Below are positions 1 through 64,000 of a DNA stretch of 64,000 nucleotides, one piece after another. The stretch is from Sipunculus nudus (taxonomy: Eukaryota; Annelida; Sipuncula; Golfingiida; Sipunculidae). The DNA lies in NCBI GenBank assembly GCA_026874595.1, contig CM049314.1, positions 26,111,729-26,175,728 of the forward strand. Direction: 5' to 3'. The notes under the pieces were generated by a model. The model ran no database searches, had not been told where the DNA came from, and worked only from the letters and a program-made list of their open reading frames with translations. The translations under genes were made by a program, and so were the position numbers. Positions within the stretch are counted from its first letter, which is position 1. Each line of letters begins with the position of its first letter.

Positions 1-24
1 ATTTTTTTGGAGCGGGGGATGAGA

Positions 25-64
<40 letters not shown>
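25..64. repeat. (AT)n-(GT)n compound microsatellite
   Basis: About eleven AT dinucleotides run directly into about nine GT dinucleotides. It is a simple-sequence tract with no coding potential, and length polymorphism is expected. Confidence 0.95.
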
Positions 65-680
65 ATAAGGTAATGAAGTGTAAGTTCATGTATTGCAAGT
101 GGAAATTTGTATCCGATGATTCTATACATGCAATGACGTATGGATGTACATAATATTTATATATTATTACTAAATATTTGCTTTCATATTTTATATATTT
201 ATATATTATTACTATATATTTGCTTTCATATTTTGTATAAATGATATATATAAAACAATATATCCATTGTCAGAATACAACAAGATATTTGCACATACAA
301 TTTAGTATGCAAGTGAAAGTGACATAAGATATGAATTCAGTGTATGCTATTATGAAGTACTTCTGGAGACATTCATAGGAACACTGGAGTCAGCTATAAA
401 TGTGAATGTAGGAAAAAAAATAAATTTCAATGTATAACTAATTGAATCATGATCATGGTCATATTATATTTAAAAAAAAAGGTTTATTACCGGGTTACAA
501 ACGTTTAAACATAGTTTACCTTGTTTTGAAGTACTTGGGAAATTATCAATTGAAATACCGATATGCATTGTATTTTATATGTTATATTTCAAAATAATTG
601 ATTATTTTCTTATAGATACAAATATAATAAAATGAAATTGAATTTCTTGAAATAAAAAAATTTAAAACTGTGCGTATTCT

Positions 681-735
<55 letters not shown>

Positions 736-1839
736 TCATATTAATGATTCTGCATTATCAAATGTTACTTTGATGATGTGTTTCATTCCCTGTGGCGTTC
801 TGTCATCAAGCTAGTCTAAACATGTTTCTGTCCTTAAATCTAGACCATCAAATAAATAATTATACAAAAACACATATCTTTACTGCCTTAGATTGTGTTG
901 ATCAAGTTTTTGAGCAAATAAGAAAACAGTAAAATATTTAACTGGCATAATTTACTTAGGGAGAGACTGTTCTATATAATTTATATAGTTATTAAGTATA
1001 TTGATTGCCCTATATATAACTATTGTATATCTAATTATCAGATTAAAAGATAAATATTAACACCCTTCAGTGCATTTAGATCAATTAAGCCACGAATATT
1101 TGATTCTTCAACCAAGTTACTTATATTATTATCATCCAATAATCCTCCACTATATGCTAATGAATTCTAACCAATGTTTTTCTACATTTGACCCAGCCTT
1201 CTGGGTGGAGCAATATATGCGCGAGCGTGACCTCTTGCCAGTCAATATTTGCCTCTTGATATTAGGTCACGTAGTTAACATAAATGAATCGGGGTGACAC
1301 TAAATACTGCATAGGAGTGAGTTTACCTTCGCTTCCTGTGATCACACCCTGACAAACATGGCACATAGGTCAGTCGAACTCGAATCCGTTATTCAGCTAT
1401 GAGGTAAGAACCAAAATAATAATTTTATGCTAAATGTTTTGTGTTGGTTCATGTGAACGCGTCTTTAATGTTTTGGACCTTACCTTAAAGGTAAATTTAT
1501 CTAAAAAATATAAATATATTTAGATTGCTCAAAAAACAATCATAGGTGCTGCAGACATAGTTCTATTTAAATATAATTATTTTTGAGTGTCAACCTAGAC
1601 GAATAACATTTGATGTTTGATATCAGTGATTTTGATATTAAACGAATAAGCGTTTGTAGGCTGAGTAGATTTTTATAACAGTTATAGGCTTGTACAAATA
1701 TGGCTTTTAGGCGAATAGACAAATTATGAATAGGCTTACCGTGTCCACTCGGACATGACAACTAAGAACACACAAAGCGTGCTTTTTAGGTAAACAAAAG
1801 CGTCGTTAATTTTCTGTTTCATCTAATTTATGTTGATGC
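65..1839. other. AT-rich spacer without recognisable gene
   Basis: I see no conserved protein-like frame here, only short AT-driven open frames, an AT microsatellite at 683-729, and scattered TTTATATATT motifs near 160-260. A somewhat less AT-rich patch lies at 1,180-1,400. No convincing exon boundary or RNA gene was seen. Confidence 0.6.
683..729. repeat. (AT)n microsatellite
   Basis: About 23 uninterrupted AT dinucleotides embedded in AT-rich spacer. Confidence 0.97.
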
Positions 1840-2500
1840 TCCTTTTAATTGAAACTATGGAGTCTTCAGTTCCTAGAGTGATTCTTTGGCATTAACTAGA
1901 AATAAAAAAAAGTCAAACGTCATAATCCATACAATCAATTCTTTGTCAATAAAATCCTGATATTTTGATACCACAAAAGTGTGATATATTACGGATGCAT
2001 AGAGTAATTAAGTGAATCTTAAACTTCCCATCTTTGAAGGAAAACATATAACACGAGAAAGAATAAGTTACACAAAGATAATACTGATTGACTAATATTT
2101 TAAAACACATTAATATTTTCACCAATGCTGAATAACAAAATCGATTCACTACCTGGGAGGGTGGTTTACAACCGTTTGAGAAATATTTACAATAATTAAA
2201 ATACACAAGTTTAACATATTTAAATGCCCTGATATTAAAAAAAAACTGTAAAAAAATCATATTAAGCTAATCTCTCTCCCAAGATGAATCAATACATCTT
2301 AAGCTAGATTATAACTCATTCTAACTACATGCCGTTGGTTGTTATTTCTTTCAAATTTCTAATTAATCAAACTTTTTTTTCGAAAAAAAAAAAATACCCA
2401 GGCAAAAGGTTCAATTTATTTTCAAAGAGAATAAATAATTGCCGACAGAAAATCAACATCATAGATTTTTCTGCTGAAGTCAGTGATTTCTTTGTCACTC
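1840..2500. repeat. Diverged ~1-kb tandem duplication, copy 1
   Basis: This stretch shares ordered blocks with 2,806-3,570. Shared landmarks include the phrases ATAGAGTAATTAA, CATCTTTGAAGGAAAA, CATGCTGAATAACAAAAT (one base differs here), CCGTTTGAGAAATAT, CATTCTAACTACATG and CAGAAAATCAACATCAT, all in the same order and orientation about 1.0 kb apart. The copies differ by many substitutions and small indels, so this is an old duplication. No coding constraint is visible; the 104-codon minus-strand frame at 1,946-2,260 is not preserved in copy 2. Confidence 0.75.
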
Positions 2501-2805
2501 TGATGGCATTGATACGAATTCAATGATTTTTTATACTTTATACTCAATACAGTATGAGCTAACTTAACATATAGAAATATTACCTATCATATATCCTGTT
2601 CCAAAATTTTCTTACTGCCCTTCACAGAATGAATAAATAATTAATTTTGAATAACCTGTAAAGGTTTAAATTTCGCGGAAATAACGGATAGCAATGCAGT
2701 GAGTCATATACAAAGAAAATGCCAAGGTTTCATTTTTTTTTTCAAATTAATTTGACATAAAGGCGATGCATGCATTAATGAATGATTTTTCATATGGATA
2801 TTTAA

Positions 2806-3570
2806 TTATTATTAAGTCTTTAATTCTAATAGTTATCCTTTGGTATTTTCTAAGTTAAAAAAAAATCAAAATCCATTCAGTCAATAATGTGTGACTAAAA
2901 CTGCAAATCTCAGAACGTTACAATATATCTTTATAATCAGAGCCTGTGTTAAGCAGATTTTAACAGATCATAAACACCCTGTTTTTTTATACCAACAAAG
3001 GTATAACACATAACAGCTGTATAGAGTAATTAAATGAATCTTTGAAGTATAAACTCACATCTTTGAAGGAAAAATTTAATATAAGAAAATATGAATAATT
3101 GGAAAAATATTATACCAACTGAATAAAATTTTCAAATACAGGAAAATTTTTACTCATGCTGAATAACAAAATAAAAACCACCAATTCGGAGGGCGGTTCA
3201 CGTCCGTTTGAGAAATATGTTAAATATATACTGTTAAATATATATATATATATATATACAATGTTAAATATATTCTATTTTTATATATTTTAAATATATA
3301 CTGATATTCTATAAGCCTAATAAAATCATATTATGTTAATATCTGTCCCCAAAACGATTCAATACATTCGGTACATCTTTAGCTATATTCTAACTTATTC
3401 TAACTACATGAATGTGATTGCTATTTTGATTGAATCTCTGATTTTAAAACGTTTTCTAAAGATACCCAAGCCAAATATACATTTTATTTGAAGCTAGAAT
3501 AAATATATCCAAACAGAAAATCAACATCATATGTTTTCCTTCCGAAGTCAATGATATACAATCGTTAACT
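2806..3570. repeat. Diverged ~1-kb tandem duplication, copy 2
   Basis: This is the second copy of the block at 1,840-2,500, with the landmark phrases in the same order. It has acquired a TA microsatellite around 3,237-3,259 and small indels. The two copies lie close together (about 300 bp apart), consistent with an old tandem duplication. The function is unknown; it may be part of an unrecognised transposon. Confidence 0.75.
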
Positions 3571-3794
3571 TGATTGTATTGAGATATGTATATATAATGA
3601 TATCATGACAGCGGATATCAGACTGCATCATTGTTAATTGAACTCAATTTCGATTGAGCGTGTCACAGAGTTTACTTTGGATATGAACTACCGTTACTGA
3701 GTATAGCCTCTTCATAGCCCGAACGTTCAAATTCCATTCATGAATTAGAATTGGAGTCCGAATACCTGTAGTGTAGAGTTTTCCTTTAATTCGA

Positions 3795-4010
3795 CACAAC
3801 CCCAAAAGGTTACCCTACCCGAATTAGAAAGGGGATCTATTCAAATTACCTAATAATACTTGATGTGATTATCTCATAGATCCCCATGACGTCGTTTGAG
3901 AATTGACATTCCTTAACCTTCCAAGCATGGCTTGACAGGCTGTAAACAAGTCTGTGACCGGACCTTTGTTACAATGACATCACAAAGGTAAGAATTACCT
4001 TTTGGGTGTG
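3795..4010. mobile_element. MITE candidate with imperfect ~15-bp terminal inverted repeats
   Basis: The left end reads CACAACCCCAAAAGGT (3,795-3,810). The right end, ACCTTTTGGGTGTG (3,997-4,010), is its inverted complement apart from two extra bases on the left. The interior has no ORF. An internal hairpin (ACCTTTGT at 3,962-3,969 with ACAAAGGT at 3,981-3,988) lies near the right end. The size and lack of coding fit a non-autonomous DNA transposon. No clear target-site duplication was established, so the class is uncertain. Confidence 0.4.
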
Positions 4011-6373
4011 CCAGGTCACCAAAAAATATCCAAATAGCTGGAGCCAATGCTTTGACCTACCTCAATTAATCAGAATCTACATGCACATATGTTCGTGGGA
4101 AGTATATTTATGACCAAGTGAAAAAAATGCAGGGATATATTACTAAAAAGAATAAAAAAATACAATTCTATCGAAAAATCGATCCGTTTCTGACTCAAAG
4201 CAAATGCAGAGTTAATACTAGTGACACTACATTCAAATCATAATTGATCTTATATTTGCGGGTGCACTTCGCCAGTGTAAATTAAGCATACATATATTTT
4301 TGAATATTATTAGTGCCATAACCAGCATATCTGTATTCCAAACTAGGCTTTCGCAAAACATGGGCGTGTAAATGGTAGCTATTTTAATATTTGTAAATTC
4401 ATCACTTGCAGCCCAGTGCTAAGAACCACATTCTTAATCGAAAGAAAAAAGTGGCAGTAACAGCATTTTCTGATGCCTACCAAAGGTCTATTTTGTACAG
4501 CTAAGCCCAACGGTGATATATCTATCTCAGTGTTATAACCCACAACCAAATTCTTTTTTATAAACAACAAAAGAGTCCCTCAATTTTCAGATGCAACATA
4601 CGTATTAATTGCTTTTCTTATGATAATCAGTTACATAATACATCCTAAAAAAACTTATCTTGGCATGCTTTCCAGGTAAATACGTACATCTGACTTCATT
4701 GTGCTTGTTTATTTTGACTTTTAAAATGATCGAATCTATTATCTCAAGTTTACCAGATAAAGCAGCTGGAAATTATATTCTTTAACCAAATAACCGTTAC
4801 TGTTTTAAACATGTAATACTGTGTCCTTCTACTTACGTATATGAATGAAACCCACTAATATTGTTCAAAAATATTTTCAACATACATTTAAAGCACCTTA
4901 CAGTAATAACAAAAATTACCAGCACCTTTAAACCTTTTAGACTCATGACATTACAAACGCTTATGATGTCTCCGTAACTGTTACTGTAGCACTTAGGGAC
5001 ATCTTGAATTGAGATTCAAGACCAAAATTATGCAATTTATTTTTAATATTTCTGGACAAGTTTTTCTCATTTTCATTTGAGCAGAGATACGTTAAGCTTA
5101 CCGTTATCTCTAAGGTGACAATATGTCTTGTTTCTCTCTCTCTCTCTCATTTTTTTCTTTCTCTCTCATTTTCTCATCTTTATCTCTCTCACTCTCTCTC
5201 TCTGTATGTAACAACTTCCTGTATGATCAGTTAAGATTTCCGGTAATTCAGGAAATGATCGAGTCAAAGCTTAGTCATTACATAAAATGTTTAAATGATA
5301 ACATACAACGGTAGAATAAAACAGTGCATTTATTTTATGCTGCCGACATGTGATATTTAATCTTTATTATAAAGTATATGTAAAGATTTGTAAATATTAT
5401 CAAAAATTTAAGCTTAGTACTTGTATATTCAAATTGAATAAAGCCCAAGTTTAGTCATAACTTGTTAAAAACACCAGATTACCTTTCTTACAACGGTGAT
5501 AGAAATGATTTAATAAATACATGTTGGACGGCATGTTTACCCACACGTTCTGTCCTTATCCCTCATATTTGTTGGGATGTGTGAAACCTAGTCTAAACTA
5601 TGTTTGTTATAAACTTATACAGGCGAACCTCCAAGTAAATACCTCTTGAATGGTGATGTGGATGGATATATGAACATTATCGGTTGTTTACCACGATATC
5701 AACACAGTCAAATCTATTGACTTTACATTGCATTTTCCCGTATCCGGGTTCACAGCTTAGGTAGGCGTACCAGTCAAATATAACTTCGCACGGATATTTG
5801 TGTTCACGGGCTAAACCTAAATTCATATAGCTTTGGCAAGAGTCATAGCAAAGTGTCAAATGTCACATGAGACACTCCCTTTGGAATCAGTGCTGGCTTA
5901 GCGCTTGTGCATTTACCCGCTTCTATGTTGAGGACTTGTAGCTGTTTAGTGTAACATATTGCTCTAGACCGGTCCTACTACAATATATGTAATACCTAAC
6001 CGAATTTTAGAGAGCATCCAAAATCCATTAGGTTTCATGATTGGTTGTTATCCACTTTTCCTGAGGACAAAGGGATTCTTTTTTAACCAAATTATCATGC
6101 ATTTCTGCCCGAAAAGGTCAAATCGCACTAAAATCAGGAGGATCTTAATGGGTATAAGTTAATGCGTATATGCAAAAATGCATCTGAGAATAATTGACAT
6201 ATTTATAATGCATCAACCTCCTACGATTGTCATTTTCTCCATTGCGGTGTAAATTATTATCACATTCATCAAATGGATTACCTATAATTATCAACATTAT
6301 CATTGTACTCAGCCAAGATTTTCCCAATTATAATTTAGTAGTCATTTAAAATGTGATGTATTATACTAATATT
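4011..6373. other. AT-rich spacer without recognisable gene
   Basis: Apart from the CT-rich tract at 5,131-5,203, nothing here looks like an exon, RNA gene or known repeat. Open frames are short and have no recognisable motifs. Confidence 0.55.
5131..5203. repeat. (CT)n-rich imperfect microsatellite
   Basis: Runs of CT dinucleotides are interrupted by T-rich segments. The overlapping 63-codon plus-strand frame with Ser-Leu-Ser-Leu runs is a product of this tract and not a gene. Confidence 0.9.
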
Positions 6374-6545
6374 ACAGTGAAACCTGTCTCATGAGACCAC
6401 CCGCTGGACTGTCCAAGCATGGTCTAAATTCACAGGTGGTCTTAATAGATAGGTCAGTTATAACTTATGTGATGCTCTCGGTAAACTTAAGGATAGTCCT
6501 AATACACAGGTGGTCTTATTTGAGAGATGGTCCTTTAAAACAGGC
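6374..6545. repeat. Dispersed GGTGGTCTTA-type repeat
   Basis: The block opens with ACAGTGAAACCTGTCTCATG, contains GACCACCC, and then has ACAGGTGGTCTTA twice, followed by GAGATGGTCCTTT. I recognise the general pattern (CAGTGAAACCTGTCT followed by repeated GGTGGTCTTA) as a short interspersed sequence common in invertebrate genomes. The family name and mechanism are not known to me. The overlapping 85-codon frame is judged spurious. Confidence 0.55.
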
Positions 6546-8389
6546 TCCAATCACCTCATTCGGAAACAAAAAATTACTTGGTACTATATTAAAGTTTTTT
6601 TTTGCTGCTAATGTCAGTTATGAAACACAACTTGCGCTATGTTCATAGAGCAGTTTTTATCATTTTATTTTTACCAGTGAAAAAAAAATTAAAGTTTTTT
6701 AAGTATCTCCACTGCACGCAGATGGAATAATATTTAAGCATCACATTGAATTAATATTGAGGTGTATTGACGAAATGGTATGTCATTTTTAAATGGTTTT
6801 AAATGGTTAAATGTATTGTGGATAAATGACGTGTACATGTATTTCGATCCAAACTGTCATGTTTTTTGGATGACCGTGCTTATGTACATATACGACATGT
6901 ATTTAAACCATAAATTTGATACTCTGTTCATGGTCATGTTTCATTTTCGAATTGAATTAAGTTAGTACATTTAATGTATGGGCTGCTGATTTAATTTTCT
7001 GTGTGCATTTATACCTTGGAAGTTGCATCTACATGGTATTATTGTGATATTTGCTGTTTAAGATATAAATGTTAGCTGTAACAACAATAGAAAATATTTG
7101 AATTTTGTACATTATTGTATAATTCCGTTGACAGCTGAACACAGATTTAAGGATGATTAAAGGTATGAGTGGTTATTGTTATCCTGGATAGTTTTTGGTC
7201 GGCTGTCGGATTTTAATAACCAATAACCATTATTATATTTTTAACTAATGATATATATTTACATTGTCATGGGTGGTCAATATGTTTAAACAGGTTATGC
7301 GAATAGTATGTCACGATTTGTTACTTTATATATCATTTTAGATGGTCGTATTGACAGCCACTCAAGCCATAAGTGTTACATAGGTTATTAGTTGCAGCTT
7401 GCAAAAAGCTGCACAGTGGTAAATTGGGTAGTGAATTAATTAAACGAATATCATTTGCCCCATCAAAATATAAAACAAAGAAAATAAAAGCACAAATAAA
7501 ATAATTCCGAATGCATGAAACTTGATATTTGGTTTCGCCACAGTTCACAGCTTCAATAAAGGTCAACAGTTACATTGGTCATCGTCTTTACAGTATAAAC
7601 ATAAACATTGTCTTCTTTTCAGCATTCTCAGTGCGCTGATCCCTGGAACTTGGAGCTAATTTGTGAGTACAGATTCTTGTAAACAATCTTTAATGACACC
7701 TATAAGTAAAACTATTAGCACGTTCTGAGTATTCTTTCGGATATCTTTGAAATTCCAACCTTCTATTCACCGGTCTATTCCTAATAACAGCTTTATGTGA
7801 TAGCAGAAAAGCCACGAACCCGTTATTAATGAAGCGTATTGCCACTCATCCTTAAATAAAAGAAAAAAATGTTACTGCTTTTTCACATGTCAACGAAAGT
7901 TAGACTTTGTGAAGCTACGGTACGACCAACAGGAGATACATTGCAAATAAACAAAAACAGATAAGCCAAATAGGTTCGCTCGCTGGATATGTTTTTTATT
8001 ATATTATTTCATCATTAGATCATAGTTTCACCATGCAGTAAGAAACAGTTATATGGCTAGCACCTTGTAGCCAATAAGGTATGTATTTACACAATATTAT
8101 AACGCCACCGAAACTGTTGTTCTAAGGAAAATCACAAACTGCGATTCCGGGAATCTGTCGGTTCCTTGATGCATATTTTTATATTTTCGGTGTTCTCAAC
8201 AAAAGAGAGGTACCTATACATATTTACACTGTTGCAAATGTGTAGAGATATATAAAGATGTCTCTAAAAAGACCATATATAATTTCATGTTGCAAAACAA
8301 GACCTATGTATTCCGAAATTTTGTATTTTTCTACAGAAATATATGAACACAGTGTGCAAGTGGTAGCTTCCCTTTTAAAATTCGTTATG
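6546..8389. other. AT-rich spacer without recognisable gene
   Basis: No exon-like or RNA-like signal was found. The stretch at 7,600-8,250 is slightly less AT-rich but gives no convincing reading frame. Confidence 0.55.
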
Positions 8390-9365
8390 ATGGGCAATCA
8401 TGAGCTCATCTCAGGTGTTGAAGGAGATTTACCCAAGACCCGTAATATAAAGACAGATGGTTCTAGGTCCAACCATTGTAATATGCGACCCTGTGACTTT
8501 TATAGTAGTACAGTTATGTGTTCACTATAATTCATAGATTTTATGGCAATGTGACCTATTTTTTTTATTTCAGAGGAGATTTACCCAGCATTTTCTTCAA
8601 TTTTGCGTTCAAAGGTTTTAAATCCACCAATTATGAGTCGTTCCTATCAGACTTTCACAGGACTATAATGTTTAAATTTTTTTTCCTATAGCCCGCAGAA
8701 TATAGTCAAAGTGACCTAATTTCATGTGTTTCATGACTCCCTAAATATAAAAGATTCCTAGCCTAAATGATACAATTTGTGCCTCGTCTTATCGTCTAAT
8801 AGCTAAAAGTCATGTTTTCAGTGCATAACGCACATGATATACGTTATAATGAGCTAATTTCAGGTTTTAACAAATAAAATAGCTCCCAGGATGTTGCGTT
8901 AGGAGTTTCTAGGACAAACGGTTTCAATATTTGCCCTCATACATTCAGGGTGCTGAAGTGATGTATTTTCCTATAACTTACAGGATACAGGTATCTGTGA
9001 CCTTAAGTCTTGTTTAAAAGAACATTTGCCTAGAACATAGCTGTTAGTCTAGAAGATTCTACGCCTAATCAATACAATTTATGCCCTGTTTGACTCTCTG
9101 GGAGTTCAGTCTCATGTTTCCGATCCTGAGCTCTTAGAACATAGGTCAACATGGCCTAATTTCAGATGTCGAAGAAGATTTACCCAGGACTCTTTGGATG
9201 TACAGTAAGAAATGTTTTAGGTGTAACGGGTACTAATTGTGCCCTGTTCACGGACGCCCGACCAGACGGTCCTAGAACGGGACGGTCGATTGACAACGGA
9301 CAGAGGGTGATCGCTAAAGCTGACCTACAGTTCACTGAGCTAATAAAAGTTGAATATTCAGACCT
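8390..9365. repeat. Diverged ~150-bp satellite, about six units
   Basis: A degenerate phrase resembling GATTCTAGGCCTAA followed by TACAATTTGTGCCCT recurs near 8,461, 8,752, 8,908, 9,053 and 9,208, that is about every 150 bp. A second phrase, GACCTAATTTCA followed by GGAGATTTACCCA, recurs between them (8,420, 8,575, 9,150-9,190). Units are strongly diverged. A single-unit relic appears near 58,785. The frames at 8,258-8,530 and 9,166-9,372 fall inside or at the edge of the repeat and are not treated as genes. A Helitron-like element with an internal satellite is one possible carrier, but no Helitron ends were identified. Confidence 0.6.
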
Positions 9366-11239
9366 ATATTAGTTACCTCAGGGGTGCAAAGAGGCTGATT
9401 TTTATAGTTTAGTTTTACATATCCACTATATTTCAATACAAGATAAACAAAAATGTAAAATTGCACACATATACAAATGTACAACATGTTGTGACAGTTG
9501 AAGTGGCAAAGGAAACCTTGGGTTGTCCTCGTTGTGGCTGTCCACAAGTTTTATAGATAGGTTTCCGAGAGGTGATACAGTTTTTTGCTGACGTTTGCTT
9601 TGTAACTCATTCGTGCTTTCTATGCGTCGGTCCATGATGGTTTGACGGGAACATGCTTGTAAACTTTAGTGATCTTTTGTTGTTCCAATCGAAGATGGTA
9701 TTACAGTTTTCGTTTTTTATGGTGTATATTGTTTGAGGCACTGCCGAAATTGTCACAATAACAGACAATATCAGGTAGCTAGACTGACGTCTGGCAACGG
9801 CAGTCAAAACAAAGAGTAAACATCGTATTGACACAATGACAGTCTACCGCGATGGACACTAGATCGGGGAGTTGGTAGTCGGCATGATAATCGTATTTGT
9901 GTACTCACTAATTAGTTTCGTTTGGTCAAGACCAATTAACAGACATAAGCCTGTGCAAGTCGCTCAGCTCTTACTTCGACTGTAAGCGCGTCATTGGCTA
10001 CACTGCTGTCAATGAATCGAGTGTGTGGCGGGGCCTGCCCTACCAGCATGGACTGCCACTGTTAGTACACATCCGCCTTGGACGTGTGTTGTGTTGGTAA
10101 TTAATTTATCAAGTTTAAGTTAGGAATTAATTTTGTTACCGGATTCACCTTTTCACCATAATATTGAAAAGGAAATGACCTAAAAATACCCCCGTTTAAA
10201 AAACTGATTATTTTAGGGTTTACAAATCACGTTAGGAACTTAAGTAACCATGTGAGCTATGATATGCATACAATTAAATTGCAAATGTACACCTGATAAA
10301 TCACATTCGTATTTCTGTAGTCAAAGTCCATGTATACATTCTCCCTTTAAAAATAAAACAAAAGGCGACCATGACCCGAATGACCTATCCAATCACTTCT
10401 CATGAATATTTAAAAAAAAGCTGATACATGACCGCCACTTGACGATTTGCAAACATTTCTGTGAATTATCCACAAGTCTCAGCTCGCTAAGTATCTATCA
10501 TTTAAACCTACAGGGTGAGCAGTAATATTTGTGGTAGGTTTATCACTAAAATGTGGAACTTTTATTATTAATTTACCTTCGGATGGCATTTCATGTCATG
10601 GATATAATGCTGTTTAAATAAATGAAGTATGATCATTTACTGCAAAGTTATTGCATAATTCTTCTTTAAGAGAAGAGGCATACTTGACCCATCTTTTCAT
10701 GAAAAAAATATGACCACTGGCCAGCACCAGGCGTGGCCTGGCAGGCTGCCATCTACTTTTGGGGCGTCCTCATATGTCACGGCTTAATGGTGGTTCACAT
10801 ACACAACTATCACCACAGTCGTTATCACTTCCAACTCTGAGGCATTATGAATGTTAAACTCACAATTTCACATTGGGTGATATAAGGAACAAGGAAAGTC
10901 ATATAAAATTAAAATACAAATTGATTTTTAATAAGTATGTTATTAGAAATTATTCTTAAAAATTTGAATATAAAAATATATGTTGTTTTGATTTCACACA
11001 ATAGTATTATTTTTATGCACGCATGGTTATATTTTAAATGATAATGCAAACTAATCAATACTATAAAACCAGAGTGAAACACATCTGGTTGCTGAAAACT
11101 GCAGCCACTACATTACACTTGGGATAAGAAAAATAAATAATATATCAAGGCAGCCTTTTGTACATGTGCCAAAGGGTTAGGCGAGAGGTGTAGTCATGTG
11201 GCTGTACTCCTACACGGGCAGCTTACAGACTACAAGACT

Positions 11240-11242
<3 letters not shown>
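9366..11242. other. Spacer, with a GC-richer patch at 9,840-10,100
   Basis: The patch contains CATTGGCT and GGCGGGGCCTG, which resemble CCAAT-box and GC-box elements. No transcription start, first exon or downstream gene can be supported. The remainder is AT-rich with no recognised feature. Confidence 0.4.

Positions 11243-11288
<46 letters not shown>
11243..11288. repeat. (AT)n microsatellite
   Basis: About 23 AT dinucleotides without interruption. Confidence 0.97.
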
Positions 11289-11291
<3 letters not shown>

Positions 11292-11494
11292 GGAGGGTAT
11301 TGAAAATGTTTAAATTCATTTTTAAAATACATACATTTTGCTATACATTCCAGGCCAATGACCCAAACAAAATGTTTCAGGAAAAATATTAATATTTTGG
11401 TTTATTTTACACAATTCAAATTTAAGAGTTGAAAAATAAAACAAATAAAACTTAATCATTGCCCCATGTGCATCCCCCATTTTTTATGCTGATG

Positions 11495-11509
11495 CCCCCC
11501 CCCCCCCCC
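11495..11509. repeat. Poly-C tract
   Basis: Fifteen consecutive C residues. This is a frequent motif in this window and a likely site of assembly error. Confidence 0.95.
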
Positions 11510-11996
11510 GGGTTTTTAAAGCTTATGCAACAAATGCACACATTGCACAGTATTAAGGTGATCAAACAACTCTATAATTGTGACTGTACAATTAATATCA
11601 GGTAAAAGGCTTCAAACTCAAGCAATGAGGGATGGCCCGAAAGAAGAGACTAAAGCCGCAGCAGGATAAATTAAACCCTGCAACACACTGTCAACAGTTT
11701 GCCGTGTATCACTGTTGGAAGTCCATGGGCATGTTGGTTACATACCAGCCCTGATTGCAAAATGTACATGCAGAGCAGAATTCCTTTTTTTTTGTAAACT
11801 TTACATAAAAAATCTAAGGCTCATGTCTGTTCTGGAGGTTAGTTTGTTTGTTTGTCCTTCTCAGCTAGATGTTTGTTCTGTTCACTGACAGCCTCTGATG
11901 TGTCATTTGGCTTATGTGCCAGGCAATGAAGATGTCTTAACATGGGTGGTTCTCTTCCTTTGGAATGTATCGGAAATGACAAGGACCACTTGCAAC

Positions 11997-11998
<2 letters not shown>

Positions 11999-12058
<60 letters not shown>
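11999..12058. repeat. (TA)n microsatellite
   Basis: About 30 TA dinucleotides. The 63-codon frame containing an Ile-Tyr run across this tract is an artefact of translating the repeat. Confidence 0.97.
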
Positions 12059-12061
<3 letters not shown>

Positions 12062-12364
12062 ACTCCAACACATCATGTTAACAAACTGAAGTCCTCTGTG
12101 CTGTTTTCCAGTCTTAATCTTTATTATGATTAATGGTGGCACCACACACCTTTTGTCATGCATTTCCTCTATCGCAACACCTAGGAAAAACCTATATTTT
12201 ATGTTATGACTTGTTAACTATGAGGAACTATTTAAAGTGTGTCCTAAGGGGGCATTTTCCCCCTAAATCAAACCAAATTAACATTACTTCAAAATGTACT
12301 TCTTGCAGTACAACTTGTCAGGAACTACATAAACAAAATTGTTTAAAGGTATAGTAATAATTAC

Positions 12365-12389
12365 AATAATAAAAATAATAATAATAATT
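12365..12389. repeat. (AAT)n microsatellite
   Basis: A short imperfect AAT trinucleotide run. Confidence 0.85.
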
Positions 12390-12635
12390 ATAGACTTCTT
12401 ATAACTGTCATACCACAGTCACTGATCTCCACCTATCCTCCAACCCCATAATTTTCCACTGTTAGGTCTTTCCAACTACCTACTTTTCCCTTCTCCGCGC
12501 ATAAATGGGTATTCCACTAATCTGTTAATGTCACAAAGAGACGCACATCTTCCCCTTGAAAACACATCCTTCGACCTTTAAAGCCCCATTTTTTTCACGT
12601 TTCTCTGTTGCAATAAATTTTGCTGAATAATGTAG

Positions 12636-12640
<5 letters not shown>

Positions 12641-12671
<31 letters not shown>
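12641..12671. repeat. (TAA)n microsatellite
   Basis: About ten TAA trinucleotides. Confidence 0.95.
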
Positions 12672-15003
12672 GAGCGTGTTGGCAGATAAGTTTTTAATTG
12701 GTATTGCTTATCCATGTCTAACTGTTAGGAAAGAACTATAGATCTGTAACTTAATTGTGGGGTGTATCGGGTATGTTAATTACGTTTGAATTTGATAGGG
12801 GTCAGGATTGGAGTTTTATGGAGATCGGATTTCAGAGCTTTTGGGCTATGAATCTATCAATGATGCCATTTATTGGGTCTATATTGTAACATTTGAATCT
12901 CTCCCTGGTCTCAAAGTTTTGATAATACAACCACCAAAACCATTTTTTAATGACTAGGAACATACACTTTAAAAATGGTCTTGAGATACATCATTGGTTA
13001 CAGGTAATTGTTGCAACTGATATTTCAGAATACATGCTGATAAAAAAAATATATTGTCAAGCGGCAATCGGTAGCTTTTCTTGAAATTTGGCATGGCTCT
13101 GGCTTCTGGGCAAATACGGTTGGTGTAGCTATGCGTCTTACATGTAGTTTCATTTTCTATTAAATCAGAAATATTCAAAGAAAAATATACATGTATGTTG
13201 GACTTTAGTACAATCATTCCAGTGCATATGACTAAATAGTTTACATTGCTAATACTATTTACCAAGAATAAATATTAATTTTAGAGATCAGAACAACTCA
13301 TATTGCCATATTATGACATAATTGCTTATTTTAACATAACATTAAAATTCAAATATACAAATAGTTGAAGAGGAATTTATATATATTTCGGAGTCCATAC
13401 TTTATTTAAAGCAACTGATTGGAATTTTTTATTATAAATATTTATAGGGAAAACTATATAAATATGATAGATAGAAATGAACAAAATCTTATAAAATTGA
13501 TATTTTTTATGCAGGAGTTAAGTATATATATATAAATAAATATATATGTTTGACTTATAAACAACAATAAACGCGTATATTTTACAAAAACAAATGTGAA
13601 TCTAGTTTTTTTTAAATATTCTGATTTCAGAAAGATCTCAGCTGATCACGATTTTTACAAGTTAACTGTGCGGGGCCATCTTAGACTCAGGGGAGGCTAT
13701 TAATTGCTGTAGCAGACCGATTTAGCCCTCAGTCTTTGCATTCATCTACACAGATGACTGTTTTATAAATTCAAATTATTTAAGTGCATTTTATTATCTT
13801 GCCTTAAATATTTTTGGTGTTGTGGTGCAGACATTGTTGACAACTGTGGTTGACTTTAACGGCAAACTCATACACGATTACTTTAAAAAGCGCCTCTTTG
13901 TAAATTGTCCTTTCATTTGTTAAATTTATCGTTCTTTTCTAGATAATAACTTATTGGTAAAGGTGTGCTTTGAGGTGAAGTAACAAAAAAGCTGCGACTG
14001 CCAAAGCAAAAAAAAAAACAAAAAAAAACACTTAACATATAATGTTTGCATTCATCCCGGGATTGACAAGTGACAGTAAAACGCAGAGCTTTTTAAGCGC
14101 CCCTTCGTCCTGTCGAATACGAATATTGACGATCCAAGCTTTCCTATTGGCGAGTTTGGTAGGAAATCTATGGTTGACCTTTTTTTCCGTTTTTTTCTGT
14201 TCGTGCACCACTGTTATGCTGTTATATACCTAAATAATCGCTTCTTTTCTTTATTTCGGGAAAATATTACAATAAGCATGCGTTTCCAGGCGACCCTGTG
14301 CTATTCGTTCATTTTGACATACGAGTTTGTTCGCGCGGTGTCACGCTTCCCTCCCTTTGAATTTATTAAGTCGTGGTATGCATAAATTTTGAATGACGTC
14401 TATTAAAAGACACTTAACAAAGGATAATAGGTGGCGCCAATAGTTTTTCGGCACATGATAGCGCTATCCAAGGTCTCCGATCAGCTGGAGTTTTGAATCA
14501 ATCCATGGAAGATTTTTTTTTCGACATTTAAGACTTTGGGTGATTTTCCCAAAGCAATAAACATATTCAAGTCAAGGTGACTCTCCTAATAAAGGTCGTG
14601 GCCACATTTTAAATAGGCATCGTCCTCTTATCCATATCTATGCACATGTCAGGCTTAGTAAAGATCTGTGTAAAATGTTGTCAGTTATCACGTAAACAAG
14701 TTTTATCTACAGCGACGGCGGCGGGACGTACATGAAACCATAGTATCCTCTGACTTTCTCTTGGGATACAATAATTATTACTCACATGCAGGTGTATACA
14801 AAATAGGACAATTGTGATGAGAATAGGCTTGTGTTATGTTACCCTTTGCTGCTGTTTCCTACTTGTTCTGGCATATATTTATGTTACGTTACACCATAAC
14901 ATAATGAATTCCATTGTGATGGTATTTTAGGATAAAGGCTTAGATTAGGGGGGGGGGGTACGAACAAGTTTGTAAAGCTTTCATCCATTCTTGAACAGAT
15001 GTC
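12672..15003. other. Spacer without recognisable gene
   Basis: Several 60-100 codon frames occur (for example minus strand 12,969-13,265 and plus strand 14,042-14,385). None has a recognisable domain, a credible splice context or coding-like composition. A region around 14,040-14,760 is less AT-rich, but no feature is supported. Confidence 0.5.
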
Positions 15004-15275
15004 AGGACAGAGGGTCAGACGGGGAACCTCACGCGCCTGGATGTTTACGTGCATTTAAGATAGCATCATAGAAATTAGAATATATGACCCAGACAGGGGG
15101 AGAACAATTTGTTGGTGTTAATATGCATTTGTAATGGCGTCTCAGGACAGAGGGGTTAGATATGAGGGTCGAAATGGTACGTGATGTTTGCATTCATAGG
15201 TTATGGGATCTAAGAAAAGAGGGGTCAGACAGGGGAACCTGACAAGCCCGTAATGTTTGCATGCATTAGGGGAGT
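15004..15275. repeat. Diverged short direct repeats (AGGACAGAGGG/GGGAACCT/ATGTTTGCAT)
   Basis: A degenerate series of words occurs about three times between 15,004 and 15,275: GACAGAGGG, GTCAGACGGGGAACCT, and ATGTTTGCATGCATT or close variants. The copies are unevenly spaced and truncated. This is probably an old minisatellite or transposon edge. Confidence 0.5.
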
Positions 15276-15309
15276 AAACAACTTTGTTATGTCTCTTAGC
15301 AAAAAACGG

Positions 15310-15500
15310 GCTTACTGCAACCTATGTTGCTGCACACTCGCTGCAATATTGCCGCGCACTGTTGCTGTAGTCATGAAGATGCTGGTTTGCAGCAACATTG
15401 GGACAGGATCACAATTTGGTATGCAAATAAGTTCGTGGAAACCTTTCTGTAGGCTTACCGGAACCTATGTTGCTGCACACTTTGTAATATTACTAGGCAG
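15310..15500. repeat. Two-copy direct repeat, offset 143 bp
   Basis: GCTTACTGCAACCTATGTTG at 15,310 recurs as GCTTACCGGAACCTATGTTG at 15,453. In both copies it is followed by CTGCACAC and, further on, an AATATT and GTTGCTGTA/GTTTCTGTA pair. The 126-codon plus-strand frame at 15,253-15,633 spans this repeat and has no recognisable domain. Confidence 0.6.
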
Positions 15501-15673
15501 TGTTTCTGTAAACTTCTTGCAGCCTTTCTGCACACCCCCAACAGTCCTCTTCCATCAGCCTACATGCAGCCCCAATTTAGAACCTTCTGGAAAAAGGGTG
15601 ATCGGTATAGCTCAGATGAATACAGTCAGCTGAGCTTAAAATGCATGGTCCGATGAAAAAAAATTAGAACGGT

Positions 15674-15676
<3 letters not shown>

Positions 15677-15723
<47 letters not shown>
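15677..15723. repeat. (TA)n microsatellite
   Basis: About 23 TA dinucleotides followed by a short CT run. Confidence 0.97.
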
Positions 15724-15725
<2 letters not shown>

Positions 15726-16047
15726 CTCTCTCTCTCAATTGTGTCCATTCCTCGGATATGATGCGTTTGTATTTTGGCCTGTAACTTGGTATACATGCTT
15801 ATAGAACATGTTGAGTTTTATTAATTGAATAGAAATCGAATTCTTTAAAATAAAAATATATTTTGTATTATTTTATTTTTTTTCAAATTATAGGAAATCT
15901 AATTGAGCTTTATTTTGCATTGTGAAGACAGTTAGATCCTGCAAATGAAAGAGGAAATATATATTTGATACAAATACGTTTTTCAAGTGTTGAGTTCACT
16001 TGGGCATTAAACTATGTGGGTTATTTGTCAATGGTTAATATGAAATT

Positions 16048-16453
16048 TTTTTTTTTTTTTAATATTTTTTTTGGTGGAGGTAACCGCCTCCATTTTTTAA
16101 TGCTTGCTTAACTAAGTCTATATACAACCGCAGAATTTCCATTCCGGTTTCGGACTCCGTGACAGGGGCTTGCACACAATGCTCTGGCGTCAACCAGGCT
16201 CGGTGATTCACTCCTGCGGGTCCTGGGTGTGTCTCATCCCCCATTGCTGGGTCATAACACCGAGGAACCCCCGAAAGGCGCACTCGTTTGTGAGTGAATC
16301 CCGACTGTTGGGTACAGTCTCCCCATTGGGCCTGCAGTGCACCCACCCTGGGTAGGGGTCGACCGTGAAAAATCTCACCGGCTCGGCTGAGATTCGAACT
16401 CACGATCTCCCAGCTTTGAGCCCTGCGCTCTACCCCTGAGCCACAGAAGCCGT
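16048..16453 (-). mobile_element. tRNA-derived SINE
   Basis: On the minus strand the element begins with a tRNA-like head. The A box reads TGGCTCAGGGG (complement of 16,433-16,443), and the B box reads GAGTTCGAATC (complement of 16,391-16,401). Spacing fits an RNA polymerase III promoter. A ~330-bp tRNA-unrelated body follows, and the 3' end is A-rich (T runs at 16,048-16,072 on the plus strand). Total length is about 405 bp. The tRNA-like head appears well preserved, suggesting a fairly recent insertion. It is not called as a tRNA gene because the 3' half of a cloverleaf continues into SINE body. The 114-codon minus frame here is spurious. Confidence 0.85.
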
Positions 16454-16689
16454 TTTAATAATATGAAATGTTAACAGTTAGGTTTCCATGTAAACTCGAA
16501 AATGGGCAGTGGACAAGTGATATTATGACCTTTGCCCGCATTTAATATACCTGAATTTTGTTGAGGATGCAATTGAGGTGAGAACATAATGGTAAATAAC
16601 TGAGATTCATGAACATCCATAGAGTTTACCATTATTATTCCTTCATATGAAGGGCGTATAAAAAAGACAACATATTCTACGTAAAAGAA

Positions 16690-17300
16690 AAGGTGGTGCC
16701 ACCTGTCTGTTTTAGGAATGTTGTGAAAACGAGTAAGTGGCCCGGCACCATCAGGCTAATGTACCGGATGGAGGTATCCAAAATCTGTGAAATGTGTACT
16801 TTCAGACTGATACATTAAACCAGTCCTGAGATAAATGCATGACCGTATTCAACGAATACGTGATCGCAGGCGGTGGCACTACAGAGAAAAAGTTCTAAAA
16901 AGTATGAATTTTACAAAAAAAGTAGCAGGTGGTGCCATATGTCTGGTCTACAATAAAGCTTTCCAAGATGGACAAACGGGCATATTTCAGGCTCATATAT
17001 CCATCCACTTCTAATATATGAGCGGCTTTTACCCAAGACAAATGGAAAGCCAGTCTTGATACACAAAACAATTGCAGATGGCACAACCAGTCTTGAGTAT
17101 GGGATGGAGAAATCTAAGATCTAAGGACATGCAAAACCAAAGGCCAATACATCAAAGCACTCCTGAAAAATATTTTACAAACAGTGGAAGGTAGGTGGAG
17201 GACCAATTCATTAAACCATTCCTGATATATGGGCTGTTATTATTGAGAGCCAAGATCATACTTCACTAAAACTATTGCAGTTGGTGCCACTAGTCGTGCA
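16690..17300. repeat. Diverged repeat series with GCAGGTGGTGCCAC motif
   Basis: Variants of GCAG-NN-GGTGCCAC followed by AGTC or TGTC appear near 16,690, 16,863, 16,924, 17,070 and 17,275. A second motif, TTAAACCAGTCCTGA or close variants, appears near 16,814, 17,049, 17,155 and 17,210. Spacing is irregular (60-205 bp), so this may be an eroded satellite or tandemly duplicated transposon fragment. Confidence 0.45.
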
Positions 17301-17546
17301 GGCACCTGTTTATATGTAACCCAACAAATGTGCTGGGTTTCAGAAAGATTGATCCGAGGGTCTCATAGGAAGTTCTCCAAAAATGATCATTAAGCGGCGG
17401 TAGGGGTCTCAAGTAAAAACAATAATATTATCAAAGCTCTGTTTTGGTGGATGCAAAAATTGCCAGAATAAGCAATTAATTTGCCAACAGGTAATTTACT
17501 TTTATTTTTCATCAAATAATAAAAACAAGACAATGTCACTTAGCAT

Positions 17547-17571
17547 CCCCCCCCCCCCCCAAAAAAAAAAA
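17547..17571. repeat. Poly-C then poly-A tract
   Basis: Fourteen C residues are followed immediately by eleven A residues. No coding relevance. Confidence 0.95.
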
Positions 17572-17841
17572 GACGGGTGCGCCTTGTTGGAACAAACTAT
17601 ATATAGATCTGATGACTGGGGAAAGGGTTTTTAGATGACATGACATTTGAAAGAACTAGGCTGGTGTCAGCCACAGGAACAGCTCTGGCTTTGAGATTAC
17701 TTACAAATGATTCTGCATGTACACACAATTACAAATTACATTTTCGTTCATTTTCATACCTCTTTGGTCTCTTGCTATGACCTAGAAACATATAAACAGC
17801 CTACATAATGAAGCAGCATTGTTATTTATATGGTGTGCTGC

Positions 17842-17846
<5 letters not shown>

Positions 17847-17891
<45 letters not shown>
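17847..17891. repeat. (TA)n microsatellite
   Basis: About 22 TA dinucleotides. Confidence 0.97.
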
Positions 17892-17894
<3 letters not shown>

Positions 17895-18488
17895 ATTTGG
17901 TCACATTTTGATCGAATATAAGGTTTGTTTCTTTAAATCCCATATCAGCCCAAACACCAAGTAGTTTATTATCCTAGTATGATTTACTTTTCTTACCCCA
18001 ATGTTGAGGTCATAAAGAATACTACATATAAAAGATAATTTATTACTAAAATATGTCTAAAATTATTGAAAACGAATCATAAATTTGATCCATAAACGTT
18101 AACAAGCAACATGTTTATGATATTGCTTTCACGGGTCCTTCACGGGATACAATAAAGTATTTGGCTTTAGAAAAATATTGGGTATTACTTTAAACCTGAC
18201 TATACTGTCATTATAAATTTTTCAGCGAGGGAGGTTGTTTGTCATGCATGATGTTTAAGCAATTTCTTAGGTGATATATTCTTGACGTCTATTATACACA
18301 CATGTACACATAACGCGTGACCCGACGTTTTACACCGCTCCAAAACCAGATCCTTTAGGACAAAACTCCCTTAAAAAATCTAACAAACTTCTTGCATATA
18401 AGAGGTAGTATCTCTTATGTATCTTGAAGATACATCGTCAACCCAATTAATAAAATACCCTGCTTTAGAAAAATTGTAAATATAAAGT
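17892..18488. other. AT-rich spacer
   Basis: No gene or repeat family was recognised. A small palindromic patch around 18,405-18,440 (GGTAGTATCTCTTATGTATC and nearby GAAGATAC) is noted without interpretation. Confidence 0.5.
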
Positions 18489-18853
18489 GACATGTGAAAA
18501 CAACATATGTGAATCTCTTTTCCTTACGATTTCCTTCCGGAGGCAAATAACAGCATAATATTATATTTGTACATCTTGGTTCTTATATGTAAACGATAAA
18601 CCAATTTACAGATTAAATTTCAGACTACAGATTAAAATAGAGAGCTAAAAAGTCGGAGTCCCAACATGAGGTGTCATGTGGAAATAACATTTATAAATTT
18701 CTCCCCTCTTGTGTTTCTTTCTGGGGGCAAAAAAATAGCAAAATATAATTAGTGTACATCCTGGTTCTTATATGTTAACGATAAACCAATTAACGGATTA
18801 AATTACAAATTAGAGATTAATTCAGACTATCCAAAAGGTCAGGGTCCCCGCAG
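18489..18853. repeat. Two-copy tandem repeat, period ~183 bp
   Basis: Copy 1 (18,489-18,672) and copy 2 (18,673-18,853) share, in order, CATGTG-GAAA-AACAT, CTTTCT/CCTTCCGG-GGGCAAA, GTACATC-TGGTTCTTATATGT, AACGATAAACCAATT and CAGATTAAATT. They also share a final GTC-G-GTCCC. The copies show perhaps three quarters identity by eye. The repeat ends about 105 bp upstream of the first exon-like segment at 18,959. Confidence 0.8.
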
Positions 18854-18958
18854 AGAAAGGTAGAGTACAATGAGAGTCGTGTGATAGCTACACACGTGTT
18901 TAGTTATATTTGCTTTTATTGGATTCCCTTAAGTACACTATCTCTGTCCTCTTTCCAG

Positions 18959-19049
18959 GTACCTCCAGGAGGAAGATGTCCAACGAACATGATAGGATGG
19001 ATGATACCTTTGTCATTGCTGTGACAGGTCGTGGGCACTTACAGAAAAG
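18959..19049 (+). CDS. Exon-like segment 1 of an unknown plus-strand gene
   Basis: The segment is preceded by a pyrimidine-rich tract ending in TTTCCAG and followed by AAAAG|GTAGCT, so both ends look like splice sites. An ATG at 18,976 opens a 24-codon frame beginning MSNEHDRMDDTFVIAVTGRG. It ends two bases into a codon, and read-through would stop at once (AGG TAG). Local composition is clearly less AT-rich than its flanks. Joining in this phase to 19,711 keeps the frame open. I do not recognise the product. The segment could also be a relic of a processed gene or a transposon exon. Confidence 0.35.
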
Positions 19050-19710
19050 GTAGCTTTTAATTGAAATTAATGTGTTGTAGACAAGTAATGTTGTCTGTAA
19101 CTGTTAATCGGGTGTTGAAGACATATTGCATTGAATTAATTATTGAAATATCATAACTTTTCGCCTATTTTCTCAAAATCAATGATCCTATGTTGATCCA
19201 GCAATGTACCCATCACCAAGCAGTCTCATGTTTGATTACAAACATTCAAACTGAAGACCTATGTCCTACGTTATTTCCGGTTAGATTACCTCCGTTTATA
19301 AAACGTTCAAAATAATAAGTATGTCATGCATACAGAGTCTTGTGCTCTCATTTGACTGAAGTTTTGAAGCCATTTAGTGTTTGGCCAAAAATTAGGAATG
19401 GACTGCATTAAAGATCAGTCTTAGAAACAATGCTATCCGTTAAATTTAGAAACTTAATAATATACAACCCAGCGAGTCATAGGCCACACGTTTTGTGCCT
19501 TTGGTATAATATAACATATATAGCATGATAATTTGATAATATTAATAGAATAATTTGGATAGGAACGTTCAAGGAAAGTTTGCTTTAATGTCTTACTTGT
19601 ATTGGTTTTGCCAGTGTGGACATATTTCATCAATATTTTGTTAATTATGTTTTGCCTTCGTAGCCTTTTTGCAATATCTGAGTTTTGTGTCCTTTGTTGA
19701 TGTGCTGTAG

Positions 19711-19871
19711 AAGCATGGCTGGCGACAAGACAATTGAAATGCCAACATTTAGCCGCAACAAGCAACTACTGATGCTTAACGACTCCCGCAGTGAAACCTT
19801 CGTCCCAGGCCGCACATTGTGGGAAGAGAATGTGCATCAGACCATTCAGCCTATGGACCATATTGAACAGG
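19711..19871 (+). CDS. Exon-like segment 2 of an unknown plus-strand gene
   Basis: The segment is preceded by GTGCTGTAG and keeps the same frame as segment 1 if spliced (intron about 660 bp). It begins just before an in-frame ATG (19,715) encoding MAGDKTIEMPTFSRNKQLLM and continues through a Trp-containing stretch to HIEQ, where GG|GTTTAG is a possible donor. Third-position G/C is frequent, unlike the surroundings. Without a further intron the frame ends at 19,958-19,960. No domain was recognised. An alternative is a gag-like protein or a host gene fragment. Confidence 0.4.
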
Positions 19872-20023
19872 GTTTAGCTACTCATTTTGTAACTTGTGTT
19901 TCTTATTGGGAGCAGACATACTTTGTCTTAAATAGAAACTTAAATAAATACGAATCTTAAAAAGAACACAGAGGGGGAATCAAGGATATGATGGATAGGT
20001 TTAGAAATAATCCCCTCGAATGA

Positions 20024-20305
20024 AAAGCCGGGCTCACTGTTAAAGACAACGGTAACAAAGAGACGGAGGCGATTATTTGCAAGGCGATTTCTGCCTCGAC
20101 AAAAAACCCTGACAATCTACTACAAAGCATATATCAGATTATAGTCCTAACATTTCAACAAAGGCTTGCTAGGTTTCTGTCACGAATTCAGGATGGTGGG
20201 GAAGTATGTCAAACTTTAGCTGACATTTTCGCAGAATTTGATCAGTCTCCGTTTTGTTTGTCTTGCCTTGATTTGTGGCTGAAAAAGGAAAGAAACATGT
20301 TTTAG
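20024..20305 (+). pseudogene. Coding-like segment in the same frame as exon 2, product unknown
   Basis: After in-frame stops at 19,958 and 20,021 the same plus-strand frame is open for 93 codons. It reads protein-like, with ETEAIICKAISASTKNPDNL, an amphipathic-looking LTFQQRLARFLSRIQDGGEV and a Cys-x2-Cys pair (CLSCLDLW). It has no start codon of its own before KAGLTV. It could be a third exon whose acceptor lies between 20,023 and about 20,060, or the remains of a gene with two nonsense mutations. I cannot name the family. The minus-strand retroelement RNase H lies about 560 bp downstream. Confidence 0.35.
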
Positions 20306-20864
20306 CATTCATGAGAGATTTTGCATCAATGCGAGTCATACGGTCACTAGAGAGCCTTTATGACTTGCTCGTGAGTCTAGACATAAATAAAAAATATAGC
20401 ATGTTTTTCTTTTCCCCTTGTCCTCTTGGAGTAATGTGTGCAAGTGCATTTTGAACTTTCGGGGTTATACAGGTGTTTCGACATACAATAGTTCTCGTGC
20501 GGTGAATAAGCACTATGGCTCTGATACATTATTAGTTCTTTTAAAGGACACGGGCCTAAACCCATTCATTATTTTCATTCGAGCCTATTACCGCTTAATT
20601 AATTACTTATGGGTTCATGAGTTAACATCCACTCATGACATAACCCCCTTCCTCAGATTATTTATTAAAACGTATCCTTAAATAGTTATACATCAAATAT
20701 TACAATATCAGATATATAAACATTTATGCATCTCATAGCATTACCATCTTCATAAATAATATATCAATAGGTTACACGTAACATTATTATCAATATATCT
20801 GGTCATACTGATATATAAATGAATTTGTCGCAATAGAAAGACAAATTATATTTACTTGTGGCTT
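20306..20864. other. Spacer between unknown gene remnant and retroelement 3' end
   Basis: No exon or RNA gene was recognised. On the minus strand this is where the 3' non-coding end or LTR of the RT-RNase H element would be expected. I could not find matching LTR copies or a convincing polypurine tract. Confidence 0.4.
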
Positions 20865-21190
20865 TCCTGGATGCGGAAATCGGCTCCCACGTTGTCCCGA
20901 CCTCTAACGGCGACCACCTGGAATTAGAACTCCTGCAGAAGCCATCTGAACAACCCATCTCATGATCCTTTTTTTAGTGTTTTCTTTTCATTTATATAAA
21001 TAACAGGTTTATGATCTGTATGAATGTCAAATGATCGTCCATACAAAAACAAATCAAATCTTTTCACAGTCCATAGAAATAGCAAGACATTCTCTCTTAA
21101 AACTGCATAATTTCTCTCCCTGGGCAAAAGCTTTTTGCAGGCATAAACGATTGGAATGTCCTTACCATTAATGTGCTGCATTAATATCGG
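20865..21190 (-). pseudogene. Ty3/gypsy RNase H domain, decayed
   Basis: A 73-codon open stretch (20,960-21,181) reads VYACKKLLPRERNYAV, LFLYGRSFDIHTDHKP, the usual signature of the RNase H that follows RT in gypsy elements. The tail continues in another frame at 20,870-20,955 with VAVRGRDNVGADF after a stop, matching the RNase H C-terminal end. The segment after RNYAV reads LRENVLLF, so the catalytic Glu normally found in the EKECLA-like context is displaced or lost. Frame changes and a stop mark it as a pseudogene. It continues directly from the RT segment upstream. Confidence 0.85.
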
Positions 21191-21905
21191 CCCTTATCCG
21201 GTAATGGATGCATCAGCTTTAAATATGAAAGTGTTATTGAAATTAGGTAAATGTAGAATCGGAGGATTATCCAAACATTGTATTCTCTTGTGATTCATCC
21301 CATTTTCCTTTACTGGACTTTTATTGCTAGTTCGAATTGCGAAAGATAACGCTATGTCTGTATAGTTTGATATGAAATCTCTATAGAGCCCTGTGAGACC
21401 CAAGACTGATCGCACTTGTTTCTTGGTCCCAGGTTTTGCAGAATTAGCTATTTTGTTTCTCAGGTTGGGATTTGTCCGTACCACGCCATCCACTACTTCA
21501 TTGACTAGAATTTCTAGTGACTGGTATCCTAGAAAACAATTTGAAGGCCGTGCTGCCCGGTTGGCTACCGTTATTTATCTAGCTTCTGTTTTATGGTCGA
21601 CACGTGGTATACCCATGTTATATTGTGTACCATTATGTCAATATTACAGACAGCATTTTTTATGCCTTCCAGAAAAAAAAATCTCATTATTTCAGAGGAT
21701 TGCGCGCATGCAGTTACTTAGCCGAATGGCGTAAAGTGGAAGTAAAATTTTCCCTCTGGTGTGACAAAAGCGGTCTTTTCTATGTATCCTCTTTCATAAG
21801 TATTTGCCAGTACCCTTTGGTAAGATCTGTCTTTGAGAAATAATAAATGGATCTCAAAGAAGCACATTTTTCTTTGGAGTTTGGTATTGGTTCAGGATCG
21901 AAAAC
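21191..21905 (-). pseudogene. Ty3/gypsy reverse transcriptase, decayed
   Basis: Reading down the minus strand from 21,905 gives FDPEPIPNS, then FSKTDLTKGYWQILM, then in a shifted frame KTAFVTPEGKFYFHFTPFG. A catalytic region follows in which the Asp-pair position reads NIDIMV, with one Asp missing. Further on come NCFLGYQSLEI, TKKQVRSVLGLTGLYRDFI and FIFKADAS at the RNase H boundary. These are RT motifs of Ty3/gypsy type. At least three frame changes and several stops are present. The RT N-terminal part before FDPEP is missing at a junction with protease-region sequence near 21,930. Confidence 0.88.
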
Positions 21906-21929
21906 AGTCATTAATTATTATTAAGTCGT

Positions 21930-22270
21930 TATTAACAACAGGAAATTTCATTCACTGTGCCATCAATGTGAACCACTGATTGAACCCTATCCGTATTTGT
22001 TCCTAATTCCTTTATTCTCAAGTTTATGCATACCTTCATTTAATCTTGATTTAACATCAAGTATCTGTTCACAGACTGTCATTACACCCCGTGATATTTC
22101 CATAGAGGCGGCTAAGATATCAAGTTTCGGGAAGTGACAAGTTCGTGAATCATTAGTAATCATGGTTGGCATGGTATAGCGCTATATTCTTTTTAAATTC
22201 TTTGGAAGAGTGGGTATGGTCGTAGAAAAAGGGATTAGTCAAAGGTTAACAGGTGAATGGCTTTTCTTTT
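21930..22270 (-). pseudogene. Gag-protease linker fragment joined to RT
   Basis: A minus-strand frame (21,987-22,172) reads MEISRGVMTVCEQILDVKSR then NEGMHKLENKGIRNKYG. In the next frame it continues with VVHIDGTVNEIS, a protease-distal motif (compare MVLIDGTVKEFPV at 43.4 kb). The protease active-site segment is absent: MHKLEN runs straight into RNKYG. The sequence then jumps to RT at about 21,930, skipping integrase. This is the left flank of the array, whose modules carry the same linker. Confidence 0.65.
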
Positions 22271-22520
22271 GATTGGTATGCTCTTGTGCGTATGCAGTTT
22301 AATTCGCTATGTTAACAGGGTAATGTATAAGCGATTTTTCTTTTATGTCTTTAAGATGTCTTTCTCTTCTTGAAGTATTGAAATTATTTTCTATTCTAGG
22401 TCACAACAATCGGAGACCGTTATAAAAAATATATATATCCCATACGTATATTTAGCTAGATGCCATTCCTAAAATTAATACATCGCATATATTTATGCAA
22501 GAGGTTGATCATGTTTTTAA

Positions 22521-22859
22521 TCACTGATTTTGATGCGTTCGGAGAGTGAAATCATAGGTTAAAATGGCTATATTTCCATAGGTGTCAGTAGGTGTAACCA
22601 CACTGACATTTGATGGGGTATCTTTCCCAAGTTTCTGAATCAGGTGTTCTGTCCGTCCGGATGACGTGAACACAATGTCATCATTCATACTGTACAAATA
22701 CTCGGCGCCGCCAATGCTCTGTGCCCATGCTGGTTTCCCTGAGTAAGGGCAATGTTCCCTGAATTTCTTGGAAGAATGGGTATTGTTACAGAGAAAGGGA
22801 TTAGTCAAATCTTTATCAGGTGAACGACTCTTCTTTTCATTGGTATGGGCTGTGCGCAT
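22521..22859 (-). CDS. GT-like block G1 (type 1), open 112-codon frame
   Basis: This is the leftmost copy and the only type-1 copy with an open frame. Residues 1-33 (MRTAHTNEKKSRSPDK to HSSKKF) match the linker segment in the protease modules. Residues 34-112 are GT-like: GGAEYLYSMNDDIVFTSSG, TEHLIQKLG, NVSVVTPTDTYGN, ILTYDF, RTH. NDD with a following hydrophobic position resembles the metal-binding acidic motif of GT-A glycosyltransferases. I recall large invertebrate families with AEY-YRVNDDT, GWT and NVGVVGP-GN-ILTHDFVHRTH patterns. It is too short to be a whole enzyme and may be an exon or fragment. Other type-1 copies have one extra A at the homopolymer here. Confidence 0.5.
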   Translation of the reverse strand: MRTAHTNEKKSRSPDKDLTNPFLCNNTHSSKKFREHCPYSGKPAWAQSIGGAEYLYSMNDDIVFTSSGRTEHLIQKLGKDTPSNVSVVTPTDTYGNIAILTYDFTLRTHQNQ

Positions 22860-23101
22860 GCTCTTCCATTCGCTCCAATATCTGGTTAATGTGTGAGCGA
22901 TTATTATTTTATGTCTCTATGATTCCCCCCCCCCCTTCCCTCTTCTCCTTATTGAAATTATTTCTATGAGACTGCCATTTAGATAAAAAAAAAAAGATGA
23001 CCGTAATAAAAACATTTATCCTATACGTATATTTAGCTAGATGCCAATCCTACAATTGATAAATCGCACATATTTATATCAGAGGTTGATCATGTTTTTA
23101 A

Positions 23102-23400
23102 TCACTGATTGTGATGCGTTCGGAGAGTGAAATCATAGGTTAAAATGGCTGTATTTCCATAGGTGTCAGTAGGTGTAACCACACTGACATTTGATAGGGT
23201 ATCTTTTCCAAGTTTCTGAATCAGGTGTTCTGTCCATCAGAATGACGTGAAAACAGTGCCATCATTCAAACTGTACAAATACTCGGCGCCCTCAATGTAA
23301 GCCTCATTATAGGCCTCGTTCGTTCTGTGCCCATGCAGGTTCCCTGAGTAAAGCCAATGTTCTTTGGATAAGTGGGGTGCTTTTCAATTACATCAGTTAA
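23102..23400 (-). pseudogene. GT-like block G2 (type 2, NDG variant)
   Basis: This copy has the longer upstream segment NEAYNEAYIEGAEYLY, closer to what I expect of the family. The acidic motif reads NDG instead of NDD, and the frame is interrupted by a stop after FTSF. The G for D change is shared with G5 and G10, so these three copies form a subgroup. A protease-region module follows on its high-coordinate side. Confidence 0.55.
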
Positions 23401-23526
23401 CGTCTTTTTGAACGAACTGAACCATTTAATGTGCATAGAATCGGGTCATCAAAAACATGACCAAAATAAAAGTAATAGATATAATTGATAATTGAAGAAA
23501 AAAGTATGATGAAAAATAGGCGCTGA

Positions 23527-24222
23527 CTATTTCTGCCACTGGTCGGTGTTCATGGTATCATCAAGACCTTTCCCTGGTAACAGATGCCCTGCATATTGCG
23601 ATAAAGTTCGGATCCGAAGAAGCCGAACTGTTATTATATTCATTACCTCTTTCTGTATGTCGGTGATATGGGATGGAACACAAGAAGATGTAAATAAACA
23701 TTGCAAAAATTGCAATGAGTATAAATGTCTTTTAAATCCATACTGCAGGAACCCCCCCCCCCCCCCCCAAACTGTTCCATTAATCAAACTGTCATCATTT
23801 TGTCTGTTCTTGAGTAAATTCTTCTGCTTCTACCGATGGTTCTGATGGTAACGCTTTCAACTGTTTTAAAACACGAGTTCCCCTATTGGATTGTGGTTTC
23901 GTTTGTTTGACTACAATATCACTATCAGCCCTGCCTCCTATGATTGGTGTTTCTAAAATTTCCTGCACCGGTGGCCAACTCAGGTCAGGATCATGAGGAT
24001 CCGTGGTTTTTGCTACATGTTCTATCACTACTTCACCTAATGAGTTTGGAATGATTATGCTTCCACTTTTCGTTATAGGTATAGTGAGTCAATATTAATA
24101 TCGACAACAGGAAATTGATCCACTGAGCAATCAATGAGAGCCATCGATCCAACCCTGTCCGTATTTTGTCCCTCTTAGGAGATCTGATCTGATTACACAA
24201 GGACTACCTCATAAATCATGGA
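23527..24222 (-). pseudogene. Protease-region module after G2 (short form)
   Basis: From high to low coordinates it holds DRVGSMALIDCSVDQFPVVD, then the open 77-codon frame 23,795-24,028 (MIEHVAKTTDPHDPDLSWPP to EEFTQEQTK). A poly-C tract follows, then a frame ending QWQK. The IDGTV/FPV and IPN-EVVI motifs correspond to the distal gypsy protease and the linker before integrase. The gag-linker part is absent: the module stops at CTCATAAAT (24,216) and jumps to the next GT spacer. Confidence 0.6.
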
Positions 24223-24265
24223 TAAATCGCATATATTTATATCAGAGGTTGATCATGTTTTTTAA

Positions 24266-24605
24266 TCACTGATTGTGATACGTTCGGAGAGTGAAATCAT
24301 CGGTTAAACTAGCAGTATTTCCATAGGTGTCAGTAGGTGTAAGCACACTGACATTTGATGGGGTATCTTTCCCAAGTTTCTGAATCAGGTGTTCTCTCCG
24401 TCCGGATGACTTGAACACAGTGTCATCATTCATACTGTACAATAACTCGGCGCCGCCAATGCTCTGTGCCCATGCAGGTTTCCCAGAGTAAGGGTAATGT
24501 TCCCTGAATTCCTTGGAAGAATAGGTATTGTTACAGAGAAAAGGGAATAGTCAAATCTTTATCAGATGAACGACTCTTCCTTTCATTGGTATCGGCTGTG
24601 CGCAT
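24266..24605 (-). pseudogene. GT-like block G3 (type 1)
   Basis: It reads ELLYSMNDDTVFKSSG and NTAILT-like segments in the GT frame. The frame is shifted at the AAAA homopolymer in the N-terminal linker, so the fusion frame seen in G1 is closed here. NDD is retained. Confidence 0.5.
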
Positions 24606-24846
24606 GCTCTTCCATTCGCTTCGTTATCTAGTTAATGTTTGAGCGATTATTTTATGTCTCTATGATCCCCCCCCCCCCAATCCCTCTTCTCCTTATTGTA
24701 ATTATTTCTATGAGACTGCCATTTTGATAAAAAAAAAACATGATGACCGTAATAAAAAAATATAACTAATACGTATATTTAGCTAGATGCCAATCTTACA
24801 ATTGATAAATCGCATATATTTATATCAGAGGTTGATCATGTTTTAA

Positions 24847-25186
24847 TCACTGATTGTGATGCGTTCGGAGAGTGAAATCATAGGTTAAAATGGCTGTATT
24901 TCCATAGGTGTCAGTAGGTGTAACCACACTGACATTTGATAGGGTATCTTTCCCAAGTTTCTGAATCAGGTGTTCTGTCGGTCCCTTTGACGTGAACACA
25001 GTGTCATCATTCATACTGTAAAAATACTCGGCGCCGCCAATGCTCTCTGCCCACGCAGGTTTCCCTGAGTAAGGGCAATGTTCCCTGAATTCCTTGGAAG
25101 AATGGGTATTGTTACAGAGAAAAGGGATGAGTCAAATCTTTATCAGGTGAACCACTCTTCTTTTCATTGGTATGGGCTATGCGCAT
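24847..25186 (-). pseudogene. GT-like block G4 (type 1)
   Basis: The GT part is open and reads SIGGAEYFYSMNDDTVFTSK, TEHLIQKLGKD and NVSVVTPTDTYGNTAILT. One extra A (GAGAAAAGGG on the plus strand, against GAGAAAGGG in G1) shifts the linker part out of frame. A single-base event therefore separates this copy from an open frame like that of G1. Confidence 0.5.
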
Positions 25187-25425
25187 GCTCTTTCATTCGC
25201 TCCAATATCTGGTTAATGTGTGAGCGATTATTATTTTATGTCTCTATGATTCCCCCCCTTCCCTCTTCTCCTTATTGAAATTATTTCTATGAGACTGCCA
25301 TTTAGATAAAAAAAAACATGATGACCGTAATAAAAACATTTATCCTATACATATATTTAGCTAGATGCCAATCCTACAATTGATAAATCGCATATATTTA
25401 TATCAGAGGTTGATCATGTTTTTAA

Positions 25426-25720
25426 TCACTGATTGTGATGCGTTCGGAGAGTGAAATCATAGGTTAAAATGGCTGTATTTCCATAGGTGTCAGTAGGTGT
25501 AACCACACTGACATTTGATAGGGTATCTTTTCCAAGTTTCTGAATCAGGTGTTCTGTCCATCAGAATGACGTGAAAACAGTGCCATCATTCAAACTGTAC
25601 AAATACTCGGCGCCCTCAATGTAAGCCTCATTATAGGCCTCTTTCGTTCTGTGCCCATGCAGGTTCCCTGAGTAAAGCCAATGTTCTTTGGATAAGTGGG
25701 GTGCTTTTCAATTACATCAG
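25426..25720 (-). pseudogene. GT-like block G5 (type 2, NDG variant)
   Basis: Nearly identical by eye to G2 and G10, with NDG instead of NDD and the same downstream stop. It lies 2,324 bp from G2. Confidence 0.55.
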
Positions 25721-25850
25721 TTAACGTCTTTTTGAACGAACTGAACCATTTAATGTGCATAGAATCGGGTCATCAAAAACATGACCAAAATAAAAGTAAT
25801 AGATATAATTGATAATTGAAGAAAAAAGTATGATGAAAAATAGGCGCTGA

Positions 25851-26880
25851 CTATTTCTGCCACTGGTCGGTGTTCATGGTATCATCAAGACCTGTCCCTG
25901 GTAACAGATGCCCTGCATATTGCGATAAAGTTCGGATCCGAAGAAGCTGAACTGTTATTATATTCATTACCTCTTTCTGTATGTCGGTGATATGGGATGG
26001 AACACAAGAAGATGTAAATAAACATTGCAAAAATTGCAATGAGTATAAATGTCTTTTAAATCCATACTGCAGGAACCCCCCCCCCCCCCCCCAAACTGTT
26101 CCATTAATCAAACTGTCATCATTTTGTCTGTTCTTAAGTAAATTCTTCTGCTTCTACCGATGGTTCTGATGGTAACGCTTTCAACTGTTTTAAAACACGA
26201 GTTCCCCTTTCGGATTGTGGTTTTGTTTGTTTGACTACAATATCACTATCAGCCCTGCCTCCTATGATTGGTGTTTCTAAAATTTCCTGCACCGGTGGCC
26301 AACTCAGGTCAGGATCATGAGGATCCGTGGCATTTGCTACATGTTCTATCACTACTTCACCTAATGAGTTTGGAATGATTATGCTTCCACTTTTCGTTAT
26401 AGGTATAGTGAGTCAATATTAATATCGACAACAGGAAATTGATCCACTGAGCAATCAATGAGAGCCATCGATCCAACCCTGTCCGTATTTTGTCCCTCTT
26501 AGGAGATCTAATCTGATTACACAAGGACTACCTCATAAATCTCGAGCCTGATTCTTGGGAATTATCTTGCACAACTCTTCGAGACACTATAGCCTCTACA
26601 TCCTCATAAACCATTCCCTGCTTATGCATACCTTAATTTACTCATGTTTTAACATGGCGTGTCTGTTCACAGACACTCGGTACATCCCGCGATATTTCCA
26701 TACAGACGGATATGTTATCCGTTTTCGGGTAGGCACGGTATGAGGCTATACTTCTTTGAAATTCCTTGGAAGAATGGATATTGTAACAGAATAAGGGATT
26801 AGTCAAATCTTTATCAGGTGAACGATTCTTCTTTTCATTGGTATGGGCTGTGCGCATGCTCTTCCATTCGCTGCGATATC
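25851..26880 (-). pseudogene. Protease-region module after G5 (long form)
   Basis: It includes the open 72-codon protease-distal frame (26,134-26,352, MIEHVANATDPHDPDLSWPP) and a gag-protease linker frame (26,642-26,857). That linker frame begins MRTAHTNEKKNRSPDK and ends ISRDVPSVCEQTRHVKT. The position of the protease active site (compare RDSG at 42.6 kb) is replaced by GSRFMR and a stop, so no active enzyme can be encoded. The linker start is the same segment that heads the type-1 GT blocks. Confidence 0.6.
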
Positions 26881-27114
26881 TGGTTAATGTTTGAGCGATT
26901 ATTATTTTATGTCGCTATGATTCCCCCACCCCCCCCCCCCCTTCCCTATTCTCTCTATTGTAATTATTTTTATGAGACTGCCATTTTGATAAAAAAAAAA
27001 GACATGGTGACCGTAATAAAAAAAAAATACATCCCATACGTATATCTAGCTAGATGCCAATCTTACAATTTATAAATCGCATATATTTATATCAGAGGTT
27101 AATCATGTTTTTAA

Positions 27115-27454
27115 TCACTGATTGTGATGCGTTCGGAGAGTGAAATTATAGGTTCAAATGGCTGTATTTCCATGGGTGTCAGTAGGTGTAACCACACTGA
27201 CATTTGATAGGGTATCTTTCCCAAGTTTCTGAATCAGGTGTTCTGTCCGTCCCTATGACGTTAACACAGTGTCATCATTCATACTGTAAAAATACTCGGC
27301 GCCGCCAATGCTCTCTGCCCATGCAGGTTTCCCTGAGTAAGGGCAATGTTCCCTTAATTCCTTGGAAGAATGGGTATTGTTACAGAGAAAAGGGAATAGT
27401 CAAATCTTTATCAGTTGAACCATTCTTCTTTTCATTGGTATGGGCTGTGCGCAT
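27115..27454 (-). pseudogene. GT-like block G6 (type 1)
   Basis: It reads EYFYSMNDDTVLTS followed by a stop, then GRTEHL. The NDD motif is kept but the GT frame is broken by the nonsense codon at this position, which G9, G11 and G14 share. Confidence 0.5.
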
Positions 27455-27692
27455 GCTCCTCCATTCGCTCGGTTATCCGGTTAATGTTTGACCGATTATT
27501 TTTGATGTCTCTATAATTCCCCACCCCCTTCACTCTTCTTATTGTAATTATTTATATGAGACTGCCATTTTGATAAAAAAAAGATGATGACCGTAATAAA
27601 AAAATATAACCTACACGTATATTTAGCTAGATGCCAATCTTACAATTGATAAATCGCATATATTTATATCAGAGGTTGATCATGTTTTTTAA

Positions 27693-28032
27693 TCACTGAT
27701 TGTGATACGTTCGGAGAGTGAAATCATCGGATAAAATGGCAGTATTTCCATAGGTGTCAGTAGGTGTAAGCACAATGACATTTGATGGGGTATCTTTCCC
27801 AAGTTTCTGAATCAGGTGTTCTGGCGGTCCCTTTGACGTGAACACAGTGTCATCATTCATACTGTAAAAATACTCGGCGCCCCCAATGCTCTCTGCCCAC
27901 GCAGGTTTCCCTGAGTAAGGGCAATGTTCCCTGAATTCCTTGGAAGAATGGGTATTGTTACAGAGAAAAGGGATTAGTCAATTCTTTATCAGGTGAACCA
28001 CTCTTCTTTTCATTGGTATGGGCTGTGCTCAT
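27693..28032 (-). pseudogene. GT-like block G7 (type 1)
   Basis: The GT part reads NDDTVFTSKGPPEHL and is open through NTAILPYDF-like sequence at the end. The linker is frameshifted at the AAAA homopolymer. The copy-B counterpart is G12. Confidence 0.5.
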
Positions 28033-28276
28033 GCTCTTCCATTCGCTCCGATATCTGGTTAATGTTTGAGCGATTATTATTTTATGTCTCTATGATTCCC
28101 CCCCCCCCCTTTCCCTATTCTCCTGTGTGTAATTATATCTACGAGACTGCTATTTTGATAAAAAAAAGATGATGACCGTAATAAAAAAAATAATCCTATA
28201 CGTATATTTAGCTAGATGCCAATCTTACATTTGATAAATCGCATATATTTATATCAGAGGTTGATCATGTTTTTAA

Positions 28277-28580
28277 TCACTGATTGTGATGCGTTCGGAG
28301 ACTGAAATAATAGGTTAAAATGGCTGTTTTTCCATAGATGTCAGTAGGTGCAACCACACTGACCTTTGATAGGGTATCTTTTCCAGGTTTTTTGAATCAG
28401 GTGTTCTGTCCATCAGGATGACGTGAACACAGTGTCATCATTCATACTGTACAAATACTTGGCGCCCTCAATGTAAGCCTCATTATAAGCCTCGTTCGTT
28501 CTGTGCCCATGCAGGTTCCCTGAGTAAAGCCAATGTTCCTTGGATAAGTGCGGTGCTTTTCAATTACATCAGTTAACGTC
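28277..28580 (-). pseudogene. GT-like block G8 (type 2)
   Basis: It reads AKYLYSMNDDTVFTSS, a stop, then WTEHLIQK. NDD is retained. The type-2 upstream segment (NEAYNEAYIEGA-like, with Asn-Glu-Ala-Tyr words) is present. The copy-B counterpart is G13. Confidence 0.55.
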
Positions 28581-28702
28581 TTTTTGAACGAACTGAACCA
28601 TTTAATGTGCATAGAATCGGGTCATCAAAAACATGACCAAAATAAAAGTAATAGATATAATTGATAATTGAAGAAAAAAGTATGATGAAAAATAGGCGCT
28701 GA

Positions 28703-29690
28703 CTATTTCTGCCACTGGTCGGTGTTCATGGTATCATCAAGACCTTTCCCTGGTAACAGATGCCCTGCATATTGCGATAAAGTTCGGATCCGAAGAAGCT
28801 GAACTGTTATTATATTCATTACCTCTTTCTGTATGTCGGTGATATGGGATGGAATACAAGAAGATGTAAATAAACATTGCAAAAATTGCATTGAATATAA
28901 ATGTCTTTTAAATCCATACTGCAGGAACCCCCCAAACTGTTCCATTAATCAAACTGTCATCATTTTGTCTGTTCTTTAGTAAATTCTACTGGTTCTACCG
29001 ATGGTTCTGATGGTAACGCTTTCAACTGTTTTAAAACACGAGTTCCCCTTTCGGATTGTGCTTTTGTTTGTTCGACTACAATATCACTATCAGGCCTGCC
29101 TCCTATGATTGGTGTTTCTAAAATTTCCTGCACCGGTGGCCAACTCAGGTCAGGATCATGAGGATCCGGGGCTTTTGCTACATGTTCTATCACTACTTCA
29201 CCTAATGAGTTTGGAATGATTATGCTTCCACTTTTCATTATAGGTATAGTGAGTCAATATTAATATCGACAACAGGAAATTGATCCACTGAGCAATCAAT
29301 GAGAGCCATCGATTCAACCCTGCCGTATTTTTGCCCTCTTAGGAGATCTGATCTAATTACACAAGGACTACACCATAAATCTCGAGCCTGATTCTTGGGA
29401 ATTATCTTGCACAACTCTTCGAGACACTATAGCCTCTACATCCTCATAAACCATTCCCTGTTTATGCATACCTTAATTTACTCATGTTTTAACATGGCGT
29501 GTCTGTTCACAGACACTCAGTACATCCCGTGATATTTCCATACAGGCGGATATGCTATCGGTTTTCGGGTAGGCACGGTATGAGGCTATATTTCTTTAAA
29601 ATTCCTTGGAAGAATGGATATTGTAACAGAATAAGGGATTAGTCAAATCTTTATCAGGTGAACCACTCTTCTTTTCATTGGTATTTGCTG
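28703..29690 (-). pseudogene. Protease-region module after G8 (long form, longest open frame)
   Basis: The 92-codon open frame 28,960-29,238 begins MKSGSIIIPNSLGEVVIEHV and ends PVEFTKEQTK. This covers the distal protease strand and the acidic/Pro linker toward integrase. A second 80-codon frame (28,703-28,945) starts MEQFGGFLQYGFKRHLYS. The active-site segment is missing. Upstream linker frames contain several stops. Confidence 0.6.
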
Positions 29691-29938
29691 TGCGCATACT
29701 CTTCCGTTCGCTCCGTTATCTGGTTAATGTTTGAGCGATTATTATTTTATGTCCCTATGATTCCCCCATCCCTTTCCTATTCTCTCTATTGTAATTATTT
29801 TTATGAGACTGCCATTTTGATAAAAAAAACATGGTGCCCGTAATAAAAATATATATCCCATACGTATATCTAGCTAGATGCCAATCTTACAATTGATAAA
29901 TCGCATATATTTATATCAGAGGTTGATCATGTTGTTAA

Positions 29939-30278
29939 TCACTGATTGTGATGCGTTCGGAGAGTGAAATCATAGGTTAAAATGGCTGTATTTCCATAGG
30001 TGTCAGTAGGTGTAACCACAGTGACATTTGATGGGGTATCTTTTTCAAGTTTCTGAATCAGGTGTTCTGTCCGTCCCTATGACGTGAACACAGTGTCATC
30101 ATTTATACTGTGAAAATACTCGGCGCCGCCAATGCTCTGTGCCCATGCAGGTTTCCCTGAGTAAGGGCAATGTTCCCTGAATTCCTTGGAAGAATGGGTA
30201 TTGTTACAGAGAAAAGGGATTAGTCAAATCTTTATCAGGTGAACCACTCTTCTTTTCATTGGTATGGGCTGTACGCAT
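29939..30278 (-). pseudogene. GT-like block G9 (type 1)
   Basis: It reads EYFHSINDDTVFTS, a stop, then GRTEH. Like G6 it carries the shared nonsense codon. The extra-A frameshift is also present. Confidence 0.5.
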
Positions 30279-30526
30279 GCTCTTCCATTCGCTCCGTTAT
30301 CCAGTTAATGTTTGAGCGATGATTTTTGATGTCTCTATAATTCCCCCCCCCCCCCCCCTTCCCTCTTCTCCTTATTGTAATTATTTCTATGAGACTGCCA
30401 TTTTGATAAAAAAAAAACATGATGACCGTAATAAAAAAATATAACCTATGCGTATATTTAGCTAGATGCCAATCTTACAATTGATAAATCGCATATATTT
30501 ATATCAGAGGTTGATCATGTTTTTAA

Positions 30527-30825
30527 TCACTGATTGTGATGCGTTCGGAGAGTGAAATCATAGGTTAAAATGGCTGTATTTCCATAGGTGTCAGTAGGTG
30601 TAACCACACTGACATTTGATAGGGTATCTTTTCCAAGTTTCTGAATCAGGTGTTCTGTCCATCAGAATGACGTGAAAACAGTGCCATCATTCAAACTGTA
30701 CAAATACTCGGCGCCCTCAATGTAAGCCTCATTATAGGCCTCTTTCGTTCTGTGCCCATGCAGGTTCCATGAGTAAAGCCAATGTTCTTTGGATAAGTGG
30801 GGTGCTTTTCAATTACATCAGTTAA
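30527..30825 (-). pseudogene. GT-like block G10 (type 2, NDG variant)
   Basis: Counterpart of G5; shares the NDG change and the same stop. Confidence 0.55.
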
Positions 30826-30951
30826 CGTCTTTTTGAACGAACTGAACCATTTAATGTGCATAGAATCGGGTCATCAAAAACATGACCAAAATAAAAGTAA
30901 TAGATATAATTGATAATTGAAGAAAAAAGTATGATGAAAAATAGGCGCTGA

Positions 30952-31960
30952 CTATTTCTGCCACTGGTCGGTGTTCATGGTATCATCAAGACCTTTCCCT
31001 GGTAACAGATGCCCTGCATATTGCGATAAAGTTCGGATCCGAAGAAGCTGAACTGTTATTATATTCATTACCTCTTTCTGTATGTCGGTGATATGGGATG
31101 GAACACAAGAAGATGTAAATAAACATTGCAAAAATTGCAATGAGTATAAATGTCTTTTAAATCCATACTGCAGGAACCCCCCCAAACTGTTCCATTAATC
31201 AAACTGTCATCATTTTGTCTGTTCTTAAGTAAATTCTTCTGCTTCTACCGATGGTTCTGATGGTAACGCTTTCAACTGTTTTAAAACACGAGTTCCCCTT
31301 TCGGATTGTGGTTTTGTTTGTTTGACTACAATATCACTATCAGCCCTGCCTCCTATGATTGGTGTTTCTAAAATTCCCTGCACCGGTGGCCAACTCAGGT
31401 CAGGATCATGAGGATCCGTGGCATTTGCTACATGTTCTATCACTACTTCACCTAATGAGTTTGGAATGATTATGCTTCCACTTTTCGTTATAGGTATAGT
31501 GAGTCAATATTAATATCGACAACAGGAAATTGATCCACTGAGCAATCAATGAGAGCCATCGATCCAACCCTGTCCGTATTTTGTCCCTCTTAGGAGATCT
31601 AATCTGATTACACAAGGACTACCTCATAAATCTCGAGCCTGATTCTTGGGAATTATCTTGCACAACTCTTCGAGACAATATAGCCTCTACATCCTCATAA
31701 ACCATTCTCTGCTTATGCATACCTTAATTTACTCATGTTTTAACATGGCGTGTCTGTTCACAGACACTCGGTACATCCCGCGATATTTCCATACAGACGG
31801 ATTTGTTATCCGTTTTCGGGTAGGCACGGTATGAGGCTATACTTCTTTGAAATTCCTTGGAAGAATGGATATTGTAACAGAATAAGGGATTAGTCAAATC
31901 TTTATCAGGTGAACGATTCTTCTTTTCATTGGTATGGGCTGTGCGCATGCTCTTCCATTC
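30952..31960 (-). pseudogene. Protease-region module after G10 (long form)
   Basis: Counterpart of the module after G5. It holds the open 72-codon frame 31,225-31,443 and the linker frame 31,733-31,948. The poly-C tract before LQYGFKRHLY is 7 C here against 16 in copy A. This shows that tract length varies even when the flanks are nearly identical. Confidence 0.6.
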
Positions 31961-32195
31961 GCTGCGATATCTGGTTAATGTTTGAGCGATTATTATTTTA
32001 TGTCGCTATGATTCCCCCCCCCCCTTCCCTATTCTCTCTATTGTAATTATTTTTATGAGACTGCCATTTTGATAAAAAAAAGACATGGTGACCGTAATGA
32101 AAAAAAAATACATCCCATACGTATATCTAGCTAGATGCCAATCTTACAATTTATAAATCGCATATATTTATATCAGAGGTTAATCATGTTTTTAA

Positions 32196-32535
32196 TCACT
32201 GATTGTGATGCGTTCGGAGAGTGAAATTATAGGTTCAAATGGCTGTATTTCCATGGGTGTCAGTAGGTGTAACCACACTGACATTTGATAGGGTATCTTT
32301 CCCAAGTTTCTGAATCAGGTGTTCTGTCCGTCCCTATGACGTGAACACAGTGTCATCATTCATACTGTAAAAATACTCGGCGCCGCCAATGCTCTCTGCC
32401 CATGCAGGTTTCCCTGAGTAAGGGCAATGTTCCCTTAATTCCTTGGAAGAATGGGTATTGTTACAGAGAAAAGGGAATAGTCAAATCTTTATCAGTTGAA
32501 CCATTCTTCTTTTCATTGGTATGGGCTGTGCGCAT
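32196..32535 (-). pseudogene. GT-like block G11 (type 1)
   Basis: Counterpart of G6. It carries the shared stop after FTS (here the residue before is Phe, not Leu as in G6) and retains NDD. Confidence 0.5.
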
Positions 32536-32773
32536 GCTCCTCCATTCGCTCGGTTATCCGGTTAATGTTTGACCGATTATTTTTGATGTCTCTATAATTC
32601 CCCACCCCCTTCACTCTTCTTATTGTAATTATTTATATGAGACTGCCATTTTGATAAAAAAAAGATGATGACCGTAATAAAAAAATATAACCTACACGTA
32701 TATTTAGCTAGATGCCAATCTTACAATTGATAAATCGCATATATTTATATCAGAGGTTGATCATGTTTTTTAA

Positions 32774-33113
32774 TCACTGATTGTGATACGTTCGGAGAGT
32801 GAAATCATCGGTTAAAATGGCAGTATTTCCATAGGTGTCAGTAGGTGTAAGCACACTGACATTTGATGGGGTATCTTTCCCAAGTTTCTAAATCAGGTGT
32901 TCTGGCGGTCCCTTTGACGTGAACACAGTGTCATCATTCATACTGTAAAAATACTCGGCGCCCCCAATGCTCTCTGCCCACGCAGGTTTCCCTGAGTAAG
33001 GGCAATGTTCCCTGAATTCCTTGGAAGAATGGGTATTGTTACAGAGAAAAGGGATTAGTCAATTCTTTATCAGGTGAACCACTCTTCTTTTCATTGGTAT
33101 GGGCTGTGCGCAT
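32774..33113 (-). pseudogene. GT-like block G12 (type 1)
   Basis: Counterpart of G7. NDDTVFTSKGPPEHL is retained, with a stop nearby in HLI-KLG. The linker is frameshifted. Confidence 0.5.
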
Positions 33114-33357
33114 GCTCTTCCATTCGCTCCGATATCTGGTTAATGTTTGAGCGATTATTATTTTATGTCTCTATGATTCCCCCCCCCCCTTTCCCTATTC
33201 TCCTGTGTGTAATTATATCTACGAGACTGCTTTTTTGATAAAAAAAAAGATGATGACCGTAATAAAAAAAATAATCCTATACGTATATTTAGCTAGATGC
33301 CAATCTTACATTTGATAAATCGCATATATTTATATCAGAGGTTGATCATGTTTTTAA

Positions 33358-33660
33358 TCACTGATTGTGATGCGTTCGGAGACTGAAATAATAGGTTAAA
33401 ATGGCTGTTTTTCCATAGATGTCAGTAGGTGCAACCACACTGACCTTTGATAGGGTATCTTTTCCAGGTTTTTTGAATCAGGTGTTCTGTCCATCAGGAT
33501 GACGTGAACACAGTGTCATCATTCATACTGTACAAATACTTGGCGCCCTCAATGTAAGCCTCATTATAAGCCTCGTTCGTTCTGTGCCCATGCAGGTTCC
33601 CTGAGTAAAGCCAATGTTCCTTGGATAAGTGCGGTGCTTTTCAATTACATCAGTTAACGT
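33358..33660 (-). pseudogene. GT-like block G13 (type 2)
   Basis: Counterpart of G8, with the same NDD and the same stop before WTEHL. Confidence 0.55.
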
Positions 33661-33783
33661 CTTTTTGAACGAACTGAACCATTTAATGTGCATAGAATCG
33701 GGTCATCAAAAACATGACCAAAATAAAAGTAATAGATATAATTGATAATTGAAGAAAAAAGTATGATGAAAAATAGGCGCTGA

Positions 33784-34770
33784 CTATTTCTGCCACTGGT
33801 CGGTTTTCATGGTATCATCAAGACCTTTCCCTGGTAACGGATGCCCTGCATATTGCGATAAAGTTCGGATCCGAAGAAGCTGAACTGTTATTATATTCAT
33901 TACCTCTTTCTGTATGTCGGTGATATGGGATGGAATACAAGAAGATGTAAATAAACATTGCAAAAATTGCATTGAATATAAATGTCTTTTAAATCCATAC
34001 TGCAGGAACCCCCCAAACTGTTCCATTAATCAAACTGTCATCATTTTGTCTGTTCTTTAGTAAATTCTACTGGTTCTACCGATGGTTCTGATGGTAACGC
34101 TTTCAACTGTTTTAAAACACGAGTTCCCCTTTCGGATTGTGCTTTTGTTTGTTTGACTACAATATCACTATCAGGCCTGCCTCCTATGATTGGTGATTCT
34201 AAAATTTCCTGCACCGTTGGCCAACTCAGGTCAGGATCATGAGGATCCGGGGCTTTTGCTACATGTTCTATCACTACTTCACCTAATGAGTTTGGAATGA
34301 TTATGCTTCCACTTTTCATTATAGGTATAGTGAGTCAATATTAATATCGACAACAGGAAATTGATCCACTGAGCAATCAATGAGAGCCATCGATTCAACC
34401 CTGCCGTATTTTTGCCCTCTTAGGAGATCTGATCTAAATACACAAGGACTACACCATAAATCTCGAGCCTGATTCTTGGGAATTATCTTGCACAACTCTT
34501 CGAGACACTATAGCCTCTACATTCTCATAAACCATTCCCTGTTTATGCATACCTTAATTTACTCATGTTTTAACATGGCGTGTCTGTTCACAGACACTCA
34601 GTACATCCCGTGATATTTCCATACAGGCGGATATGCTATCGGTTTTCGGGTAGGCACGGTATGAGGCTATATTTCTTTAAAATTCCTTGGAAGAATGGAT
34701 ATTGTAACAGAATAAGGGATTAGTCAAATCTTTATCAGGTGAACCACTCTTCTTTTCATTGGTATTGGCT
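33784..34770 (-). pseudogene. Protease-region module after G13 (long form)
   Basis: Counterpart of the module after G8. The open 92-codon frame 34,041-34,319 differs at a few residues (for example SWPT for SWPP and ESPII for ETPII). The 80-codon frame 33,784-34,026 also persists. Confidence 0.6.
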
Positions 34771-35020
34771 GCGCGCATACTCTTCCGTTCGCTCCGTTAT
34801 CTGGTTAATGTTTGAGCGATTATTATTTTATGTCCCTATGATTCCCCCCCCCCCCTTTCCTATTCTCCCTATTGTAATTATTTTTATGAGACTGCCATTT
34901 TGATAAAAAAACATGGTGCCCGTAATAAAAATATATATCCCATACGTATATCTAGCTAGATGCCAATCTTACAATTGATAAATCACATATATTTATATCA
35001 GAGGTTGATCATGTTGTTAA

Positions 35021-35360
35021 TCACTGATTGTGATGCGTTCGGAGAGTGAAATCATAGGTTAAAATGGCTGTATTTCCATAGGTGTCAGTAGGTGTAACCA
35101 CAGTGACATTTGATGGGGTATCTTTTTCAAGTTTCTGAATCAGGTGTTCTGTCCGTCCCTATGACGTGAACACAGTGTCATCATTCATACTGTGAAAATA
35201 CTCGGCGCCGCCAATGCTCTGTGCCCATGCAGGTTTCCCTGAGTAAGGGCAATGTTCCCTGAATTCCTTGGAAGAATGGGTATTGTTACAGAGAAAAGGG
35301 ATTAGTCAAATCTTTATCAGGTGAACCACTCTTCTTTTCATTGGTATGGGCTGTACGCAT
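35021..35360 (-). pseudogene. GT-like block G14 (type 1)
   Basis: Counterpart of G9, with EYFHSMNDDTVFTS then the shared stop. Confidence 0.5.
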
Positions 35361-35570
35361 GCTCTTCCATTCGCTCCGTTATCCAGTTAATGTTTGAGCG
35401 ATGATTTTTGATGTCTCTATAATTCCCCACCCCCCCCCCCTTCCCTCTTCTCCTTATTGTAATTATTTCTATGAGACTGCCATTTTGATAAAAAAAAAAA
35501 CATGATGACCGTAATAAAAAAATATAACCTATGCGTATATTTAGCTAGATGCCAATCTTACAATTGATAA

Positions 35571-36667
35571 ATCGCGTATATTTATATCAGAGGTTGATCA
35601 TGTTTTTTTATCACAAGAAGATGTAAATAAAAATTGCAAAAATTGCAATGAGTATAAATGTCTTTTAAATCCATACTGCAGGAACCCCCCAAACTGTTCC
35701 ATTAATCAAACTGTCATCATTTTGTCTGTTCTTTAGTAAATTCTACTGGTTCTACCGATGGTTCCGATGGTAACGCTTTCAACTGTTTTAAAACACGAGT
35801 TCCCCTTTCGGATTGTGGTTTTGTTTGTTTGACTACAATATCACTATTAGCCCTGCCTCCTATGATTGGTGTTTCTAAAATTTCCTGCACCGGTGGCCAA
35901 CTCAGGTCAGGACCACGAGGATCCGTGGCTTTTGCTACATGTTCTATCACTACTTCACCTAATGAGTTTGGAATGATTATGCTTCCACTTTTCGTTATAG
36001 GTATAGTGAGTCAATATTAATATCGACAACAGGAAATTGATCCACTGAGCAATCAAAGAGAGCCATCGATTCAACCCTGCCGTATTTTTGCTCTCTTAGG
36101 AGATATGATCTGATTACACAAGGACTACCTCATAAATCTCGAGCCTGATTCTTGGGAATTATCTTGCACAACTCTTCGAGACACTATAGCCTCTACATCC
36201 TCATAAACCATTCCCTGTTTATGCATACCTTAATTTACTCATGTTTTAACATGGCGTGTCTGTTCACAGACACTCAGTACATCCCGTGAAATTTCCATAC
36301 AGGCTGATATGCTATGGTTTTTCGGGTAGGCACAGTATGAGGCTATATTTCTTTAAAATTCCTTGGAAGAATGGATATTGTAACAGAATAAGGGATAAGT
36401 CAAATCTTTATCAGGTGAACCACTCTTCTTTTCATTAGTATGGGCTGTACGCATGCTCTTCCATTCGCTCCGTTATCCAGTTAATGTTTTAGCGATTATT
36501 TTTGATGTCTCTATAATTCCCCACCCCCCCCCCCCCTTCCCTCTTCTCCTTATTGTAATTATTTCTATGAGACTGCCATTTTGATAAAAAAAAAAAACAT
36601 GATGACCGTAATAAAAAAATATAACCTATGCGTATATTTAGCTAGATGCCAATCTTACAATTGATAA
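35571..36667 (-). repeat. Deletion-form unit P1 (~1,097 bp)
   Basis: At 35,611 the spacer phrase GATCATGTTTTTTTATCA is fused directly to CAAGAAGATGTAAATA. This removes about 575 bp, which in other units holds the type-2 GT block and the adjacent hydrophobic stretch. The rest is a protease module with open frame 35,717-35,950 (MIEHVAKATDPRGPDLSWPP). The same fusion occurs in P2 and P3, so the deletion came before their amplification. Confidence 0.85.
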
Positions 36668-37757
36668 ATCGCGTATATTTATATCAGAGGTTGATCATGT
36701 TTTTTTATCACAAGAAGATGTAAATAAAAATTGCAAAAATTGCAATGAGTATAAATGTCTTTTAAATCCATACTGCAGGAACCCCCCAAACTGTTCCATT
36801 AATCAAACTGTCATCATTTTGTCTGTTCTTTAGTAAATTCTACTGGTTCTACCGATGGTTCCGATGGTAACGCTTTCAACTGTTTTAAAACACGAGTTCC
36901 CCTTTCGGATTGTGGTTTTGTTTGTTTGACTACAATATCACTATTAGCCCTGCCTCCTATGATTGGTGTTTCTAAAATTTCCTGCACCGGTGGCCAACTC
37001 AGGTCAGGACCACGAGGATCCGTGGCTTTTGCTACATGTTCTATCACTACTTCACCTAATGAGTTTGGAATGATTATGCTTCCACTTTTCGTTATAGGTA
37101 TAGTGAGTCAATATTAATATCGACAACAGGAAATTGATCCACTGAGCAATCAAAGAGAGCCATCGATTCAACCCTGCCGTATTTTTGCTCTCTTAGGAGA
37201 TATGATCTGATTACACAAGGACTACCTCATAAATCTCGAGCCTGATTCTTGGGAATTATCTTGCACAACTCTTCGAGACACTATAGCCTCTACATCCTCA
37301 TAAACCATTCCCTGTTTACGCATACCTTAATTTACTCATGTTTTAACATGGCGTGTCTGTTCACAGACACTCAGTACATCCCGTGAAATTTCCATACAGG
37401 CGGATATGCTATGGTTTTTCGGGTAGGCACAGTATGAGGCTATATTTCTTTAAAATTCCTTGGAAGAATGGATATTGTAACAGAATAAGGGATTAGTCAA
37501 ATCTTTATCAGGTGAACCACTCTTCTTTTCATTGGTATGGGCTGTACGCATGCTCTTCCATTCGCTCCGTTATCCGGTTAATGTTTGAGCGATTATTTTT
37601 GATGTCTCTATAATTCCCCCCCCCCCCCCTTCCCTCTTCTCCTTATTGTAATTATTTCTATGAGACTGCCATTTTGATAAAAAAAAACATGATGACCGTA
37701 ATAAAAAAAAATAACCTATGCGTATATTTAGCTAGATGCCAATCTTACAATTGATAA
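36668..37757 (-). repeat. Deletion-form unit P2 (~1,090 bp)
   Basis: Near-identical tandem copy of P1. The protease-distal frame at 36,814-37,047 has the same 77-residue translation as those of P1 and P3. Differences are confined mainly to poly-C and poly-A tract lengths and a few bases. Confidence 0.85.
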
Positions 37758-38850
37758 ATCGCGTATATTTATATCAGAGGTTGATCATGTTTTTTCATCA
37801 CAAGAAGATGTAAATAAACATTGCAAAAATTGCAATGAGTATAAATGTCTTTTAAATCCATACTGCAGGAACCCCCCAAACTGTTCCATTAATCAAACTG
37901 TCATCATTTTGTCTGTTCTTTAGTAAATTCTACTGGTTCTACCGATGGTTCCGATGGTAACGCTTTCAACTGTTTTAAAACACGAGTTCCCCTTTCGGAT
38001 TGTGGTTTTGTTTGTTTGACTACAATATCACTATTAGCCCTGCCTCCTATGATTGGTGTTTCTAAAATTTCCTGCACCGGTGGCCAACTCAGGTCAGGAC
38101 CACGAGGATCCGTGGCTTTTGCTACATGTTCTATCACTACTTCACCTAATGAGTTTGGAATGATTATGCTTCCACTTTTCGTTATAGGTATAGTGAGTCA
38201 ATATTAATATCGACAACAGGAAATTGATCCACTGAGCAATCAATGAGAGCCATCGATTCAACCCTGCCGTATTTTTGCTCTCTTAGGAGATCTGATCTGA
38301 TTACACAAGGACTTCCTCATAAATCTCGAGCCTGATTCTTGGGAATTATCTTGCACAACTCTTCGAGACACTATAGCCTCTACATCCTCATAAACCATTC
38401 CCTGTTTATGCATACCTTAATTTACTCATGTTTTAACATGGCGTGTCTGTTCACAGACACTCAGTACATCCCGTGAAATTTCCATACAGGCGGATATGCT
38501 ATGGTTTTCCGGGTAGGCACAGTATGAGGCTATATTTCTTTAAAATTCCTTGGGAGAATGGATATTGTAACAGAATAAGGGATTAGTCAAATCTTTATCA
38601 AGTGAACGACTCTTCTTTTCATTGGTATGGGCTGTGCGCATACTCTTCCATTCGCTCCGTTATCTGGTTAATGTTTGAGCGATTATTATGTTATGTCCCT
38701 ATGATTCCCCCCCCCCCCCCTCTTCCCTATTCTCCCTATTGTAATTATTTTTATGAGACTGCCATTTTGATAAAAAAAAAACATGGTGCCCGTAATAAAT
38801 ATATATATATACCATACGTATATCTAGCTAGATGCCAATCTTACAATTGA
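37758..38850 (-). repeat. Deletion-form unit P3 (~1,095 bp)
   Basis: Third copy. Its fusion point reads TTTTTTCATCACAAG, a small variant of P1 and P2. It carries open frame 37,904-38,137 and leads into the more diverged block G15. Confidence 0.85.
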
Positions 38851-38892
38851 TAAATCGCATATATTTATATCAGAGGTTGATCATGTTTTTAA

Positions 38893-39190
38893 TCACTGAT
38901 TGTGATGCGTTCGGAGAGTGAAATCATAGGTTAAAATGGCTGTATTTCCATAGGTGTCAGTAGGTGTAACCACATTGACATTTGATAGGGTATCTTTCCC
39001 AAGTTTCTGAATGAGCTTTCTGTCCCTTAGGATGACGTGAACACATTGTCATCATTCATACTGTACAAATACTCGGCGCCTTCAATGTTAGTTCCAATAC
39101 AGGGGTCATTCGTGCCGTGCCCATGCAGGTTCCCTGAGTAAGGGCTATGTTCCCTGAATACGCGCAATGCTGTTCAATCACATCAGTAAA
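38893..39190 (-). pseudogene. GT-like block G15 (diverged type 2)
   Basis: It reads NDDNVFTSS, a stop, then GTESS. It is more diverged than the core copies, as expected near an array edge, and NDD is retained. Confidence 0.5.
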
Positions 39191-39557
39191 CGTCTTTTTT
39201 ACGAAAAGAAAACTGTGTGTGTGCATACAATCGGGTTAGCAAAATCATGACCTTAATAAATCTGATAGTTATAACCCTTGATAATTGAAAAAAAAAAAAT
39301 GATTGCGAAAAGGCGCTGACTATTTCTGCCACTGGTCGGTTTTCATGGTATTCAAGAGATTTCCCCGATAACAGATGCCCTACATATTGCGATAAGTTTA
39401 GATCCGAAGAAGCTGTACTCTTATTATATTCATTACCTCTTTCTTTATGTCGTTGATGTGCAATGGATACAAGCAGATCTAAATACACATTGCAAAAATT
39501 GCTATGAGGATAAATGTCTTTTAAATCCATATTACAGTAACGCTCTAGCTGTTCCAT
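39183..39557 (-). CDS. 124-codon open frame with one hydrophobic segment, diverged linker module
   Basis: The frame begins MEQLERYCNMDLKDIYPHS and continues through PVAEIVSAFSQSFFFFQLS to a basic end (RKKDVY). Residues about 93-110 are hydrophobic enough to be a membrane segment. In the other modules the same DNA is split among frames, yet the hydrophobic stretch recurs (FSSYFFLQLSIISITFILVM). It lies between the protease linker and the GT block. It may be a genuine stem/anchor remnant of the GT, or chance. No domain was recognised. Confidence 0.25.
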   Translation of the reverse strand: MEQLERYCNMDLKDIYPHSNFCNVYLDLLVSIAHQRHKERGNEYNKSTASSDLNLSQYVGHLLSGKSLEYHENRPVAEIVSAFSQSFFFFQLSRVITIRFIKVMILLTRLYAHTQFSFRKKDVY

Positions 39558-39559
39558 TA

Positions 39560-40230
39560 ATCAAACCGTCATCTTTTTGTCTTTTCTTTAGTTAGTTCTA
39601 CTGGTTCTACCGACGGTTCTGATGGTTACGCCTTCAACTGTTTAAAACACGAGTACTCCTTTTGGATTGTGGTCTTGTTTGTTCTTCTACATTATCACTA
39701 TCAGGCCTACTTCCTGTGATTGGTGTTTCAATAATTTCCTGCAGCGATGGCCAACTGTGGTCAGGGTCATAAGGATCCGTGGCTCTCGCTACATGTTCTA
39801 TCACTACTTCATATAATCAGTCTTGAATGATTATGCCTCCGAATACAGTACCTACTAACTCATAACCCAATCTCGGTACATGCATACCTTCATTTTCTCT
39901 TGTTTTAACAACAGGTGTCTGTTCACAAACACTCGGTACATCCCGTGATATTTCCATATGCTACTGATTTTCGGTTAGGCACGTTATGTGGCTATATCCT
40001 TTTAAAATTCCTTAAAAGAACGGGTATTGTAATAGAAAAAGGGATTAGTCAAATCTGTATAAGGTGAACGACTTTTCTTTTCATTAGTATGTGCTGTGCT
40101 ATAAGTCTCTATGATCCCCCCCCCCCCCTTTCCCTCTTCTCCTGATTGTTATTATTTTTATGAGACTGCCATTTTGGTAAAAAAAACATGGTGACCGTTA
40201 TAAAAAATATATTTAATACGTATATTTAGC
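39560..40230 (-). pseudogene. Protease-region module after G15 (most diverged)
   Basis: Recognisable words (ATDPYDPDHSWPS, VLKQLKA-like, CEQTPVVKTR-like) are present but broken by indels and stops. A ~200-bp segment (the LIDGTV region) is missing between 39,820 and 39,850. Confidence 0.5.
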
Positions 40231-40294
40231 TAGATGTTATTCTGTCAATTGATAAATGGCATATATTTAAATCAGAGGTTGATCATGTTTTTAA

Positions 40295-40585
40295 TCACTG
40301 ATTGTGATGCGTTCGGGGAGTGAAATCATAGGTTAAAATGGCTGTATTTCCATAGGTGTCAGTAGGTGTAACCACAATGACATTTGATGAGGTATCTTTT
40401 CCAAGTTTCTGAATGAGGTGTTCTGTCCATCCGGATGACTTGAACACAGTGTCATCATTCATACTGTACAAATACTCGGCGCCGTCAATGTTAGCCCCAA
40501 TACAGGCGTCGTTCGGTCTGTGCCCATGCAGGTTTCCCTGAGTAAGGGCAATGTTCCCTGTATAAGCGCAATGCTCTTCAGTCAC
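40295..40585 (-). CDS. GT-like block G16 (type 2), open 96-codon frame
   Basis: This is the rightmost copy and the only type-2 copy with an open frame. It includes HRPNDACIGANIDGAEYLYS, MNDDTVFKSSGWTEHLIQKL and TDTYGNTAILTYDF. It keeps GWT, which other copies changed, and NDD. The start Met (MTEEHCAYTGN) is not necessarily original. The frame ends at the same TGA as all the others, followed by TTAAAAACATGATC. A splice donor at CA|GTGATT just before the stop is possible, so it may be an exon whose partner lies elsewhere. Confidence 0.5.
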   Translation of the reverse strand: MTEEHCAYTGNIALTQGNLHGHRPNDACIGANIDGAEYLYSMNDDTVFKSSGWTEHLIQKLGKDTSSNVIVVTPTDTYGNTAILTYDFTPRTHHNQ

Positions 40586-40729
40586 ATCAGTAAACTTCTT
40601 TTATTAACTAACAGAAAACTTTGAGTGTGCATAGAATCGGGTCATCAAAATCATGACCGAAAAAAATGATAGCTATAACCCTTGGAAATTGAAGAAAATC
40701 AAATGATGGTAAAAAGGCGCTTATTAATT

Positions 40730-41110
40730 CTACCAATAGTCGGTTTTCATGGTAACATCAAGAACTTTCCCCGATAACAGATGCCCTACATATTGCGATA
40801 AAGTTTGGATCCGAAGAAGCTGAACTTTTATTATATTCATTACCTCTTTCTGTATGACGGTGGTATGCGATGGAATACAAGAAGATGTAAATACACATTG
40901 CAAAAATTGCAATGAGTATAAATATCTTTTAAATCCATACTGCAGTAACGCTCTAGCTGTTCTATTGCCTCTACGTCCTCATAAACCATTCCCGGTTTAT
41001 GCATACCTTCATTTATTCTTGTTTTAACATCGGGTGTCTGTTCACAAACATTTAGTTGTTGTCTTAGAAAAGGGATTAGTCAAATGTTTATCAGGTTAAC
41101 GACTCTTCAC
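40730..41110 (-). pseudogene. Array-end module lacking the protease segment
   Basis: The frame 40,730-40,912 matches the LQCVFTSSCIPSH segment of other modules. Directly above it, GMHKPGMVYEDVEAI joins to EQLERYCSMDLKD, so the whole protease part has been deleted. The array homology ends near 41,110, at a G-run (41,119-41,128). Confidence 0.55.
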
Positions 41111-41289
41111 AATCGCAGTGGGGGGGGGGTAAAATTGGGGTTTGATCGCTCTTTGATACCAATTTAATGCATTTTATTCACCATTAGTTTTATGTTTTCT
41201 CTTAATGTTTGTGGCACTGGTTAAGGGTGTGATCTTATTGGTTGATGAATTGTCAGTTACATTTTACATTTCAAAACTTATTTTCTTTG

Positions 41290-41580
41290 ATACAACTCTA
41301 AAACATCCTGATTTTTACATAACAGTTGCTGGACCTTATTTTTACGAACCGTTTGCAATTCTGGGTTTATTTTTACATGTTTAATATATTCATTTTGTTT
41401 TACAGATGGTGTTCACACAAAGCTTTCCTCACTAATCTGGTCTCTGTCTCAGACTAAACCTACTATGTTATTTTCAGAATTGGGATTCTCTATCACCTCG
41501 AAACACCCTGCTAACAGATTATCTGTTCTCTCTCACATAAAGCAAGGCTTCATACGATTGATGTGAAAACAACCTATGTG
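41290..41580 (-). pseudogene. Gypsy linker between integrase and RT
   Basis: Minus-strand reading gives HINRMKPCFM, a stop, ENPNSENNIVGLV, then VKINPELQTVRKNKVQQLLC and KNQDVL. The NPEL followed by a basic stretch and LL-KNQDVL is the pattern I associate with the segment just upstream of RT. Here it follows integrase directly. The RT that should come next is absent; the tandem array begins about 200 bp further on. Confidence 0.65.
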
Positions 41581-41589
41581 ACTCGTTTG

Positions 41590-42095
41590 TATCAATCACG
41601 TTGTCATTTTCATGTTTACTCGGCATCACTGTAAATATACCTTTCCATTGGATAAGAAGTTTGCTTGATTCTGTCGGTAATAACACTCAAACCTTATCCC
41701 CTACCTTCAGTTTACGAAGTTTTGTTTTCAGGTCGTTGTACCATTTGTATTTTGGTGTCCTGTTTGCTACAGAATTTCTAGAGGCTCCCAAAGTTCGTGT
41801 AACATTTCTTAAAGTTCAACCACACACTGATTTCATTATTACTTGGTAGCGCTGGTTTGTCCATAATTTCCGAAAAGTAGTCGTAGGACCACGAACGAGT
41901 CTACCGTAAAGCTTTTCATAAGGTGAGTTACCTAAACTGGAGTTTGGTATCTTTCTAAGTAAAAACAACAATGACGATATGTATATGTCCCATTGTCCGT
42001 GCTGTTCTGCCTACAACCTTTTTCAAAGCTTCTTGATAATCCCATCATACCTTTCCACCAAACCAATACATACGGGGTGATATCTAGTACTGCTG
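41590..42095 (-). pseudogene. Gypsy integrase, C-terminal half
   Basis: In successive frames the minus strand reads RYHPVCIGLVERYDGIIKKL (containing the third catalytic residue, Glu of VER), then SFGNY-like fragments, REIMDKPALPSNNEIS, KIQMVQRPENKT, and IQWKGIF. YHP-GLVER, the tyrosine/leucine-rich LLYGR-like region, and the QWKG-F motif are typical of Ty3/gypsy integrase core end and C-terminal domain. There are several frameshifts and stops. The first half of the integrase is missing here and is represented separately at 42,958-43,075. Confidence 0.8.
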
Positions 42096-42149
42096 TACAG
42101 ACAACAGTCTAAATGTATTTGAAACCCAAATTTTTATCCAACACTCTCT

Positions 42150-42720
42150 ACCTTAAATGCTCCAAACTGTCGTCATTTTTTCTGTTCTTCTGTCCTTATA
42201 ATTCCACGGGTTCCACTGACCGTTCTGATGGTAACACTTTCAACTGTTTTAAAACATGAGTACTTCCTTCGATTTTGGTCTTGTTAGGGCCTCTACACTA
42301 TCACTATTTCCCCTGACTCCTGTTATCGGTGTTTCTGCAATTTGCTGCACTAGTGGCCAGCTCAGGTTAGGATCATGAGGATCTTTCTACAAGTTCTATC
42401 ACTACTTCACATAATGAGTTTGGAATGCCTAAAGCTTTCACTTTTCGTTATAGGTATAGTGAATGAATGTTGATATTGACAGCAGGAAATTGATTCACTG
42501 AGCCATCAATGAGAACCATTGATTGAACCTTGTCCATATTTGTTTCGTCTTACGTGATCTGATCTGATTGCAGAAGTACTTCATCCTGAATCTCGTAGAA
42601 CTGATTCTTGTGAATTATCTTGCATAACTCTTTGAAAAACTGTTAGCCTGTTTTTCGAATATAGCCTCTACTTACTCAAAAATCATTCCCAGTTTATGCA
42701 TCCGTTATCAATGGTTTTCT
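42150..42720 (-). pseudogene. Gypsy protease and linker (right copy R2)
   Basis: Minus strand reads MPGMVF-like linker, then QESVLRDSG (protease active-site triad DSG, 42,590-42,606) followed by a stop. It continues with SMVLIDGSVNQFPAVNINIH, IPNSLCEVVIELV and RKNDDSLEHLR. This is the only copy near the array that still shows the DSG triad. It continues to the C-terminal integrase after an internal deletion. Confidence 0.7.
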
Positions 42721-42739
42721 GACAAATTGCACATGATTT

Positions 42740-42957
42740 ACAAACCCGTGAAACATCACAAGTTTAGAAGTTTATTCAACTCAGAAGGACCCCTTTCGGG
42801 GTATACAGAGTCATGCAATACATTATAAAGAAATTCTTACATGGCAAGATCACGTGATATAAAACAAATTTTACATAGTCATCGAATGACCAATAACAAT
42901 CAATATACGACAAAAGCACATATTTCTAACCTAAGTATAAAAAGAAGATAATATGCA
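42740..42957 (-). other. Non-coding segment between protease copies, possible LTR-like 3' end
   Basis: On the minus strand it contains a hairpin CCCCGAAAGGGG (plus 42,808-42,821), then GTTGAATAAACTTC with an AATAAA signal, and TTTTTATACTTAGG further upstream. These could be promoter and polyadenylation elements of an LTR, but no second copy was found in the window. No gene is seen. Confidence 0.25.
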
Positions 42958-43075
42958 ACATACCTGGCTAATGAATTTGATTTTGTAACTTCAAGATATC
43001 CCTAAACCACAACTTATGAGCAATTTTCATATTTTGTTCCGTATATTATTCTGGAACTGCCAAAACGTTGGGTCC
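42958..43075 (-). pseudogene. Gypsy integrase, N-terminal fragment
   Basis: The minus strand reads VLAVPE, a stop, YTEQNMKIAHKLWF and later PGM. This matches the VPE-Y---V-KIAH and WPGM words of the integrase N-terminal (HHCC) region. The fragment is short and broken by at least one stop. Confidence 0.6.
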
Positions 43076-43119
43076 CCCTTTATCAGTAGGATTTTATAGA
43101 TCTCTTAATTGTCTGCGCA

Positions 43120-43480
43120 ACCAACCATGTACTGCAACAAATATGTCATGGAAACCCAAATCTTTATCCAACTTTCGCCCTCAAATGCTTCAAACTTACA
43201 TCATTTTTCTGTTTTCTCCACCGGTTACCAATTCAGTATGGGAACATTCGGATCCCTGGCTTCTTCCACATTTACTATCACTGCTTCATATCAAGAGTTT
43301 GAAATGCGAAGCTTCCAATTGTCGTTACAAGTATGGTGTCTCAATATTGATATTGACGAACAGGAAATTCTTTCACTGTGCCATCAATAAGAACCATTGA
43401 TTGAACCATGTCCGTCTTTTGTTCTTATCTGATAACATAAGTACCACATCCGTAATCTCTTAGTACTGACACTGGGGTAT
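43120..43480 (-). pseudogene. Gypsy protease (right copy R1)
   Basis: It reads NTPVSVLRDYGCGTYVIR (43,430-43,476), where the catalytic DTG/DSG triad is DYG. This is followed by a stop, MVLIDGTVKEFPV and an SLKHLRAKV linker. The Thr to Tyr change and the stops make it inactive. VLRDxGC followed by VIR is a pattern I associate with aspartic proteases of mollusc gypsy elements. Confidence 0.7.
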
Positions 43481-43800
43481 TATCTGGCATAACCCTTCCA
43501 GACGCTGTTGGCATGTATTTGAACATAGGCCCAACTTCTTCATAAGCCATTCCTAGTTCATGCAAACCTTCATTTACAACTTGTTTTAACATCAGGTGTC
43601 TGTTTACAAACTCTCAGTACACCCCGTGATATATCGATACAGTCCGTTAAACTATCAGGTTTCGGGAACTGACACGTTTCCTGAATCAAAAGTTGTCATG
43701 GTTGCATTACCATTCTTCCTAGGATCTTCAGGTTACCAAACCCGTTTTTTCTCGGAGGACCACTATCAACCAAACAGGAGACGTGTAGGCTGATGTGATG
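43481..43800 (-). pseudogene. Gag-protease linker of the right copy
   Basis: It reads PKPDSLTDCIDISRGVLRVC, NEGLHELGMAYEEVGPMFKY in different frames. The same words recur in the array modules (ISRDV-SVCEQT, GMVYEDVEAI) and at 22.1 kb. This shows that the array modules derive from this element. Confidence 0.6.
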
Positions 43801-43995
43801 TTCCCTGAGTCACCATACCCTGAGCTACCTGTTTTATTAACTGAGGATTATCACGTCCAAAATAATTTCCTGCACACACGTAGCATGAAACCTTTCCTGA
43901 TTTTTTGGCCTCTCTTGCTATCCTTTATTCCACTTGTATAGCACAGGATGACCCTGACCTTACAATTTCTGGTCAGTCGCCGTTGAAGGTCAGGA
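43801..43995 (-). pseudogene. Gag zinc-knuckle-like segment
   Basis: On the minus strand (43,841-43,893) it reads KVSCYVCAGNYFGRDNPQL. Two Cys are in place; the expected His is Tyr and the last Cys is Asn. It is followed by QLIKQVAQG. Position just upstream of protease fits a Gag nucleocapsid knuckle in decay. Confidence 0.5.
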
Positions 43996-46002
43996 CACAC
44001 AAAAACTTCCCTCCAAAGCCGTATAAGCTGGCATCGCTGCAAAAAAGCATGTAGACTGTCTTGTTAAACAGCCTTCCTCTGCAAATGCAACAACAACTAT
44101 TAACAATATACCCGTTAAAAAACAGTCAGTCTTCAGTTATATTTAATTAAAATACTTGTCTTTATCTTACTGAGTATTTAAAAAAATGAAATATGTTATG
44201 CTAATACTAAATTCCCCAGATTACCGAATTAATATATCTCGGAAGGAACACTAGAAATGGTCATGGGAAAATGAGTAGCAAGGCCTTAGTTTGAAATGTA
44301 AAATTTTAATAGTGAATAATTGACATGTATGAGAATTAACAAAGTATGTTATGAGTAAAATATTAATTTATCAATTAATCAATGTTTACTTTCAAGGGCA
44401 CTCTACATGCAGTTGTAACATAATTTAACCACGCATGCTTCTAAGATATGGTACTAATAGAATTATGTTGTACTGATATTATTACTTAATGTTCATAATT
44501 CGATATGTAGGTGCTTTTATAATAGGATTTGCTATTATTCTGTCATAAGCTTATATCAGTAACAACATATAATTGGACTAAAATGCGGGTATCAGCACAA
44601 TTTGTATCATAATGAAACTAAGCATCGAATGTTGTACTTTTTCCTCTGGCATCTTGGCCAAGTGGCGGCCATATAAAAATTCATGGCTAAAGATCAGTCG
44701 AAACAGCCATTATAGACATTGCTTACCCAAGAAAAGTTTTATAATTTTCAAAAGAAAACTTTTTAAAATTGGTTCTTTGGTAATGTCACCTGTTTCCAAA
44801 GATTTGAAGTTTAATCAAATAATCAAATAATTGACATAAATCTGAATAAAATTAGTATAATAAGTCATATAATAGATATGTTGATTATTTGGCTTTTAAT
44901 AGAAAGCGTTATGTTATTCGAGTGCAAAATATTCAAATCCGATAAGATTATAAGTCCAATGGAAAAAATGATAGTGACTGGATGAAATTTAGATGCATGT
45001 ATTAGGTTAGATTAAATGGTGGATCTGCAAGATACAACTTTCTCTCTATCTGCACAGTGTAAACATAATAAACTTATTTGCACATGTACAGTGCAACGGG
45101 TATGAGTATGAGTATGAGGTGTGGCTGCTTATTTTGTTTTCAACTATTCTCAAGACGACTGATAATCAATAATCAATAACCGTAATGCTTCTTGTTAAAG
45201 TTATAGTTTTCATATATGATCTATTTCTTCGATTGATTTATCTAGGATATATATCACGCCAGCACTAAGATCCATCAATGTGTACAAGGAATCAGATATG
45301 GACGTAAAATGTAATCATGGAATAATATCGGTCAGAGTATCAATTTTATCATAATACGATAGAAACTGTCAAACACTCAATACATTACGTTTAGATATGT
45401 TAAAAGTCACAAACTGGTAAAGTTATATGCTAATAATTACTTTATAGATTTCTTTTTTTTTTGTTTCTTTACCCTGGAGTTTACTTAACTTATTTCAAAT
45501 CCTTATCCTAATACCTTGTATTGAATGTGCTAGGGCGTATAAATTTGATGTACATGTCCATTTTCTCAAAGTTTACAGCATTCTATTATATATGAAGTAA
45601 ACATATCTATCAAAAAGTAATTTTTACACAATAAACTTCATTAGATGTGGATTTTATTTTATACATACTGATACACGATGTGATCACAATACAAATACTT
45701 GTACAACACTGGAATGAACATGTACGTTTAAAACGCATTATTCCCATGTATAAATGTAGAGTGATTTAGATTATGTCATATACCATTGCAAAAACAAATG
45801 GCAGGTATCTATTTTTGGACATTTACCGACAGCTATTGGTGTTGTTTTTGTTATATTTCCTGTAACATGATATATGTACGAGACCATTAACAAATGAAGT
45901 GTAAACATGTACGTAAGATGGATGTAACGGCCCACTATATAATTGCCTCCTTTGATTACATCAAGTTCTGATATACCTGTAACGAATGGATTATTTACTA
46001 CA

Positions 46003-46005
<3 letters not shown>
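43996..46005. other. AT-rich spacer without recognisable gene
   Basis: No exon, RNA gene or repeat family was recognised. The 72-codon plus-strand frame at 44,612-44,830 is unremarkable. Confidence 0.5.

Positions 46006-46051
<46 letters not shown>
46006..46051. repeat. (AT)n microsatellite
   Basis: About 23 AT dinucleotides. Confidence 0.97.
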
Positions 46052-46054
<3 letters not shown>

Positions 46055-46056
<2 letters not shown>

Positions 46057-46140
46057 ACTGCAAAACAACATTGTAAATTCACTGCAGTCTGTTTCACGGG
46101 ATGCGACCCGATCACCATGTGAATGTTGTTAGAATCAAGT
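46055..46140. repeat. Short dispersed repeat shared with 61,408-61,495
   Basis: TTTCACGGGATGCGACCC followed by ATCA and TTGTTAGAAT appears here and at 61,450. A weaker match extends upstream (CACTG-A-AAA-ACAAC, TAAATTCA). Nothing codes here. Confidence 0.7.
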
Positions 46141-46209
46141 TTTTCTTCAGTATTAATCGTTCTGCCCTAGTCCTTAGGCCATAGAGCACTTTACAACGGA
46201 GGGTAACTT

Positions 46210-46216
<7 letters not shown>

Positions 46217-46275
<59 letters not shown>
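46217..46275. repeat. (TA)n microsatellite bordering duplication Y0
   Basis: About 29 TA dinucleotides. Homology to the Y segments begins within 15 bp of its right end. Confidence 0.97.
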
Positions 46276-46277
<2 letters not shown>

Positions 46278-46286
46278 CATAAATAT

Positions 46287-46541
46287 GGTCTGGTGATCCT
46301 ATTCGAGTAACCCTCCCCGCACATACCTGGACATGTGACACTCCTGCCTGGTCATGTGACATTACCCCGTTCCACTGTGGCATAAACACTGACACGATGC
46401 CTCATCCCCACCGTCATTAACAAAGGATTAATATCCTATCAATCCACCATTTTTCATGAAATGCAAGTAAAATCAACATTCATGAATTGAAGATCTTACA
46501 CAAAGAACAATATGGTGAACCTTCCATGTTGTATTATATAT

Positions 46542-46608
<67 letters not shown>

Positions 46609-47174
46609 TTACGATTTACAAAAGAATCAATTGATAAATCAATGTTTTATTTCATTCGTGCAATGTTCGTACATGTCTATAATTTCACTCCAACGGCTAT
46701 TGGCAAATAAGGCCCATGAAGAAACACGGCATGCTAAAACGAGGAAGAAGTTTATATGCATTCAATATGTTAAACACGTATTTACTATTTAATCAAACCT
46801 GTGCCGCATATCTATTGCTGTGTATGTGCTATGAGTAAAGCCATGTGTGTCGTACACAGACAGTTACATTATTATGTCGGGTAATCCCTTTGCCTCATTG
46901 AATCCAGCAGGTATGTGTAGCAGTCACCTGATCATGCATGTGCTACAAGCAATCTATTACTGTGGTTGCCTTTATATCGGCGGGGCTGAATTTTCGCCGT
47001 TTTTTTTTTTTTTAATTTTCTAAAAATTTTACCTGGTTCCTTTTTCGAGCTCTATCATTGGTCAAGTAGTATACTTTATTATCAAAAATAGAGCACTTTA
47101 CCTGATATAGGGTAACTTTACCTAATATATATATATATATTGTCTATGATTATAATAAATTGTTTAACTCAAAT

Positions 47175-47176
<2 letters not shown>
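46287..47176. repeat. Segment Y0 of the 3-kb duplication system
   Basis: It matches 51,865-52,829 (Y1) and 54,932-55,474 (Y2), starting at GGTCTGGTGATCCTATTCG. It contains GCACATACCTGG, CATTAACAAAGGATTAATAT and AAATAAGGCCCATGAAGAAA. Long TA tracts at 46,535-46,605 and 47,126-47,142 interrupt it. After its end it continues into unrelated sequence, whereas Y1 continues into X2. It may be an LTR or simply a duplicated spacer. Confidence 0.8.
46535..46605. repeat. (TA)n microsatellite inside Y0
   Basis: About 35 TA dinucleotides with one ATAAATAT interruption. The same location in Y1 (52,193-52,243) and Y2 (55,263-55,307) also holds a TA tract, with different lengths. Confidence 0.97.

Positions 47177-47212
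<36 letters not shown>
47177..47212. repeat. (TA)n microsatellite at right edge of Y0
   Basis: About 18 TA dinucleotides; homology with Y1 stops here. Confidence 0.95.
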
Positions 47213-47215
<3 letters not shown>

Positions 47216-49420
47216 AAAAATGCGCGTTTCCTATGTATATTAGGAAAAATGTATTTTCTCCAAGGTGCATCATTTGTTACTTGTTATAAAAAATATACGA
47301 CTATGGTTTAAACAGGACACATTCATGATTATGCTGTACGGGTGACTTACGTACTTCCCTGAGCATCTTTATAAATAGAAATTCATACAAATGTCTTCTG
47401 CAAACAAAAAAAAGGCAATATGTTCCATTTCCCCATATCCTTTTGCATGTGGTTATAAAATAATGCCTCATGTACAGCCAGGGATTTATCTGTGTTTATG
47501 TTTTCTTAGCTCGGTGTTTTGCAGGCCTAAATAAAGGCAATTCTTCGGCATGTAAACGTATTTTGGACAAAATCACACTTGCCCGCATAAAGTATAGGCG
47601 GACTGCATAAAAAACACTGTTGTCGAATATAATTGAAATGTAGCATTATCCAATTCATGAGGTCATTGCAGAAACCGGAGTTGGAGTGCATGTGAGGCAT
47701 ATATTTCCTTTTTAACATTTTTGTTGTTGTTGTCAAACCACCAAACACCTAACTTTACAAGGTTTCCTCCATATCTTTGGTATTATAATTGTATGGAAAA
47801 AAAATCTGTTTAAACTTAATTGAAATTTTAGTCAAAATTACTGACTCCTTATTCAACTACATAGCTCAATAACATATTTGAAAAAAAAATACACATTACA
47901 GCAACTGCAATATACTTTGTAGTAGCCGTATTTGGAAAATGACTGGTTGTAAAAGACAGTCAACAGACAGGAAATAACAAAAATAGATCCATGGAGGTAA
48001 TAAAATACAACCATTATTTAACGACATTCCGTTTATTGATTCTGTAATAAATTAGTGGTCTAGGCTTTTAAACCGAATGACAAATTCCTTATGTCATTAC
48101 CCTCGTCCGATAGGAAATCTTAGTATCAATATACCAAATCTTAGCCTGCGATTTACTTGGTCCTAGGCCTCTATAATGGTGGCCTCTCGCACCATATCAT
48201 CACTACACATTATTACACAGTATATGGGTATTATATATTATTTTGCACCAAACACATCAGGATTAATCATGATTAAACCCGCTGCACACTGCATATGCAA
48301 AATCGAAGATTATCTATTAACTTGACAACTGGATTGGAAGAAAAAAAAACAGTTAATTACACTGAATACATGCTTCCAACTCAACACATTTTCTAAAATA
48401 AATTCCTCTACCAGTACCACTCTTCCTTTTTGACATGTGCATATTCAATTCAGTTGGTAATTAACCAAAATCCATAAATCAGTTTGAACAGTGATATAAC
48501 GCAGCAGTTTCGCTAGGAAGTTCTATGAAAACGACCACTACTCTTAATCTCGACAAGGGGTCTTTTTTAAATTATTTACCTGCAATAGATTTACATATAA
48601 ATTATCCTAGAATCAAATAAGAAATGTTTCTAATTAAAGATAATCAAGTTGTTCCAGGATTATTGACTGAACTGACTGTTTTCGAACGAGAAATAGCCCG
48701 GGGGTTTTGATATGAACAACATATATCCAAGATGGCTAAGGAAAAACGGCAAACATCGATTTGAATAACGTACTGGTCCAGGATCTTTTTAATGAAGGGA
48801 TGTTTGCAAAAAGCCTATGAAAAAATCAATAAAAGTACCGTACATAATATTACGTAGGGTTGTAATACAGACGTACTGTGTTTATTTTTATCTGCCTGCA
48901 GACCTACCTAGATTTTGGAAACCCATGCATTATGATGAATCATATGCATATCATGGATAGACATTGGATATCTAATGAATGGGCACTATTTTGCTTAATA
49001 GTTTTCTGAATATTTTACACTTTATATTATGTGTAACTGAATGAATCGGGTTATTTTGTTAAACGTGTTTTTTCTTCTTCTTGGGTTAGCTGTATCTTTG
49101 TATGTGTAAATCTGTTATTTTTTAATATATATATTCTCATTTTCTTAATCACTGCCTTGTGTTTTTTGTACTACCGAGTGCTAAAACGATTAGTGCGCCA
49201 TCAAAAATCACACCATCTCTACTTTATCATTTGGAACCTGAGACAACCGAATCCATTTCTTGGTAAGGACATCCTTTTTTCAGAAAGGCACCAAGAAGTT
49301 ATACCTTTCATTGGGAGACATTGATTGGTGTCCAGACCCGGGAGGTTATTGGGAGGTTTGGGAAAAATAAGGGATATTTGGGGAGACTTGGCGCCAACTC
49401 ACGTTTTGTACTTAGACTCG
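47213..49420. other. AT-rich spacer without recognisable gene
   Basis: No exon-like or RNA-like feature was recognised. If X1-Y1 and X2-Y2 are duplicates of a Y0-to-X1 arrangement, this 2.2-kb stretch plus the next 0.4 kb is the part missing between Y1 and X2. Confidence 0.5.
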
Positions 49421-49531
49421 CAACATCCGTAACCTGTGTACGTTAGTACAGCTAGCGTTAGGGTGTTTAGACTTAGAATCCTAATGTTCGTAACCTGTGC
49501 ACGGTAGTATAGCTAGCGTTACGATGTAGAA
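49421..49531. repeat. Two-copy direct repeat, period ~59 bp
   Basis: CGTAACCTGTGTACGTTAGT followed by ACAGCTAGCGTTAGGGTGT recurs as CGTAACCTGTGCACGGTAGT followed by ATAGCTAGCGTTACGATGT. Each copy is preceded by ACTTAGA. Confidence 0.8.
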
Positions 49532-49864
49532 CAGTTTATTTTTACTTCTCGGGTCAGCAGTATCATGTATGTGTTGAAAGTAGGCCAGATTCGCCGGTCA
49601 TGGTCATTTTCCTTGTGAGACAATGAGGGAATACAGAGCAACGAGTGCGCCGCTTTGAGGTATGCCATTGTAGTGGGGCCATTGCTTTCGCCCTATTTAC
49701 TGTTCAGCGGCAGTATGAATATGAATGAGCCTTCGTAACAAAGCAATCCCGGGCTTTGTATTAGACTAAAGAATATAGATATGCTTCCAGGGTGGAAGTG
49801 TAAGTAAGATGGCCGCATACTCAGTGCGGGCACATATAGTCTGAAAGCCAGCAGGTAATCGAGT

Positions 49865-50090
49865 ACCAGTAAGCAAGTTGGGGCCAGGTACCGTCAGTCG
49901 GAGTCAAGTACCACGAGTCGGAGTGAAGTACCGCCAGTCAGGGTCAAGTTTCGCCAGTCAGGGTAGACACTTTCAAGTACCGCGTGCCGGGGTCATGTAC
50001 TGCGTGTCGGAGTCAAGTACCACGAGTCGTGGTCCAGTGCGCCAGTCGTCGTAATTTACCGGCAGTCGGGGCCCAGTGCGCCATTGAGGT
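49865..50090 (+). repeat. ~20-bp minisatellite (GTCGGAGTCAAGTACCACGA-like)
   Basis: About nine to ten degenerate repeats of a 20-bp word of the form GTC-G-GTCAAGTACCGC-A. X2 carries the same array with small differences. Confidence 0.8.
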
Positions 50091-50639
50091 GCTGGTTGTA
50101 TAGGTAGTGTTCAGGTGTAGAACAACCTGTACACCTTGGTAATGCCGGCATAAGGATTTAACGACAATCTCAATAATAGAGAGTCGTTTCTTATCTTGTC
50201 AAAAGAGAGTAGCTTTAGTATATGGTTTGGGTATTGGTAGTTTGCAATGTGAGGTGACTTTGTCGATTGAGGTTTACCCCCACCCAAACAGCGTTTATCT
50301 CCCAGATATGGCAGACGTTCACGCAGTGTGTCTTCGAGTAGTTCCTTGTACTTATGGAATTTCTAGATTTTGAGGGTCCGTATACCCTGTTAGGTAGATA
50401 CACGTGTAAGTCAGTTAGTCAGTGTGGTGTTACGGGAGTTAGTATAGCAGGGAGGCCAGTCGTGCTCGCATTCAAGTCAAGACGGTTTTTGTGTCGTTGA
50501 CACCTTTGTTTTATCGTAGGCTTTTGTGTCCACACTCACTATTGACCATTTGAACAAGTCTATAGACTGTGGTAAGGCGATGGGTTATACTGGGGAGGGT
50601 TTAAAGAAGTTTGCTCAGAGCCAAATTGCTTAGGCTAGA

Positions 50640-50895
50640 CAAGAGGGCTCGTGAGCCCGAGCTACAGTTACAGCGGGAAGTTCGTTGGCACGAGTTAGAG
50701 TTTGGGGTAGGGATGAGTAGCAAGCAGAAGACGAGTGATCGTGTACAGTTTAAGACAGTATAGTTACCACCGTTTTATGTATCGAACAATAGGATTAATG
50801 CGTATATCGATAAATTCTAGAGGTTGACAGTAAGCTAAGACTATTGTCTAGGTTGGCATTACACCTCAATGTTTTGTTCATTTGTTGGTGAAAAG
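50640..50895 (+). pseudogene. Decayed gypsy Gag N-terminal region (X1)
   Basis: The plus frame reads REPELQLQREVRWHELEFG, a charged coiled-coil-like stretch. After a stop it continues with LPPFYVSNNRINAYIDKF, a stop, RLTVS. The LPPF then INAYIDKFERL-like pattern is typical of mollusc gypsy Gag. Stops at 50,762, 50,816 and nearby show decay. Confidence 0.55.
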
Positions 50896-50984
50896 TAGTG
50901 ATTACTGCCGGTTAAGTAGGCCATCTTGAAGCGCAAAACGTGACCAGTCTGAGATAGGCGAAGCGAGTTTTGGCATTCGCAGTC

Positions 50985-51100
50985 CAATGCGATTTTTAGA
51001 TGTGGCGGGGTAGGTATCAAAATAGCGGATTGTAGAAAGCCCGATGTAGGTCTGAGTAAAGGCGCGGTGTAGGTCAAAATCAGATGGCCACAACACAGGC
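50985..51100 (+). pseudogene. Degenerate CCHC zinc knuckle (X1)
   Basis: The plus frame reads IFRCGGVGIKIADCRKPDVG. Relative to C-x2-C-x4-H-x4-C, the first Cys and the His are lost while the second and last Cys remain. X2 retains a different subset. Confidence 0.6.
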
Positions 51101-51864
51101 CATGGTACATACACCCAGTGTAGCTCCGTTTTATATAGACATTTAATGATACACGCACATGCGATGCGATAAAGGTAGATGTGGCCCAGTGTCCCTTGAA
51201 ATATATCGAACAGTTGGTAGGAGGCGCGGTCCTGGTAGGTGATGAGCTTACATTTCCGATTTGTCGGGGCAATTTTTAATGGGTATTTGAATGTTAAAGA
51301 CACCGGTTGTACCTGTGTCGCAGTGAGAAATATTTCGGTTCCGGCAGAACAGTAAACTGGTAAGACAGTTAGCTGCTTAATGATGTATAATATTCGGGTA
51401 ATAGGAGACACTGGAAGCCGCCGTGATAGACAACCTTTGGTACGATTTATTGTCTGGAATATCTAGGGCGTTAGTGCAAACCTGACAGGGCAGAGTCGGA
51501 GCACTTAAAGAATTCATGTATAGGGGATGCGCACGTAGTTGAGCCGACTCCCGAAGTTGCTTTGGCAGTGGAAACCCGGCAATGAAACGTAAGTGAGCGC
51601 AAGGGACGCGTGAATAATCCGAGCTAAAACAATTCAGGGAGAGTCAGAGCTAGCTTAAGTGCAGAAAGACGATATATCCTTGGTTGTTTCCTGGAAGAGG
51701 CAGCGGATGAGGATCGTTCAGAGTTTAACGTTACGAATGGCCAAACACATGTCAAATTGTTGGATCGCCCAAACGACAACAATAAAATGCACTAGAATGA
51801 ACCGGAATAGAATAAAACATTAACTATGAAGCACGTCTGCTCGCTACGCTGCGTGTCACCAAGT

Positions 51865-52189
51865 GGTCTGGTGATCCTATTCGAGTAACCCTCCCCCGCA
51901 CATACCTGGTCATGTGACCCTCCTGCCTGGTCATGTGACATTACCCCGTTCCACTGCTGCATAAACACAGACACGGTGCCTCCTCCCCACCGTCATTAAC
52001 AAAGGATTAATATCCTATCAATCCAACATTTTTTATGAGATGCAAGTAAAATTAACATAACATCAATTGAAGATCTTACACAAAGAACAATATGGTTTCA
52101 AAGTATTAAAGGTCTTACACAAAGGACAATATGCTATCAAAGTATCCTGTTGAATGGAATATTTACTTTAATAAGAACCTTCCATGTTG

Positions 52190-52245
<56 letters not shown>

Positions 52246-52825
52246 CGATTTACAAAAGAATTAATTTATAAATCAATGTTTTATAAAAATGTCATTCGTG
52301 CAATGTTCATGCATGTCTATAATTTCACTCCAACGACTATTGGCAAATAAGGCCCATGAAGAAACACGGCATGCTAAAACGAGGAAGAAGTTTATATGCA
52401 TTCAATATGTTTAACACGTATTTACGTATTTAATCAAGCATGTGCCGCATATCTATTGCTGTGATGTGGTATGAGTAAAGCCATGTGTGTCGTACACAGA
52501 CAGTTGCATTATTATGTCGGGTAATCCCTTTGCCTCATTGAATCCATCAGGTATGTGTAGCAGTCACCTGATCATGCATGTGCTACAAGCAATCTATTAC
52601 TGTGGTTGCCTTCATATCGGCGGGGCTGAATTTTCGCGTTTTTTTATATTTTTAAAAGTTTTACGTGGTTCCTTTTTCGAGCTCTATCATTGGTAAGGTA
52701 GTATACTTTATTATAAAAAAAGAGCTCTTTACAACGGAGGGTAACTTTACCTGAAATATATATATATATTATTTATATATAAATATATATATTGTCTATG
52801 ATTATAATAAATTGTTTAACTCAAA

Positions 52826-52829
<4 letters not shown>
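51865..52829. repeat. Segment Y1 of the 3-kb duplication system
   Basis: It matches Y0 and Y2 as described for Y0. It includes TA tracts at 52,193-52,243 and near 52,757-52,792. The short plus-strand frame 52,487-52,696 is also present in Y0 in altered form and is not treated as a gene. Confidence 0.85.
52193..52243. repeat. (TA)n microsatellite inside Y1
   Basis: About 25 TA dinucleotides. Confidence 0.97.

Positions 52830-52894
<65 letters not shown>
52830..52894. repeat. (TA)n microsatellite at the Y1-X2 junction
   Basis: About 32 TA dinucleotides form the exact boundary between Y1 and X2. In the single-copy context the same two edges lie 2.6 kb apart (47.2 and 49.8 kb), so a TA tract marks the breakpoint. 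Confidence 0.95.
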
Positions 52895-52900
<6 letters not shown>

Positions 52901-53702
52901 GTCTGAAAGCCAGCAGGTAATCGAGTACCAGTACGCAAGTTGGGGCCAGGTACCGTCAGTCGAGTCAACTACCGCGAGTCGGAGTGAAGTACCGCCAGTC
53001 AGGGTCAAGTTTCGCCAGTCAGGGTAGGCACTTTCAAGTACCGCGTGCCGGGGTCATGTACTGCGTGTCGGAGTCAAGTACCTCGAGTCGTCGTGGTCCA
53101 GTGCGCCAGTCGTCGTAATTTACCGGCAGTGGGGCCCAGTGCGCCAGTTGATAAGCATTGTTGTATAGCTAGTGTTCAGGTGTAGAACAACCTGTACACC
53201 TTGGTAATGCCGGCATAAGGATTTAACGACAATCTCAATAATAGCGGGTCTATTCTTATCTTTTCAAAAGAAAGTAGCTTTAGTATATGGTTTGGGTATT
53301 GGTAGTTTGCAATGTGAGGTGACTTTGTCGATTGAGGTTTACCCCCACCCAAACAGCGTTTGTCTCCCAGATATGGCAGACGTTCACGCAGTGTGTCATC
53401 GAGTAGTGCTTTGTACTTATGGAATTTCTAGATTTTGATGGTCCGTATACCCTGTTAGGTAGATATTCGTGTAACTTAGCCAGTGTGGTGTCACGGGAGT
53501 TAGTATAGCAGGGAGGCCAGTCGTGCTCGCATTCAGGTCGAGACGGTTGTTGTGTCGTAGACACCTTTGTTTAATCGTAGGCTTTTGTGTCCACAATCAC
53601 TATTGACCTGTTCAACAAGTCTATAGACTGTGGTAAGGCGATGGGTTATACTGGGGAGGGTTTAAAGACGTTTGCTCAGAGCCAAATTGCTTAGGCTAGA
53701 CA

Positions 53703-53960
53703 AGAGGGCTCGTGAGCCCGAGCTAGAGTTACAGCGGGAAGCTCGTTAGCACGAGTTAGAGTTTGGGGTAGGGATGAGTAGCAAGCAGAAGACAAGAGTG
53801 AACGTGTACAGTTTAAGACAGACAGTATAGTTACCACCGTTTTATGTATCGAACAATAGGATTAAGGCGTATATCGATAAATTCTAGAGGTTGACAGTAA
53901 GCTAAGACTATTGTCTAGGTTGGCATTACACCACCGTGCTTTGTTCATTTGTTGGCGAAA
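53703..53960 (+). pseudogene. Decayed gypsy Gag N-terminal region (X2)
   Basis: Same segment as 50,640-50,895. An added stop (GCTCGTTAGCAC) and a frameshift after AGCAGAAGAC mark independent decay. Confidence 0.5.
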
Positions 53961-53984
53961 CGTAGCGATTCCTGCCGGTAAAGT

Positions 53985-54140
53985 AGGCCATCTTGTAGCG
54001 CAAAACGTGACCAGTCTGAGATTGGCGAAGCGAGTTGGCATTCGCAGTCCAATGCGATGTTTTAGATGTGGCGGAGTAGGTATCAAAATAGCGGATAGTA
54101 GAAAGCCCGATGTAGGTCTGAGTAAAGGCCCGGTGTAGGT
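53985..54140 (+). pseudogene. Degenerate CCHC zinc knuckle (X2)
   Basis: It lies in the open 75-codon frame 53,911-54,138 and reads MRCFRCGGVGIKIADSRKPD. The first two Cys are present; the His is Ile and the last Cys is Ser. LSKGPV follows before a stop. Confidence 0.6.
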
Positions 54141-54931
54141 CAAAATCGGATGGCCACAACACAGGCCATGGCACATACACCCAGTGGAGCTCCGTTTTAT
54201 ATAGACATTTAATGATACATGCACATGCGATGCGATAAAGGTAAATGTGGCCCTGTGTCCTGTGAATTCTATCGAACAGTTGGTAGGAGGCGCGGTCCTG
54301 GTAGGTGATGAGCTTACATTTCCCATTTGGCCGGGCAATTTTTAATGGGTATTTGAATGTTAGAAGACGCCGGTAGTACCTGTGTCGCAGTGAGAAATAT
54401 TTCGATTCCGGCAGAACAGTAAACTGGTAAGACAGTTAGCTGCTTAATGATGTATAATATCCGGGTAATAGGAGACACTGGAAGCCGCCGTGATAGACAA
54501 CCTTTGGTACGATTTATTGTCTGGAATATCTAGGGCGTTAGTGCAAACCTGACAGGGCAGAGTCGGAGCACTTAAAGAATTCATGTATAGGGGATGCGCA
54601 CGTTGTTGAGCCGACTCCCGAAGTTGCTTTGGCAGTGGAAACCCGGCAATGAAACGTAAGTGAGCGCAAGGGACGCGTGAATAATCCGAGCTAAAACAAT
54701 TCAGGGAGAGTCAGAGCTAGCTAAAGTGCAGAAAGACGACATATCCTTGGTTGTTTCCTGGAAGAGGCAGCGGATGAGGATCGTTCAGAGTTTAACGTTA
54801 AGAATGGCCTAACACATGTCAAATTGTTGGATCGCCCAAACGACAACAATAAAATGCACTAGAATGCACCAGAAAAGAATAAAACATTAACTATGAAGCA
54901 CGTCTGCTCGCTACGCTGCGTGTCTCTAAGT

Positions 54932-55261
54932 GGTCTGGTGATCCTATTCGAGTAACCCTCCCCCGCACATACCTGGTCATGTGACCCTCCTGCCTGGTCA
55001 CGTGACATTACCCCGTTACACTGCTGCATAAACACAGGCACGATGCCTCCTCCCTACCGTCATTAACAAAGGATTAATATCCTATCAATCCACCATTTTT
55101 CATGAGATGCAGGTAAAATTAACATAACATCAATTGAAGATCTTACACAAAGAACAATATGGTGACAAAGTATTAAAGATCTTACACAAAGGACAATATG
55201 CTATCAAAGTATCCTGTTGAATGGAATATTTTACTTTAATAAGAACCTTCCATGTTGTATA

Positions 55262-55309
<48 letters not shown>

Positions 55310-55474
55310 CGATTTAGAAAAGAATTAATTAATAAATCCATGTTTTATAAAAATTTTATTCGTGCAATGTTCATGCATGTCTATAATTTCACTCCTACGG
55401 CTATTGGCAAATAAGGCCCATGAAGAAATACGGCATGCTAAAACGAGGAAGAAGTTTATATGCATTCAATATGT
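54932..55474. repeat. Segment Y2, truncated copy
   Basis: It matches the first ~540 bp of Y1 and then ends abruptly at ATTCAATATGT|CTAC. A TA tract lies at 55,263-55,307. Confidence 0.85.
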
Positions 55475-57684
55475 CTACTTTTTCTCTGTCCGGATATCCC
55501 ATGTTCGAACATTCCCAGACGCATGCGGGAAGCATTGAGCCCGCTGGCTGTAATTAGTTCAGGGCCGAGGTTCATTCAAAACAACTCATATGTTATTAAG
55601 GTGTGTCGAAAAAAAAAACCTGTTACTAAAAAAAACGTATATTAAGTTTGTTTAAGGAAACTGTCTTGATAAGGGTATCTTACTCCTGTTAATTAAAAGT
55701 CGAGTCGTAATCACCTGTTCAACCAACAAGGGACGCCTGTCATTTGACTAATCTGCGGTACATGACTATGATAAATAAAGTGTAAATTTCAAACAAACAT
55801 CGTTGTACACTCTGTAAAATGTTTATTTATAATACCCGACTTTCAATATGTGTATGGTTATAAATTTCATTTTTTTTTTTCATTTTTGATTTGCACTCAT
55901 TTTCCAAGAATCTTAATGTAGATATACAAAATTAATCCTGCCAATAATTTTACCAGCACCTCCGTGATATAATTATTAAGATCAAGCCGGTAAAAAGACC
56001 ATGTATCAAAACCATACGGTTAGACTGGCTGATGTCAGATAATAGCTAGTCAAACCTCATTTGTAACGAGTAGTCTAACACGAATGTGCACTCCGAAGTT
56101 AGAGCCTGTGGTCCGTGGAGGTTGATTTTCTTAGACAATTACGCAGGGCGTGTGCAGCAATTGTACTCGGCTCTTCTGCTTCCTTGAAACCTCTTTGATC
56201 ACTGGGGATTGAACCCCGTCGATTACACCCATAAGAGTAAACCATTACGTACAAAATAACCCCACTCCTTAATAAACGAAGCGAATCCCTTAACACTTGC
56301 GTGACTCATACAGCGAAGACCAGTCAACCGTAAATAATCACACACGTTTCCGAACATGAACAAACACAAACCAACACCACTCAGTCACCTAATGAGTGCC
56401 ATGTAGTGTGCACGAAACCTTCGGGTAGTGACATAAATGCATTGCTGTACTTGTGCTTTGTTCCAATTATCCTTGAACAAATACTGGCTACAGTCAATGG
56501 GCAGAAATAACGGAATCCACATCCCTAGTAAAAATGATTTACTCCTAAATTATAAATATCCTGTTTTATTTTACAGCGAAGATACTAGACATAACATCTT
56601 TTGCGACACCGCAGAAATGTCATAGAGGTTCATCTTAGTTAAATGTGACAGACAGACCATGGTATATACTTAGTGAAAATTGTCTAGTATTCTGGATGTA
56701 ATTTGCGTTATGGTACATAAAAAAAACTTGTATTCATAAGTCTCAATTAAATATATGCAGAGTAAGTTATCATTATAAGATAGGGATAAATGAAAATAAA
56801 CATCCAATATATGCAAAATGACCAAATTTCCCGTCAGGGTGGCTTATGGAAATGCTTGCTCTGAATTAATTCGAATCTGAGGCTAACATTATTTTATGCA
56901 CATGGAGCTTTAAATAACCATTTTGCAGAAAGGCATACTTTTTGAAAAGATAAATGAAAAAGGAAGACATAAACTTAGAACTCAGCTGAAATCACTATAG
57001 GATATGTTTGTCGAGGTCTCATTAAGGTTAGTCGAGAAGTAATCCTGAACAGTTAAGAAAGTTCGAAGTCAATATTGACACCTAAAAATCGTCAGAAACA
57101 TTAAAAAGTACGACCCAAACATAATCACGTGATGAAAACAACATGATATACCTGCCATGGAAATGAGGCTGGGCATGAGTAATTGATTTGAAATATTAAG
57201 TCGCATGTAACTTTTAATAGCAGACATATGAACAGTCAGACAGACTGAGATGACAAAAGATTTTCCAAAGTTACTCTTCTGTTTTATTATTATTCTATAT
57301 AAATAATGCTACACATGTCTCATTCTCCCCCCCCCCCCCCCCCGGCGACTATTTTGCCGTATATGATTTAATCGTATATTAGATTTTTGTTCCACTACAT
57401 GAATATTATTACATTTAATGGACACATACGGTTTTATATGCACGAAAAATAAAGGCATTTCAACAAAAACACTTGCCCTCTTGCCAAAGTGTTGAAATAT
57501 AATTAGAACAACTGCCCTCTTTACAGGGATCATCATCTTTGCAGATTGCTCTGACCTAACAAACTGAATCATGCAGCTCACAAAAACCATAAAGGACGGT
57601 TTATTTTGCCAAGACGTCAGGTTGTGGAAATAACGTAGGCAGAGTGTTAAGTTTAAGAATAGCGAAATCTTTGAGTCGAGAGAA
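55475..57684. other. Spacer without recognisable gene
   Basis: No gene was recognised. On the minus strand near 56,197-56,228 GGGGTTCAATCCCC resembles an RNA polymerase III B box, but no A box was found, so neither a tRNA nor a SINE is called. An 18-C tract lies at 57,326-57,343. Confidence 0.5.
57326..57343. repeat. Poly-C tract
   Basis: About eighteen consecutive C residues. The 93-codon minus-strand frame with a Gly run is caused by this tract. Confidence 0.95.
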
Positions 57685-58015
57685 TGTGTGTGCGTGCTGT
57701 TATATATTTTGGTGAATGAATTTTGTTCCAGCTGCGAGTGGTATACCTAGTACTAGAGTGGGTGACAGGAAAATGCACTTTGTCAAAGCCTCAAATCCTG
57801 GGGAAGGGGACACCTTACATCATCTATCTAATGGATTCTTTTTATTGTTATGTGTGCTATTAACTATTTTGGTGCATGAATAATGTTCAAGCTGCTACTT
57901 TTATACCTAGCACTACACATTGTGACAGGAAAATGTACTTTGTCTCAGCCTCACATCCTAGGTGGGGGGCACTTCACGTCCTGTGCCTAATTGATTTTTA
58001 TTTTGTTGTGTGCAA
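57685..58015. repeat. Two-copy tandem repeat, period ~165 bp
   Basis: Both copies contain ATTTTGGTG-ATGAAT, TGTTC-AGCTGC, TATACCTAG, GTGACAGGAAAATG, ACTTTGTC, GCCTCA-ATCCT and TTGTGTG-type ends in the same order. Identity by eye is roughly 80 per cent. Confidence 0.8.
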
Positions 58016-58399
58016 GTATCAGCCACTCCTTAGTTAACCATGATACATATTTAGCCAACATGGATGTACTTGTAAAAAAAATTACACCTATACTCGCACA
58101 CATTTCAGATCTACAAGAAGGTCTTTTTGGAGATGTTTGAAATTTAATTAATGTACCTAAGACTGCTCTAATGATCAAAGATAGTATGGACGGCATGAAC
58201 CAACTCTTGTTATGTTTAGGTCCGAGAGGATGATCAACTGAATTACTCCCACGTTAATACTAACTGCAGAATCCGGGAGTAAACCCACTGCCTTGTGAAA
58301 GGCTAATTTTGGCCAGGTCATTACGTGACAAGTCAGAGCGCACAATCGGTCATGGATACCTTCTCCTCTGACCACGCAAACGTTAATTGGTGCGATATT

Positions 58400-58870
58400 A
58401 ATCCTGCTTGGCCGGATATTACAACCTAATTTCATGTTTCCCAGGGTATTTGGCGAAAAGTTTCCTGATTATCATTTTGGAATTTTATAGGTTTCACAAG
58501 ACAATATTTGTCGTGGCTAACTGTTTTGGTGCTCTTAATCATGTTTCTAGCCAGTCACTCGCATGCTATAGGTCATCTTTGCCTAGTTTTAGGTTTCGAT
58601 AAATATTTTCCCAGAGCTTCCCTTGATATTGCTATAGGATTCCGAATCCAGGTGTAACAGACCATCTGACATACATGGTGCTCATATCTTATTTGTTTTC
58701 TATAGATAGCAAAATATGATACAGTAACCTAAATTTACGTTTCCAAGGACACTTGCCTAGGGCCTTTCTGAATATAAGTTAGAAGATCCTAGGCCTATAC
58801 AAATTGTGAACTAAATGAATGTCTCGTGCTTAAATCATGCTTATGAACAATAGCACAAAATAGTGGCTCA
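58400..58870. repeat. Relic of the ~150-bp satellite of 8.4-9.4 kb
   Basis: The words AACCTAATTTCATGTTTCC, GGACACTTGCCTAG and AGAAGATCCTAGGCCTA followed by ACAAATTGTG correspond to the satellite unit. At least one full unit and one or two partial units are present. Confidence 0.5.
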
Positions 58871-60107
58871 TGGGCCATGACCCTCAGCAGTGTATGAAAT
58901 TAGATTGTTTAGGGACATAAAAGATATAATCCCATGAAAAGAAACTAAGATGACACAAGGCAAAGCAGTTTCCTAAAAAAGTGACATATTCTATCAACAG
59001 GTGTACCGTTTGGTGTTCCATCTTGAATTACGTCATAGCAATTAGTGTCAAATGGGAATAAAAGAGCTATTGAAATTTTGGCTGACAAACCAACAATTTT
59101 TTTTTTTAGATTATTAGGTACTGTTGGTAGAACAGAATAACAGATTTTTTCCGGACTTCATCTGTTAGCTAATGAATAAATACACATAATGCTGTGTTGC
59201 AAATGTAAAAAAGAATATGTTCGAAGGCATGACATGATAAAGTTGCAGGTTATATAGATTTGTAGATGTGAAAAATTCAGTTCTGTGTGAATAACGCAAA
59301 GGTGATATAAGGCAGACATGCTTTACCAAATGTGCATAATTCCAATTATTCTTCACATGAATTGTTACCATTTAATCACAGGTTATTTCTTAGATATTCT
59401 GTGTCCACAGGACTTATGGTATTATGATATAACTAATTTAAAAGTGGTAACAGAAAATCAGTCACGTGCTAAATTTCAATGATGAGCACTTGGTACAGAT
59501 ATTACAGGCTTTGTGTTGAAATTTGTTTTGGCGCACAGCTGACAAACTGAGTCACAGTAATCGCGTATCAGGTTTCAGACATCTTAAATCATACAAATAA
59601 CAATTTAAAATGCTCTTAAGGTGAATTGTGACAATGATACACACTATCAGGTTGACTCTGAGCTGTACACAAGCAGGGACGACATTGTCCATACCAACAA
59701 TAATTCTATTTTTGGTAAATTTAATATGTCTATGAAAAATAAATTTGTATTTTATTTAAAAACAATTTATTGAGTCAAATTCATTGTGGACAAAGGCAAA
59801 AAGTGTCAGTTAAGATAAAACTTGAAAACACTCTTTGAAGGAGGTTTTAAAAAGGTTTTATAATCAGACCATATAGCTGCTATTGTTGCATTTGTAGCAT
59901 CAGTGACATTAGAAAACACCAGATTGATAATACGTTCTCGATAAGTTGTCTTTTACAAGTTGTTGAGAATGAAGAAGGTGTGAAAGTGGGTGAAGTGGGT
60001 TATTTTCAGCAAACCTGCAGTTTTTAATCGGTTATTAGGTATTCCTGAAAAAACATCTGTCTTTACATTATATATGACATCTGTTAGTGCTGTGCTAACT
60101 ATAGTTA
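58871..60107. other. AT-rich spacer without recognisable gene
   Basis: No exon, RNA gene or repeat was recognised. Confidence 0.5.
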
Positions 60108-60262
60108 TTAGCTCCGCCAAACTGCGGGGTTTATGCTTCTGGTGGCCTTGGATTGTCTGTTAGCAACATTACTCAAACAATTATAAACGGATTTTGATAA
60201 CATAACACGGTAGCTCGAAATGGTACAAGGACCAATTGATTGAGTTATGTGGGAGATCCATT
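60108..60262 (+). repeat. Short dispersed repeat (AGCTCCGCCAA ... AACGGATTT type)
   Basis: It reads TAGCTCCGCCAAACTGCGGG, GTTTATGCTTCTGG, TTAGCAACATTACTCAAACA, AACGGATTTTGATAACAT, GGACCAATTGATTGAGTT and GGAGATCC. This matches my memory of a ~150-bp sequence scattered in many invertebrate genomes. Its mechanism is not known to me. Confidence 0.5.
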
Positions 60263-63200
60263 CATAAAATAGGACCAAGAGGAATAAATAGTCGTCCGCA
60301 TCATGAATAAGTCAAATGTGAGTATTTTCTTTGACATCCTTTTCCTCGGGAGTGTCCGAAATAAATAATTTAGGATCCTATTGTGTCTTGTGTCATGGAT
60401 GCAACTAAACAAGAAGAATAATAATCCCATGTCGGCCATAGCCTGAGTGGCTGAATGAGTGTGTACAGGTTGGTAAAACAAGCATCTAGGGTCATTGAGA
60501 AATATGGAAAAAGAATTAGCGGATCGGACGGCCTGGAGGGAAATCAGAAACATGATTCTGATAATAAATTCTAGTTGATATAGTATTTGTTTAATTCATC
60601 TAGCTCCAAGGAATCCTTGCAAATATTTGACGGCTAAAGTGTTCTTATTTACTAACTTTTCTGAACGTTAGTAAAAAAAAAATACTGGAAAAAAAATCAC
60701 ATGTAAGTCATGTCCTGAATACGTGTGTAAAATTTGGAGAAGAATGCAGCAAGACCCTTTCAGATATATGGTAAAATAATGGGGCGGGATAGACGGACGG
60801 ACGCGGACCATTTATGTAGTTCCTCCTCCTACGGCGTCGAACTGATAGGTGTTTTGGGGTTTTATAGCACAGTTGTTTACATGGGGACGTTGCAGGTGCT
60901 GATATGGCTATATTCCGAGTGCGAGTCATGACGTAACAGAGGACAATGAAGTCACTCTATGTGTATGTGTAATTTCCCTGAAAGGTATCATTAAATGAAC
61001 GTACAAGGTTGTGTTTTCTTTGTGTTAACAGTCCTTGTTGCAAAAAGAATGTCAATGACTAAAGCCTTCATTGGAGAAAAGGCCCTAAAACCCGACTTTA
61101 GAAAACCCAAGATTTAAGTCTGTTGATATGGCCCTGCTTTAATGATGAGTGGCTTTATGGCCTAGCCACACTGAAAGCTGCGCTGCTCCGCGTCGCGCTA
61201 CACATACTTTTCTTTATACGGCTAGGCATGTTTGCGGCGCTTCATAGTGGAGAACGTTAAACTTTTTGTCAGCTTCGCATCGAAGCGTTGTGCAGCGAGG
61301 GTAAGCTCGTCGTTTGGTGTGGACACCACACTGTATTTGCATGTATTCATCATTCCTCGACGAAGCTTGAAACATAGTTAGTGCTATTGGCATACATACA
61401 TTAACATATCACTGAAGAAAAACAACCCTTTAAATTCATGATAGACAGTTTCACGGGATGCGACCCAATCATCAAATGAATTTTGTTAGAATACATATAT
61501 ATACTGATTAGTAGATTCTTGCGTTGTATACTGATTAGTAGTCCCCAAGAGATTGAGGACCCTTAGATGTGTGTGCAACCCCCCCCCCCCCCCGGGCTTC
61601 ATTTTGAAAAAAAACAAGCCATAAAACGTTCGAACTATTAAAATTATGGTTTCTATGGAAAGATACTTCTGAATGTATTAAAATAATTCGTATTTATTCG
61701 TATTTATTGGTTATGCCACTCGCAAGGTGAGCTCGTGTAAATAAAGCACGACAGTGTTCACACAGGAAACGCATACACGGGAACATATGACTGATATTAA
61801 AGGAGATTCTGTTGGAGGTCTGTATATTCTGACAATAGATTCTAAATTTTCATCAATTGTAAGATGTACTGGTGATATCTTTTCAAGTTTCCATGCCCCA
61901 AAACCTCATCCCCACCTAACCCGAATCATGATAAAGTTGTCGTGCATTTTTTTTTTATAAAAAAAATCACAAAACACATGACTTGGTCGAACTTTTAAAA
62001 CCATGTTTATCATAAACAGATATTTTAAATATATTAATATCACGTGCCTGTAACCTATTAAATTTGTCAGACCATGGTCACATCACTGGACTCAGTGCCC
62101 AGTGTTGACCAAACTGGAAAAAAAACCCTTGCATTGAGAGCGGAGTCATGTGGTCTTTGGATTAAAACCTATACTTACTTTTGAGAGAGAAAATTCTTTT
62201 AGAGGCGTTTAAATGGATAAAGGGGATCACTTGGGATTATAGTTGACCCGCGTGACAGTGTATTGCACGGAAATGCCTTTTGGCAGGACATGCGCTCTGG
62301 CCACGGTCTTAACAGGCTAACAGGCTAGTGAAAATCCCTAAGGCGCCTCCTGAAAAGTGTTACAGGCATGGAGGACCTTGCAGCACAAAAGAAAAAGGGG
62401 CAACAGATTGAGAAATATTAAAATTATTAATTATTTAGCTTAATAGTGCATAATCCCGCAAAATAAAACAAACTTGTCCTAGAAGAGCACACCACTGAAA
62501 CGTGGTCAAATCAGAACGGAAGCAGGTAAACCGTGGTTTAGAAAAAAAGCCAACTCCGTATTAATTAATTTTATATATATCTTAATATAATTGACTATGT
62601 CACATCAGGTAATTTAATGCAGTTATTGTTACAGCTGGACGTTCATTTTGATCGCAGTCTGAAATTTTGTATGCAAGTCTACGTTACAGATAAATCGGTA
62701 TGGTAGAGGTAGTCTAATGCACGCGGTAACATGTTGACAGTTGTGTCAATGTGGGTAGTTATGCTGACTATTGATGATTTTTAGTGACAACTGCAAACCT
62801 CTGCTTATGTGTTCTATCTTCATAAAAGGTATTCGTAATGCAATCAGCCTTTCTTTTAAGGGAAACAAGTTCAATTCAGGTGTTTTATCGTGAAACCGCT
62901 TTCCATTATAAACTGCGAGTTTTGGCGTCTTGTGGTATTTTAGAGCATCAACACAATCTGTGCACAACCACTGTTTTTTTCCACTGATTTTTCATGTTTT
63001 ATATATGTTGCTGGGAAAGTGGGATCTACTATATCTGATCAGTTTTCATAATTTTTCCAGAGTGTCCGAACCATATCTGATTATAACAGCAACATATATA
63101 TGTAGGACCTTCACATATAGAAGTATGAAATTTCTGTAAACGCTATGTCAGATCTGTGCCCTTTTTTCTCTTCAAATAAACTACTCTTTCATTCTTCTGT

Positions 63201-63369
63201 AGCAATTACTAGTTATTTTTGTGGCCTGGTGGCTGTATCTCAATTCTAAATTTTCTTGTGTAATAGGTCAGTTTTTTTTAGTTTTTTTTTTCGGTAGACA
63301 CTCAGCTTTTCTAAAGAAAAATCTTTTAATATTATTAGGTAGATTTTCGTACACGTTCTTTATGTCTCT
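60263..63369. other. Spacer with small palindromes
   Basis: GCTTCG-CAT-CGAAGC (61,272-61,286) and GTGTGG-ACA-CCACAC (61,317-61,331) are perfect 6-bp hairpins within a GC-richer block at 61,150-61,335. A poly-C tract lies at 61,579-61,593 and the repeat shared with 46.1 kb at 61,408-61,495. No gene was recognised; the 102-codon minus frame at 60,245-60,553 has no recognisable domain. Confidence 0.45.
61408..61495. repeat. Short dispersed repeat shared with 46,055-46,140
   Basis: The second copy reads CAGTTTCACGGGATGCGACC then CAATCATCAAATGAATTTTG and TTAGAATA, in the same orientation. Confidence 0.7.
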
Positions 63370-63720
63370 AGGTTACATTTTACCAGGCAATTTGCCTCTG
63401 TTGTTTCTCAGCATTTCGTTTTCTTTGTCTGTAAGTTTCATTTTGTCTGGCAGTTTCGACTCTGTTGTTTGTCAGGTTTCCATTCTTTTTTTTTTATTTG
63501 TAGATATTTTATTTTTCCTGGCAGTTTCTGCATGTTTCGTTTTGTCTGGAAGTTTACTTCTGTTCCTTCTCAGCATTTTTATCTGTTTGTATGTATTTTT
63601 TTTTGTCTGGCAGTTTGCTTCAGTTCATTCTCAGCATTTTCGTTGCTTGTCTGTAACCTTTATTTTGTCGAGCAGTTTTTCTTTGTTCTTTGTCAGATTT
63701 TTTTTCACCTTCATCTTATC
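63370..63720 (+). repeat. T-rich ~60-bp minisatellite
   Basis: A word of the form TTTTGTCTGGCAGTTT-CTTCTGTTC-TTCTCAGCATTTT recurs near 63,384, 63,445, 63,510, 63,545, 63,603 and 63,664. Its period is divisible by three over part of the tract, which keeps a 169-codon plus-strand frame (63,221-63,730) open. The resulting protein would be highly hydrophobic (Phe/Leu/Ser). I take the ORF to be a consequence of the repeat and not a gene. Confidence 0.65.
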
Positions 63721-64000
63721 CTGTTTGTAATTTTGGTCTTTCACACGTTGTATGTTCCCCTGTGCTTGATTCATTCTTTACTTTCGCATGTACTCTATCA
63801 AAGTTGTTTTTCGGGCCAGGTTTTGCTGACTTTCTTCAAAATACTGGTATTCAAAGGTTAACAAGATGTTTTGAATCATTTCTTTGAGAAATTGGGCTTT
63901 CGTAGAATTTACCCACAAGGTTAATGATGTGTTATTTAGGAAGATTTCAAGTACAAAAGAAACTCTGTAGCTTATCGAATATTCATGCGGTAAACCTTGT

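Follow-up and report, generated by a model that had tools for sequence, protein, structure and literature searches.

The window analysed here, the whole 64-kb stretch of DNA, carries at 21,935-41,108 on the minus strand a 19-kb tandem array in which broken gene-like and retroelement-like pieces are repeated in nested tiers. In self-comparison, 19,025 of the 19,169 bases between 21,940 and 41,108 have a direct-repeat counterpart of at least 80% identity. Inverted self-matches within the array numbered zero at E 1e-10, a threshold at which a control of five sequences resampled from the array by a first-order Markov model gave no self-matches. The repeats therefore lie head to tail in a single orientation, the arrangement expected of a satellite-like tandem array derived from a transposable element. 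Periods of about 580, 1,095, 1,670 and 5,093 bp were recovered by the same comparison. A sequence-only reading of this DNA had proposed both the single orientation and the four periods (~580 bp, ~1.1 kb, ~1.7 kb and ~5.08 kb), and these are borne out; its extent of 22,500-41,110 captured a real array, which runs slightly further, to about 21,935-41,108. The 64-kb window holds no Rfam match at gathering scores and no tRNA found by ARAGORN.

Modules and units of the array

Four modules, which we call P, Y, G and S (the spacer), make up the 18 units of the array, which follow one another head to tail. G is presumed to be glycosyltransferase-like, and P is taken to be protease-like and of retroelement origin. 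There are 16 G cores of 185-187 bp, nine P modules (seven full length and two partial, with a further fragment in the first unit and fragments at the lower edge), ten Y modules, three of them truncated, and 18 S modules with two fragments. Units of about 580, 1,095 or 1,670 bp occur in a short form (G-S), a long form (P-Y-G-S) and a medium form (P-y-S). The earlier counts of sixteen glycosyltransferase-like blocks and about nine protease-region modules agree with ours as counts. The cassette is composite, as had been proposed, but it includes two more modules, Y and S, and the simple alternation of two block types gives way to the three unit forms.

Module mapping places all units on the minus strand. 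The upper edge is an S fragment (U0, 41,066-41,108), followed by the diverged edge unit U1 (P fragment-Y-G-S, 40,006-41,065), whose G, designated G16, has its core at 40,298-40,483. U2 (38,544-40,005) is a P-Y-G-S unit with P in two pieces, and the next three units, placed by module mapping and pair alignment, are P-y-S units of the 1.09-kb form (U3, 37,454-38,543; U4, 36,357-37,453; U5, 35,262-36,356). The five units U6-U10 (30,180-35,261) run G-S, P-Y-G-S, G-S, G-S, P-Y-G-S, and the same order recurs in U11-U15 (25,088-30,179). Below them lie U16 (G-S, 24,507-25,087) and U17 (22,762-24,506), in which G and an S fragment are fused to P(partial)-Y-G-S, giving two G cores. The lower edge is formed by U18 (G-S, 22,196-22,761), whose G core is 94.6% identical to G16, and by P fragments at 21,935-22,134, which are 79% and 81% identical to P and 81-85% identical to the copy lying in the flank at 43.35-43.70 kb. 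The edge units are the most diverged, with S identities of 84-88% for U1 (to U2-U17) and 74-77% for U18 (to the others).

The five-unit block constitutes a 5.09-kb higher-order repeat, present twice at a divergence of about 0.7%. Its five matched unit pairs are 98.4-99.7% identical, whereas the other pairs of inner units U2-U16 (n = 97) reach 85.8-96.5%, with a median of 91.8%; near-identical multi-unit copies thus enclose units that differ from one another, as in a higher-order repeat. In the alignment of the pair, 35 substitutions are spread over the first 5,200 columns; another 55 fall in the last 836, which extend beyond one 5,093-bp period. The three 1.09-kb copies, U3-U5, differ by 9-13 substitutions per about 1,090 bp (0.8-1.2%).

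Coding constraint and identity of the modules

Stops and frameshifts break 11 of the 16 G cores, and five are open. Variable sites in G fall almost evenly on codon positions 1, 2 and 3 (16, 18 and 15 of 62), and the 12 other copies of the same length show 26 synonymous changes among 158 relative to G16, where random single changes give 22%; the copies are related, and these events are not independent. G is without coding constraint, and its codon positions vary alike. A protein-coding tandem gene family was accordingly rejected for G on its stops, frameshifts and codon positions. The other modules behave differently: variable sites in Y show an excess at the third position (11, 10 and 17 of 77, in seven copies), and those in P are uneven (11, 5 and 4 of 97, in eight inner copies). 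Because of these patterns, Y may have a coding past, or P may be under some constraint in another frame.

The proposed glycosyltransferase identity of G found no relative in any search. G gave no Pfam match up to E 10, and against PDB sequences and profiles, with a G profile built from five of the 16 copies, it gave no credible match, the best profile matches (NADH peroxidase and a cannabinoid receptor; best E 0.67) being judged chance; no glycosyltransferase family was matched in either resource. Phages, viral contigs and GTDB genomes yielded no relatives of G, a result that says little because these DNA collections are described as viral and prokaryotic. The protease identity suggested for P fared no better, P having no Pfam match. 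Neither Y nor P has relatives among the viral contigs, a collection described as without animal genomes. Pieces of Y matched the Pfam families tRNA-synt_1c (0.074) and, in another frame, EXOC6_Sec15_N (0.012), in both cases below the curated cut-offs, and these matches were judged chance.

Flanking sequences

Directly below the array, at 20,963-21,914 on the minus strand, lie the reverse transcriptase remnant and the RNase H of a retroelement. The piece at 20,963-21,193 matches Pfam RT_RNaseH at 2.1e-16 and no PDB chain at E 0.01; 21,194-21,574 matches RT_RNaseH_2 at 0.0076, below the cut-off, and the PDB entry 'Pr125Pol' at 0.0067; and 21,783-21,914 gives RVT_1 at 0.15 and the PDB entry 'Enzymatic polyprotein' at 0.075. 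The RNase H has no relatives in the viral contigs, described as free of animal genomes. Above the array, two P copies at 43,666-43,212 and 42,707-42,166 (42,166-43,666, minus strand) are 71% and 77% identical to the P module at 26,112-26,735, with Y, G and S absent beside them. P is thus common to the array and its upper flank and RNase H stands below, P itself having no Pfam match.

Between these copies and the array, open stretches read by eye at 41,094-42,133 (minus strand) form retroelement-like remains, which we take to be the end of an integrase and the start of a reverse transcriptase. Three upper-flank pieces have no Pfam match and 41,690-41,815 has only HTH_50 at 0.046, below the cut-off; 41,819-42,010 has no PDB match. 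The flank-piece matches to HTH_50 (0.046) and Rad50_zn_hook (0.24) were judged chance, both lying below curated cut-offs. An integrase upstream of the reverse transcriptase is a feature of Gmr1-type gypsy elements, as far as the excerpted source describes them (PMC8220671). Here that order is read by eye in open stretches, and neither Pfam nor PDB gave a match in support of the integrase pieces.

Self-matches of at least 60 bp other than array-to-array matches numbered 137, of which a script dropped 102 as low-complexity and 35 were examined. All flank-to-array links among these 35 involve P, and none of the 35 joins the lower and upper flanks, so that a pair of long terminal repeats enclosing the array was not observed in the 64-kb window. 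The window also carries a second direct duplication, of 2.6 kb at 49.8-55.5 kb, with 95% identity.

Origin of the array

We consider it likely that the array is a dead chimeric cassette, satellite-like in nature, that was amplified and homogenised by unequal exchange. This reading draws on the module map and counts, the near-identical higher-order copies, the diverged edges, the broken G cores and the lack of inverted copies, together with the P copies that stand apart from the array, unaccompanied by Y, G or S, and the RNase H below it. It implies that the array encodes no working protein. Counting against it are the five open G cores, the uneven codon-position patterns of Y and P, and a retroelement reading of P and the upper flank that has no database support. 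Mechanisms other than unequal exchange, such as replication slippage, rolling-circle reinsertion or template switching, could also have produced the tiers, and the newest tier may reflect an assembly error.

The spacer S, a P of retroelement origin and a fragment Y-G resembling a gene, the names of P, Y and G being themselves presumptive, would have been assembled within or next to a gypsy-like element in decay, with an insertion point probably within the reverse transcriptase. The composite cassette would then have been duplicated head to tail, and two shorter forms may have arisen from the long unit as the probable ancestor: G-S, of about 580 bp, which lacks P and Y, and P-y-S, of about 1,095 bp, which lacks G and most of Y. 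Unequal exchange, the presumed motor, would first have expanded and homogenised the array to mixed units that are now 86-97% alike, and a later tier would have added the five-unit 5.09-kb higher-order repeat and the threefold 1.09-kb run. The sequence-only reading had placed an amplified chimeric cassette inside a retroelement; a tandem cassette beside a decayed retroelement is found, and its position inside one is seen by eye only. Its incipient satellite born from a transduced gene fragment holds for the satellite-like anatomy; a glycosyltransferase exon as the source of G is putative.

The youngest tiers might instead be assembly duplicates, with haplotypes placed end to end to create a false second 5.09-kb copy and false 1.09-kb copies atop a smaller true array. 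Differences of about 0.7% between the 5.09-kb copies and 0.8-1.2% between the 1.09-kb copies are close enough for haplotypes and lie within the heterozygosity of many invertebrates, and the 2.6-kb duplication elsewhere in the window would fit the same cause. Such an error explains much less easily the other inner units, whose module content varies and which are 86-97% alike; removing 5.09 kb and two 1.09-kb copies would leave some 12 kb of the array, and unequal exchange also yields an offset of a five-unit period. We hold this explanation to be unlikely.

It is more doubtful still that the cassette is a regular internal tandem region of a retroelement family, in the manner of Ogre, whose repeats lie downstream of its genes, with the array as one copy. 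The P copies and the RNase H, which flank the array on either side and share a strand, are compatible with this, as is the seeding of satellites by the tandem repeats of Ogre elements (PMC7004042), but neither of the two P copies in the flank is accompanied by Y, G or S, and G, Y, P and RNase H have no relatives in viral contigs, nor G in GTDB, collections that by description hold no animal genomes. By analogy with Su(Ste), whose layout in the excerpted source (PMC7874207) is resembled by tandem broken gene-like pieces joined to a mobile-element part, the array might be a small-RNA source silencing the element and its donor gene, a suggestion we find highly improbable. We would give very little credence, too, to a host-gene fragment captured at a gypsy protease/integrase boundary that, with the protease region, seeded a young higher-order satellite silencing the element or donor gene through small RNAs.

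Comparison with known systems

The array has the appearance of decaying, non-coding tandem repeats, of which other organisms have already furnished described examples. The form had been thought to lack precedent, yet Sdic, Su(Ste) and Ogre-derived satellites come close. The element hoppel, found in Su(Ste), is a DNA transposon and not of gypsy type; alpha-satellite, unlike the present array, has a simple monomer, is centromeric and is far larger. The following comparisons are limited to what the cited excerpts contain. Sdic of Drosophila melanogaster, about 46 kb with six copies and prone to unequal crossing over, likewise has a tandem unit in which a fragment of the Rt1c retrotransposon accompanies a chimeric gene and a presumed pseudogene, but it is expressed and partly positively selected, its retroelement is non-LTR, and the excerpt describes no higher-order repeat (PMC7475035). 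Su(Ste) on the Drosophila Y chromosome shares the tandem broken gene copies with an inserted transposable element, hoppel, and differs in its known piRNA function (PMC7874207). Ogre (Ty3/gypsy)-derived satellites of Lathyrus sativus also arose as tandem arrays within a gypsy-type element, and one of them, FabTR-58, forms complex arrays in which Ogre sequence recurs at fixed intervals among short arrays of the same orientation; the repeats of these satellites, however, come mostly from the 3' untranslated region, seem short (figures such as 46-131) and have no gene-like part in the text excerpted (PMC7004042). Alpha-satellite higher-order repeats offer the same nested tiers, with diverged monomers inside larger multi-unit copies (PMC4431391).

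The array thus opens no new class of element. Its steps could be dated given knowledge of the donor gene and of the species, and it offers a legible case of the way in which satellite-like arrays may begin: units that have diverged, shortened forms, a higher-order tier of recent date and edges in decay are all preserved within 19 kb.

Organization of the tandem array

Self-comparison of the window delimited a repeated block from ~21,935 to 41,108, in which every module lies on the minus strand. Within 21,940-41,108, 19,025 of the 19,169 bases are matched by a direct repeat at 80% identity or more, and no inverted partner was found at E 1e-10, a threshold at which five first-order Markov resamples used as control gave zero self-matches. 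The sequence-only reading had proposed periods of ~580, 1,100, 1,700 and 5,080 bp, and every one was recovered in this comparison.

Cut at shared break points, the array resolves into 18 units (U1-U18, numbered from the upper edge downwards) and an edge piece, built from P (protease-like), Y, G (the "GT-like" block) and S (spacer) modules. When each module was searched for with its own probe, 16 G cores were recovered and, inside the array, 9 P modules, of which 7 are full and 2 partial; both counts agree with the sixteen GT-like blocks and about nine protease-region modules reported earlier. The array also has 18 S modules plus two fragments and 10 Y modules, 7 nearly full and 3 truncated to 73 bp (y). 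Fragments of P also occur within U1 and along the array's lower edge, and two more P copies lie outside the array. Units are short (G-S), long (P-Y-G-S) or medium (P-y-S). Read 5' to 3' along the minus strand, U1 is long with P reduced to a fragment, U2 is long with P split in two pieces, U3-U5 are medium, U6-U10 run short, long, short, short, long, an order repeated by U11-U15, U16 is short, U17 is a short unit fused to a long one, and U18 is short.

Tiers of divergence and probable sequence exchange

U6-U10 and U11-U15 form the two copies of a ~5.09-kb higher-order repeat, and their matching units share 98.4-99.7% identity over whole units, compared with 85.8-96.5% (median 91.8%) for the 97 other pairs within U2-U16 (U3-U5 pairs excluded; U17 omitted, as its fused head misaligns). 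Pairwise alignment of the two higher-order copies gave 35 substitutions over its first 5,200 columns and 55 over its last 836, which extend beyond one period. The medium units U3-U5 differ from one another by 9-13 substitutions over ~1,090 bp. The youngest tier may partly be an assembly duplicate. One exception to the one-for-one pairing is the S of U10, which is 98.8% identical to that of U5 and 94.1% to that of U15; the last exchange therefore crossed within these units.

The outermost spacers are the most diverged, the S of U1 being 84-88% and that of U18 74-77% identical to other S copies, and 75% to each other. U18 also contains a sharp step (22,478-22,761), where a G core 94.6% identical to G16, the G copy of U1 (core 40,298-40,483), adjoins this old spacer; the step is a likely exchange break point and suggests that the two underwent exchange. 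Repeated unequal exchange, which we infer as the mechanism, leaves just such a pattern of diverged edges around a homogenised middle.

Coding constraint and module identity

Read in the G16 frame, 11 of the 16 G cores are interrupted by a stop or a frameshift, and variable sites number 16, 18 and 15, each of 62, at codon positions 1, 2 and 3. Among the 12 further copies that equal G16 in length, 26 of 158 changes relative to it are synonymous (~16%, against 22% for random single changes), these being non-independent events among related copies. G drifts freely. Y has 11, 10 and 17 variable sites of 77 at positions 1-3 (7 copies), and P has 27, 29 and 26 of 97 (10 copies, one flank copy included), or 11, 5 and 4 of 97 in the 8 inner copies only. 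The third-position excess in Y may be left over from an earlier coding function, the Y and P counts being small and not decisive.

The labels "glycosyltransferase" (G), "protease" (P) and "integrase" (upper flank) are tentative and were given by resemblance. The earlier glycosyltransferase label for G gained no support, as searches returned zero Pfam matches up to E 10 and no credible PDB match; no relatives appeared among phages, viral contigs or GTDB, collections that are viral or prokaryotic by description, so this absence says little. The microsatellites and the appearance of the repeats suggest that the host is an animal.

Retroelement remains around the array

Pieces matching retroelement polymerase adjoin the lower edge of the array. 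An RNase H piece (20,963-21,193) matches Pfam RT_RNaseH at 2.1e-16, with no PDB chain at E 0.01; an RNase H-like piece (21,194-21,574) matches RT_RNaseH_2 at 0.0076, below the cut-off, and PDB "Pr125Pol", presumably of foamy virus, at 0.0067; and a weak piece (21,783-21,914) matches RVT_1 at 0.15 and PDB "Enzymatic polyprotein", which we take to be from a caulimovirus, at 0.075. Above the array, 41,094-42,133 looks by eye like the end of an integrase and, after it, the beginning of a reverse transcriptase; upper-flank pieces gave no Pfam match except HTH_50 at 0.046 for one piece, and the single piece queried against PDB gave none. If this by-eye reading is right, the array would split the reverse transcriptase, and the element would have a Gmr1-like order, integrase preceding reverse transcriptase as described for Gmr1 elements (PMC8220671).

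The two P copies outside the array (42,166-43,666) are 74% identical to each other; the element may itself consist of two nested copies. The stretch between them has a polyadenylation-like signal by eye. Y, G and S are absent beside P in the flank, so within the window these three modules are no constant component of the element.

Elsewhere in the window, a 2.6-kb direct duplication (49,832-55,477; 95% identity, 3,062 bp apart) partly matches 46,286-47,212 at 84% and 81%. A T-rich stretch (63,203-63,861) contains a diverged tandem repeat with a 61-bp unit (63,540-63,678; 2.3 copies according to TRF) and open frames of 172 and 175 codons that overlap, 18,479-18,848 holds a ~187-bp tandem duplication (75%), and a 131-codon open stretch on the minus strand (16,062-16,454) resembles, by eye, a translated dispersed repeat.

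Comparison with known arrays

A search of open-licence literature, covering titles and abstract openings, for LTR-retrotransposon-captured gene fragments in tandem arrays or satellites returned no case inside a gypsy polymerase, which is no proof of absence. Related arrays have been described. Ogre retrotransposons gave rise to satellites, one of them alternating with element sequence at a fixed spacing (PMC7004042). In the Sdic tandem unit a chimeric gene stands together with a presumed pseudogene and part of a retrotransposon; the unit has six copies over ~46 kb in the reference strain and is prone to unequal crossing over (PMC7475035). Su(Ste) consists of disrupted copies of a gene, repeated in tandem and carrying a transposable element, and has a piRNA role (PMC7874207). 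On the strength of these precedents, we would assign the array to an already known kind. The array is genuine and clearly ordered, but in all likelihood it is dead DNA.
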